From an uncultured Opitutia bacterium (GTDB lineage Bacteria; Verrucomicrobiota; Verrucomicrobiia; Opitutales; Opitutaceae), in contig CAIJZY010000009.1 in the NCBI GenBank assembly GCA_903825285.1, positions 1 to 43,361 on the forward strand: a stretch of DNA of 43,361 nucleotides, in the 5' to 3' direction. Made by a program: the position numbers and the translations under genes. This document shows positions 1 to 43,361 of this stretch, piece after piece. Numbering within the stretch: position 1 is the stretch's first letter; every line of letters begins with the position of its first letter. The notes below the pieces were generated by a model. It made no database searches, was not told the origin of the DNA, and saw only the letters and a program-made list of their open reading frames with translations.

Positions 1-1710
1 CCGCGTGATCAGCAGCTGCTTGCCGATGGCGACGATCTCCAGGAGCTTCGTCGGGTTGGAGTCGAGGTCCACCATGTTGCCGGCCTCCTTGGCGGCCTGC
101 GTGCCGGTGTTCATGGCGACGCCGACATCGGCCTGGGCCAGCGCGGGCGCGTCGTTGGTGCCGTCGCCGGTCATCGCGACGAGGTGCCCCTTGGCCTGCT
201 CGTCGCGGATCCGGGCGAGCTTCATCTCCGGCGTGGCCTGCGCGAGGAAGTCGTCCACGCCCGCCTCGGCCGCGATGGCGGCGGCAGTGAGCGGGTTGTC
301 GCCCGTGATCATCACGGTGCGGATGCCCATCGCGCGCAGCTGGGCGAAACGCTCCTTGATGCCGCCCTTCACGACGTCCTTCAGGAAGATGACCCCGAGC
401 GGCACGCGGCCCTCGGCGACCACGAGCGGCGTGCCGCCCTGGCGGGCGATGTCGTCGACGGCGGTGGTGACGGCGGTGGGGAAGCCGCCGCCCTGGGCCT
501 CGACCCAGGCCCGGACGCTCGCGGCCGCGCCCTTGCGGATGGAACGGGCGGGCTGGTCGGCCGTGGCGGTCAGGTCCACGCCGCTCATCCGCGTCTGCGC
601 GGTGAACGGCACGAAGGTCGCGTGCGTCGCGGCGAGCTCGCGGCCGCGCAGGTTGAACTTCTCCTTGGCCAGCACGACGATGCTGCGGCCCTCGGGCGTC
701 TCGTCGGCGAGCGAGGCCAGCTGGGCGGCGTCGGCCAGCTGCTCGCGCGTGATGCCCGGCGCGGGCACGAAGTCGGCGGCCTGGCGGTTGCCCAGCGTGA
801 TGGTGCCGGTCTTGTCGAGCAGGAGCACGTCGATGTCGCCCGCGGCCTCGACGGCGCGGCCCGAGGTGGCGAGGACGTTGCGCTGCAGCAGCCGGTCCAT
901 GCCGGCGATGCCGATGGCGCTGAGCAGCCCGCCGATGGTGGTCGGGATCAGGCAGACCAGCAGGGCGATCAGGGTGGTGAGCGAGAAGGCGACGCCGGAG
1001 TACGCCCCGAACGGCTTCAGCGCGGCGACCACGAGCACGAAGATGAACGTGAGCGCGGAGAGCAGGATGGTGAGCGCGATCTCGTTGGGCGTCTTCTGGC
1101 GCGTGGCGCCCTCCACCAGGCTGATCATGTGGTCAAGGAAACCCTCGCCCGGGTTGGCGGTGATGCGGATCAGCAGGGTGTCGGACAGCACGGCCGTGCC
1201 GCCGGTGACGGCGCTGCGGTCGCCGCCGGCCTCGCGGATGACCGGGGCGGACTCGCCGGTGATGGCCGACTCGTCCACCGACGCGGCGCCCTCGATGACC
1301 TCGCCGTCGCCGGGGATGAGGTCGCCGGCCTGGACGAACACGACGTCGCCCTTGGCGAGCCGGGTGGCGTCAATGGACTCCAGGGAGCCGTCGCGCCGCT
1401 TGCGCCGCGCCATGAGCTGCTTGCGCGAGGCGCGCAGGGCGCGGGCCTGCGCCTTGCCGCGGCCCTCGGCGACGGCCTCGGCGAAGTTGGCGAAGACCAC
1501 GGTGAAGAGCAGCCAGAGGGCGACCTGGAGCACGTAGCCGAACGGCTCGCGCGACGTGAGCAGCTGCTGGAACGTGAGGAGCGCGCCGACGAGCGTGACG
1601 AGCATGACCGGGTTTTTCAACTGCCGGCGCGGGTCGAGCTTGCGGAAGGCGTCGGCCGTGGCGGTGAGCATGATCTCGCGATCGAAGAGGGAGAGGGACT
1701 TGGAGCTCAT
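1..1710 (-). CDS. kdpB: Potassium-transporting P-type ATPase subunit B, 3' end outside window
   Basis: Catalytic, ATP-hydrolysing subunit of the KdpFABC K+ pump of the inner membrane. The frame starts at an ATG at 1710 ([14 protein letters not shown]...) and runs off the left edge after 570 codons, so roughly the last 110 residues of a ~680-residue family are missing. The P-type phosphorylation motif DKTGT is at residues 299-303. At the edge the reading [16 protein letters not shown] matches the conserved KdpB segment before its last membrane helices. The gene begins 30 bp after kdpA, as expected for kdpFAB order; kdpC should follow beyond the window. No sign of decay. Confidence 0.97.
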
Positions 1711-1740
1711 GGGCGGAAGGGAAGGGGATTCGCGGCGGGA

Positions 1741-3558
1741 TCAGAACAGGGTGCCGGCACCCATCAGGTAGTGCTCGACCACGGGGCCGACGGCCAGGGC
1801 GGGCAGGAAGGTGAGGGCGCCGACCAGCAGCACGGTGCCGACGAGCAGCACCACGAACGTGAGGCCCTCCGTGCGGAACGTGCCCGCGCTGGCGGGCACA
1901 AGGCGCTTGCCGGCGAGGCTGCCCGCGAGCGCCAGGATCGGGATGATCATCAGGAAGCGGCCGATGAGCATGGCCAGGGCAAGGGTGGTGTCCCAGTGCG
2001 GGTCGCCGTCGGCCGCGTTGGCCGTGAGGCCGCCGAAGGCGCTGCCGTTGTTGCCCACGGCGGAGCTGTAGGCGTAGAGGATCTCGCTGAAGCCGTGCGG
2101 GCCGGCGTTGTTGAGCCCGGCCAGGCCCCAGCCGCTCACCGCGGCCCAGGCGGTGCCGCCCAGGATCGTTGCGGCGAGCACCATGAGGACGAGCATGACG
2201 AGCTTCACATCGTAGGCCTCGATCTTCTTGCCGAGGTACTCGGGGGTGCGTCCGACCATCAGGCCCGCGATGAACACCGCGAGGACGACAAAGATGAGCA
2301 TGCCGTAGAGCCCGGCGCCGACGCCGCCGAAGATGACCTCGCCGGTCTCGATGTTGAACAGCGGCACGAGCCCGCCGAGCGGCGTGAAGGAGTCGTGCAT
2401 GGAGTTGACCGCGCCGCAGGAGGCGTCGGTGGTGATCGTGGCGAACAGCGCGGAGTTGAAGACGCCGAAGCGCACCTCCTTGCCCTCGAGGTTGCCTTCG
2501 GCCGCGGCCACGCCGAGCCGCTGGTGGATGGGATTGCCGCCGGCCTCGGCGCGCCAGCAGACCAGCGTGCCGGCCACGAACAGCACGAACATGGCGCCCC
2601 AGACGGCCCAGCCGTGGCGCTGGTTGCCGACGACGCGGCCCAGGTAGTAGGTGAGGGCGCTCGGGATCGCGAAAATCGCGAGCATCTGGAGGAAATTGGA
2701 GAGCGGCGTGGGGTTCTCGAACGGGTGCGCGGCGTTCGCGTTGGCGTAGCCGCCGCCGTTGGTGCCCAGCATCTTGATCGCGACCTGCGAGGCCATCGGG
2801 CCCTGCACGATGGTCTGCGTGTCCACGGCCTGGTCCACTTGCACCGGCGTCTTGCCGTCGGCCGCGAGCACGGGCTGGCCGTCCGGGCCGGTCTTCGGCA
2901 CCTGGATGACGTAGGGTTCGTAGGTCTTCGCGACGGTGTAGGGCCGGAAATTCTGGATCATGCCCTGCGACACGAGGACCAGGGCGAAGACCGCGCAGAC
3001 CGGCGCGAGCAGGTAGTAGCTGACCCGCACCACATCGACCCAGAAGTTGCCGAGGGTCTGGGCCGACTGGCGGGCGAGGCCGCGCACGAGGGCGGCGGCC
3101 ACGCCGATGCCGACGGCGGCCGACGTGAAGTTGTGGATCGTCAGCGCGACCATCTGCGAGAAGTACGACATCGTCGCCTCGCCGGAGTAGCTCTGCCAGT
3201 TGGTGTTGGTCGTGAAGCTCGCGGCGGTGTTGAACGCGAGGTGGGGCGTGAGCCCGGGCAGCCCCTGCCGGTTGAGCGGCAGGCGGTCCTGGTAGCGCAG
3301 GATGAAGTAGGTGAAGACCAGCCCCACCAGGCTGAAGGCGAGCAGGGACCCGGCGTAGCCGAGCCAGCCCTGCTCCCGGGCGGGGTCGATGCCGCACAGG
3401 CGGTAGGTGAGCCGCTCCACGGGCCCGACGATGCGGTCCAGCCACGTGCGGCCGCGGGCGTCGAGCACCTGGACCAGATAGAGGCCGAGGGGCTTGGTGA
3501 CCAGGAGGAGCGCGCCGACATAGAGCGCGAATTGCAGCCAGGCGTTGGGCGAGTTCAT
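1741..3558 (-). CDS. kdpA: Potassium-transporting ATPase subunit A (K+ channel-like subunit)
   Basis: Membrane subunit that binds and passes K+ in the KdpFABC complex. The product is 605 residues, slightly longer than the usual ~560. All four selectivity-filter-like loops can be read: TTNTNWQSYSGE, GTNGGGYANANAAHPFENPT, SCGAVNSMHDSFTPLGG and GNNGSAFGGL. About ten hydrophobic segments are visible. The extra length sits mainly in a soluble loop near residues 190-245 that is rich in D, Q and K. It lies 24 bp after kdpF and 30 bp before kdpB in one transcriptional unit. High-affinity K+ scavenging is the family role; a KdpDE sensor pair is not in this window. Confidence 0.97.
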   Translation of the reverse strand: MNSPNAWLQFALYVGALLLVTKPLGLYLVQVLDARGRTWLDRIVGPVERLTYRLCGIDPAREQGWLGYAGSLLAFSLVGLVFTYFILRYQDRLPLNRQGLPGLTPHLAFNTAASFTTNTNWQSYSGEATMSYFSQMVALTIHNFTSAAVGIGVAAALVRGLARQSAQTLGNFWVDVVRVSYYLLAPVCAVFALVLVSQGMIQNFRPYTVAKTYEPYVIQVPKTGPDGQPVLAADGKTPVQVDQAVDTQTIVQGPMASQVAIKMLGTNGGGYANANAAHPFENPTPLSNFLQMLAIFAIPSALTYYLGRVVGNQRHGWAVWGAMFVLFVAGTLVCWRAEAGGNPIHQRLGVAAAEGNLEGKEVRFGVFNSALFATITTDASCGAVNSMHDSFTPLGGLVPLFNIETGEVIFGGVGAGLYGMLIFVVLAVFIAGLMVGRTPEYLGKKIEAYDVKLVMLVLMVLAATILGGTAWAAVSGWGLAGLNNAGPHGFSEILYAYSSAVGNNGSAFGGLTANAADGDPHWDTTLALAMLIGRFLMIIPILALAGSLAGKRLVPASAGTFRTEGLTFVVLLVGTVLLVGALTFLPALAVGPVVEHYLMGAGTLF

Positions 3559-3582
3559 GGGAGGCGGGCGGGACGGGTCCGG

Positions 3583-3666
3583 TCAGAATTTCTCCGGGAA
3601 GAGGACGGCGGCGGCGAGGTAGCCGAGGGTGACGAGGGCGAGAAGGCCGATGAGGAGGTTTTCCAT
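3583..3666 (-). CDS. kdpF: Potassium-transporting ATPase subunit F
   Basis: A 27-residue single-helix peptide beginning MENLLIGLLALVTLGYLA and ending in VLFPEKF. KdpF peptides are short, start with a helix rich in L, V and A, and end in a PE(K/R)F-like tail, exactly as seen here; they stabilise the KdpABC complex in the membrane. It starts at the ATG at 3666, 20 bp after the upstream micropeptide and 24 bp before kdpA. A longer in-frame reading from 3783 exists, but its N-terminal part is not KdpF-like and would run through the micropeptide gene. Confidence 0.93.
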   Translation of the reverse strand: MENLLIGLLALVTLGYLAAAVLFPEKF

Positions 3667-3686
3667 GGTGGGCGAGAGACGGGGCT

Positions 3687-3776
3687 TCAGCGGATCCGCT
3701 CGCAGGCCCGGGCGTAGAGCACGCACAGCACGAAGAACGCGGCGGTCAGCGCGAGGTAGGCGAGGTCGGAGTTCAT
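3687..3776 (-). CDS. 29-residue membrane peptide at the head of the kdp operon
   Basis: ATG at 3776, TGA at 3687. The product starts MNSDLAYLALTAAFFVLCV and ends YARACERIR: one hydrophobic helix (about residues 5-21) followed by a short basic tail. It is the first gene of the kdp run, 20 bp ahead of kdpF. From memory, short single-helix peptides ending in a CERL-like tail often precede kdpF in Gram-negative genomes, usually unannotated. It is not KdpF itself, because a proper KdpF follows. A role as an additional small Kdp subunit or assembly peptide is inference from position only. Confidence 0.65.
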   Translation of the reverse strand: MNSDLAYLALTAAFFVLCVLYARACERIR

Positions 3777-4137
3777 GCCCCAATTATCGCACGCGCGGGT
3801 CCGGCGGCCTAATCAAGCGGGGCCGGCGCAGCATCAAGAAAACATCAAGTTTTCGGGCCCACGATTGGACGCACCAAGGGGTTCGTCATCCTGAGCGAAT
3901 GCGAAGGATCGCTGTTAATGCTTCCGCTCGGCCCGCGTGCACCCCGGACACTCTGGCGACGTCGCTTGAGTGTCCGAAGCGCAACATTGGCTCTAGGGCA
4001 ATGGGAACAGCGATCCTTCGCATTCGCTCAGGATGACGCAATGGGAAGAGGGTTCCGACTAGGGCGGGTTCGTGCCCCTTAACGAATTCACGCGAATGGA
4101 GGCTGGCGGTGGGGGGCAAGCTGGGGCACCCTGTGGC
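3777..4137. other. Divergent intergenic region between kdp operon and helicase gene
   Basis: 361 bp without a protein gene. It must contain the promoters for the leftward kdp run and the rightward helicase gene. Its centre is occupied by the long inverted-repeat element described separately (3884-4038). The segment 3800-3860 is less GC-rich (aagaaaacatcaag), a plausible place for the kdp promoter, but no convincing -35/-10 pair or KdpE site could be read. Confidence 0.6.
3884..4038. repeat. 155-bp inverted-repeat element, copy 1 (TCATCCTGAGCG family)
   Basis: The outer arms 3884-3916 and 4006-4038 are perfect 33-bp reverse complements beginning CGTCATCCTGAGCG. Inside is a second stem, CGGACACTC...GAGTGTCCG, around the self-complementary core GCGACGTCGC (about 3957-3966). 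A second, less perfect copy lies at 30318-30473. No coding potential typical of the neighbours is seen. The layout resembles a REP/MITE-like mobile hairpin; no flanking target-site duplication was recognised. Confidence 0.85.
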
Positions 4138-5925
4138 ATGGAAAAACTGCGTTTCGCCGAGCTCGGGCTGTCCGATGAGATTCTCAAGGCCGTGGACAAG
4201 CTGGGCTTCGAGGAGGCTTCGCCCATCCAGACCGCAGTCATCCCGACGATCCTGGCCGGCCGCGACGTCGTCGGGCAGTCCTCGACCGGCTCCGGCAAGA
4301 CCGCGGCCTTCGCCATCCCGGCGATCGAGCGCGTGGACCCGAAGAAGCGCGCGGTGCAGGTGCTGATCCTCTGCCCGACGCGCGAGTTGGCGGTGCAGGT
4401 GGCGGAGGAGACGGGCAAGCTCGCGCTGTTCAAGCGCGGCGTCTCCGGCGTGCCGATCTACGGCGGCCAGAGCTACGAGCGGCAGTTCCGCGCGCTGGCG
4501 GCGGGCGTGCAGATCGTCATTGGCACCCCCGGCCGCGTGATGGACCACATGGAGCGCGGCACGCTCAAGCTCGACGAGCTGAAGCTGGTGGTGCTCGACG
4601 AGACCGACCGCATGCTCGACATGGGTTTCCGCGATGACATCGAGCACATCCTCAAGGCGGTGCCGGCGACGCGGCAGCTGCTGTTCTTCTCCGCCACGAT
4701 TCCGCGGCCGATCCAGGACCTGATCAGCCGCTACTCGAAGGACCCGGCGTGGATCAAGATCGACGCCGTGGCGCAGAACGCGCCGCAGGTGGAGCAGACC
4801 TACTTCGAGGTCGACCGCCGCTCCAAGATCGAGGCCCTCACGCGGCTGATCGACGTGCACGATTTCCGCTACGGCATCATCTTCTGCAGCACGAAGATCA
4901 TGGTGGACGACCTCGACGAGCACCTGCACGCGCGCGGCTACCTGACCGACCGGCTGCACGGCGACATCTCGCAGGCGCAGCGCGACCGGGTGATGGACAA
5001 GTTCCGCCGCCGCGGCTTCGAGTTCCTCGTGGCGACGGATGTCGCGGCGCGGGGGCTGGACGTGGACGACCTGGAGGTGGTGTTCAACTTCGACCTGCCG
5101 AACGACGCGGAGGACTACACGCACCGCATCGGCCGCACGGGCCGGGCCGGCCGCAAGGGTCAGGCCTTCACGTTCGTGTCGGGCCAGGAGATCTACAAGC
5201 TGCAGAGCATGGTGCGCTGGGCGCGCCTGGACCTGCGGCGCGGGAAGATCCCGTCGCTCGACGAGGTGGAGGAGGCGCGCTCCAACGTCTTCTTCGAGAA
5301 GATCCGCGCCACGCTCGACGCGAAGCAATTCAAGCCGCACGACCGGATGATTGACCGGCTGCTGGACGAGGGTCACGCGAGCACGGACATCTGCTCCGCC
5401 CTGATCCATCTCCTGCAGGGCGCGGGTCCCGCCAAGCCCGCGGCGAAGCCGGCGGCCAAGCCGTCGCCGACTGGGTTCGGCGACGCTCCGTCAAACCGCC
5501 CGGTGAAGCCTGCGCCCGCTTGGGTGAAGCCGAAGCCGGCCGCGCCGCCGCCGGAGGCCGCCGAGACGGACGCAGTTCCGCCCGCGGCTGAGGAGGACGA
5601 CGAGGACGAGAAGTCGCCGCGGAAGTCAAAGTACGAGCGCGCCCCGCGCACGGGCCGCGAGCCCGGCATGAAGGCGATTTTCCTGAACGTGGGACGGAAG
5701 CAGCTCGTGACGCCTGCGGACATCGTCGGCAAGATCGCCGGCGTGACGCGGCTGCCGGCCACGGTGGTCGGCGCGATCGACATCCACCAGCGGCACACGC
5801 TGGCCGACGTGAAGGAGACCGAGGCCGAGTTCATCGTGAAGAAGCTGGCCGGGATCAAGGTGAAGGGCGTGGCGCTCGCGCCGGCGGTGATGAAGGCCGG
5901 CGAGGCCTTGCCGTCGGCCGAATAG
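4138..5925 (+). CDS. DEAD-box ATP-dependent RNA helicase with DbpA-type RNA-binding domain
   Basis: 595 residues from ATG at 4138 (MEKLRFAELGLSDE...), the start that begins the Q-motif region normally. RecA-like domain 1 shows the Q motif GFEEASPIQ, Walker A SSTGSGKT (48-55), PTRELA, GTPGR and SAT. Domain 2 shows VATDVAARGLDV and HRIGRTGRAGRKG. Motif II is DETD (154-157) rather than DEAD. A Pro/Ala/Lys then acidic linker (about 430-510) leads to a C-terminal domain (KAIFLNVGRKQLVTPADIVG onward) like the DbpA/CsdA RNA-binding fold. Likely role: ribosome assembly or RNA remodelling in the cytoplasm. A longer in-frame start at 4072 adds a poorly conserved Gly-rich leader. Whether it is a CsdA/DeaD or RhlE-like paralogue cannot be settled here. 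Confidence 0.93.
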   Translation: MEKLRFAELGLSDEILKAVDKLGFEEASPIQTAVIPTILAGRDVVGQSSTGSGKTAAFAIPAIERVDPKKRAVQVLILCPTRELAVQVAEETGKLALFKRGVSGVPIYGGQSYERQFRALAAGVQIVIGTPGRVMDHMERGTLKLDELKLVVLDETDRMLDMGFRDDIEHILKAVPATRQLLFFSATIPRPIQDLISRYSKDPAWIKIDAVAQNAPQVEQTYFEVDRRSKIEALTRLIDVHDFRYGIIFCSTKIMVDDLDEHLHARGYLTDRLHGDISQAQRDRVMDKFRRRGFEFLVATDVAARGLDVDDLEVVFNFDLPNDAEDYTHRIGRTGRAGRKGQAFTFVSGQEIYKLQSMVRWARLDLRRGKIPSLDEVEEARSNVFFEKIRATLDAKQFKPHDRMIDRLLDEGHASTDICSALIHLLQGAGPAKPAAKPAAKPSPTGFGDAPSNRPVKPAPAWVKPKPAAPPPEAAETDAVPPAAEEDDEDEKSPRKSKYERAPRTGREPGMKAIFLNVGRKQLVTPADIVGKIAGVTRLPATVVGAIDIHQRHTLADVKETEAEFIVKKLAGIKVKGVALAPAVMKAGEALPSAE

Positions 5926-5950
5926 GCCCGGCAAACGGCCGCACCGCCGC

Positions 5951-5980
5951 TTGACACTCCCGCGGGCGCAACGGTATCCC
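5951..5980 (+). promoter_or_regulatory. Possible sigma-70-like promoter, close to the HNH gene start
   Basis: A perfect TTGACA box at 5951-5956 is followed after 18 bp by TATCCC (5975-5980), and the ATG of the nuclease gene is at 5991. If used, transcription would start only a few bases before the ATG, so the mRNA would be nearly leaderless; no Shine-Dalgarno sequence is visible there. The -10 box is weak, so this is tentative. Confidence 0.3.
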
Positions 5981-5990
5981 GTTGCACCGT

Positions 5991-6608
5991 ATGGAGGCTG
6001 CGCTCGATCAACCCGTGTTGGTTTTGAATCGCCTGTGGCAGGCGGTGAACATCATTGGGGCCCGCCGTGCGTTCGCCCTGCTGGCGCGGGGCCACGCGCA
6101 CGTGGTCCATCACCACGCCGAGGACTTCAAGACGTTCACGATGCTGGACTGGATCGACTTCTCGCGGCACAACCCGCCGATCGCGGAGCTCGAGACCGTC
6201 CACACCCCGACACGCACCATCCGCCTGCCGCGCGTGATCCTGCTGACCTTCTTCGACAAGCTCCCGTGCAAGGAGCTCAAGCTTACTCGCAACAACGTCT
6301 TCGAGCGCGACAAGAGCACCTGCCAGTACTGCGCCAAGGCGATGCCGCGCGAGCAGCTCAACCTCGACCACGTCATTCCGCGCGATTACGGCGGGAAGAC
6401 CACCTGGGAGAACATCGTCTGCTCGTGCATCAAGTGTAACTCGAAGAAGGCGAACCGCCTCCCGCACGAGGCGCACATGCGCCTGATCCGCAAGCCCGTC
6501 CGCCCGAAGTGGCGCCCGGTCATCTCCCTCGTCCTCGGCAACCAGCACCGCGAGATGTGGAAGGACTTCCTCGACCTCGCCTACTGGAACGTCGAGCTGG
6601 ACGAGTGA
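5991..6608 (+). CDS. HNH endonuclease family protein
   Basis: 205 residues from ATG at 5991 (MEAALDQPVLVLNRLWQ...). The HNH core is clear: zinc-type CQYC, then LNLDHVIPRDYGG, W-E-N-I-V and CIKCNSKKANR, the two C-x2-C pairs and the H-N-N residues of the fold. The N-terminal ~80 residues (PVLVLNRLWQAVNIIGARRA) match the stand-alone HNH family common in Cyanobacteria and Verrucomicrobiota. In vivo role is unknown; no restriction or toxin partner is adjacent. A TTG at 5982 could add three residues but has no support. The gene faces the small membrane protein convergently, with a palindromic repeat between them. Confidence 0.9.
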   Translation: MEAALDQPVLVLNRLWQAVNIIGARRAFALLARGHAHVVHHHAEDFKTFTMLDWIDFSRHNPPIAELETVHTPTRTIRLPRVILLTFFDKLPCKELKLTRNNVFERDKSTCQYCAKAMPREQLNLDHVIPRDYGGKTTWENIVCSCIKCNSKKANRLPHEAHMRLIRKPVRPKWRPVISLVLGNQHREMWKDFLDLAYWNVELDE

Positions 6609-6620
6609 GGGCTTGTCACC

Positions 6621-6697
6621 TGTAGGGCGGGGTCGCCGACCCCGCCTGGTTTGTCCGTTCGACTAATTAAAGGCGGGGTCAGCGACCCCGCCCTACA
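6621..6697. repeat. GC-rich palindromic repeat, copy A (paired, head-to-head)
   Basis: Two units facing each other: TGTAGGGCGGGGTCGCCGAC at 6621-6640 continuing to CCCGCC, and the inverted unit ending CCCTACA at 6697. The arms agree except at one central base. Each unit is itself a hairpin (GGCGGGGTC/GACCCCGCC). It sits between two convergent genes, 12 bp after the HNH stop codon. Related copies are at 21399, 25554 and 43295. Confidence 0.9.
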
Positions 6698-6706
6698 TTT
6701 TTCCGG

Positions 6707-6928
6707 TCACTTGCCCGTGAATTTTTGCCGGATGACGAGCCAGATCGCCGCGGCCGCGATCAGGTCGCCCGTGCCGAGGGCGACGCGCATGGGCAGCGGG
6801 GCCCGACGGAACGCGAACAGCATGACCACCGCGCCGACGCAGATGGACAGGAGCACGATGGTGAGGATCGCCTTCTGCCGCGCGAGGTCTCCCGCGTGGG
6901 GATCGGTGGGGGGAATGGAGTCGGACAT
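6707..6928 (-). CDS. Small two-helix membrane protein, unknown function
   Basis: 73 residues (MSDSIPPTDPHAGDLARQKA...). Two hydrophobic segments, about residues 21-38 (ILTIVLLSICVGAVVMLFAF) and 48-66 (ALGTGDLIAAAAIWLVI), separated by the basic turn RRAPLPMR. The N-terminal 18 residues are polar and the C-terminus is QKFTGK. I do not recognise the family. The stop codon lies 10 bp from repeat copy A, and the start is followed on the other side by the heptad-repeat block, so it is flanked by repeats on both sides. No operon partner. Confidence 0.6.
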   Translation of the reverse strand: MSDSIPPTDPHAGDLARQKAILTIVLLSICVGAVVMLFAFRRAPLPMRVALGTGDLIAAAAIWLVIRQKFTGK

Positions 6929-6951
6929 TTTTTGAGGACAGCTTTACTGAG

Positions 6952-7073
6952 GTCAGACGTCAGAGGACAGAAGTCAGATGACAGATATCAGATGTCAGAT
7001 TTCGGAAGGCAGTCGATCAATTGAATCCAGCCACCAGTCTCTAGCCCCTGACCTCTGACCTCTGGCCTCTGCC
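6952..7073. repeat. Inverted blocks of 7-bp tandem repeats (GTCAGAN family)
   Basis: 6952-7000 is seven consecutive heptamers: GTCAGAC, GTCAGAG, GACAGAA, GTCAGAT, GACAGAT, ATCAGAT, GTCAGAT. After a 44-bp middle, 7045-7073 carries the same word on the opposite strand (CCTCTGA, CCTCTGG, CCTCTGC). The whole forms a head-to-head heptad cluster filling the gap between the small membrane protein and the histidine kinase stop codon. No spacers or conserved leader, so it is not a CRISPR. Confidence 0.85.
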
Positions 7074-7075
7074 AT

Positions 7076-8845
7076 CTACGTCCTAACCACCGGCAGCATC
7101 ACGCGCATCGTCGTCCCGCCGGGGCCGGTGCTGACGAGGGCGATGTCGCCATGGTGGGCCTGGAGGATGCGCTTGGCGATGGCGAGGCCGAGGCCGGTGC
7201 CGTCGGGGCGGCCGGAGAAGAACGAGTCGAAGATGCGGCCGCGGACCGCCTCGGGGATGCCCGCGCCGGTGTCGGCCAGGTCGATCACGGCGTCGGCGTT
7301 CGCGTCGGCGCCGACCGTGAGCGTGATGTCGCCGCCGCCGGGCATGGCCTGGGTGGCGTTGAGCAGGAGGTTGAGCAGCACCTGCTGGAGCTGGCCCTTG
7401 TTGGCCTCGACGATGAAGGGCTCCGCGGGCGGCTCGTAGCGCAGGTGGATCTTCGCCTGCGCGAGCTTGGGCCGGACGAGCACGAGCGTGTCGGCGATGA
7501 TGTCGGCGAGCGCCCAGCGGGAGTGGAGGCTGGACGGGGCCTTGGCGAAGTTGAGGACGCGGGTGACGATCGCCTCGAGCTGGTCGAGCTTCTCGCTGAT
7601 GACGCGCACGTCGGTGCGGCGCGGGTCGTTCGGCGCGAAGTCGAGCCCGAGCCCGCCGTGGAGCAGCTTGAGCACGGTGAGGGGGTTGCGGATCTCGTGG
7701 GCGATCTCGGCGGCGAGGAGGCCGAGGGTGGTGAGCTGCTCCTGCTTGCGGAGGGTTTCCTCACTCTGGAACACGCGGGTGTAGAGCCGGGCGTTCTGGA
7801 GGGCGACGGCGCCGAGGCTGGCGAGGGCGGCGCAGACGCGCTTCTCGTCGTTGTCGAACCGGTGCGGCTGGTCCGTGAACACGGCCAGCACGCCGAGCAC
7901 GTCGCCCTCGAACGCGAGCGGCGTCAGGAGCGCCGCGTGCAGCAGGGCCCCCTCGGGCAGGTCGGCGACACTGTGGAAGGCGGGCGAGCGGACGTCGGCG
8001 AACTCGATCTGCTTCCGCGTGTGCAGCGCCGCGGCGGCGAAGCTGGCGGCGGCGGGCTGCTCCCCGTCGGGCCGGGGCGGCGAGCCCGGGGCGTCGAAGG
8101 CCCCACAGCGCACCATGTCGCGGGCCGCGTCGTGCAGGTACAGCGCGCAGGCGCTCGCCTGCAGCATGCGGCGGGCGTCGCGGGTGAGGGTGTCGAGGAG
8201 TTCCTGGGTCTCGAGCTTGGCGACCAGCGCCTGGCCGGTGGTGAGGAGGGTCTCGAGCTGCCGCGCCTTGGCCTGCAGCGCCTGGATGCGCCAGAGCTGC
8301 TGGACGATGAGGGTGGCCTCCAGGGTGAGGCGCTCGAGCAGGACCAGGTCGGCGGGGCCGAAGCGGCCGGTGCGGTCGACCTCGAGGTCGATGACCCCGA
8401 GCACCTGCTCGCCGTCGCGCATCGGCGCGGCCATCTCGCAGCGCGTGGCGGGGCGCACGGCGATGTAGCGGGGCTCGATGGCGACATCGGGCACGAGCAG
8501 GGCGCGGGCGTTGAGCACGCACCAGCCGGTGACGCCGTGGCCGAGCTGGAGGCCGGCGTTGGCTGAATCGGCCGGCAGCCCGCACTGCACCTCGACCTCG
8601 AGGCGGCCCGAGCTGGGGTTGACCAGGGAGATGGAGCCGGCGTCGGCGCCGAAGGTCGCGACAAACTCGTCGAGGATCTCCTTCAGCGCGCCATGGGGAT
8701 CATCCGCCCGCCCGGCGAGGGAGGTCAGCCGGTACAGCGCCGGCAGCGCGCGCGAATCCTCCGATACCGGAGACCGGACACCGGATAACGGGGCGGATGC
8801 GCCGGGAGTGGAGGTGGTCGAGCTGGATTCCACAGGTTGGAGCAT
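7076..8845 (-). CDS. Two-GAF-domain soluble sensor histidine kinase
   Basis: 589 residues. Two GAF domains (about 35-185 and 205-355), a short coiled linker (SEETLRKQEQLTTLG), a HisKA domain with the phosphoacceptor His383 in EIAHEIRNPLTVLK, then an HATPase domain with LLNLLLNATQAM, DTGAGI and GTGLGLAI. There is no transmembrane segment or receiver domain, so it probably senses a cytoplasmic ligand or redox state and passes phosphate to a response regulator encoded elsewhere. Residues about 18-28 (APLSGVRSPVS) are encoded by a 7-bp repeat block like the intergenic ones, so the N-terminus may be recent or the true start may lie downstream; no better start codon was found. Confidence 0.92.
   Translation of the reverse strand: MLQPVESSSTTSTPGASAPLSGVRSPVSEDSRALPALYRLTSLAGRADDPHGALKEILDEFVATFGADAGSISLVNPSSGRLEVEVQCGLPADSANAGLQLGHGVTGWCVLNARALLVPDVAIEPRYIAVRPATRCEMAAPMRDGEQVLGVIDLEVDRTGRFGPADLVLLERLTLEATLIVQQLWRIQALQAKARQLETLLTTGQALVAKLETQELLDTLTRDARRMLQASACALYLHDAARDMVRCGAFDAPGSPPRPDGEQPAAASFAAAALHTRKQIEFADVRSPAFHSVADLPEGALLHAALLTPLAFEGDVLGVLAVFTDQPHRFDNDEKRVCAALASLGAVALQNARLYTRVFQSEETLRKQEQLTTLGLLAAEIAHEIRNPLTVLKLLHGGLGLDFAPNDPRRTDVRVISEKLDQLEAIVTRVLNFAKAPSSLHSRWALADIIADTLVLVRPKLAQAKIHLRYEPPAEPFIVEANKGQLQQVLLNLLLNATQAMPGGGDITLTVGADANADAVIDLADTGAGIPEAVRGRIFDSFFSGRPDGTGLGLAIAKRILQAHHGDIALVSTGPGGTTMRVMLPVVRT
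8764..8791. repeat. 7-bp repeats inside the histidine kinase 5' coding region
   Basis: Four heptamers in a row: ATACCGG, AGACCGG, ACACCGG, ATAACGG. Read on the kinase strand they encode part of a low-complexity N-terminal extension before the first GAF domain. Periodicity and style match the intergenic heptad clusters but with a different word. Confidence 0.7.
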
Positions 8846-8897
8846 AAGCGGGCCGGCGAGGGCTTAGCTAGAATATTGGTTCCCGGCTGACACCGGA

Positions 8898-9083
8898 TCC
8901 ATTTTCACCGCGAAGCGCGCGAAGGCCGCGAAGGCCAAGCCTGGTTTGCTGGCTGCTTTGTGTGCCTCGTGACCTTCGTGGTAAACTCGAAGGGTGGTTG
9001 ATCCACCACGAAGGTCACGAGGCACACGAAGACCAGGAATGCCTGCTCCGGATCGACTCCTCGCGGCCTTTGCGGTAAAAATC
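8898..9083. repeat. Nested inverted repeat built of 9-bp units
   Basis: Inner arms 8957-8982 and 9005-9030 are reverse complements at 25 of 26 positions (core GTGTGCCTCGTGACCTTCGT). Outer arms are similar but looser: ATTTTCACCGCGAAG at 8901-8915 against CTTTGCGGTAAAAAT at 9069-9083. Within arms a 9-bp period is visible (CGCGAAGCG, CGCGAAGGC, CGCGAAGGC; CACGAAGGT, CACGAGGCA, CACGAAGAC). It occupies nearly all of the gap between the kinase gene and the end of glnD. Confidence 0.85.
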
Positions 9084-9097
9084 AGGCTCCGTCGGAT

Positions 9098-11908
9098 TTA
9101 CTTGCCCGCCGGCGCGACCGCCGGGGCGGGCTTGATGATCTCGGCCAGGGTGTCCCGCAGCGTGTGCAGGCGCTCCTCCGCGATGGGCTTGGCGGCCTCG
9201 GAGCTCTCGATGTAGAACGTGTCGATCGCCACGCCGCGCTCGGTGCCGACGCGGGCGAAGGTGATGTCGAAGCCCTGGTCGGAGATCGTCTTCGCCAGCC
9301 GGTAGAGCAGGCCGATCTGGTCCCGGGCCTGGATCTCCACGATGGTGCGCTGCATCGACAGCTCGTGGTAAACCTCGACCGTGGGCGGGAAGGACGTGTG
9401 CAGGCCCTCGCCGGCCGTCGTGAAGGGCCGGGTCGCGGCCACCCGCTTGGCCTGGGCCACGATGTCGGGATAGAGGTCCTTGTTCGCCACCAGCGCCGCC
9501 TCGATCGTGCGGGCAAACGTCTCCTGCGCGGTCGCGCTCTGGACCACGCCGCGGTCGGGCTCGACGACGTAGAAGGTGTCGATCGCGATGTGGTCGGACC
9601 GGGAGATGACCTTCGAGCCGAGGATGGACAGGCCCGCCACGCTGAAGGCGCCGGCCAGCTTGTAGTAGAGGCCGGCGCGGTCCCAGGTCACCACGTTCAC
9701 CACCGTCAACGAACGATTCAGGTCGTCCTTCCACTCGATCACCGGCCGGAGTGAGCTCACAGTGTCGGCCGTGGCGATCGACTTCAGCAGCCGGTTGACC
9801 ATCTGGATGTGCAGGGTGATCTCGTCGGCGTCGGTCTGGATGAAATAGCGCTCCGGGAGCAGGCTGAAATGCGCGACGATCTCGTCAGTGCTGACTCCGG
9901 GGATCTTGCGGGCAATGAGGTCCTGTTGGGTCATTTGCTTCTTCTTCTCATAGCTGGCGAGGATGCCCTCGCCAAGACTCAAGCGTTCGAGGGTGGCGCG
10001 GTAAAGTTTGGTGTGAAGGGTGTCCTTGTAGCTGTTCCAGAGACTGACGGCCGTCCCGCGCGCGTCACAGAACGTGTGCACGTACAGGTTGCGGAGTTGC
10101 TCGGCGGTACCGACGAGCTCGGCAAAGGCGGCGGCAGTCTGGGGGTCATCTACGTCCCGCTTCTGCCAGAATCGTGCCATCACGAGATGATTTTTGATGA
10201 CAAACGACACCAGCTCGCGCCCCTCGGGCGAGACCCCCAGGCGCTCCATGATCGGCCCGGCCAGCCGCACGCCGCTCTCGGCGTGGCCCCGGATGCCGTC
10301 GGACTTCCCGATGTCGTGCAGCAGCAGCGTCAGGTACAGCAGCGCGGGGTCGCCCATCTCGTGCAGCGCCGCGCGGTACTTCAGCGTGATGGGCTCCGCC
10401 TCGGTGAAGATCAGGTCGAGCTGCCGGATGGCGTTCAGCGTGTGCACGTCGGCCGTGTACCGGTGGTAGTACTCGTGCTGCACCATGCAGGTCAGGGCGT
10501 CGAACTCCGGGATGAACAGGCCCAGCACGCCCAATTCGTGCATCAGCGACAGGGTGGGGAAGACCGCCCCGTGCTCGGAGAGGATGGCCCGGAAGCTCAT
10601 GATGGCGTCGTGCGCCCGCTGCACCACGGGCGTCATCAGCGCGGGCGCCGACTGCCGGATGGCCGTGGCAAGATGGAAGTCGGGCCGGCAGTCGAGCTGC
10701 TGGCAGTGCCGGAACACGCGGATCAGCCGCGTGGGGTCGTCGTGAAACACCGAGGGCTTCTCGGCCGCGAGCTCCCGGCCGCGCAGGATGAAGCCGTCCA
10801 GGCGGCGGCTGCGGCGGAAGCGCGAGGCGAGCAGGCTCTCACGCAGCGAGATGGGCTCGCCCTGGGCGTCGCGGCCGATGGCCAGCGCCAGGCGGCTCTC
10901 GACGACCTTTGACAGCCGATACACGGCCTGCGCCGCCCGGTAGTAGTCCTGCATGAATTGCTCGACCCGCAGGAGGGGGTCCGCCTGGGCATACCCCAGG
11001 TTCAGCGCCGCGCGGGGCTGCAGCTCGAGGTCCAGCAGGTCGGTCGGCCGCCGGCTGAGGAAGTGCAGCTCGTTGCGGACGCGGAGGAGGAAGTCGTAGG
11101 CGCGGTTGAACTCCCTCAGCTCCTCCTCGCGGAGGTAGCCCTGGCCGACCAGCTCGTCGATCCGGGCGATGCCGAGCTTCACGCGGGCCATCCAGACCGC
11201 GTTCTGGTAGTCGCGGAGCCCCCCGACGCCGTTCTTCACGTCGGGCTCCTGGAGGAAGACCGTGTCGCCGTATTTCTCGCGCCGCCGGGCCTGGTCGCCG
11301 AGCCGCTCCGCGATGTAGCCCTTCGGGTCCTCCGCCGTGGCGAACGTGCGGTAGGCCTGGGCGAACGCCTCGTACAGCCCGGCCGAGCCGGCCACGAGCC
11401 GCGCCTCGAGCATGGAGGTGAGGGTCTGGATGTCCTTGCGCGCCTCGACGAAGACCTCGTCCACGTTGCGGGTGGAGTGGCCGACCTTCAGGCCGCTGTC
11501 CCAGAGCGGGTAGAGGATCTCCTGCGACAGGTGCTCAAGCAGGGGCTTCACCGTCGTGGGCTTGGTCTTGGCCGGGAAGAGGAACATCAGGTCCACGTCG
11601 CTCAGCGGGCACAGCTCGCGCCGGCCGAAGCCGCCGAGCGCCAGCAGGGCGATGGTCACGGGCGGCTCGCCCCGTGTGCGGGAGTAGCTCGCCAGGGCGT
11701 GGTCGAACAGCCGGACCAGCATGGCGTCGAGGAGGTCGGCCCGGGCGCGGGTGATTTCCAGCCCCGAGGCGCCGGCCTCGTGCCGCTGCCGGAGGTCGGC
11801 GTCGCCGGCCAGCAGGTACGCCTTGCATGCCGCCAGCCGGTCCGCGTCGCTGGCGTCGGCGGCGAGGACGAAGGTGACGGCGGCGGGCGATGGCGCGGGT
11901 GCGGGCAT
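9098..11908 (-). CDS. glnD: Bifunctional [protein-PII] uridylyltransferase/uridylyl-removing enzyme
   Basis: 936 residues, the normal GlnD length. Order of domains: nucleotidyltransferase with GGFGRRELCPLSDVDLMFL (92-110; catalytic D104 and D106), the GlnD helical region (DVKNGVGGLRDYQNAVW), an HD hydrolase domain (YHRYTADVHTLNA ... LLLHDIGKSDG), and two ACT domains near the C-terminus (VVTWDRAGLYYKLAGAFSVA and IQARDQIGLLYRLAKTI). It modifies PII protein in response to glutamine and so sets nitrogen assimilation; the ACT domains bind glutamine. Divergent from valS with 148 bp between the starts. No PII gene nearby. Confidence 0.96.
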   Translation of the reverse strand: MPAPAPSPAAVTFVLAADASDADRLAACKAYLLAGDADLRQRHEAGASGLEITRARADLLDAMLVRLFDHALASYSRTRGEPPVTIALLALGGFGRRELCPLSDVDLMFLFPAKTKPTTVKPLLEHLSQEILYPLWDSGLKVGHSTRNVDEVFVEARKDIQTLTSMLEARLVAGSAGLYEAFAQAYRTFATAEDPKGYIAERLGDQARRREKYGDTVFLQEPDVKNGVGGLRDYQNAVWMARVKLGIARIDELVGQGYLREEELREFNRAYDFLLRVRNELHFLSRRPTDLLDLELQPRAALNLGYAQADPLLRVEQFMQDYYRAAQAVYRLSKVVESRLALAIGRDAQGEPISLRESLLASRFRRSRRLDGFILRGRELAAEKPSVFHDDPTRLIRVFRHCQQLDCRPDFHLATAIRQSAPALMTPVVQRAHDAIMSFRAILSEHGAVFPTLSLMHELGVLGLFIPEFDALTCMVQHEYYHRYTADVHTLNAIRQLDLIFTEAEPITLKYRAALHEMGDPALLYLTLLLHDIGKSDGIRGHAESGVRLAGPIMERLGVSPEGRELVSFVIKNHLVMARFWQKRDVDDPQTAAAFAELVGTAEQLRNLYVHTFCDARGTAVSLWNSYKDTLHTKLYRATLERLSLGEGILASYEKKKQMTQQDLIARKIPGVSTDEIVAHFSLLPERYFIQTDADEITLHIQMVNRLLKSIATADTVSSLRPVIEWKDDLNRSLTVVNVVTWDRAGLYYKLAGAFSVAGLSILGSKVISRSDHIAIDTFYVVEPDRGVVQSATAQETFARTIEAALVANKDLYPDIVAQAKRVAATRPFTTAGEGLHTSFPPTVEVYHELSMQRTIVEIQARDQIGLLYRLAKTISDQGFDITFARVGTERGVAIDTFYIESSEAAKPIAEERLHTLRDTLAEIIKPAPAVAPAGK

Positions 11909-12056
11909 GGATTGGTGGGCAGTGAAGGGAAAACCGCCCGGCGGGCGAGGGGATTAAATCGCCCCCCGGACCGCCGGGGCGGCCCGGGGCGGGAAAACCA
12001 CTTGCCTCAGGGGGGCGGCCCGGGTTTTCTCGGCGGTTCCCGCATCCGCACCGTCC

Positions 12057-14765
12057 ATGGCCGAGATCACCAAGAGCTACGAAGCCCGCGACATCGAGAA
12101 GAAGTGGTACGCCGCCTGGCTTGAGGCGAAGTGCTTCTCCGGCCGCGTCGTGCCCGGCCGCGAGCCCTATGCGATCGTGATCCCGCCGCCGAACGTGACG
12201 GGCGTCCTGACGATGGGGCACGTGCTGAACAACACGATCCAGGACATCCTCATCCGCCGCGCGCGGCTGGAGGGCAAGGCGGCGCTCTGGCTGCCCGGCA
12301 CGGACCACGCGGGCATCGCCACCCAGACCGTGGTCGAGCGCGAGCTGCGCAAGCAGAAGCAGACCCGGCACGACTACGGCCGCGAGCGCTTCGTCGCCAA
12401 GGTCTGGGAGTGGCGGCACGAGAAGGGCGGCATCATCCTCGAGCAGCTGCGCCGCCTCGGCGCCTCCTGCGACTGGGACCGCACGGCGTTCACGATGGAC
12501 CCGGCCTACTCCGAGCGCGTGCGGCACGTGTTCGTGGAGCTCTTTCAGCGCGGCCACATCTACCGCGGCAAGCGCATGGTGAACTGGTGCCCGGCCTCGC
12601 TCACCGCCTTGTCCGACGAGGAGGTCATCATGAAGCCCGTCAACGGCTCCCTCTACCGCGTGCGGTACGAGGTGGTCGGCGCGCCGGGCACCTTCATGGA
12701 GGTCAAGACCACGCGGCCCGAGACGATCCCGGGCGACGTGGCCATCGCGGTGCATCCCGACGACCCGCGCTACACCGCGCTGGTGGGCCGCAAGGTGCGC
12801 CGCCCGATCGGCCCCGCGGCGGAGCTGCCGATCATCGCCGATGCGGCGGTGGACCGGGAATTTGGCTCCGGCGCGCTCAAGATCACTCCGGCGCATGACA
12901 AGGTGGACTACGAGATCGGCCAGCGGCATGGGCTGCCGGCGATCGACGTGCTCAATCCCAACGGCACGCTCAACGCCCTTGCCGGCCCCGAGCTGGCCGG
13001 CCGCGACCGCTTCGACGGCCGCCGCCGGGCCGCCGAGCTGCTGCAGGCCGCGGGCGCCCTCGTGGCCGAGGAGCCCTACGCCAACAACGTCGGCTACTCC
13101 GAGCGCGCCGACGTCCCGATCGAGCCGCGCCTCACCGAGCAGTGGTGGCTACGCTACCCGAAGGTCGAGGAGGCCAAGGCCGCCGTGCGCGACGGCCACA
13201 TCAAGTTTCACCCCGAGCGCTGGAGCAAGGTGTACCTGCACTGGATGGAGAACATCCAGGACTGGTGCATCAGCCGCCAGCTGTGGTGGGGCCACCGCAT
13301 CCCGGTCTGGTACCGCCAGGGCGCCGACCGCAGCGACCCGCAGAACTGGCACGTGTCCGTCAACGGCCCCGCCGACCCCGCGAACTGGGAGCAGGAGGAG
13401 GACGTCCTCGACACCTGGGCGTCCTCGTGGCTCTGGCCCTTCGCCACGCTCGGCTGGCCCGATCCCGCGGCGATGAGCGCGGCGGGTTTCGACGCGTTCT
13501 ACCCGACGGCGACGCTCGTGACCGGCCCGGACATCATCTTCTTCTGGGTCGCGCGCATGATCATGGCCGGCCTCGAGTTCGTGCGCCCCGGCGAGTCGAT
13601 CGACCGCCGCATCCCGTTCCGGCACGTTTACTTCACCGGCATCATCCGCGACCAGCAGGGCCGCAAGATGTCGAAGTCCCTCGGCAACTCGCCCGACCCG
13701 CTCGACCTGATCGACAGCTACGGCGCGGACGGCCTGCGCTTCGGCATCATCTCGATCGCGCCGCAGGGCCAGGACATCCGCTTCCAGGAGGACCGCATCG
13801 AGGGCGGCAAGAACTTCTGCAACAAGCTCTGGAATGCCTGCCGCTTCCGCCAGATGAGCGGCGAGGCCGGCGACAACTCCTCGCTCGCGGCCATCGTGAC
13901 CCGGATCGTGGCGGCGAAGTTCGACGCCGACGACCACGCCATCCTCGACCGCCTGCTGGCGACGACGCGCGAGGTGGACCGCTGCTTCGCGGAGTTCGAG
14001 TTCAGCGCCGCGGTGCAGGCCCTGTACGGGTTTTTCTGGAACGATTTCTGCGACTGGTACGTGGAGGTCTCGAAGTCCAAGCTCCAGGCGCCGGACACCA
14101 AGGCCAACTGCCTCGCAATCCAGGACCTAGTGCTGCGCCAGACGCTGCTGCTCCTGCACCCGTTCATCCCCTTCATCACCGAGGAGCTCTGGTCGCTGCT
14201 CGGCTACGGCGCGCCGGGGACGTTCCTGGATGACGCCCACCTCGAGAACGCCTCGCAGCTCGCGTCGGCCTCCCACCTGCGCGGCCTGACGCTGGACCAC
14301 CGCCAGGTGGCCGCGGTGCAGAGCCTGAAGGCCTGCGTCTCCCAGGCCCGCGCGCTCAAGGCCGAGCACAACCTCGCCAGCCGCCGCGACGTGCGCTTCC
14401 TCGTGACCACCGGCGACACCGAGTGGGCGATCCTTTCGGCCAGCCTCGCGAAGTTCACCCGCCTGGCCGGCGCCGCGGAGCTGATCCGCCGCGACCAGGT
14501 GGACGGCGCACCGGCGGTGGTGACGGTCCTGGGCACGCTGTATCTCGACCTGGCCAGCACGGTGGATGTCGGCGCCGAAAAGGTCCGGCTGCAGAAGGAG
14601 CTCGAGACGATTGCCAAGCACATCGCCGGCACCGAGGCCCGCCTCGGCAACCAGGCCTTCGTCAGCAAGGCCCCGCCCGCGGTGCTGGAGGGCGCCCGCA
14701 AGCAGCTCGCCGACCAGCAAGCCAAGCGCGCCGAACTCGAGCGCCTGCTGAAATCGCTGGGCTGA
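12057..14765 (+). CDS. valS: Valine--tRNA ligase
   Basis: 902 residues, class I synthetase. The HIGH signature is PPNVTGVLTMGHVLNNT (MGHV at 53-56), the CP1 editing domain lies around residues 200-350 (TTRPETIPGDVAIAVHP), and the KMSKS loop is RKMSKSLGNSPDPLDLIDSY (KMSKS 537-541). An anticodon-binding helical domain follows, and the C-terminal coiled coil (EKVRLQKELETIAKHIAGTE ...) is the ValRS tRNA-binding arm. Charges tRNA-Val in the cytoplasm and hydrolyses Thr-tRNA-Val. A stand-alone gene; no T-box leader was recognised in the short upstream gap. Confidence 0.97.
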   Translation: MAEITKSYEARDIEKKWYAAWLEAKCFSGRVVPGREPYAIVIPPPNVTGVLTMGHVLNNTIQDILIRRARLEGKAALWLPGTDHAGIATQTVVERELRKQKQTRHDYGRERFVAKVWEWRHEKGGIILEQLRRLGASCDWDRTAFTMDPAYSERVRHVFVELFQRGHIYRGKRMVNWCPASLTALSDEEVIMKPVNGSLYRVRYEVVGAPGTFMEVKTTRPETIPGDVAIAVHPDDPRYTALVGRKVRRPIGPAAELPIIADAAVDREFGSGALKITPAHDKVDYEIGQRHGLPAIDVLNPNGTLNALAGPELAGRDRFDGRRRAAELLQAAGALVAEEPYANNVGYSERADVPIEPRLTEQWWLRYPKVEEAKAAVRDGHIKFHPERWSKVYLHWMENIQDWCISRQLWWGHRIPVWYRQGADRSDPQNWHVSVNGPADPANWEQEEDVLDTWASSWLWPFATLGWPDPAAMSAAGFDAFYPTATLVTGPDIIFFWVARMIMAGLEFVRPGESIDRRIPFRHVYFTGIIRDQQGRKMSKSLGNSPDPLDLIDSYGADGLRFGIISIAPQGQDIRFQEDRIEGGKNFCNKLWNACRFRQMSGEAGDNSSLAAIVTRIVAAKFDADDHAILDRLLATTREVDRCFAEFEFSAAVQALYGFFWNDFCDWYVEVSKSKLQAPDTKANCLAIQDLVLRQTLLLLHPFIPFITEELWSLLGYGAPGTFLDDAHLENASQLASASHLRGLTLDHRQVAAVQSLKACVSQARALKAEHNLASRRDVRFLVTTGDTEWAILSASLAKFTRLAGAAELIRRDQVDGAPAVVTVLGTLYLDLASTVDVGAEKVRLQKELETIAKHIAGTEARLGNQAFVSKAPPAVLEGARKQLADQQAKRAELERLLKSLG

Positions 14766-14782
14766 GGAGCGGGATCCGGTAT

Positions 14783-15646
14783 TCAGCTCGCGCCCTGGCG
14801 CCACGCGCGGGGCGTCACGCCATAGGCGCGGCGGAACAGCGTGCTGAAGTGCTGCGACGAGCTGAAGCCGTGCTGCAGCGCGGCCTTGGTCACGTCGAAT
14901 CCCGGCTGGCGCAGCGTGAGGCGCGCGGCGTTGAGCCGCAGCTGGAGGTGGTGCGCCGCCGGGCTGACGCCGACCTCGCGCCGGAACTGCGTGCAGAAAT
15001 GCGGCACGCTCCGCGCCGTCGCCATCGCCGCGAGGTCGCGGAGCGGGATGCGCCGGTCGAGCTGCTGCTCCATGTAGGCCACCGCGCGCTGCACGGCGTA
15101 CGAGTAGGGCAGGGCGCTCGGCGCCGGCGCCCGGCGCTCGCCGGCGTGCAGCCGCTGCGCCACGAGCGAGACGAACAGCTCCAGGTAGGAGAGGATCACC
15201 TCCCGCCGTTCCGGCTGGTGCGCGACCACCTGCGCCACCAGGCCACGCAGCACGGGCTCGACCTCGGGACAGCCCGACAGGGTCCGGATGCGCCGGCGCC
15301 GCAGTTCCGCCGCCAGCTTCGCCGCCGCCGGGCCCAGCTGGTCGAGCTTCAGCCCGGCCCAGAGGTGATGGTTCTCGGGGTTCCGCGCCGGCCCCGTGCC
15401 GTGCCGCTCGCCGGGATACGTGATGTAGAGGTCGCCCATCGCCTGCACCGTGGTCTCCCCGTCGGCCCGCCATGACGCCTGGCCGCGGGCCAGGTAGAGG
15501 AACTCGAACCCCGGGTGCGCATGCGGCTTCAGCTGGTGACCCTGGCAGCACAGCGCCTCACCGCAGTGGGTGAACGCCGGCAGGTCGTCCACGGGATGCT
15601 CATAGACAAAGCCGCTGATGATCTGGGGCTCGCGAAGGACCTTCAT
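14783..15646 (-). CDS. AraC-family transcriptional regulator with cupin sensor
   Basis: 287 residues. The N-terminal ~110 residues look like an AraC-type cupin (HAHPGFEFLYLARG, then YITYPGERHG). The C-terminal ~100 residues form the two helix-turn-helix motifs (IPLRDLAAMATARSVPHFCT and FDVTKAALQHGFSSSQHFST), ending FRRAYGVTPRAWRQ, the usual AraC signature. It is divergent from the PhyH dioxygenase gene (129 bp between), so it most likely controls that gene and perhaps the heparinase-like gene after it. Inducer is probably a sugar or related metabolite; this is inference from the family. Confidence 0.93.
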   Translation of the reverse strand: MKVLREPQIISGFVYEHPVDDLPAFTHCGEALCCQGHQLKPHAHPGFEFLYLARGQASWRADGETTVQAMGDLYITYPGERHGTGPARNPENHHLWAGLKLDQLGPAAAKLAAELRRRRIRTLSGCPEVEPVLRGLVAQVVAHQPERREVILSYLELFVSLVAQRLHAGERRAPAPSALPYSYAVQRAVAYMEQQLDRRIPLRDLAAMATARSVPHFCTQFRREVGVSPAAHHLQLRLNAARLTLRQPGFDVTKAALQHGFSSSQHFSTLFRRAYGVTPRAWRQGAS

Positions 15647-15774
15647 GGGCGTGGCGGCGAGTGCACGTTATTTAGGGTCGCGTAATATCCTGTACATTTC
15701 CACCACAAAATCTGAACGCCGCCGGGGGCGATACCGGTTAGGGTAGGGCCGCCAATCCATCGTCCCGCCTACCC

Positions 15775-16596
15775 ATGCCCGCCACCGCCACGAATCCCTA
15801 CCGCCTCACGCCCGCCCAGCAGAGCTTTTACCACGAGAACGGCTACCTCCTCGGCCTGCCGCCCATCTTCTCGCGGGAGGAGATGGCCAAGATCAACGCC
15901 GAGCTGCCCAACCTGCTCGCGCTGCTCCAGCCCGGCGAGACCTCCAAGGACATCCGCGAGTGGCACGAGACCAGCACCTATCTTTACGAGATCGTGAAGA
16001 ACCCGCGCATCCTCGACCTCGTCGAGGGCATCCTCGGGCCGAACTTCTACGCCTGGGCCAGCAACTTTTTCATCAAGGAGCCCCGCAACGCCGCCACCGT
16101 CGGCTGGCACCAGGACGCCTACTACTGGCCGATGGCGCCGCACAACTCGGTCACCGTCTGGCTGGCGTTCGACGACGTGGACGAGGTCAACGGCGGCATG
16201 AAGCTCCTGCCCGGCTCGCACCGCGGCGGCATCATCAAGCACAAGCGCTCGACGCAGACGTCGTCGGTGCTGTCGCTGGAGCTGGAGGACGGCTCGGATT
16301 TCAAGGCGGACAATGCCGTGCAGTTCCGCCTGAAGGCCGGCGAGTGCTCGCTGCACGACGACCGCGCGATCCACGGCTCGCCCGCGAACCCGTCGGACCG
16401 CCGCCGCGCGGGTCTCACGATCCGCTACTCGGGCACCAACGTGAAGAACGACATGGCGGTGAACCCGAACTTCAAGATCTACCTCTGCCGCGGCGTGGAC
16501 GAGTTCAAGCACAACCCCTATGGCACGCCCCCGACGCAGCGCTACGGCCGCCCGAGCTTCAAGCCGGTGAGCAACGAGGAAGCCGGCAAGGGCTGA
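15775..16596 (+). CDS. Phytanoyl-CoA dioxygenase (PhyH) family protein
   Basis: 273 residues. Fe(II)/2-oxoglutarate oxygenase of the PhyH type: iron ligands in WHQDAYYW (H112, D114) and distal H200 in DRAIHGS, with an arginine for 2-oxoglutarate in RRRAGLTIRY (R211 or R217). The double-stranded beta-helix around VTVWLAFDDVDEVNGGM and PGSHR is intact. Substrate unknown; these enzymes hydroxylate many small molecules, including ectoine and modified sugars, and are common in Verrucomicrobiota and Planctomycetota. It starts next to an AraC regulator and is followed after 156 bp by the heparinase-like gene. No signal peptide, so cytoplasmic. Confidence 0.92.
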   Translation: MPATATNPYRLTPAQQSFYHENGYLLGLPPIFSREEMAKINAELPNLLALLQPGETSKDIREWHETSTYLYEIVKNPRILDLVEGILGPNFYAWASNFFIKEPRNAATVGWHQDAYYWPMAPHNSVTVWLAFDDVDEVNGGMKLLPGSHRGGIIKHKRSTQTSSVLSLELEDGSDFKADNAVQFRLKAGECSLHDDRAIHGSPANPSDRRRAGLTIRYSGTNVKNDMAVNPNFKIYLCRGVDEFKHNPYGTPPTQRYGRPSFKPVSNEEAGKG

Positions 16597-16671
16597 GGTA
16601 GACCAGGTTGCCCACGAAACGCTCGGATGCACGGCTCGCGGAGACGGCGTCCGATCTCCCGACCCGCAGGA

Positions 16672-16698
16672 TTCCGCGTGGTCCGTGTATTCCGTGGG
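16672..16698. repeat. Short 9-bp repeat block upstream of the heparinase-like gene
   Basis: Three nonamers, TTCCGCGTG, GTCCGTGTA, TTCCGTGGG, with another GTCCGTGGG at 16721-16729. It resembles the 9-bp style of the 8898-9083 element. A degenerate inverted counterpart (CCCACGAAA) may lie at 16611-16619. It fills the gap between the PhyH and heparinase-like genes. Confidence 0.6.
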
Positions 16699-16752
16699 CC
16701 CAAAAGATTGAACTCTTGAGGTCCGTGGGCTTCTGCCGCGATAGTGAGCGCC

Positions 16753-19038
16753 ATGTCCCAGACGCAGCTGTTCGAACTCACCCCAGCGGAGTCGATGTTT
16801 GCGCCGTTCAACGACCCGGCGGTCGCGGAACAGTTGCCGCTCCGGCTTGAGCCGGGTGCCGCCGCCGGGCTCCATCTGGATTACGGGTGGGACGGCACCA
16901 AGATTTCCTGGGACACGGCCCCGGCCGAAAATATGGCCGCGCGCGCCGAGCTGGCCGTCGCGGGGCTGCCGGAGCGGTTCGACCAGTTTGTCTTCTGCCA
17001 CGTCGCGCCGCGGCATGTCACCCTGGCCTTCGAGGCGCGCAGCCAGGGCCGGTGGTCCGCGCTGGGGGAACCGGTGGCCGGACGCGGCCGGCGGGATGAG
17101 GTCACGCGGCCGATCGGGGCGCGTCCGGTGGACGCGGTGCGGGTGACGCTCACGTCGCAGGGGACGGACCCCGTGCACCTCAGCCTGCAGTGGTGGGGCG
17201 TGGCGCGGGCCGCGCTCGTGGCGGAGCTGGAGGCGGCGCGGCCGCGCTACGACGGCCGCTGGGAGGGCCTGATCCTCCCGCCTGAGGAATGGCCCGAGCC
17301 GAAGCTGGCCTGCGGCCTCCTCTTCCGCGAGTCCGACCTGCCGGCGCTGCGGCAGAAGCGGTCCGCGCCATACTGGGACCGGCACTGGGAAATCCTCGAG
17401 GAGCAGGCGCGGTCGTATCTCGCGCGCCGGCCGGAGGACGACCTCGACAGCTTCCTGCCCCAGACCGACCAGCGCTACATCCGCGCGCGCGAGTCCGGCC
17501 GGGCGACCTACTTTGCGGAGCCGGTGATCCTCGGCTTTGTCGGCCTCGTGACCGGCGACCGCGCCCTCGGCTTCCATGCGCTGCGGTACCTGATGAGCAT
17601 GCTGCACACGACGTGGTGGACGCAGTCGGCCGAGAGCCGGGCGCGTGGCAGCATCTGGGACCAGCGCTGCTTCAACGAGGAGCAGGCCACCACCGCGGCG
17701 GCGCTGCTGCTCGACTGGTACGACTTCGCGCTCACGCCCCGGGCCCGCGTGTTCGCGCAGCAGGTGCTCTGGGACAAGGGCGTCGCCGTGATCGAGCGCG
17801 ACATGCTGAAGTGGGACTATGTCTTCACCATGAACCAGGGCCCGTGGTTCTGCCGCGCGCGGCTGCTGGCCGGGCTCTACCTCGAGTCGGTCTGGCCCCG
17901 GATGCGGCCCCACACCGAGCTGGCCCTGGCCGACCTGCAGGCTGGCATGGCGAACTACGTGCTGCCGGACGGCGGCACGGACGAGGGGCTGGGCTATTTC
18001 TCCCTCACGCTGCATGCCGTGCTGACCGGCCTGCTGGCCTATGCGCGCGCGCGCGGCGGGGACGTGCGTCCGCTCCTGCCGCCGGCGTTCGCCCAGACGG
18101 GCGGGTTCGTGGCCGCGCTCTCGGCGATGGATCCGGGCCGCGTGGTCACCGAGGGCGACAACACCATCGACGTCGCCGTGGGCGACACGATCCCGCTGCT
18201 GGCCGCGATGTTTCCGGACCAGGTCTACGCCCGCGTGGCCGCGGCCTGCCTGCTGCGGCGCCGTCCGCCGGGCTACTACGACCAGTACTTCGTCGAGGGC
18301 GTGTTCTCCTTCATCGCCGGCCCGACCCAGCTGGCGGCACCGGAGGCGATCGTCCCGACCTTCGCCGTGCTGCCGCACACCGGACACCTCACAAGCCGGC
18401 GCGCCACCGCCGCGGGCCGCACCGTGCGGCTGCATGTCGTCGGGGCCAAGGCGAAGGCCTCCCACACGCACTTCGACAAGGGCGCCTTCCTGCTCGAGCT
18501 CGACCGCAACCCCGTGTTGCTCGACCGCGGCCAGGTGCGCTACGACGACCTCCGCGCGCAGGACCTCAAGCGCACCGAGCTGCACAACACCCTCACGCCC
18601 GTGACGCCCGACGGCGTCTACCTCAACCAGGCGCCCGTGATCGAGGCCGTCATCCCGGCCGGCGAGGGCGACACCCGTCGTCTGCGCGCGCGGGTGGACC
18701 TCGCCCATGTCTGGCGCGGCGTGATGGCCGCGTGCAGCCGCGAGCTCATGGCCGACACGATCGAGGCGTTCCAGGTGCGCGACCGCGGCGAGCTGCTCGC
18801 GCCGTCGGCGCTGGCGTTCAACCTCCAGACGCGGGTCCCCTGGGAGATCCGCGGCCGCGAGGCCGTGCTCCGCGTGGAGGGCTGGGAGCTCACCCTCCGG
18901 GCGCCATGGGCCGACGAGATTGTCCAGCGCGAGCACTCGATCGATTTCCGGCTCGAGCCCATCTGGCACCTGGAGTGCCGGCTGAAATCGGCCCGCGCGT
19001 TTGATTTGACCACCTCGTTTGTCTGCACGCCGCGGTAA
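16753..19038 (+). CDS. Heparinase II/III-like protein (polysaccharide lyase-like)
   Basis: 761 residues from ATG at 16753 (MSQTQLFELTPAES...); a GTG nine bases earlier is a weaker choice. An N-terminal beta domain (about 1-160) is followed by an alpha/alpha-toroid (FNEEQATTAAALLLDWYDFA, then LPDGGTDEGLGYFSLT) and a C-terminal beta-sheet domain with the hallmark SHTHFDKGAFLLEL (H571, H573, D575) and LLDRGQVRYDD. These are features of heparinase II/III and alginate-lyase-like proteins that cleave uronic-acid polymers. No signal peptide is visible, so it may act on imported oligosaccharides. Follows the PhyH gene under a divergent AraC regulator. Substrate cannot be assigned from sequence. Confidence 0.85.
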   Translation: MSQTQLFELTPAESMFAPFNDPAVAEQLPLRLEPGAAAGLHLDYGWDGTKISWDTAPAENMAARAELAVAGLPERFDQFVFCHVAPRHVTLAFEARSQGRWSALGEPVAGRGRRDEVTRPIGARPVDAVRVTLTSQGTDPVHLSLQWWGVARAALVAELEAARPRYDGRWEGLILPPEEWPEPKLACGLLFRESDLPALRQKRSAPYWDRHWEILEEQARSYLARRPEDDLDSFLPQTDQRYIRARESGRATYFAEPVILGFVGLVTGDRALGFHALRYLMSMLHTTWWTQSAESRARGSIWDQRCFNEEQATTAAALLLDWYDFALTPRARVFAQQVLWDKGVAVIERDMLKWDYVFTMNQGPWFCRARLLAGLYLESVWPRMRPHTELALADLQAGMANYVLPDGGTDEGLGYFSLTLHAVLTGLLAYARARGGDVRPLLPPAFAQTGGFVAALSAMDPGRVVTEGDNTIDVAVGDTIPLLAAMFPDQVYARVAAACLLRRRPPGYYDQYFVEGVFSFIAGPTQLAAPEAIVPTFAVLPHTGHLTSRRATAAGRTVRLHVVGAKAKASHTHFDKGAFLLELDRNPVLLDRGQVRYDDLRAQDLKRTELHNTLTPVTPDGVYLNQAPVIEAVIPAGEGDTRRLRARVDLAHVWRGVMAACSRELMADTIEAFQVRDRGELLAPSALAFNLQTRVPWEIRGREAVLRVEGWELTLRAPWADEIVQREHSIDFRLEPIWHLECRLKSARAFDLTTSFVCTPR

Positions 19039-19125
19039 GCGTGTTCGCCCGGAATCCCACCGGAAGAAATATTCGCGCACATGGGGTTTGATAATCCGGC
19101 GGCGCGGACGTTGGTAGGAGACGCC

Positions 19126-19692
19126 ATGCGTCGCTTCCTCTGTCTCATTCTTTTGCTCGCGGGCGGACTCGCCCGCCTGTCCGCCGCCGCGCCGGATGCC
19201 CGCCAGCTCGCGGGGTCCTGGCGCTACGACCCGGCCCGCAGCACGGAGCTCAGCTCCTGGGGCGCGCTCCGGCTGGTCATCACCGTCGACGGCGCGCACG
19301 TCACGCTCACGCGGCAGTTCGCGGCCGGCCGGCGCACATTTGACGAGGTGACCGCGCTCGACCTCGCGCAGCCGGTCAACATCGTGCCCGTCGCCTGGTG
19401 GCCCGACAACCGCCACATCGGCGCATACATCGGCGGCGACAAGACCAAGCGCATCCGGACGGAGCTGCTCGACGGCGGGCGGCTGCTGCGGACGAGCGCC
19501 GACCTCGTGCTGGCCACGCAGCAGGGCGAGCGCGCGGTGAACATCCTCTCCAACTACCAGGTCTCGGCCAACGGCGCGCGGCTCACGCTCATCGAGCTGC
19601 GCAGCACGCGCAACGATCCCATCGTCTACGTGTTCGACCGCATCACCGATGCCGCCGCCGATGCCGCGGTGGGGAAGGGCCGGGCCGAATGA
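19126..19692 (+). CDS. Secreted beta-rich protein, GxGYxYP companion, copy 1
   Basis: 188 residues. The ATG at 19126 is preceded by AGGAG at a 5-base spacing and opens a signal peptide (MRRFLCLILLLAGGLARLSA). The mature part begins LAGSWRYDPARST, a pattern seen in small exported lipocalin-like beta proteins, then predicted strands ending LTLIELRSTRNDPIVYVFDR. Its last four bases overlap the start of the GxGYxYP gene (ATGA, 19689-19692), so the two are translationally coupled. A clear paralogue is at 23304-23843 in the same position before a second GxGYxYP gene. Function unknown; the pairing suggests the two proteins work together. Confidence 0.85.
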   Translation: MRRFLCLILLLAGGLARLSAAAPDARQLAGSWRYDPARSTELSSWGALRLVITVDGAHVTLTRQFAAGRRTFDEVTALDLAQPVNIVPVAWWPDNRHIGAYIGGDKTKRIRTELLDGGRLLRTSADLVLATQQGERAVNILSNYQVSANGARLTLIELRSTRNDPIVYVFDRITDAAADAAVGKGRAE

Positions 19693-21383
19693 ACACGACC
19701 ATGATCACTCCTCGTTTCCTCCGCCTCCTCCCACTGGCCCTGCTCGCGGGCCTCCTGCTGCTGCCCGCGGCCCGGCTGCGCGCCGGCCAGCCCGAGCCGG
19801 CCAAGGTCGCCCATGCGCCGGCCACGGCGACGATCATCCCGCTCTCCGCCAACTGGCGGCTCGACGGCGACGTGCCGGTGCACGCGCTGCTGATCTCGCT
19901 GCAGGGCCTGGCGAACCGCGAGGCCCCGCGGGTCTACCTGGAATATCCGGCCGACTGGCAGTGGGAGATTGTCCGGCCGCTGGAGGGCTTCCTCGAGCGG
20001 CGCCACGGCGTGAAGTTCGACCGGCTCGGCCAGGACGACGCGGACGCCGCGCTCACGCGGTTCGGCCAGTACGCCAAGGGCTACGTCGTCTGGGACCGGG
20101 CCGTGCGCGCATCGCTCATCGTGGCATTCACGATCTCCGGCGTGGAGGACGCGGTGGTCGTGAGCCCGGATCTGATTCCCCTCGCCGAGAGGCACGGCCT
20201 GAAGTGCGTGGCCGACCTGCGGGGCCGCTTCACCGGCCAGCCGGACCACGCGATCTACCAGTGGGCCTATGACCATTACTGGGCGCGGTGCTCGCGCGAC
20301 TATTACGTGCTGCTCGGCGGCCACGCCGGCATCGAGATGCAGCCTGGCATCGCGGATTTCGGCGTGAAGCAGCGGGCCTTCTTCTCGGACCTGTCCGCGA
20401 ATCCGCAGCACCCCGAGGAACTGGCGCTCGAGCGGAAGATCCTCGGCCAGCAGCACCCGGCCAGCATCGTCGTCGGCTGGCATTCCTACGGCAAGGACAC
20501 CGAGGGCCAGCACACCACGCTGGTGGGCAACTACGGCCTGAAGATGGAGGGCCTGCACAACCTTCCCAACGTGTCGTTCACCTGCCAGCTCCCGCTCACC
20601 CCGGATTTCCACTTCGCGAACAACCACCACGTCGCCCCCGCGGCGCGGCTGGCGGCGGAGAAGAAGGTCTACGTCTGCGCGGTGGCGACCGACTCCATGG
20701 GCATCGGCGCGTGGACGAAGCCCGGCCGCGGCAAGATTCCCTACACCTGGCAGGTCACGATGAACTGGGCGTGGATGAATCCGCCGGCGCTCCAGTTCTT
20801 CTACGAGGACCGGACGCCCAACGACTACTTCATCGCCGGCCTGAGCGGCCCGGGCTACATGTACCCGAAATCCATCGCCGCGGAGAAATTCCCGGCACTG
20901 ATGGCAGACGCCCGTGCGCTCATGTCGCAGCTCGACCTCCGCGTGATGGAGATCATGGACTACTCCGAGGGCAACCGGCACGTCGGCAACACCGACCTGC
21001 CGAAGGCGGTGGTCGACCGGTACTATCATGAGTTTCCCGACGTCCTCGGCTTCATCAACGGCTACGGCACGGCGCGCACCTACGACCTCCGCGACGGCAA
21101 GCCGCTGATCAGCTACGACTATTACCTCGACGTGAACCGCTCGGTGCGGGACGCGGCGGCCGACCTGGAGGAGCTCATCCAGCTCAACCCGCAGCGGCCG
21201 TATTTCCTCCTGCTCCACATCCGCGAGCGCAACACCGTCGAAAAGGTAACGCAGATCCTCCATTCGCTGACCGAGCCGGTGGAGGTCGTGCCGATGGACA
21301 CCTTCCTCAAGCTCGCGGCCAGCGCGCAGACTTATCGCACGCACTATCTGCAGCCGACCGACCCGGTGAGCCGGAATCCGTAA
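19689..21383 (+). CDS. Secreted GxGYxYP-family protein, copy 1
   Basis: 564 residues with a signal peptide (MNTTMITPRFLRLLPLALLA...). The family-naming motif is intact as GPGYMYP (387-393). Other blocks shared with the second copy are LQGLANREAPRVYLEYP, KGYVVWDRAVRAS, WHSYGKDTEGQ, DSMGIGAWTKPGRGKIPY and INGYGTARTYDLRDGKP. GxGYxYP proteins are putative glycan-active proteins of Bacteroidota and Verrucomicrobiota without, to my knowledge, an established reaction. Starts inside the stop of its companion gene. The downstream gap carries a palindromic repeat before a convergent gene. Confidence 0.88.
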   Translation: MNTTMITPRFLRLLPLALLAGLLLLPAARLRAGQPEPAKVAHAPATATIIPLSANWRLDGDVPVHALLISLQGLANREAPRVYLEYPADWQWEIVRPLEGFLERRHGVKFDRLGQDDADAALTRFGQYAKGYVVWDRAVRASLIVAFTISGVEDAVVVSPDLIPLAERHGLKCVADLRGRFTGQPDHAIYQWAYDHYWARCSRDYYVLLGGHAGIEMQPGIADFGVKQRAFFSDLSANPQHPEELALERKILGQQHPASIVVGWHSYGKDTEGQHTTLVGNYGLKMEGLHNLPNVSFTCQLPLTPDFHFANNHHVAPAARLAAEKKVYVCAVATDSMGIGAWTKPGRGKIPYTWQVTMNWAWMNPPALQFFYEDRTPNDYFIAGLSGPGYMYPKSIAAEKFPALMADARALMSQLDLRVMEIMDYSEGNRHVGNTDLPKAVVDRYYHEFPDVLGFINGYGTARTYDLRDGKPLISYDYYLDVNRSVRDAAADLEELIQLNPQRPYFLLLHIRERNTVEKVTQILHSLTEPVEVVPMDTFLKLAASAQTYRTHYLQPTDPVSRNP

Positions 21384-21398
21384 GAGCCGGCGGGTGCG

Positions 21399-21480
21399 TG
21401 TAGGGCGGGGTCGCTGACCCCGCCTGTCCGGGTTGGCGCGGCCAAGGACGAGAAAGGCGGGATCGGCGATCCCGCCCTAC
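21399..21480. repeat. GC-rich palindromic repeat, copy B (paired, with compensating changes)
   Basis: Left unit starts TGTAGGGCGGGGTCGCTGAC at 21399; right unit near 21456-21480 reads GGCGGGATCGGCGATCCCGC before CCTAC. In the right unit both sides of the stem changed together (GGGGTC to GGGATC, GACCCC to GATCCC), so the hairpin is kept. It lies between convergent genes, 15 bp after the GxGYxYP stop. Confidence 0.9.
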
Positions 21481-21518
21481 CACTGAGCGCACCTATGCTC
21501 GGGCAATGCGTCTGCCGG

Positions 21519-21986
21519 TTACTTCTTCTTGTCGGCGTCCATCCGGGCGCGCTCGGCGGCGTCGAGCTTGCCGTCGTGGTTGCGGTCGTAGCGGGCGAGC
21601 TCCTCCTTGGTCGTGGTGAGCTCGAGCGCCTTGGCCTTCGCGGCGGCGGCGGCCGCGGCGGTCTTCTCCGCGATGGTCTGGCCGACCTCGATGGATTTCT
21701 CCTTGGCCTTGGCCGCGGCTTCCACGGTGGCGTCCTTGGCGGCGTGGTAGGCCTCCTTCGACTTCTCCTCGGTCACGATCGCGGCGTGATGCGCGCCTTT
21801 GGCGGCCTTGTCGTACAGTTCCACGGACGCGTCCTTGGTGGCGACGGCGGCACGCTTGGTGGCGTCGGCCACGTCGTGCGCGGCTTCCTTCACAGTCTCC
21901 TTGGCCTGGTCCACCTTGCTGGGTTCCGCCGCGCGGAGGAAGGGCGTGAACAGGAGGAGGGCGAGGGCGGGGCGGAGACGTTTCAT
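21519..21986 (-). CDS. Exported LEA-like helical protein with one EF-hand loop
   Basis: 155 residues. Signal peptide MKRLRPALALLLFTPFLRAA, then about 100 residues of Ala/Lys/Glu-rich amphipathic helix with recurring DATK, DATV and KAKEKS patterns like LEA or apolipoprotein-type helices. A canonical calcium-binding EF-hand loop, DRNHDGKLDAAE, occupies residues 134-145, and the protein ends DADKKK. Likely periplasmic. Function unknown; desiccation/osmotic protection or Ca2+-dependent envelope binding are guesses from composition. Divergent from the hemolysin III gene, 75 bp between starts. Confidence 0.75.
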   Translation of the reverse strand: MKRLRPALALLLFTPFLRAAEPSKVDQAKETVKEAAHDVADATKRAAVATKDASVELYDKAAKGAHHAAIVTEEKSKEAYHAAKDATVEAAAKAKEKSIEVGQTIAEKTAAAAAAAKAKALELTTTKEELARYDRNHDGKLDAAERARMDADKKK

Positions 21987-22061
21987 GGGCGGGAAGGTTG
22001 GGTGGTGCGGGCCTCACTGACAACACTTGCGCTGAGCGGTGCCCGCGTGAAAGGTATTTTT

Positions 22062-22709
22062 ATGCCCGCCGCCGCCTACACGCCCCGCGAGGAACTCGCC
22101 AATGCCATTTCCCACGGCCTGGGCATTGCCCTGAGCATCGCGGGCCTGGTCCTGATGGTCACGCTGGCCGCGATGCACAGTGACGCCTGGGCGGTGACGA
22201 GCACGGCGATCTTCGGCGCGGCGCTGGTGCTCCTCTACACGACCTCGACGCTGTACCACAGCTTCCGCGACGAGCAGCTCAAGCGGCTGCTGCGCAAGTT
22301 CGACCACGCGGCGATCTTCCTCCTGATCGCCGGCACCTACACGCCGTTTCTGCTGGTGAGCCTGCGCGGGCCGTGGGGTTGGAGCCTCTTCGGCGTCGTC
22401 TGGGGCCTTGCCGCCGTGGGGGTCACGCTGAAGTTCTGGTTCGCCGGGCGGTTCCGCCTGCTGTCCACGCTCATCTACATCGGCATGGGCTGGCTCGTGC
22501 TGGCGGCGTTCCGCCCGCTCATGGCCGCGCTGCCGCGCGGCGGGCTCGTGCTGCTGGTGGCCGGCGGCATCTGCTACACTGGCGGCGCCGTCTTCTACCT
22601 CTGGAAGCGCCTGCCGTACCACCACGCCGTGTGGCACCTGTGGGTGCTCGCGGGCAGCATCTGCCACTGGGCCGCGGTCTACCTGTACGTCGTGCCGGTC
22701 AGCGGTTGA
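22062..22709 (+). CDS. Hemolysin III / PAQR family membrane protein
   Basis: 215 residues from ATG at 22062 (MPAAAYTPREELANAISHGL...). Seven hydrophobic helices and the PAQR-type metal-site residues: NAISHGLG near the N-terminus, TLYHSFRD, RKFDHAAIFLLIAGTYTP, and the C-terminal PYHHAVWHLWVLAGS. Family members are called hemolysin III or YqfA; true haemolysis is not established for most, and a membrane lipid or metal-related hydrolase role is suspected. Convergent with the TspO gene, whose stop codon overlaps its last 11 bp. Confidence 0.92.
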   Translation: MPAAAYTPREELANAISHGLGIALSIAGLVLMVTLAAMHSDAWAVTSTAIFGAALVLLYTTSTLYHSFRDEQLKRLLRKFDHAAIFLLIAGTYTPFLLVSLRGPWGWSLFGVVWGLAAVGVTLKFWFAGRFRLLSTLIYIGMGWLVLAAFRPLMAALPRGGLVLLVAGGICYTGGAVFYLWKRLPYHHAVWHLWVLAGSICHWAAVYLYVVPVSG

Positions 22710-23169
22710 GCCACCAGACGGCCCCGTTCAACCCGGAGGCAAAGCTCACCCACGCCAGATAGGGCGCCCACAGGACGCCCGAAATTTTGTCCAAGCGCGC
22801 GAACCGCACCTGCAGGACCGCGAGGAAGGCCCAGAACACCACGACCTCCGCGAGCGCGGCGCCCGGGGAGCGCAGCCCGAAGAACAGCACGGACCAGAGC
22901 GCATTGAGCGCGAGGCTGGAAAAGAACAGCCGCAGCGCCGCGCGGGCGCCGGGCTGGTCGCGGCGCAGCCAGACACGCCATGCGGCGACGCTCATGGCCG
23001 CGTAGAGGAGCGTCCAGACCGGCGCGAACACCGCCGCCGGCGGATTCCAGGACGGCTTTGCCAGCGCGAGGTACCACGTGCCAACGGAGGTTGACGTGGC
23101 CCAGCCGCCGAGCGCGGCGGCGGCGAAGGAGGCGAGGAGAAACAACGCGAGCATGCCCCAGCGGTTCAT
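22699..23169 (-). CDS. TspO/MBR family (tryptophan-rich sensory) protein
   Basis: 156 residues, five hydrophobic helices. Family signatures: WYLALAKPSWNPPAAVFAPV, WTLLYAAMSVAAWRVW, LNALWSVLFFGLRSP and the C-terminal WAPYLAWVSFASGLN. TspO proteins bind porphyrins and other ligands in the membrane and are linked to stress or oxygen/light responses. The 3' end overlaps the convergent hemolysin III gene by 11 bp, so there is no room for a terminator between them. Confidence 0.93.
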   Translation of the reverse strand: MNRWGMLALFLLASFAAAALGGWATSTSVGTWYLALAKPSWNPPAAVFAPVWTLLYAAMSVAAWRVWLRRDQPGARAALRLFFSSLALNALWSVLFFGLRSPGAALAEVVVFWAFLAVLQVRFARLDKISGVLWAPYLAWVSFASGLNGAVWWLNR

Positions 23170-23303
23170 GCCGGGAGCGAACCCGTCCGCGGCCCGCGGC
23201 GCAAGGGCGCGCGCGGCGGTGATAATTCATCGCCGTCCCGACCGGTCGGCTTGTGTTGCGGGCGAATCGGCGGAGAATTTCCTCGGCGTTGTCGCCATCC
23301 TCC

Positions 23304-23843
23304 ATGCGCTCCCGTTTCCCTGCCTCCTGGTTGCTTGCCCTCGGTCTGGCGCTTGGCGCCGGACTTTCCCTCCCGGCGGCCGACGCGCCCGCCGGCCTCG
23401 CCGGCAATTGGGTGCTCGACGTCGCCCGCAGCACGCCGATCCGGCCGTGGGACCGCCTCGCGGTCAGCATTGCCGTCACCGGCGACACTGTCGTCCTCAC
23501 CCGGCACCTCGCCTGGGGCACGGACCGCAAGGTGGACGATGTCACCACGGTGAAAACCGACGGCCACACTGTCACGGCGAACCCGGTCGGCTACTGGCTC
23601 GATACCTGGTACACCAACGTCTACGTCGGCGGCGACCGCCGCAAGCAGGTCGCGGGCGAATGGCTCGACGGCGGCCGCGTGCTCAAGCTCGAGACCAACC
23701 TGCAGCTCGAGGGCCAGCAGGGCGACCACCCGGTCCACCTCTATGACGAGTACCGGCTCTCGGCCGACGGCCGGACGCTGAAGCTCTACGAGCTTCGCTC
23801 CACCCGCGACGAGGCGATGGTTTATTATTTCACCCGCCAGTAA
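23304..23843 (+). CDS. Secreted beta-rich protein, GxGYxYP companion, copy 2
   Basis: 179 residues from ATG at 23304, opening a signal peptide (MRSRFPASWLLALGLALGAG). Mature region LAGNWVLDVARST aligns with LAGSWRYDPARST of copy 1, and the end KLYELRSTRDEAMVYYFTR aligns with LIELRSTRNDPIVYVFDR. Middle blocks also match (EWLDGGRVLKLETNL against ELLDGGRLLRTSADL). It is followed 19 bp later by the second GxGYxYP gene. Function unknown. The two copies differ clearly, so the duplication is old or the copies came in separately. Confidence 0.85.
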   Translation: MRSRFPASWLLALGLALGAGLSLPAADAPAGLAGNWVLDVARSTPIRPWDRLAVSIAVTGDTVVLTRHLAWGTDRKVDDVTTVKTDGHTVTANPVGYWLDTWYTNVYVGGDRRKQVAGEWLDGGRVLKLETNLQLEGQQGDHPVHLYDEYRLSADGRTLKLYELRSTRDEAMVYYFTRQ

Positions 23844-23862
23844 ATTTTCCGCGCGACCGCCC

Positions 23863-25551
23863 ATGAAAACCACTTTGAAACTCTCCGCCCTCGTCCTCGC
23901 GCTGCTCGCCCCCGCCGCCTTCGCCGTCCCCGGCGTGCCCGGCCAGGCGCCCAAGGAGGCCTTCCTCGTCCCGGTGCAGGACAACTGGGAGATCACGCTC
24001 AGCGACCCGGCCTCGCCGCACAAGGGCCAGCCCGGCGCGCTCGCGGCCAACCTGATGCTCATCGGCCTGCAGGGCCTGGCCAACACCGACGCGCCCCGCG
24101 TCTACATCGAGTACCCGCTCACCTGGCATTTCCACGACTTCAACCCGCTGAAGGATTTCTACGCCACGCGCTACGGCGTGAAGTTCACGCGGCTCGACAC
24201 GCCCGACGCGGCGCTGACGGCGCTCGGCCACTTCGCCAAGGGCTACGTGGTGTGGGACCGGAACGTGCGCGCCTCCATCAACGTCGCGCTCACCGCCGCC
24301 GGCGTGCTGCGCGGCATCGTGGTGGACGAGACCCTGATCCCGCTCGCGGAAAAGCACGGGCTCAAGCCGCTGGCGGACTTCCGCGGGAAGTTCACCGGCC
24401 AGTCGGACATCCAGATCTACCGCTGGGCCTACGCCACATACTGGAAGGACTGCAGCCGCGACTACATCATCTGGATGGGCGGCGCGGCGGGCAACGTGAT
24501 GGAGCCGGGCGTGGCGGACCTCGCCGTGGCGTTCCACGCCTTTGTCACGGACCTCTCGGCGAACCCGAAGGACAAGGAGGAGATCGCCTTCCACAAGGAG
24601 CTGCTCGCGCAGCTGAAGCCCACGGCCTGGATCATGGGCTGGCACTCCTACGCGAAGGACACGGAGGGCCAGTGGATCACGCTCACCTCGGGCTTCGGCC
24701 TGAAGGCGATCGGCCTGAACACGTTTCCCAACGGCACCTTCATGAGCCAGGTCGGCTTCTCGCCCGGCTTCAGCTTCACCAACAACAACCACGTGACCCG
24801 CGACAGCGTCGTGCACGCGGAGAAGAAGGTTTACCTCTGCCTCGTGCAGTCCGACAGCATGGGCATCGGCGCCTGGACCGAGCCCGAGCGCGGCCGGATC
24901 CCGTACAACTGGGAGGTCGGCGTGGACGGCGCGCAGTGGTATCCCGCCGCGATGGAAATGTTCGCGAAGGACAAGACCCCGAACGACTACTTCATCGGCG
25001 GCCAGTCGGGCTACATGTACCCGGCGGCGGTGCCGGCGGACCGCTTCCCCGGCCTGATGAAGGAGATGAACGTGATGATGCCGCTGATGGACGAGCACAC
25101 GGTCGGAATCATGGACCACACCGACCGCGGCATCCCGATCGGCTACTTTGACCTGCCGAAGCACGTGGTGGACGAGTATTACGCCGGCGCGCCGGGCGTC
25201 ATCGGCTTCATCAACGGCTATGCCGCCGCCCACACCTTCGACGTGCGCAACGGCCAGGCGATGATGTCCTACGACTACTACCTCGACGAGCACCGCCCGG
25301 TGGCGAGCGCCATTGCCGACCTCGACGAGCTTGCGCGGCTCAACCCCGTACGGCCGTACTTCATGCTCATCCACGTGCGCGAATCCAACAGCATCAAGCG
25401 CGTGATCAGCATCCTCGACGGCCTCGAGGAGAAGCCCGAGGTCGTGCCCCTCGACACGTTCCTGAAACTCGCCGCGAGCCAGCCGACGTTCAAGACGCGC
25501 TACAAGGACCCGAAGCCCGCCGACAAGCCCTGGGACTCGCAGACGCAGTGA
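23863..25551 (+). CDS. Secreted GxGYxYP-family protein, copy 2 (altered signature)
   Basis: 562 residues with signal peptide MKTTLKLSALVLALLAPAAF. Homologous to copy 1 along its length (LQGLANTDAPRVYIEYP, WHSYAKDTEGQ, DSMGIGAWTEPERGRIPY, INGYAAAHTFDVRNGQ, SYDYYLDEHRPV). The motif region reads IGGQSGYMYP (residues 378-387) where copy 1 has IAGLSGPGYMYP, so two residues including the first glycine of the signature are absent. Paired with the companion gene just upstream. The stop codon is two bases before repeat copy C, which separates it from a convergent peptidase gene. Confidence 0.88.
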   Translation: MKTTLKLSALVLALLAPAAFAVPGVPGQAPKEAFLVPVQDNWEITLSDPASPHKGQPGALAANLMLIGLQGLANTDAPRVYIEYPLTWHFHDFNPLKDFYATRYGVKFTRLDTPDAALTALGHFAKGYVVWDRNVRASINVALTAAGVLRGIVVDETLIPLAEKHGLKPLADFRGKFTGQSDIQIYRWAYATYWKDCSRDYIIWMGGAAGNVMEPGVADLAVAFHAFVTDLSANPKDKEEIAFHKELLAQLKPTAWIMGWHSYAKDTEGQWITLTSGFGLKAIGLNTFPNGTFMSQVGFSPGFSFTNNNHVTRDSVVHAEKKVYLCLVQSDSMGIGAWTEPERGRIPYNWEVGVDGAQWYPAAMEMFAKDKTPNDYFIGGQSGYMYPAAVPADRFPGLMKEMNVMMPLMDEHTVGIMDHTDRGIPIGYFDLPKHVVDEYYAGAPGVIGFINGYAAAHTFDVRNGQAMMSYDYYLDEHRPVASAIADLDELARLNPVRPYFMLIHVRESNSIKRVISILDGLEEKPEVVPLDTFLKLAASQPTFKTRYKDPKPADKPWDSQTQ

Positions 25552-25553
25552 GT

Positions 25554-25584
25554 TGTAGGGCGGGGTCGCCGACCCCGCCCTACA
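25554..25584. repeat. GC-rich palindromic repeat, copy C (single perfect hairpin)
   Basis: 31 bp with perfect 15-bp arms (TGTAGGGCGGGGTCG / CGACCCCGCCCTACA) around one base. It sits exactly between two convergent genes and could end transcription from both sides. Its last bases (CTA, 25580-25582) form the TAG stop codon of the leftward peptidase gene. Confidence 0.92.
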
Positions 25585-26734
25585 CCCCGGCGACTTTTCC
25601 CGCGGCGATCGTCTGCAGGAAACGCGCGGCCAGCTGCGCGCGCTCGACCAGGCTGGGCAGCGCGCAGAACTCGCGGTCGCTGTGCAGGTGGTCGCCAATG
25701 ACGCCGAGGCCGTCGAGGTTGGGCAGGCCGGCGGCGGAGAGCAGGTTGCCGTCGGAGCCGCCGCCCGCGTGGACCCACGAGAACGGCGCCAGGCCGAGCT
25801 CCCGGCCGCACGCCTGGTAGACGGCGAACGCGGCCTCCTCGGCCGGACCGCATTCCTTCGGCGGACGATTGAAGCTGCCGGTGAGCTCAAGCTTGAGGCC
25901 CTCGCGGGTGTTGATGGCGGCGGCGAGTTCCGCGAGGCGGGCGAGCACCGGTTCGCGGTCGGCCGCGCGGGTGACGCGGACGTCGAGCAGGGCCTGGGCG
26001 AAGTCGGGGACGACGTTGGTCGCCTCGCTCCCGCCGCGGACGAGCCCGATGTTGAGCAGCGTGCCGGGCAGTTCCGCCGGCAGCCGGTGCGCGGCGACGA
26101 GGAACTCGGCCAGCGCGGCGATCGCGTTGCGGGCGTCGCTCGGCGTCTTCGCGGCATGCCCGGCGCGGCCGCGGCAGGTGACGGTGAAGTTCCCCGTGCC
26201 CTTGCGCGACTGGACCAGATTGCCGTTGGGGCGGGCCGGCTCAAAGACGAGACCGAGCTGGTGGCGGCGCGCCGACTCGGCCAGCAGCCCGGCGCTGCCG
26301 AAGGACCCGGTCTCCTCGTCCGGGGTGAGCAGCACCTCGAAGCCCAGCGTGTCCGACGGCGACGCGGCGAGGTAGGCCGACAGCGCGGCGAGCATCACCA
26401 CGAGTCCGCCCTTCATGTCGGCAACGCCGGGACCGCGCAGCGTCTGGTCGTTCACCAGCTCGCAGTGCTGGAAGGAATGCCCGGCGCCGTAGACCGTGTC
26501 GTAGTGGCCGCAGAGCAGCACCTGCCGCGGCGCCTCCGGGCGGTAGCTCACGCGCAGCGCCTGCGCGGTGGTGTGGACGCACGCGGCGCGGACGACCGTG
26601 ACGCCCGGCAGCGCGGCGAAGTCGGCCTCGAGCAGGCCCAGCATGGCGGCCAGGCCCGTCAGGTTGTCGCTGCCGGAATTCTGGTTGGCCCAGCGGATGA
26701 GCCGGTCGCGGAGAAGGGGAAGTTCGGGAGCCAC
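25580..26734 (-). CDS. M20 family metallopeptidase (glutamate carboxypeptidase-like)
   Basis: 384 residues if it starts at the GTG at 26734 (VAPELPLLRDRLIRWANQ...), eight bases after the glyoxalase-like stop; no ATG is available before the conserved part, and the Shine-Dalgarno is unclear. Two-zinc site complete: GHYDT (H77, D79), GVADMKGG (D106), PDEETG (E140, E141), VFEPA (E165), and a distal histidine in HLHSDREF. The inserted dimerisation domain carries HAAKTPSDARNAI. Resembles carboxypeptidase G2-like enzymes that cleave terminal acyl-amino acids. No signal peptide with this start. Third gene of a leftward run with the beta-helix and glyoxalase genes. The stop codon lies inside a repeat. 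Confidence 0.88.
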   Translation of the reverse strand: MAPELPLLRDRLIRWANQNSGSDNLTGLAAMLGLLEADFAALPGVTVVRAACVHTTAQALRVSYRPEAPRQVLLCGHYDTVYGAGHSFQHCELVNDQTLRGPGVADMKGGLVVMLAALSAYLAASPSDTLGFEVLLTPDEETGSFGSAGLLAESARRHQLGLVFEPARPNGNLVQSRKGTGNFTVTCRGRAGHAAKTPSDARNAIAALAEFLVAAHRLPAELPGTLLNIGLVRGGSEATNVVPDFAQALLDVRVTRAADREPVLARLAELAAAINTREGLKLELTGSFNRPPKECGPAEEAAFAVYQACGRELGLAPFSWVHAGGGSDGNLLSAAGLPNLDGLGVIGDHLHSDREFCALPSLVERAQLAARFLQTIAAGKVAGV

Positions 26735-26742
26735 GGAGAAAG

Positions 26743-27129
26743 TCAGGCCCGGCCGTTGATGACGGCCTCGATGCGGTAGCCGTCGGGATCGAAGACGAAG
26801 GCGGCATAATAATTTTTGCCGTACTCCGGGTTCAGGCCTGAACCGCCGTTGTCTTTGCCGCCATGCTTCATGGCCGCCCGGTAAAAGGCGTCCACCGCCT
26901 TTCGCGACGGGGCGACGAAGGCGATATGAAAGCCGTCGCCGGTCATGATTTTCTCTCGCTGGCGCAACCGCAGCGCGAACTGGTCCTGGTTTTTCACTAG
27001 GCCGTAGCCAATCACCCATTCGTTCGTGAAAACCCGCTTGTAGCCCAGGGCCTTCATCACGGGGTCATAGAACGCCGCCGAGCGCTTCAAGTCGCGGGAG
27101 GGCAGCGAGAGATGGTGGATGAAGCGCAT
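26743..27129 (-). CDS. Glyoxalase/bleomycin-resistance (VOC) superfamily protein
   Basis: 128 residues from ATG at 27129 (MRFIHHLSLPSRDLKRSAAF...). One VOC module: N-terminal beta-alpha-beta with HHLSLPSRDLKRSAAFYDPV, then FHIAFVAPSRKAVDAFY, and the C-terminal metal-site strand AAFVFDPDGYRIEAVI. These proteins bind a divalent metal and act as small-molecule lyases, isomerases or dioxygenases, or as binding proteins; the substrate is not apparent. It sits 20 bp after the beta-helix gene and 8 bp before the M20 gene. Confidence 0.88.
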   Translation of the reverse strand: MRFIHHLSLPSRDLKRSAAFYDPVMKALGYKRVFTNEWVIGYGLVKNQDQFALRLRQREKIMTGDGFHIAFVAPSRKAVDAFYRAAMKHGGKDNGGSGLNPEYGKNYYAAFVFDPDGYRIEAVINGRA

Positions 27130-27149
27130 GGCCGGCCGCACGCCTTTGC

Positions 27150-29267
27150 TCACTTCGGGCGCACGGATTTCGGCCGAACACCTGACTTCGACCAGTCCCA
27201 CGGCTTGAAGCCGAGCTTGAGGGCGGGGGAGTTCTTCGCGATGCGCCAGGTCTTGCGGCCCTCGGTGAGGCGCGGGTTGGCAATGACCGACAGCAAGTCG
27301 TGGCCGGCCTGCCGCCACGCGGCGAAGCTCAGGTAATGCGGCGCGCCCTCCTTGAGGTAGGACTCGGGATTGACGCTGCGGGGCGCCCGGCCGCCGCCGA
27401 ACCAGAAGCAGTTCGCGTCGGTCACCAGCGCGCCGACCGCGATGTTGCCCTGGTAGCCGCTGCGGAAGAGCGACTCGCTCGGGCCAATCACGATGTTCTG
27501 GAAGAAATTCGCGCTGAAATGCCCGGGCTCGATCCGGCCGACCGACACCAGCGCGTGGCGGCCGCGCGCGAGGATGTTGTGGCGCACCACGTTCTCGCGG
27601 CCGTAGTGGATGTTGAACGGCGCATCCTTGGTGTCGTGGACGAGGTTGTGCTCGACGAGCACGTGCGAGGTGCCCTCGTCGAGGTACACGCCCCACCCGC
27701 CGTAGTCGTGCGACCAGATGTGGTGGAGGTGGTTGCCGCGGATGACGGTGCCGGGCTGCACGCCGAGCGTGTAGATGCCGCCCATGTCGCTGAGGATGCC
27801 GGCGCCGATGTGGTGGATGAGGTTGTGCTCGATCCGATTGTGGGTCGCGAGCGTGTCGCGGTAGCCCCAGGTCCAGCCGAGCGAGATGCCGGTGTAGCAG
27901 GTGTCGTGGATGTGGTTGTGCGCGACGACGCAGTCCGCGGCGTTGACCAGCAGCACGCCGATGCCCTGGTGAAAGATCCGGCCGATCTGGTGGATGTGGT
28001 TGTCCGTGATCGTGAGGTGGCCCGTGCGGCGGTCGCCGAGGCCGTCGAGCTCCGAGCCGCCGGCCCGGATGCCGCCGGCGCCGAGGTCCGTGAGGTGGTT
28101 GCCGACGGCGGAGCAGTCGCGGCAGCCGGCGCCGAACTCGAGGGCGTAGAGGCCCACGTGCTCGATGGTGCAGTCGGTGACGCGGCAGTTGCGGGCGGCG
28201 CGGAACAGCAACGCTCCCGGGACGGCGATGGCCGCCTGCGGGCTGCCGCCCATCGGCAGGTCCTGGCCCTCGAGCCCGTCATGCGTCGGCTGGTGCCGCT
28301 CGGCCAGCGGCGAGTACCAGTCGCCATGGCGGAAGGTGAGCCCGCGGAACTCCAGGCCGCGAAGGTGCCGCGCGCCGTGGAGGTCGATCCGCTCGACGGT
28401 CTCGCCGAAGACGGCGCCGCTGGCGCGCACGAAGGAGTGCAGGCGGGGCGCGACGATCGTGGTGTTCTCCGGCGTCTCGCCGGGGCGCGGCAGGTAGTAA
28501 AGCCGGCCAGTCTCGCGGCTGAGGTACCACTCGCCGGGCTCGGTGAGGGCCTCGAAGAGGTTGTCGATGTAGTAGCGCGCGTGGTCGCGGGTGCCGTCGG
28601 GCTTCGGGTGCGACTCGTAGAGGACGAAGTGCGAGCGGCGGCCGAAGCTGAGCCAGCCGGTGCGCGGATGGAGCGCGGGCTTCGGCAGCCGCTCCTCGAT
28701 CCAGTAGTGCATCAGGACGAACTCGGCCTCGGGCAGGGAGGTCCACGCGGGATCCACGTCGCCGGGACGCGGCTTGAAGGTGTCGCGGCCGTCGGTCAGC
28801 CCGGTCTTCTCCGGCTCGAGCATCTCGCCGACGCGGAGGACGTTCTGGCCGCCGGCCTGGTCGGGCGTGAACTTCGGGAACCGCGCGCGCGGGGCGCGGC
28901 GGCCGTTGACAAAGAGCGAGCGGAAGAAGCGCCGGCCGGCGGGGACGTCGGGCAGGTCGAGGGTCCACTCCGTGCGGCCCAGGCGCGTGCCCACGCGCCA
29001 GCCGGTCAGGACCTCGCCGCCGTCGAACACCGGCGTCGCGCCGGGGGCGGCGGCGAAGCAGGTGTCGGAGTCCGCCTCGGTGAACGCCACCGTGCTCGCG
29101 ACCTCGTACCGGCCGGACTTCACCAGGACCTTGGCCGGTCCGGCGACCTGGCCGGCGGCGCGCAGCCGGCGGAGATTGTCCCGGGCCCCGGCGAGGGTGG
29201 CCCAGGGGCGGGAGGCGGAACCGGGCGCGCCGTCGCGGCCCCGGGGGGAGAGGTGGAAGACGTGCAT
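27150..29267 (-). CDS. Right-handed parallel beta-helix protein, GH141-like
   Basis: 705 residues. The N-terminus MHVFHLSPRGRDGAPGSASR followed by PWATLAGARDNLRRLRA is the typical opening of GH141-type and related beta-helix carbohydrate enzymes. A beta-sandwich insert follows (about 90-280), then a long run of helix coils with repeated N-H-I-H/N-L-V-H stacks (DNHIHQIG, HNHIHDTC, HNLIHHIG, GNHLHHIW, HNLVHDTK). There is no signal peptide, unlike many relatives, so it may act in the cytoplasm or the true start may be missed. GH141 includes alpha-L-fucosidase and xylanase activity; the substrate here is unknown. First gene of a run with the glyoxalase-like and M20 genes. Confidence 0.85.
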   Translation of the reverse strand: MHVFHLSPRGRDGAPGSASRPWATLAGARDNLRRLRAAGQVAGPAKVLVKSGRYEVASTVAFTEADSDTCFAAAPGATPVFDGGEVLTGWRVGTRLGRTEWTLDLPDVPAGRRFFRSLFVNGRRAPRARFPKFTPDQAGGQNVLRVGEMLEPEKTGLTDGRDTFKPRPGDVDPAWTSLPEAEFVLMHYWIEERLPKPALHPRTGWLSFGRRSHFVLYESHPKPDGTRDHARYYIDNLFEALTEPGEWYLSRETGRLYYLPRPGETPENTTIVAPRLHSFVRASGAVFGETVERIDLHGARHLRGLEFRGLTFRHGDWYSPLAERHQPTHDGLEGQDLPMGGSPQAAIAVPGALLFRAARNCRVTDCTIEHVGLYALEFGAGCRDCSAVGNHLTDLGAGGIRAGGSELDGLGDRRTGHLTITDNHIHQIGRIFHQGIGVLLVNAADCVVAHNHIHDTCYTGISLGWTWGYRDTLATHNRIEHNLIHHIGAGILSDMGGIYTLGVQPGTVIRGNHLHHIWSHDYGGWGVYLDEGTSHVLVEHNLVHDTKDAPFNIHYGRENVVRHNILARGRHALVSVGRIEPGHFSANFFQNIVIGPSESLFRSGYQGNIAVGALVTDANCFWFGGGRAPRSVNPESYLKEGAPHYLSFAAWRQAGHDLLSVIANPRLTEGRKTWRIAKNSPALKLGFKPWDWSKSGVRPKSVRPK

Positions 29268-29347
29268 GGGAAAGCCCGGCCAGCCAAGCGCGGGCGCCCC
29301 GGGATGCGAAGGCTAAACAGGCGGCCGGGCTGAATATTAGCGCGCCG

Positions 29348-30229
29348 TCATTCCACCGCGGGCGGCGGCGGGGTGGGGGCGGAGAAGACGACGACGGCGA
29401 TGCCGGCGAGCACGATCAGGCTGGCGGCGTAGAACCGGGGATTCGGGCGCTCGCTGAAGAGAAAGTAGGCCACGATCGCGGGGAAGATGAACTGCGCGGC
29501 GCTGGCGAGGCCGACGACCTGCCCGCGCAGGTAGCGCACGGAGTGGTTGATCACGGTGTGGCCGAGGATGGTGGGGAAGCAGGCGAGGCTGAGGATGACC
29601 CACCATTCGCGGGCGGACCCGGCGCTGAACGACCCGAGCCAGGGCAGGGCGAGCAGCAGGCAGATCAGGCCGGACTGGAAGTAGATCGGCACGACGTAGA
29701 GCCAGAGCGAGGGGAAGTCGCGGTTCTTGCGGCCGTAGGCGACGTACCAGGCGACGAGCAGCATGGAGCCGAAGCAGATCAGGTTGCCGCGGAGGTCGCC
29801 GCCGCCGACCAGGGCGTCGGGCGCCAGCAGGTAGGCGATGCCGCCGAGGGCGATGGCGGTGCCGATGAGCTCGATGCGGTTGATCCGCTCGCGCACGAGC
29901 CAGTGGAGGAAGAACGGCATGGCGACCGGCACGAGGTTGACGATCAGGCTGGCCTGGGCCGCGGCGGTCTGGCGCGCGCCGTAGGCCCACGACGAGAAGT
30001 GCAGCGCGAGCAGCAGGGAAGGCGCGAGCGTGCGCCGCCACTGGAACGCGGTGAACGCCACGCCGTGCCTGCGCCACTCCCGGAAAAAAACCGGCGCCAG
30101 CAGCAGCCCCGCCGCCAGCAGCCGAAAGGCGGACAGCACTACCGGCTGAGTCGTGCTCAGCCGGATGAGGATCACCGACATCGAGGTCGAGAAGAGCCCG
30201 AGGAAAAGCAGGAGGTAGCGCCAGGGCAT
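29348..30229 (-). CDS. EamA/DMT family transporter
   Basis: 293 residues from ATG at 30229 (MPWRYLLLFLGLFSTSMSVI...), preceded by GAAGGG at a 3-base spacing. Ten hydrophobic helices in two EamA repeats: first repeat includes SAFRLLAAGLLLAPV and QASLIVNLVPVAMPFFLHW, second includes NLICFGSMLLVAWYVAYG and ASAAQFIFPAIVAYFLFSE. Drug/metabolite superfamily exporters; the cargo cannot be told from sequence. Ends 80 bp from the start of the beta-helix gene on the same strand. The long inverted-repeat element copy 2 lies just upstream. Confidence 0.92.
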   Translation of the reverse strand: MPWRYLLLFLGLFSTSMSVILIRLSTTQPVVLSAFRLLAAGLLLAPVFFREWRRHGVAFTAFQWRRTLAPSLLLALHFSSWAYGARQTAAAQASLIVNLVPVAMPFFLHWLVRERINRIELIGTAIALGGIAYLLAPDALVGGGDLRGNLICFGSMLLVAWYVAYGRKNRDFPSLWLYVVPIYFQSGLICLLLALPWLGSFSAGSAREWWVILSLACFPTILGHTVINHSVRYLRGQVVGLASAAQFIFPAIVAYFLFSERPNPRFYAASLIVLAGIAVVVFSAPTPPPPAVE

Positions 30230-30317
30230 GAACCCTTCAGCGTGCGCGGGCGCCGATCCGAGTCGAGCCACGACCACGCGGCCCGGGATGATTGCGCCTC
30301 ATACCGCCACCTTTCCC

Positions 30318-30473
30318 CGTCATCCTGAGCGAAGGCGAAGGATCGCGGTCAGCACTCCCGCACAGTCTGCGATGTGCACCCGACACGCAGGCGACGTCGC
30401 TCGAGTGTCGGGATCGCAGCGAGGGCACCAGGGCAAAGGGAACAGCGATCCTTCGCAGTTGCGCAGGATGACG
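30318..30473. repeat. 156-bp inverted-repeat element, copy 2 (TCATCCTGAGCG family)
   Basis: Begins CGTCATCCTGAGCGAAGGCG and ends CGCAGGATGACG, with the same internal plan as copy 1: an imperfect inner stem CGACAC...GTGTCG around the identical core GCGACGTCGC. The outer arms have drifted (GAAGGCGAAGG against CTTCGCAGTTGC). It lies upstream of the EamA gene and downstream of the AGLD-repeat gene. Confidence 0.85.
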
Positions 30474-30497
30474 CCGGGCGGGAGCCGGCGTCGGCGG

Positions 30498-31148
30498 TCA
30501 CGGCGCCAGCAGCGGGGGATTCACGCAGGCGCGGCCGGGGCCGACGCCGGGCAGGAACCAGGGCGGCAGGCCCTTGCCGTGGTATTCCGAGTAGCCGACC
30601 AGGACGGAGTAGCGGTGCGCGGGATCGTCGTAGCTCACCACCAGGTCGCCGCCCTGGAACGAGCCGGCCTTGCTCCAGCCGACCGTGTAGGATACCTCGC
30701 CGTGCAGTTCCAGCGGACGCTTGTAGGCCACGGCTTGCACGCCCCCGCTGCCCGCGGTCGCGGCCGAGGTCAGGGCGGCGGTCGCGGCGGGCTCGGGCGC
30801 CGGTCCCGCGAGCTGCAGGCGCACGCGCTCGTCGAGCGCGGCCAGCTGGGCGGTAGCGAGATGGTCCAGCCCGGCGATCTCGCGCTCGCGCGCGGTGCGG
30901 CGCTGGGAGAACCGGGTGCCCTCGACCGGGTTGTTTCTGAAGCGGCTCGCGGCGGCGTCCTGCCGCACGAGCCCGTCAATCACGGCCACGTTGTCGGGCG
31001 TCAGTTGGTCCAGCCCGGCGGCGGCGCGCTGGGCGGGCGTCAGCGTCGCGGAGAACCGGACGTCCTCCTCCGCGCGGGCGTAAGGGGCGGACGCGGCGAG
31101 GCTGAGCAGGAGGAGCAACCGCGGGAGAATCCGACCGAGTGCAGTCAT
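30498..31148 (-). CDS. Exported protein with duplicated AGLD motif, unknown function
   Basis: 216 residues. Signal peptide MTALGRILPRLLLLLSLAAS..YARA (cleavage near residue 26). Two similar helical units follow: AGLDQLTPDNVAVIDGLVRQ and AGLDHLATAQLAALDERVRL, each AGLD-x-L then a run ending D-x-x-V. The rest is low-complexity Ala/Pro and a C-terminal beta-rich part (LHGEVSYTVGWSKAGSFQGG ... HRYSVLVGYSEYHG). I do not recognise a named family. It follows the thioredoxin-like lipoprotein by 57 bp on the same strand, so it may share its operon. Envelope location likely. Confidence 0.75.
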   Translation of the reverse strand: MTALGRILPRLLLLLSLAASAPYARAEEDVRFSATLTPAQRAAAGLDQLTPDNVAVIDGLVRQDAAASRFRNNPVEGTRFSQRRTAREREIAGLDHLATAQLAALDERVRLQLAGPAPEPAATAALTSAATAGSGGVQAVAYKRPLELHGEVSYTVGWSKAGSFQGGDLVVSYDDPAHRYSVLVGYSEYHGKGLPPWFLPGVGPGRACVNPPLLAP

Positions 31149-31205
31149 GGGTTGGAACCTATGACTGCGACCGGGCGGCGGAGGTTCCGTCGGCGGTTAC
31201 CCGCC

Positions 31206-31661
31206 TCAGTGCAGCATCTCGTTGACGATGCCGTAGGCCTGGTCCCCTTCGGCCATCAGCTTCCCGTTCGGACCATAGATCTTGAAGTGCGGGATGGACT
31301 GCAGGCCGAACTGCTGGGCGACGGGCGAGCGCCAGTCGATGCCCCGGATGCCGGGGCGGTTGAGGTCGACCTCGACGACCACGATGTCGTCGTGCTCGGC
31401 GTGGAGCTTGTGCAGGGCGGGCGCGATGGCGCGGCACGGCGGGCAGCCCTCGCTGGTGAAGTCGAAGATCGTCGTCTTGCCCGGCACGATGTAATTCTGG
31501 AGGTCCACGGTGGCGCCGTGCGCGATGCGGGCGGGCGTGGGGGACTTCGGGGTGCCGCCGCGGGCGGTGGTGGCGCCGGTGGCGTCAATGACGCCGGTGC
31601 GGCTGCAGCCCAGGAGGCCGCAGAGGAGAAAGATCGGGCCGAGCAGGAGGACGCGTTTCAT
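31206..31661 (-). CDS. Thioredoxin-like lipoprotein
   Basis: 151 residues. Lipoprotein signal MKRVLLLGPIFLLCGLLGCS with lipobox LLGC (Cys19). After a linker comes a thioredoxin fold: TTIFDFTSEGCPPCRAIAPA with the CPPC pair at Cys73 and Cys76, and the cis-proline region QSIPHFKIYGPNG. Likely a membrane-anchored periplasmic thiol-disulphide protein. It starts 14 bp after the M3 peptidase stop codon, so the two are almost certainly co-transcribed. Confidence 0.9.
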   Translation of the reverse strand: MKRVLLLGPIFLLCGLLGCSRTGVIDATGATTARGGTPKSPTPARIAHGATVDLQNYIVPGKTTIFDFTSEGCPPCRAIAPALHKLHAEHDDIVVVEVDLNRPGIRGIDWRSPVAQQFGLQSIPHFKIYGPNGKLMAEGDQAYGIVNEMLH

Positions 31662-31675
31662 GGTAGGGATGTGGT

Positions 31676-33829
31676 CTAGCCGTCAAAGAGCAGTTCCGCG
31701 GGCGGTTGGTCAAGTCCGTGCCGCCGGATCAGCGGCTTGATGTCGGGGTCGCCGCCGGTGAAGTCGTGGAACAGCTGCAGGGCGTCCTTGCTGCCGCCGC
31801 GGGAGAGCACGGTGCTGCGGAAGCGGTCGCCATTGGCGCGGGTCAGGCCGCCGTGGGTGTTGAACCACTCGACGCTGTCGGCGGCGAGGACCTCGCTCCA
31901 GAAGTAGGAATAGTAGCCGGCGGAGTAGTCGCCGGAGAACGAGTGGGCGAAGTACGTGCTGCGGTAGCGCGGCGGCACGGGCGGGAAGTCCACGCCGGCC
32001 TGCTTGAGCGCGGCGGCCTCGAAGCCGACCACGTCGGCGGGCACCTCGGCCGGCTTGAGCTGGTGCCAGGCCTGGTCGATGACGTTGGCGCCGACGAGCT
32101 CGGTGATGGCGTAGCCCTGGTTGTACTTCTGGCCGTTGAGGAGGCGGCGGACCAGCACGGCGGGCATGGGCTCGCCCGTCTGGTAGTGCTTGGCGTAGTT
32201 CTTCAGCACCTCCGGCCAGAGCGCCCACATCTCGTTCGCCTGCGAGGGATACTCGACGAAGTCGGTCGGGACGCTGGTGCCGCTGAAGCGCGGGTAGGTC
32301 ACGTGCGAGAACATCCCGTGGAGGGCGTGGCCGAACTCGTGGAAGGCGGTGCGGACCTCGTCGTAGGTGAGGAGGGTCGGCTGACCGGCGGCCGGCTTCG
32401 GGATGTTGAGGTGGTTGGCGACGACGGGCTTGGTGCCGAGGAGCGCGGACTGCGAGACGTACTCGTTCATCCAGGCGCCGCCGCGCTTGGACGGCCGGGC
32501 GTAGTAGTCGATGAGGATGAGCGCGAGCGGCGAGCCGTCGGCGTCGAACACCTCGAACACGCGGACGTCGGGCTGGTAGGTGGGCAGGTCGTGGCGCTCC
32601 TTGAAGCTGAGGCCGTAGAGCTGGTGGGCGGCGTAGAACACGCCGTCGATGAGGACGTGGTTGAGCTCGAAGTAGGGCTTCAGCTGCGACTCGTCGAACT
32701 GGTAGAGGGCGTTGCGGACCTTCTCGCCGTAGAATTCCCAGTCGGCGGCGTCGACCTTGAAGCCGCCGTGCTCGCGCCCGATCATGAGCTGCAGGTTGGC
32801 GGCCTCGAGCTTGGCGTTCGCCACGGCGGGGGTCGCGAGCTGGGTGAGGAGATGGTTGACGGTCTCGACGTTGTGCGCGGTCTGGTCCTCGAGCTGGTAG
32901 GCGGCGTGGCTGGCGTAGCCGAGCAGCGCGGCGCGCTCGGCCCGGAGCCGGGCGAGGCGGATGACGGTGGCGCGGTTGTCGTACGGGCCGCCATGGCTGC
33001 CGCGGGCCAGCGAGGCCTGCATCAGGCGCAGCCGCAGCGCGCGGTTGCGCAGCGAGGCAAGGAGCGGCTGGCCGCTGGTGTTGAGGAGCGGGAGCGAGAA
33101 CTTGCCGGGATGGCCCTCGGCCTGCGCGGCGGCGGCGGCGGTGGCGATCTCGCTCTCGGTCAGGCCGGCGAGCTCCGCGCGCGTGTCCACGATCACGGAG
33201 TCGGCGTTCTTCTCCTTCTGCACGTTCTGGGTGAACGTGGTCTGGGCGGTGGCGATGTCGGCGTTGAGGGCCTTGAGCTTGGCCTTGTCGGCGTCGGACA
33301 GCTGCGCGCCCCCGCGGACGAAGTCCCGGTGGTAGCGCTCAAGGAGCCAACGCGACTCGGCGTCGAGCCCGAGGGATTCGCGCTGGGCGTAGAGGCGCTG
33401 GATGCGGGCGAAGAGCGCGCCGTTCAGCAGGATCGCGTCACGGTGGGCGGCGAGCTTGGGGGCGATGTCCGCCTCGATCTGCTCGAGCGCGGGATTGGTG
33501 TTGGCGCCCGCGAGGTTGGAGAAGAGCGCGTTGACCCGGTTGAGGATCACCCCGGAGCGCTCCAGCGCGACGAGGGTGTTGTCGAAGGTCGGCGCGGCCG
33601 GGTTGGTGGCGATGGCCTCGACCTCCTTGAGCTGGGCGGCCATGGCGGCGGCGAAGGCGGGGGCGTAGTGCTCGTCCTTGATCAGATTGAAGGGCGGCAG
33701 GTGGTACGGCAGCGGGCTTTCGCTCAGGAGGGGATTAGTGGACACGGCGGCGGGGGCGGCGGCCGGCTCATCCGCGCACAGCGGCGAGGCCAGGCAGGCG
33801 GCGAGCAGGAGCAGCGTGGGTTTGTGCAT
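31676..33829 (-). CDS. M3 family peptidyl-dipeptidase (Dcp-like), exported
   Basis: 717 residues from ATG at 33829, chosen because it opens a signal peptide (MHKPTLLLLAACLASPLCAD); a longer frame reaching 33898 adds a leader without support. The zinc site is HEFGHALHG (H497, E498, H501) with the third ligand E526 in DFVEYPSQANE, matching the Dcp arrangement exactly. The helical N-terminal half (LIKDEHYAPAFAAAMAAQLK) is also typical. Removes C-terminal dipeptides from oligopeptides, here probably in the periplasm. First gene of a leftward run with the thioredoxin-like lipoprotein. Confidence 0.95.
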   Translation of the reverse strand: MHKPTLLLLAACLASPLCADEPAAAPAAVSTNPLLSESPLPYHLPPFNLIKDEHYAPAFAAAMAAQLKEVEAIATNPAAPTFDNTLVALERSGVILNRVNALFSNLAGANTNPALEQIEADIAPKLAAHRDAILLNGALFARIQRLYAQRESLGLDAESRWLLERYHRDFVRGGAQLSDADKAKLKALNADIATAQTTFTQNVQKEKNADSVIVDTRAELAGLTESEIATAAAAAQAEGHPGKFSLPLLNTSGQPLLASLRNRALRLRLMQASLARGSHGGPYDNRATVIRLARLRAERAALLGYASHAAYQLEDQTAHNVETVNHLLTQLATPAVANAKLEAANLQLMIGREHGGFKVDAADWEFYGEKVRNALYQFDESQLKPYFELNHVLIDGVFYAAHQLYGLSFKERHDLPTYQPDVRVFEVFDADGSPLALILIDYYARPSKRGGAWMNEYVSQSALLGTKPVVANHLNIPKPAAGQPTLLTYDEVRTAFHEFGHALHGMFSHVTYPRFSGTSVPTDFVEYPSQANEMWALWPEVLKNYAKHYQTGEPMPAVLVRRLLNGQKYNQGYAITELVGANVIDQAWHQLKPAEVPADVVGFEAAALKQAGVDFPPVPPRYRSTYFAHSFSGDYSAGYYSYFWSEVLAADSVEWFNTHGGLTRANGDRFRSTVLSRGGSKDALQLFHDFTGGDPDIKPLIRRHGLDQPPAELLFDG

Positions 33830-34119
33830 GGGAAGAATGGGGGCGGAGCGGGGCTTGGCGAGGCCGGCCAACGTGGGCGCAAGGTCCCGGATTGGCAAGG
33901 CTGGGCCGGCCGGGGAACCGCGGCGGAAGGTTAATTTCGTCTCAAAACACGCGCCCCGCCGTGAACCGGCCGCGGTTTCACGCTACTAAGCGCCCTGAAC
34001 GCGTGGGGTTATTCCCGCCCGCCTGGCCGCCGTGGGTCCGGGGCGCTGGAACGGGGCGCGAAGGCCCCACGCTCAACCCAACCCGGTCCTTGCGACCCAT
34101 CCCAAAACAGAGACCCAAC

Positions 34120-34443
34120 ATGAAAAACGCACAGCTCAAGCGCCTGTTCCTCGCCGCCACCCTGGCGGCCCTCCCCGTGGCAGTCATCGCCGCCGGCAGT
34201 TCCAGCAGCGCGGAGGCGACGGAGGCCAAGTCCCCCGCGGTCGTCCGCGGCAAGGTCGAGGCCAAGTCTGACTCCAGCCTGACGGTCGGTGGCCACACCC
34301 TGAAGCTGACCGGCACGACGGCCTTCACCCGGGCGGGCGCCCCGGTCACGCGCGAGGACGTCAAGGTCGGCGACGAGGTCGCCGTCACCACGGCCGAGGA
34401 TGGCGAGACCGCCACCACGGTTGAGATCATGATGGCCGGCTAA
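34120..34443 (+). CDS. Small exported DUF5666-like protein
   Basis: 107 residues from ATG at 34120. Signal peptide MKNAQLKRLFLAATLAALPV..AAG, then one small beta domain: VVRGKVEAKSDSSLTVGGHT, TAFTRAGAPVTREDVKVGDE, VAVTTAEDGETATTVEI. The pattern G-x-V...SLTV...(D/E)VKVGDEV is that of DUF5666/OB-like exported domains of unknown function. Stands alone, followed by a strong hairpin before a convergent gene. Confidence 0.8.
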   Translation: MKNAQLKRLFLAATLAALPVAVIAAGSSSSAEATEAKSPAVVRGKVEAKSDSSLTVGGHTLKLTGTTAFTRAGAPVTREDVKVGDEVAVTTAEDGETATTVEIMMAG

Positions 34444-34456
34444 GCCGCCCGATTGC

Positions 34457-34487
34457 GCGACCGCCGGAGGCTCACTCCGGCGGTCGC
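34457..34487. terminator. Strong hairpin between convergent genes, likely bidirectional terminator
   Basis: Perfect 13-bp stem (GCGACCGCCGGAG / CTCCGGCGGTCGC) with a GCTCA loop. It begins 13 bases after the end of the DUF5666-like gene and touches the stop codon of the convergent SGNH gene (34487-34489). There is no U-run, so termination may be hairpin-only or the element may protect mRNA ends. Confidence 0.7.
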
Positions 34488-35575
34488 TACCGGCCGGCTG
34501 GGGTGGCCGCCTGGGCCAGCGCCTGCCGCAGGTGCGGCACGAGCCGGAGCGTGAACTCGATGGAGTCCGCGGCGGACAAGTGCGACCACTCGGGGCAGAC
34601 GAAGCTGGCGAGCTCCGGGAAGTCCTCGAAATAGATGCCGGGGGCGCCGGACTCCTTCAGGATCCGCGTCCACGGGCCGGCGCGCGGCGTGGCGGCGTCC
34701 TCGAGCTTCTTGAGCTCCCCGGTGACCGGGAAGCGGACAAAGATGACCTGGCCGCCGCGGGCGCGGATGCGCTGCACGGCGGAGGTGGTGTTCTTGAAGC
34801 GCGCCTCGACGGCCGCGCCCATCTGGGCGAGGAACGCCTCGCGGGGGACGTAGCTGGGCGGCGGCGGCGCGGTGAAGAGCGGGGGCCACCCGAATTTCAC
34901 GCGGTCCTGCAGCGGGCCGGGCTGCTCGCACGCCGCGACCATCCGGGCGCGGCGCTCGCGGTCAACCGAGTTGAAGTAGGGCGGCGTCCGGGGACCGCCC
35001 GTGCCGGCGCGCTTCGGCCATGGCACCTCCTTCAGTAGCCCGTCCAGGTCGAGGTCCCCCTCCTTGAGGAAGGCCAGGTGCTCCTCCGCGATCATGCCCA
35101 GCTGATGACTGGCGCGCTGCGCGAGCGTCCGGGTCTTGTAGCGCTTGAGCGCCTCCTCCGAGTGCTCGACCAGCGGGCCGCCGGGGGCGAGGTAGATCAG
35201 GGGAATGATGCTGCAGATCACCGTGCCGTGGAAGGAGGCATCGTCCGCGAGGTTCGCCAGGACCGGGTACGCGCAGCTGCCCGGGATTGCGAGCTGCACC
35301 GGCCGACGTCCAAGGCCGTGCTCAAGCTGATCCAGGTCGAGGTCGAACCAGGCGCGGGAGTCGCCGATGATGACGAGCGAGTCCGGCCGGACGGCGTCGC
35401 GCCGCTGCGCCCACAGGTCCGGGGTGTCGTTGAGCGTCGGCCCGAAGCCCCAGGCCCGGCAGCGGATCTCCCAGGCCGCACCCGCGACGAGGGTCAGGCC
35501 CGCGACGGCCAGCAGGATTCCCCGCCAGGGGAGGTCCGGGGTCGGACGCTCAAAACTGGAAGTAGATGAATGCAT
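34487..35575 (-). CDS. SGNH-like acyl-transfer partner of an MBOAT protein
   Basis: 362 residues. N-terminal membrane anchor (about 17-36, WRGILLAVAGLTLVAGAAW), then a periplasmic SGNH-type domain: LVIIGDSRAWFDLD (Ser73 in GDS), and near the end CPEWSHLSAADS with His332. The acidic residue three before the histidine is Glu329, where SGNH proteins usually have Asp. The gene overlaps the MBOAT gene by 26 bp, the arrangement of AlgJ/AlgI-like and PatB/PatA-like O-acetylation systems. Probably transfers acetyl groups to an extracellular polysaccharide or cell-wall polymer; the polymer is not identified. Confidence 0.8.
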   Translation of the reverse strand: MHSSTSSFERPTPDLPWRGILLAVAGLTLVAGAAWEIRCRAWGFGPTLNDTPDLWAQRRDAVRPDSLVIIGDSRAWFDLDLDQLEHGLGRRPVQLAIPGSCAYPVLANLADDASFHGTVICSIIPLIYLAPGGPLVEHSEEALKRYKTRTLAQRASHQLGMIAEEHLAFLKEGDLDLDGLLKEVPWPKRAGTGGPRTPPYFNSVDRERRARMVAACEQPGPLQDRVKFGWPPLFTAPPPPSYVPREAFLAQMGAAVEARFKNTTSAVQRIRARGGQVIFVRFPVTGELKKLEDAATPRAGPWTRILKESGAPGIYFEDFPELASFVCPEWSHLSAADSIEFTLRLVPHLRQALAQAATPAGR

Positions 35576-36971
35576 GGGCGGCGCCCTGGTTGAGGATGAT
35601 CGCGCAGAGCATCACGGTCCAAAGCGAGGCCACGAGCCAGCGGGGCATCCGCTGGACGACTGCCTCGACCGAGGTGTCGCGGAGCAGGCCATGGGCGAGG
35701 AGCAGCCCGACGGTGACGATCGCGACCTGCACGAGGGCGCGGGTGGTGAGGAGCGGGTCGCCGTGGGGAAGGGTCCCGACCATGGCATGGAGCAGGCGGG
35801 CCGCGGTGGTGAAGTCCGCGGCCCGGAAAAACACCCAGGCTAAGCAGACCGCCACATAGGTCGCGAAGGTGAGCGCGAGCCGCGCGCCGAGCGAGTGCAC
35901 CCACGGGGCGTCCTTGCCCAGGGCGCGGGCGACATGCTCCACGACCAGCAGGCCGCCATGGATCAGGCCCCACACCACAAAGGTCCAGGCGGGGCCGTGC
36001 CAGAGTCCGCCGATGAACATCACGATGATCAGGTTGACCGCGGCGCGCCAGGGCCCGACGCGGTTGCCGCCGAGCGGGAAGTAAAGGAAGTCGCGCAGGA
36101 ACGTGGAGAGCGAGATGTGCCACCGGCGCCAGAAGTCGGAGAAGCCCAGGGCCGCGTACGGGAAGCGGAAGTTGTCCTTGAGGTGGAAGCCGAGGCAGAG
36201 CGCCGCGCCGATGGCGCAGGTGGAATAGCCCGCGAAGTCGAAGAAGATCTGGCCCGCGAATGCCAGCACGCCGGCCCAGGCGTCAACCGCCAGCAGCGGT
36301 CCGCCATAGCTGAACACGCTGTCCGCGGCGCCGGACAGCATCGTGTCGGCCAGCACCGTCTTCTCGAACATTCCCAGCGTCATCATCAGCAGGCCCCACT
36401 GGAACTGACCCGCGCGCAGCGTGGGGGCCGCCACCAGCTGCGGCAGGAAGTCGGCGGCGCGGACGATCGGGCCCGCGACCAGCTGCGGGAAAAACGACAC
36501 GGCCAGCGTGAAGTCGCGCAGCGAGCGCGTCGGCTGGCAGACCCCGCGGTAGACGTCGAGGGTGTAGGACAGCGAGTGGAACGTGTAGAACGAGATGCCG
36601 ATCGGCAGGAAGATATCCAGGTGCGGGGGCGCGTAGTTCACCCCGACCCGCGCGAGCAGCCAGTGCACGTTTTCCAGCAGGAAATTCCCGTATTTGAAGT
36701 AGCCCAGCATGCTCAGGTTCGACGTCACGCTGGCGATCATCCAGCCGCGTTTGGAACCCGGCGTGGCGGCCCCCGCGATCCGCGAGCCGAGGTAGAAATC
36801 AAGCGCCGTGGTGGCGAACAGCAGGAGCGCGAACGGCGGATTCCAGGCGCCGTAGAACAGGTAGCTCGCGACGAGCAGGACGTTCTTGCGGGCCTCCCAT
36901 GAGCTCAGCGACCAGTAGAGCCCGAGGACGACGACAAAAAATACGACGAAGGTGAGCGAGTTGAACAGCAC
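35550..36971 (-). CDS. MBOAT family O-acyltransferase (AlgI-like)
   Basis: 473 residues from the GTG at 36971, chosen because it begins the family's usual (M)LFNSLTFVVFF and has GAAGG 8 bases upstream; an ATG 26 codons earlier is possible. About ten hydrophobic helices, with family blocks LDFYLGSRIAG, PIGISFYTFHSLSYTLDVYR, FFPQLVAGPIVRA, FWRRWHISLSTFLRDFLYFP and GGLWHGPAWTFVVWGLIHG. Candidate catalytic histidines are H285, H325 and H338. Moves acyl groups across the inner membrane for O-acetylation of exported glycans, with the overlapping SGNH partner. No polymer synthase is in the window. Confidence 0.93.
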   Translation of the reverse strand: MLFNSLTFVVFFVVVLGLYWSLSSWEARKNVLLVASYLFYGAWNPPFALLLFATTALDFYLGSRIAGAATPGSKRGWMIASVTSNLSMLGYFKYGNFLLENVHWLLARVGVNYAPPHLDIFLPIGISFYTFHSLSYTLDVYRGVCQPTRSLRDFTLAVSFFPQLVAGPIVRAADFLPQLVAAPTLRAGQFQWGLLMMTLGMFEKTVLADTMLSGAADSVFSYGGPLLAVDAWAGVLAFAGQIFFDFAGYSTCAIGAALCLGFHLKDNFRFPYAALGFSDFWRRWHISLSTFLRDFLYFPLGGNRVGPWRAAVNLIIVMFIGGLWHGPAWTFVVWGLIHGGLLVVEHVARALGKDAPWVHSLGARLALTFATYVAVCLAWVFFRAADFTTAARLLHAMVGTLPHGDPLLTTRALVQVAIVTVGLLLAHGLLRDTSVEAVVQRMPRWLVASLWTVMLCAIILNQGAAHAFIYFQF

Positions 36972-37171
36972 AGGGGGGGCCTTCGGATGCGGAGGCAAGC
37001 GGCAGTCAGAAACGACGCAAGCCCCATCACTCATTCTACCGCCGCCCTTGTTAGATTTTTCTCCGGCGAGGTTAACAGAACGTGTGCACCCAGTATTATT
37101 GGCCGGGATTACCCCGGAAAATTCCCCAATCACGGCGCGTACTGCGCGCGGATGGTGACGCTGTGTCGGAC

Positions 37172-39880
<2,709 letters not shown>

Positions 39881-39905
39881 CGGGGCGGGGTGCGCGTCGT
39901 CCGCG

Positions 39906-40979
39906 TCAGGCGACGGTCAGGGCCTCGAGGCCGCTGAGCCGCAGGGCGGTCGGCGGCGCCGGCAGCGGGCGGGGGGCGTGGGCGCGGACGGCCGCCGCGA
40001 TGGCCGCGATGTGCGCCGGCGTGGAGCCGCAGCAGCCGCCGACGACATTGAGCCAGCCCTGGGCGGCGAAGTCGCCGAGCACGGCGGCCATGTCGGCCGG
40101 GGTCTCGTCGTAGCCGCCGAACGCGTTGGGCAGGCCCGCGTTCGGGTAGCAGCTCACGAAGCCCTCGGCCAGGCCGGCGAGCTCCTCGAGGTAGGGCCGC
40201 ATCTGGGCGCCGCCGAGGGCGCAGTTCAGCCCGACGCTGAAGGGTTGGGCGTGGCGGATGCTGTGATAGAAAGCGCTCACCGTCTGGCCCGACAGCGTGC
40301 GGCCGGAGGCGTCGGTGATCGTCACGGAGATCATCACCGGCAGCCGCACGCCGGTCTCGTCGGCTAGGAGCTCCAGGGCGAAGAGCGCGGCCTTGGCGTT
40401 CAGCGTGTCGAAGATCGTCTCGACCAGCAGCGCGTCCACGCCCCCGGCGGCGAGCGCGCGGGCCTGCTCGAGGTAGGCGGCGACGAGGTCGTCGAAGGTC
40501 ACGGCGCGGAAGTCCGGCCGGTTGACGTCCGGCGAGAGCGACGCCGTGCGGTTGGTCGGACCGAGGGCGCCGGCGACGAAGCAGGGCCGGCCCAGCCGCT
40601 GCGTGGCGCGGTCGGCGGCGCGGCGCGCGACCTCCGCCGCGGCGCGGTTCAGCTCCGGCACGATCGCCTGCAGGTGGTAGTCCGCCTGCGAGATGGCGTT
40701 CGCGTTGAAGGTGTTCGTCTCGATGAGGTCGGCGCCGGCATCGAAGTAGGCCGCGTGGATCTCCTCGATCACGGCGGGCTGGGTGAGGCTCAGCAGGTCG
40801 TTGTTGCCCCGGAGGTCATGGGCATGGTCGCGGAAGCGGTCCCCGCGGAAGTCGGCCTCCGTGAGCGACCGCGCCTGGATCATCGTGCCCATCGCTCCGT
40901 CGAGGACGGCGATGCGCCGCTCCAGCAGCGCGCGGAGCGCGGCGGTCGACGGGGCGGGCGTGGGCGAGGCGGCGGACAT
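39906..40979 (-). CDS. metH: Methionine synthase, N-terminal homocysteine-binding part
   Basis: 357 residues from ATG at 40979 ([20 protein letters not shown]...); an ATG at 41033 would add 18 residues and lie against the candidate operator. A complete homocysteine methyltransferase barrel: [35 protein letters not shown], and the zinc cysteines GLNCALGG (C253) and [10 protein letters not shown] (C316, C317). It ends [13 protein letters not shown], exactly where full-length MetH passes into the pterin domain, then a TGA. The second half follows in another frame. Either a natural two-subunit MetH or a frameshift at the junction. Confidence 0.9.
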
Positions 40980-41037
40980 GGCGGGAGAGCGGTTCCGAAC
41001 ACAACGCGGCGGCGACCGCTTGGCAAGACTCATATCG

Positions 41038-41061
41038 ATAAATCACCATGCGTTGATATAT
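41038..41061. promoter_or_regulatory. Candidate operator upstream of metH
   Basis: AT-rich inverted repeat in a GC-rich setting: ATAAATCA, 8-bp spacer CCATGCGT, TGATATAT (one mismatch between arms). It lies about 60-80 bp upstream of the preferred metH start. Form and position fit an operator for an ArsR-type regulator of methionine/SAH metabolism (SahR-like), but the link to that regulator is inference; no such gene is in the window. Confidence 0.35.
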
Positions 41062-41103
41062 GACGATCTAGGCGAGCGGCGGACGCGGACCGGCGGCGGC
41101 CGG

Positions 41104-41499
41104 TCACTTCTTGCGCACCACGCTGGTCCGCACCACGTCCCGGCCGGGCTCGTAGGTGACGTCGGCCTGGAGCTCGCTGCCGTCGAAGATCATCTCGGTG
41201 GGCGTGCCGATCAGCTCCCAGAGCCCGAGCGTGACGGTGTCGGCCGCGCCATGCAGGCGCGCGCGGCTGGTCCGGGCGGCCTGGCTGTAGCCCTGGACGA
41301 AGACATAGTGGTCGGTGCGGACGTGGTCGGCGGCGACCTCGGTGCCCTGCGGGGCGCCAAACTCGGCCAGCACCTGCGCGCGGGGCGTGCCCGGATTGAG
41401 CTTGGTCAGGTCCTTGGCCGGGGGCTGGCGGCTGGCCATGCCGATGGAGCAGCCGCTGAGCAGCAGGAGGACGGCAAAGCTGGCGGGACGTCGGAACAT
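41104..41499 (-). CDS. Lipoprotein with BamE-like pattern, unknown function
   Basis: 131 residues. Lipoprotein signal MFRRPASFAVLLLLSGCS with lipobox LSGC (Cys17). The segment LTKLNPGTPRAQVLAEFGAP has the two-helix 'L-x-PG-x-(x)-x-x-V...FG-x-P' pattern of BamE/SmpA-like and similar lipoproteins, followed by beta strands (HYVFVQGYSQAA, EMIFDGSELQADVTYEPG). Too little similarity is visible to call it BamE. Lies upstream of metH on the same strand with about 125 bp to the metH start. Confidence 0.7.
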   Translation of the reverse strand: MFRRPASFAVLLLLSGCSIGMASRQPPAKDLTKLNPGTPRAQVLAEFGAPQGTEVAADHVRTDHYVFVQGYSQAARTSRARLHGAADTVTLGLWELIGTPTEMIFDGSELQADVTYEPGRDVVRTSVVRKK

Positions 41500-41578
41500 G
41501 GCAGGGCGGCGGAGCTGGGACCCGGCTCAGGGCTAGGGGTTCCCGTCGGTGGGGCAAGCCCGGAGGGAGGGGACCGGA

Positions 41579-41693
41579 CGAACACCCAACGCCGAACACC
41601 GGACGCCCACCGCCGAAGGATCATCCCGCGGCGCGGCCGAGCAAAGGTGTTCACTTCGATGTTGGATGTTCGGCGTTGGACGTTCGGCGTTCG
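41579..41693. repeat. Inverted blocks of 7-bp tandem repeats (CGAACNC family)
   Basis: 41579-41620 is six heptamers: CGAACAC, CCAACGC, CGAACAC, CGGACGC, CCACCGC, CGAAGGA. After a 38-bp middle, 41659-41693 has five heptamers of the same family on the other strand: ATGTTGG, ATGTTCG, GCGTTGG, ACGTTCG, GCGTTCG. It lies in the 281-bp gap between the divergent lipoprotein and ilvA genes. Confidence 0.85.
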
Positions 41694-41780
41694 CCGGGAC
41701 CTGCCGCAAGATCCGCATGGACACCGGCGGCATTTGCCGTCACACCCACCCCCTCGGAAGGGGTGTCCCTCCCGCGCCCA

Positions 41781-43292
41781 ATGATCGACTATCTCCAGAA
41801 AATCCTGACCGCGCGCGTGTACGACGTCGCCCGGGAGACGCCGCTCGAGAAGGCGGCGAACCTGTCGGCCCGGCTGAACAACACGCTGCTGCTGAAGCGG
41901 GAGGACACGCAGAGCGTCTTCTCGTTCAAGCTCCGCGGCGCCTACAACAAGATGGCGCAGCTGGCGCCCGAGGTGCTGCGGCGCGGGGTGATCTGCGCCT
42001 CGGCGGGCAACCACGCGCAGGGCGTCGCGCTCGCGGCCAAGCGGCTGGGCGGCCGCGCCGTGATTGTCATGCCCCGGACCACGCCGCAGGTGAAGATCCA
42101 GGCGGTGAAGGCGCGGGGCGGCGAGGTGGTGCTGTTCGGCGACACCTTCGACGAGGCCAACACCTATGCGCGCGAGCTGGAGGCCAAGAAGGGCCTGACC
42201 TTCGTGCACCCGTTCGACGACCCGGACGTGATCGCCGGCCAGGGCACCATCGCGATGGAGATCCTCCGGCAGCACCCGGGTCCGCTGCACGCGATCTTCA
42301 TCGCTGTCGGCGGCGGCGGCCTGGCCGCCGGCGTGGCCGCCTACGTGAAGCGCGTGAACCCCAAGATCCGCGTCATCGGCGTCGAGCCCTTCGACTCGGC
42401 CGCGATGTACGAGTCGCTCCGCGCGGGCCGCCGCGTGCGCCTCGACCGCGTGGGCCTGTTTGCCGACGGCGTCGCGGTCAAGCAGGTGGGCGTGGAGCCC
42501 TTCCGGCTTTGCCGGAAGCATCTCGACGAGGTGGTCCGGGTGGACACCGACGACATCTGCGCGGCGATCAAGGACGTGTTCGAGGACACGCGGGCGGTGC
42601 TCGAGCCGGCCGGCGCGCTGGCGGTGGCGGGCGCGAAGGCCTACGTGGAGCGGCACCGGCTGAAGGGCGAGACCCTCGCGGCCGTGGCCTGCGGCGCGAA
42701 CCTGAACTTCGACCGCCTGCGGTTCATCGCCGAGCGCGCGGAGGTCGGCGAGCACCGCGAGGGCGTCTTCGCCGTGACCATCCCGGAGGTGCCGGGCAGC
42801 CTGAAGCGGTTCTGCGCCCTGATCGGGCACCGCAACGTGACGGAGTTCAACTACCGCATCGCGGACGCCGCGTCGGCGCACATCTTCGTGGGCATCCAGA
42901 TGACGGCCGGCCGGGCCGAGAGCCGGCGGATCGCGGCGCACTTCACCCGGCACGGCTTCAAGACCGTCGACATCACGGGCGACGAGATGGCCAAGCTGCA
43001 TGTCCGCCACATGGTCGGCGGCCGCACGGCGCTGGCGAAGGACGAGCTGGTGCTGCGCTTCGAGTTTCCCGAGCGGTCGGGCGCGCTGCTGAACTTCCTG
43101 AACTCGATGTCGCCGAACTGGAACATCAGCCTCTTCCACTACCGCAACCACGGCGCCGACTACGGCCGCGTGCTCGTGGGCCTGCAGGTGCCGCCGGCCG
43201 ATTCGGCGGAGTTCCAGCGCTTCCTCAAGACCCTCGGCTACCGGTACTGGGACGAGACCCAGAACCAGGCCTACCAGCTCTTCCTGCGGTGA
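41781..43292 (+). CDS. ilvA: Threonine ammonia-lyase, biosynthetic
   Basis: 503 residues from ATG at 41781 (MIDYLQKILTARVYDVARET...). PLP lysine K50 in SFKLRGAYNKM, phosphate-binding loop AVGGGGLAAGVAAY, and substrate loop SAGNHAQGVALAA. The C-terminal ~180 residues carry two ACT-like domains (VFAVTIPEVPGSLKRFCALI and LVLRFEFPERSGALLNFLNS), the feature that separates the long, isoleucine-inhibited biosynthetic enzyme from the short catabolic TdcB. Makes 2-oxobutanoate from threonine as the first step to isoleucine. Stand-alone here; a palindromic repeat follows the stop codon. Confidence 0.95.
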   Translation: MIDYLQKILTARVYDVARETPLEKAANLSARLNNTLLLKREDTQSVFSFKLRGAYNKMAQLAPEVLRRGVICASAGNHAQGVALAAKRLGGRAVIVMPRTTPQVKIQAVKARGGEVVLFGDTFDEANTYARELEAKKGLTFVHPFDDPDVIAGQGTIAMEILRQHPGPLHAIFIAVGGGGLAAGVAAYVKRVNPKIRVIGVEPFDSAAMYESLRAGRRVRLDRVGLFADGVAVKQVGVEPFRLCRKHLDEVVRVDTDDICAAIKDVFEDTRAVLEPAGALAVAGAKAYVERHRLKGETLAAVACGANLNFDRLRFIAERAEVGEHREGVFAVTIPEVPGSLKRFCALIGHRNVTEFNYRIADAASAHIFVGIQMTAGRAESRRIAAHFTRHGFKTVDITGDEMAKLHVRHMVGGRTALAKDELVLRFEFPERSGALLNFLNSMSPNWNISLFHYRNHGADYGRVLVGLQVPPADSAEFQRFLKTLGYRYWDETQNQAYQLFLR

Positions 43293-43294
43293 GA

Positions 43295-43361
43295 TGTAGG
43301 GCGGGGTCGCCGACCCCGCCTTCGTTCGAGAGACCAGGCGGGCGATGAGGCGGGGTCGGCG
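43295..43361. repeat. GC-rich palindromic repeat, copy D (cut by window edge)
   Basis: Begins TGTAGGGCGGGGTCGCCGAC two bases after the ilvA stop codon; a second, inverted unit starts near 43351 (GGCGGGGTCGGCG) and runs out of the window. Same paired layout as copies A and B. Confidence 0.88.

Follow-up and report, generated by a model that had tools for sequence, protein, structure and literature searches.

The type structure of the GxGYxYP protein family is BT2193 (PDB 3SGG, PMC4071793). In the literature that we found, the structure is solved, no reaction has been demonstrated and no enzymatic activity reported. The only published model that we found there is a three-acid site: the family is proposed to be glycoside hydrolases with an acidic triad of Glu272, Asp331 and Asp333 (BT2193 numbering), in which Glu272 is the proposed proton donor and Asp333 the favoured catalytic base (PMC4071793). 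In Bacteroides thetaiotaomicron, GxGYxYP genes sit within polysaccharide utilization loci (PULs), and the discussion of the same paper notes that no activity had yet come out of the analysis of the mannan-PUL proteins (PMC4071793). Its main text mentions no calycin partner, and the strings "lipocalin", "calycin", "Verrucomicrob" and "Opitut" are absent from it.

A second described system is the calycin superfamily (lipocalins, fatty-acid-binding proteins, avidins). The passages of PMC2954199 that deal with the fold describe its members as, as a rule, ligand-binding barrels. They also give a signature: a 3-10 helix cap and a first-strand Trp stacked on an Arg or Lys of the last strand.

Here we describe a small secreted protein (S) that accompanies a distinct clade of GxGYxYP proteins (G). 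The S-linked system is a two-part variant of this orphan family, with a secreted calycin subunit and a rebuilt GxGYxYP subunit. On balance we favour the reading in which S serves this clade as a permanent, dedicated subunit and the pair acts as a two-part carbohydrate-active enzyme or as a sugar-binding pair. Sequence comparison establishes that S and G are paired one to one, closely spaced and co-inherited, and that the S-linked proteins form a single clade with one fusion lineage.

Two S–G pairs in one stretch of DNA

The window, by which we mean the whole stretch of 43,361 nucleotides analysed here, comes from an Opitutaceae-type genome (Verrucomicrobiota) and holds two S–G pairs on the forward strand. 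In pair 1 the type-1 partner protein S1 (19126–19692, 188 amino acids) is followed by the GxGYxYP protein G1 (19689–21383, 564 amino acids), whose ATG at 19689 overlaps the TGA of S1 as ATGA. In pair 2 the type-2 partner protein S2 (23304–23843, 179 amino acids) is followed after a gap of 19 bp by G2 (23863–25551, 562 amino acids). A calycin fold is predicted for both small proteins. Coordinates, strand and order are as the original prediction had them, and all four proteins have, judged by eye, a hydrophobic, signal-peptide-like N-terminus.

The two pairs had also been taken for a duplicated module. They are indeed related: S1 and S2 share 43% identity over 147 aligned positions (E 5e-36), and G1 and G2 share 51% across 532 positions. 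The duplication is not a fresh one, however. In the tree pair 1 belongs to one clade (type 1) and pair 2 to another (type 2), and we reject a recent tandem duplication in the window. Of the 12 genomes in the genus, 9 carry a type-1 and a type-2 pair next to each other, and the genome studied here also encodes a type-3 pair on contig C40 and an S–G fusion on contig C53.

Both G1 and G2 pass the gathering cut-offs of all four GxGYxYP families in Pfam (PF16216, PF20957, PF20958 and PF14323). The cut-offs for the N1, N2, N3 and C domains are 23.9, 24.5, 24.4 and 27 bits; G1 scores 44.5, 81.1, 72 and 180.7 bits, G2 25.1, 78.5, 52.8 and 139.6 bits. All four domains are shared with BT2193. The name-giving motif is more variable: G1 has GLSGPGYMYP (GPGYMYP), G2 has GQSGYMYP, which has lost the first part and retains GYMYP only, and BT2193 has GSSYIFP.

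How often S and G go together

Our main set consists of the genus (12 genomes) and a sample of 387 genomes from the phylum Verrucomicrobiota. Within the genus S accompanies every GxGYxYP gene (37/37). In genus and phylum sample together it is found with 76 of 108 GxGYxYP genes, in 65 cases as a separate gene upstream and in 11 fused in frame at the N-terminus. Seen from the other side, 76 of 77 S matches adjoin a GxGYxYP gene. The exception, a match in contig C54 of genome G062 (E 9.3e-4, 51 positions), is the start of a 171-residue lipoprotein-like frame without further likeness to S; we rejected it, and it is absent with a broader S profile. With that profile all 53 matches in the phylum sample, compared by eye with those of the first, adjoin a GxGYxYP gene. 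The original prediction would have fallen if homologues of the small protein in other genomes had seldom adjoined a GxGYxYP gene; the opposite is the case, and its proposal of a dedicated partner gains support, all the more as 11 of the 76 partners share one polypeptide with their G. That S is a dedicated physical subunit of G is, judging from these gene arrangements, very probable.

Spacing is tight: 61 of the 65 separate pairs are between −4 and +40 bp apart, and 14 of the 65 have the ATGA overlap. Among named GTDB loci 87 of 92 GxGYxYP genes have an S either fused to them or no more than 600 bp away; the 80 named loci are those of 294 most like G1, which favours the S-linked clade, and they share genomes with the main set. 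In four of the five exceptions the contig offers no more than 201 bp upstream, and the fifth has an S 667 bp away. An apparent fusion of S to a larger upstream protein in locus L109 was rejected, the 937-residue frame lying antisense over a 556-residue frame.

S is not a general companion of the family. No S is found at 32 of the 108 places of the main set, and in a second phylum (that of genome G395) 34 of 35 lack it; the large searches scored no more than nine candidates per genome and may have overlooked an S that has diverged strongly. The idea that S goes with GxGYxYP proteins at large is therefore wrong.

Co-inheritance and fusion

In the GxGYxYP tree, a quick one with long branches, the S-linked proteins form one clade and the fusions one clade inside it (SH-aLRT 100). 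Distances among S proteins follow those among their G partners (r 0.914, 76 pairs), and 2000 swaps of partners within genomes reach at most 0.352; this swap test takes, at the level of sequence, the place of the comparison of cognate and swapped complexes named in the original prediction. Judging from these distances, S and G were inherited as units. The clusters of the two proteins disagree at some levels: with six clusters, type-2 S proteins join about half of types 1 and 3.

One could argue that all of this is inherited gene order, with S and G as operon neighbours that have related but separate tasks and never touch. Adjacency within one clade could indeed be inherited, and linked descent gives correlated distances. 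We nevertheless think this very unlikely, for the following reasons. First, the order persists across four or more lineages of paralogues with otherwise different neighbours. Second, S never occurs without G in the phylum sample when the broader profile is used. Third, one lineage has fused S and G into a single chain.

The fusions also bear on the roles that had been offered for the small protein, namely chaperone, inhibitor or substrate-binding subunit. Fusion in frame favours a structural or binding subunit and disfavours an inhibitor or a purely transient chaperone. An enzyme and an inhibitor, or an immunity-like protein that holds G inactive until needed, would likewise show strict pairing and adjacency. 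This explanation seems to us highly improbable: S is joined to G without a long linker in 11 of the 76 cases, there is no sign of a target in the bacterium's own cell, and none of the 76 clade members has lost S. In the predicted model of the fused protein L191, residues 187–189 alone separate the last strand of S from the first strand of G. Its G half aligns with 3SGG (E 1.2e-27, with a TM score of 0.80 on its length) and its S half with UnaG and CRABP; with a pTM of 0.75, the model does not fix the packing of the two halves. Natural fusions of this kind could go straight into crystallisation and activity screens as single-chain proteins.

The proposed active site of G

The S-linked proteins break the three-acid model cleanly and in a testable manner. 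Asp333 is lost in 76 of 76 S-linked GxGYxYP proteins, where Met, Ile, Leu or Val replaces it, and kept in 32 of 32 S-less ones (genus and phylum sample). Since all S-linked proteins form one clade, the gain of S must be counted as a single event, and so must the loss of Asp333; neither provides repeated independent evidence. In the second phylum the equivalent of Asp333 is kept in 27 of 28 proteins, and the 28th has an Asp one column off.

The other two acids of the triad remain and are invariant (50 of 50 rows). In G1 the proposed proton donor is Glu272 (20502–20504, forward strand), which has the same number in BT2193, and Asp331 of BT2193 corresponds to Asp335 (20691–20693, forward strand). 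Two codons further on, Met337 stands where most S-less relatives have Asp333. In G2 the corresponding acids are Glu268 (24664–24666) and Asp331 (24853–24855), both on the forward strand, and Asp333 is again lost. Beside Glu272 the S-linked proteins carry a conserved loop that distinguishes them from BT2193, H-x-Y-x-K-D-x-E, with the new residues H265, Y267, K269 and D270. As far as aligned residues can tell, the proposed active site has been rebuilt in exactly the S-linked clade.

It is conceivable that the S-linked proteins are no longer enzymes. G would then be a sugar-binding or sensing protein and S the second binding module of a capture complex. The universal loss of the base would fit, as would the up to four S-linked paralogues per genome, a number that binding proteins for several ligands might show, and the TonB-plug proteins found upstream of 10 of the 76 pairs in relatives. 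The invariance of Glu272 and Asp331 and the conserved charged loop look like changed chemistry and not like decay, and we find this alternative unlikely.

The fold of S

Neither S1 nor S2 matches a Pfam or NCBIfam family over the cut-off. A VDE lipocalin family gives a weak match, below its cut-off, in 2 of 46 S members (best E 0.0045); in NCBIfam there is no match for S1 or protein P0006, and S2 has only an unrelated weak one. The best sequence match of S in the PDB has an E of 0.13. S is predicted with high confidence to be a calycin (lipocalin/FABP-like) barrel. A calycin fold is an antiparallel, calyx-shaped beta barrel of eight to ten strands, and the predicted model of S is a closed beta barrel of ten strands (mean pLDDT 90.9). 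Compared with the PDB, it yields 13 matches at E ≤ 0.001, namely 12 proteins of the FABP family and one engineered lipocalin; the fold similarity is moderate (TM 0.41–0.51 on query length for the FABP-like matches).

The residues of the calycin signature are present. Residues 26–28 are helical in the model, Trp32 of S1 in the first strand (19219–19221) is conserved in 89 of 89 sequences, and Arg172 in the last strand (19639–19641) is Arg or Lys in 88 of 89. Ser39, Gln133-Gly134 and Arg162 are invariant or nearly so; Gln133 (19522–19524) and Arg162 (19609–19611), each found in 89 of 89, presumably lie at the open rim. All four of these mapped codons are on the forward strand. S shares with the calycin superfamily the predicted closed barrel, a Trp in the first strand and an Arg or Lys in the last. 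It differs in that no curated lipocalin or FABP profile matches it over the cut-off, and in that it is secreted by bacteria and linked to a single enzyme family. The clade brings in a calycin family that neither Pfam nor NCBIfam models and that, in the phylum sample, occurs only together with its GxGYxYP protein.

Could S instead be a dedicated folding or export factor that holds or shields G in the periplasm and then leaves, without a role in mature G? In the pairs such a factor would be a chaperone in its own right, in the fusions a prodomain or intramolecular chaperone. Much about S would suit such a factor: it is a small secreted partner with strict one-to-one pairing, it always precedes G and is made first, the genes overlap by ATGA in 14 of 65 pairs, and S is N-terminal in all 11 fusions. 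Against this, relatives with the same G fold manage without S (32 of 108), calycins usually bind ligands, and the conserved polar residues of S would, from the topology, lie in loops at one end of the barrel and not be spread over its outside. We regard this explanation as rather unlikely.

Returning to S as a permanent subunit, we can sketch how the pair may work. S and G would be co-produced and exported, and would assemble once in the periplasm. The calycin Trp–Arg pair would latch one end of the barrel. The other rim, with Ser39, Gln133-Gly134 and Arg162, would bind a polar, perhaps acidic, glycan-derived ligand or dock on the cleft of G. G would contribute Glu272 and Asp331, without Asp333, and the new loop beside Glu272. 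Together they would probably be directed at carbohydrates, as a two-part enzyme or as a sugar-binding pair, and S might, as a tentative suggestion, complete or feed the site of G. A stricter version, a two-subunit periplasmic enzyme in which G has lost its own base and Ser39, Gln133 and Arg162 of the calycin rim complete the site across the interface, strikes us as unlikely. Should it hold, a glycan-active enzyme would have a calycin as one of its obligate subunits. If function depends on S, there would be a simple reason for assays of an S-linked GxGYxYP protein by itself to fail.

Genomic neighbourhood

The S–G pairs of other types have mixed neighbours that differ from type to type, so no shared substrate emerges, and we found no common neighbour around the different types that would hint at one, in a survey part of which called genes by a crude codon-composition rule. 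A PUL combines a SusC/SusD-type pair, glycan enzymes and a regulator. A Pfam scan of 26 frames from the window matched no SusC/SusD-type gene; a regulator and enzyme-like genes do lie near pair 1. In this respect pair 1 resembles the Bacteroides PULs with GxGYxYP genes: it follows a PhyH-type gene (15775–16596, forward strand) and a heparinase II/III-like gene (16744–19038, forward strand), beside an AraC-family regulator (14783–15646, reverse strand) that diverges from the PhyH gene. The PhyH-type gene is near 12 of 23 type-1 pairs and the heparinase II/III-like gene near 11 of 23.

Two pairs of S and GxGYxYP genes

The window is contig C9 of a 3.74 Mb genome in 62 contigs. It holds two pairs in which a small secreted protein (S) precedes a GxGYxYP protein (G), with the positions and spacing that the original prediction gave them. 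S1 (19126-19692) overlaps G1 (19689-21383) by ATGA, and S2 (23304-23843) lies 19 bp from G2 (23863-25551). Identity is 43% between S1 and S2 and 51% between G1 and G2. All four Pfam GxGYxYP domains score over the cut-off in both G1 and G2; for S1 and S2 no Pfam or NCBIfam family does. The closest named relatives belong to Opitutaceae and Opitutales (Verrucomicrobiota), mostly MAGs and a few isolates. In type-2 GxGYxYP proteins, the type of pair 2, the name-giving motif is two residues short (GQS-GYMYP vs GLSGPGYMYP; window 25009-25023; rows P0004, L061, L070).

The whole genome has four S matches and four GxGYxYP genes. Besides the window's two pairs there is a third on contig C40 (L002; type 3), and on contig C53 (L003) a 684-aa frame has S fused to the GxGYxYP N-terminus.

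S accompanies one branch of the GxGYxYP family

Pairing with S is a rule in this branch. Across 12 genomes of the genus, each of the 37 GxGYxYP places has its own strong S match (37 in all, E <= 1.2e-44); three additional matches (E 0.25-0.81) were treated as noise. In a phylum sample of 387 genomes, GxGYxYP occurs at 85 places in 42 genomes and S at 54 places in 23 genomes. Over both sets, 76 of 108 GxGYxYP have a same-strand S upstream, whose match ends 835-1134 bp before the one to PF14323 begins. The expectation that the small protein would be a dedicated neighbour of GxGYxYP elsewhere is borne out, with 76 of 77 S matches adjoining GxGYxYP once the noise matches are excluded. The lone S is a 51-position match (E 9.3e-4) that resembles an unrelated lipoprotein and is gone with A3, a 46-row S profile whose 53 matches in 22 of the 387 genomes all fall at known places, as compared by eye. 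The 76 linked cases consist of 65 separate gene pairs and 11 fusions. With G starts set by a script rule favouring a hydrophobic N-terminus, 14 of the 65 overlap by ATGA and 61 have a spacing of -4 to +40 bp.

Among the best 80 of 294 GTDB loci, 87 of 92 GxGYxYP have S at most 600 bp away or fused (2 are fused, and in one, L172, S scores weakly at 61 bits). The remaining five are four with 201 bp or less of upstream sequence and one with S at 667 bp. Three S in these 80 loci stand without a counted GxGYxYP: L118, L170 (sequence ends there) and L149.

Over both sets, the 32 GxGYxYP without S come from outside the order to which the window belongs, save in G340, a genome of the same family. In a second phylum, GxGYxYP occurs at 35 places in 19 genomes and S in 1 of 392 genomes, with at most nine candidates scored per genome in the large searches, so that a strongly diverged S could escape. 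Because those 32 proteins and nearly all of the second phylum are without S, S is the partner of a single branch of the family. The sole S-bearing genome there (G395) is a MAG labelled Planctomycetota, and its Opitutaceae-like S-G pair (L171; G395:C357) holds the only S detected among the 392 genomes; it may have arrived by transfer or stem from a misbinned contig.

A predicted calycin fold for S

The AlphaFold2 model of S1, built from an alignment of 89 S sequences (A5; mean pLDDT 90.9, pTM 0.82), has ten strands and a C-terminal helix. Foldseek returned 13 PDB matches at E <= 0.001, 12 from the fatty-acid-binding-protein family and one the engineered lipocalin FluA. In PMC2954199 the calycin signature consists of a capping 3-10 helix, Trp on the first strand and Arg/Lys on the final strand. 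S has a short helix at 26-28 in the predicted model, Trp32 (89/89) and Arg or Lys at last-strand position 172 (88/89; S1 numbering). Gly30, Gln133, Leu153 and Arg162 are invariant in the 89 sequences, and Gly134 (88) and Ser39 (87) nearly so. In an up-and-down barrel, one end holds loops 1/2, 5/6, 7/8 and 9/10. Ser39, Gln133 and Arg162 fall within these loops of the predicted barrel and, since the loops share an end, should make one conserved rim, judging from topology. In the literature covered, which takes in few subscription papers, we found no description of a calycin-type partner of GxGYxYP, nor any paper joining lipocalin-like proteins with Opitutales-type Verrucomicrobiota.

The putative active site of G

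PMC4071793 solved the structure of BT2193 (PDB 3SGG) and proposed that it is a glycoside hydrolase, in which Glu272 would donate the proton and Asp333, or less likely Asp331, would serve as base. An expression table in PMC10434189 has BT2193 as a hypothetical protein. In PMC5201249 the locus name of a B. thetaiotaomicron member denotes a primer.

In a profile alignment to 3SGG, with chain numbering converted by hand, Glu272 and Asp331 align with clade-invariant residues and Asp333 is without counterpart. All 76 S-linked proteins of the genus and phylum sets read [TS]D[SGA][MILV]G[IL]G.W at the Asp333 site; all 32 without S keep the second-position Asp (SDGDN, NEGD, GDYDS and similar). In the second phylum, where 30 of 35 places were retrieved and 29 were alignable, the Asp is kept in 27 of 28 proteins without S (L225 has it one column off) and absent from the single S-linked one. 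Glu272 is conserved in 50/50 S-linked rows and 31/32 others. In its loop the S-linked rows carry His265, Tyr267 and Asp270 (50/50 each) and Lys269 (49/50); in the other 32 rows the first two and Lys269 never occur, and Asp270 occurs twice. The putative site of S-linked GxGYxYP looks rebuilt, not merely decayed.

History of the pairs

We placed 82 GxGYxYP sequences in a quick IQ-TREE phylogeny with the Asp-x-Asp columns removed and 26 separate-pair rows of the genus omitted. A branch with SH-aLRT 99 separates the 50 S-linked rows from the rest, and the fusions, 11 in number, form one clade (SH-aLRT 100); several rows without S are long-branched, and the quick method is less sure there. The S-linked clade contains type 1 (G1), type 2 (G2), type 3 (the C40 pair), the fused lineage and two rows of uncertain placement (L051, L075). 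As S-linked proteins are one clade, the gain of S and the loss of Asp333 would each be a single event. With types 1 and 2 separate in the tree, the window's pairs are old paralogues; the two types are separated by 2.9-5.8 kb in 9 of 12 genus genomes.

Uncorrected S and G distances correlate with r 0.914 over 76 pairs, against a mean of 0.113 and a maximum of 0.352 when S partners are swapped within genomes (2000 shuffles). By this difference, S-G pairs are inherited as units, without exchange between paralogues. With six average-linkage clusters each, type-2 S groups with about half of the S from types 1 and 3, which argues against perfect agreement.

A 702-aa fusion (L191) was modelled from a 50-row alignment (A7; mean pLDDT 89.5, pTM 0.75). 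Its final S strand spans 180-186 and its initial G strand 190-196; the G half aligns with 3SGG across 537 columns (TM 0.80 on G-half length), and the S half matches UnaG, CRABP and similar barrels. From these positions and matches the two folds are predicted to abut nearly linker-free, at a pTM that leaves the packing of the halves unfixed. The fusion is without the stretch that carries the G signal peptide in separate pairs. This locus, in a Cephaloticoccus MAG, combines both forms of the system: the fused gene (3752-5581, forward strand) and a separate S-G pair (5661-7769, reverse strand) stand tail to tail with roughly 80 bp between them.

We read one GxGYxYP clade as now being a two-part system with a predicted calycin subunit. 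Given fusion and co-inheritance, S is more likely to be a permanent subunit than to act as an inhibitor or as a chaperone that binds transiently. Tentatively, S might complete or feed the G site.

Gene neighbours

Upstream of pair 1 lie a PhyH-type gene and a heparinase II/III-like gene, with a divergent AraC regulator alongside. Given this context and the family (PMC4071793), the S-G pair probably acts on or binds carbohydrate. Within about 8 kb, PhyH is near 12 and a heparinase-like gene near 11 of 23 type-1 pairs; HlyIII is near 11, M20 near 9 and a GH141-like gene near 8 of 15 type-2 pairs. Ten pairs, nine of them type 1, have a TonB-plug protein upstream, and seven (four of type 3 and three of type 1) have a heparinase-like cluster nearby. 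Around type-3 pairs, rRNA-methyltransferase-like neighbours are the most frequent (14 and 10 loci). No shared substrate emerges from these neighbours. After pair 2, on the reverse, opposite strand, come an M20 peptidase, a glyoxalase-like frame and a GH141-like beta-helix gene (25580-29267).

Elsewhere in the window, methionine synthase is seemingly split over two reverse-strand genes (37175-41033): the first (39909-41033) is for a homocysteine S-methyltransferase, and the one right after it (37175-39880) carries the domains for pterin binding, B12 binding and activation.
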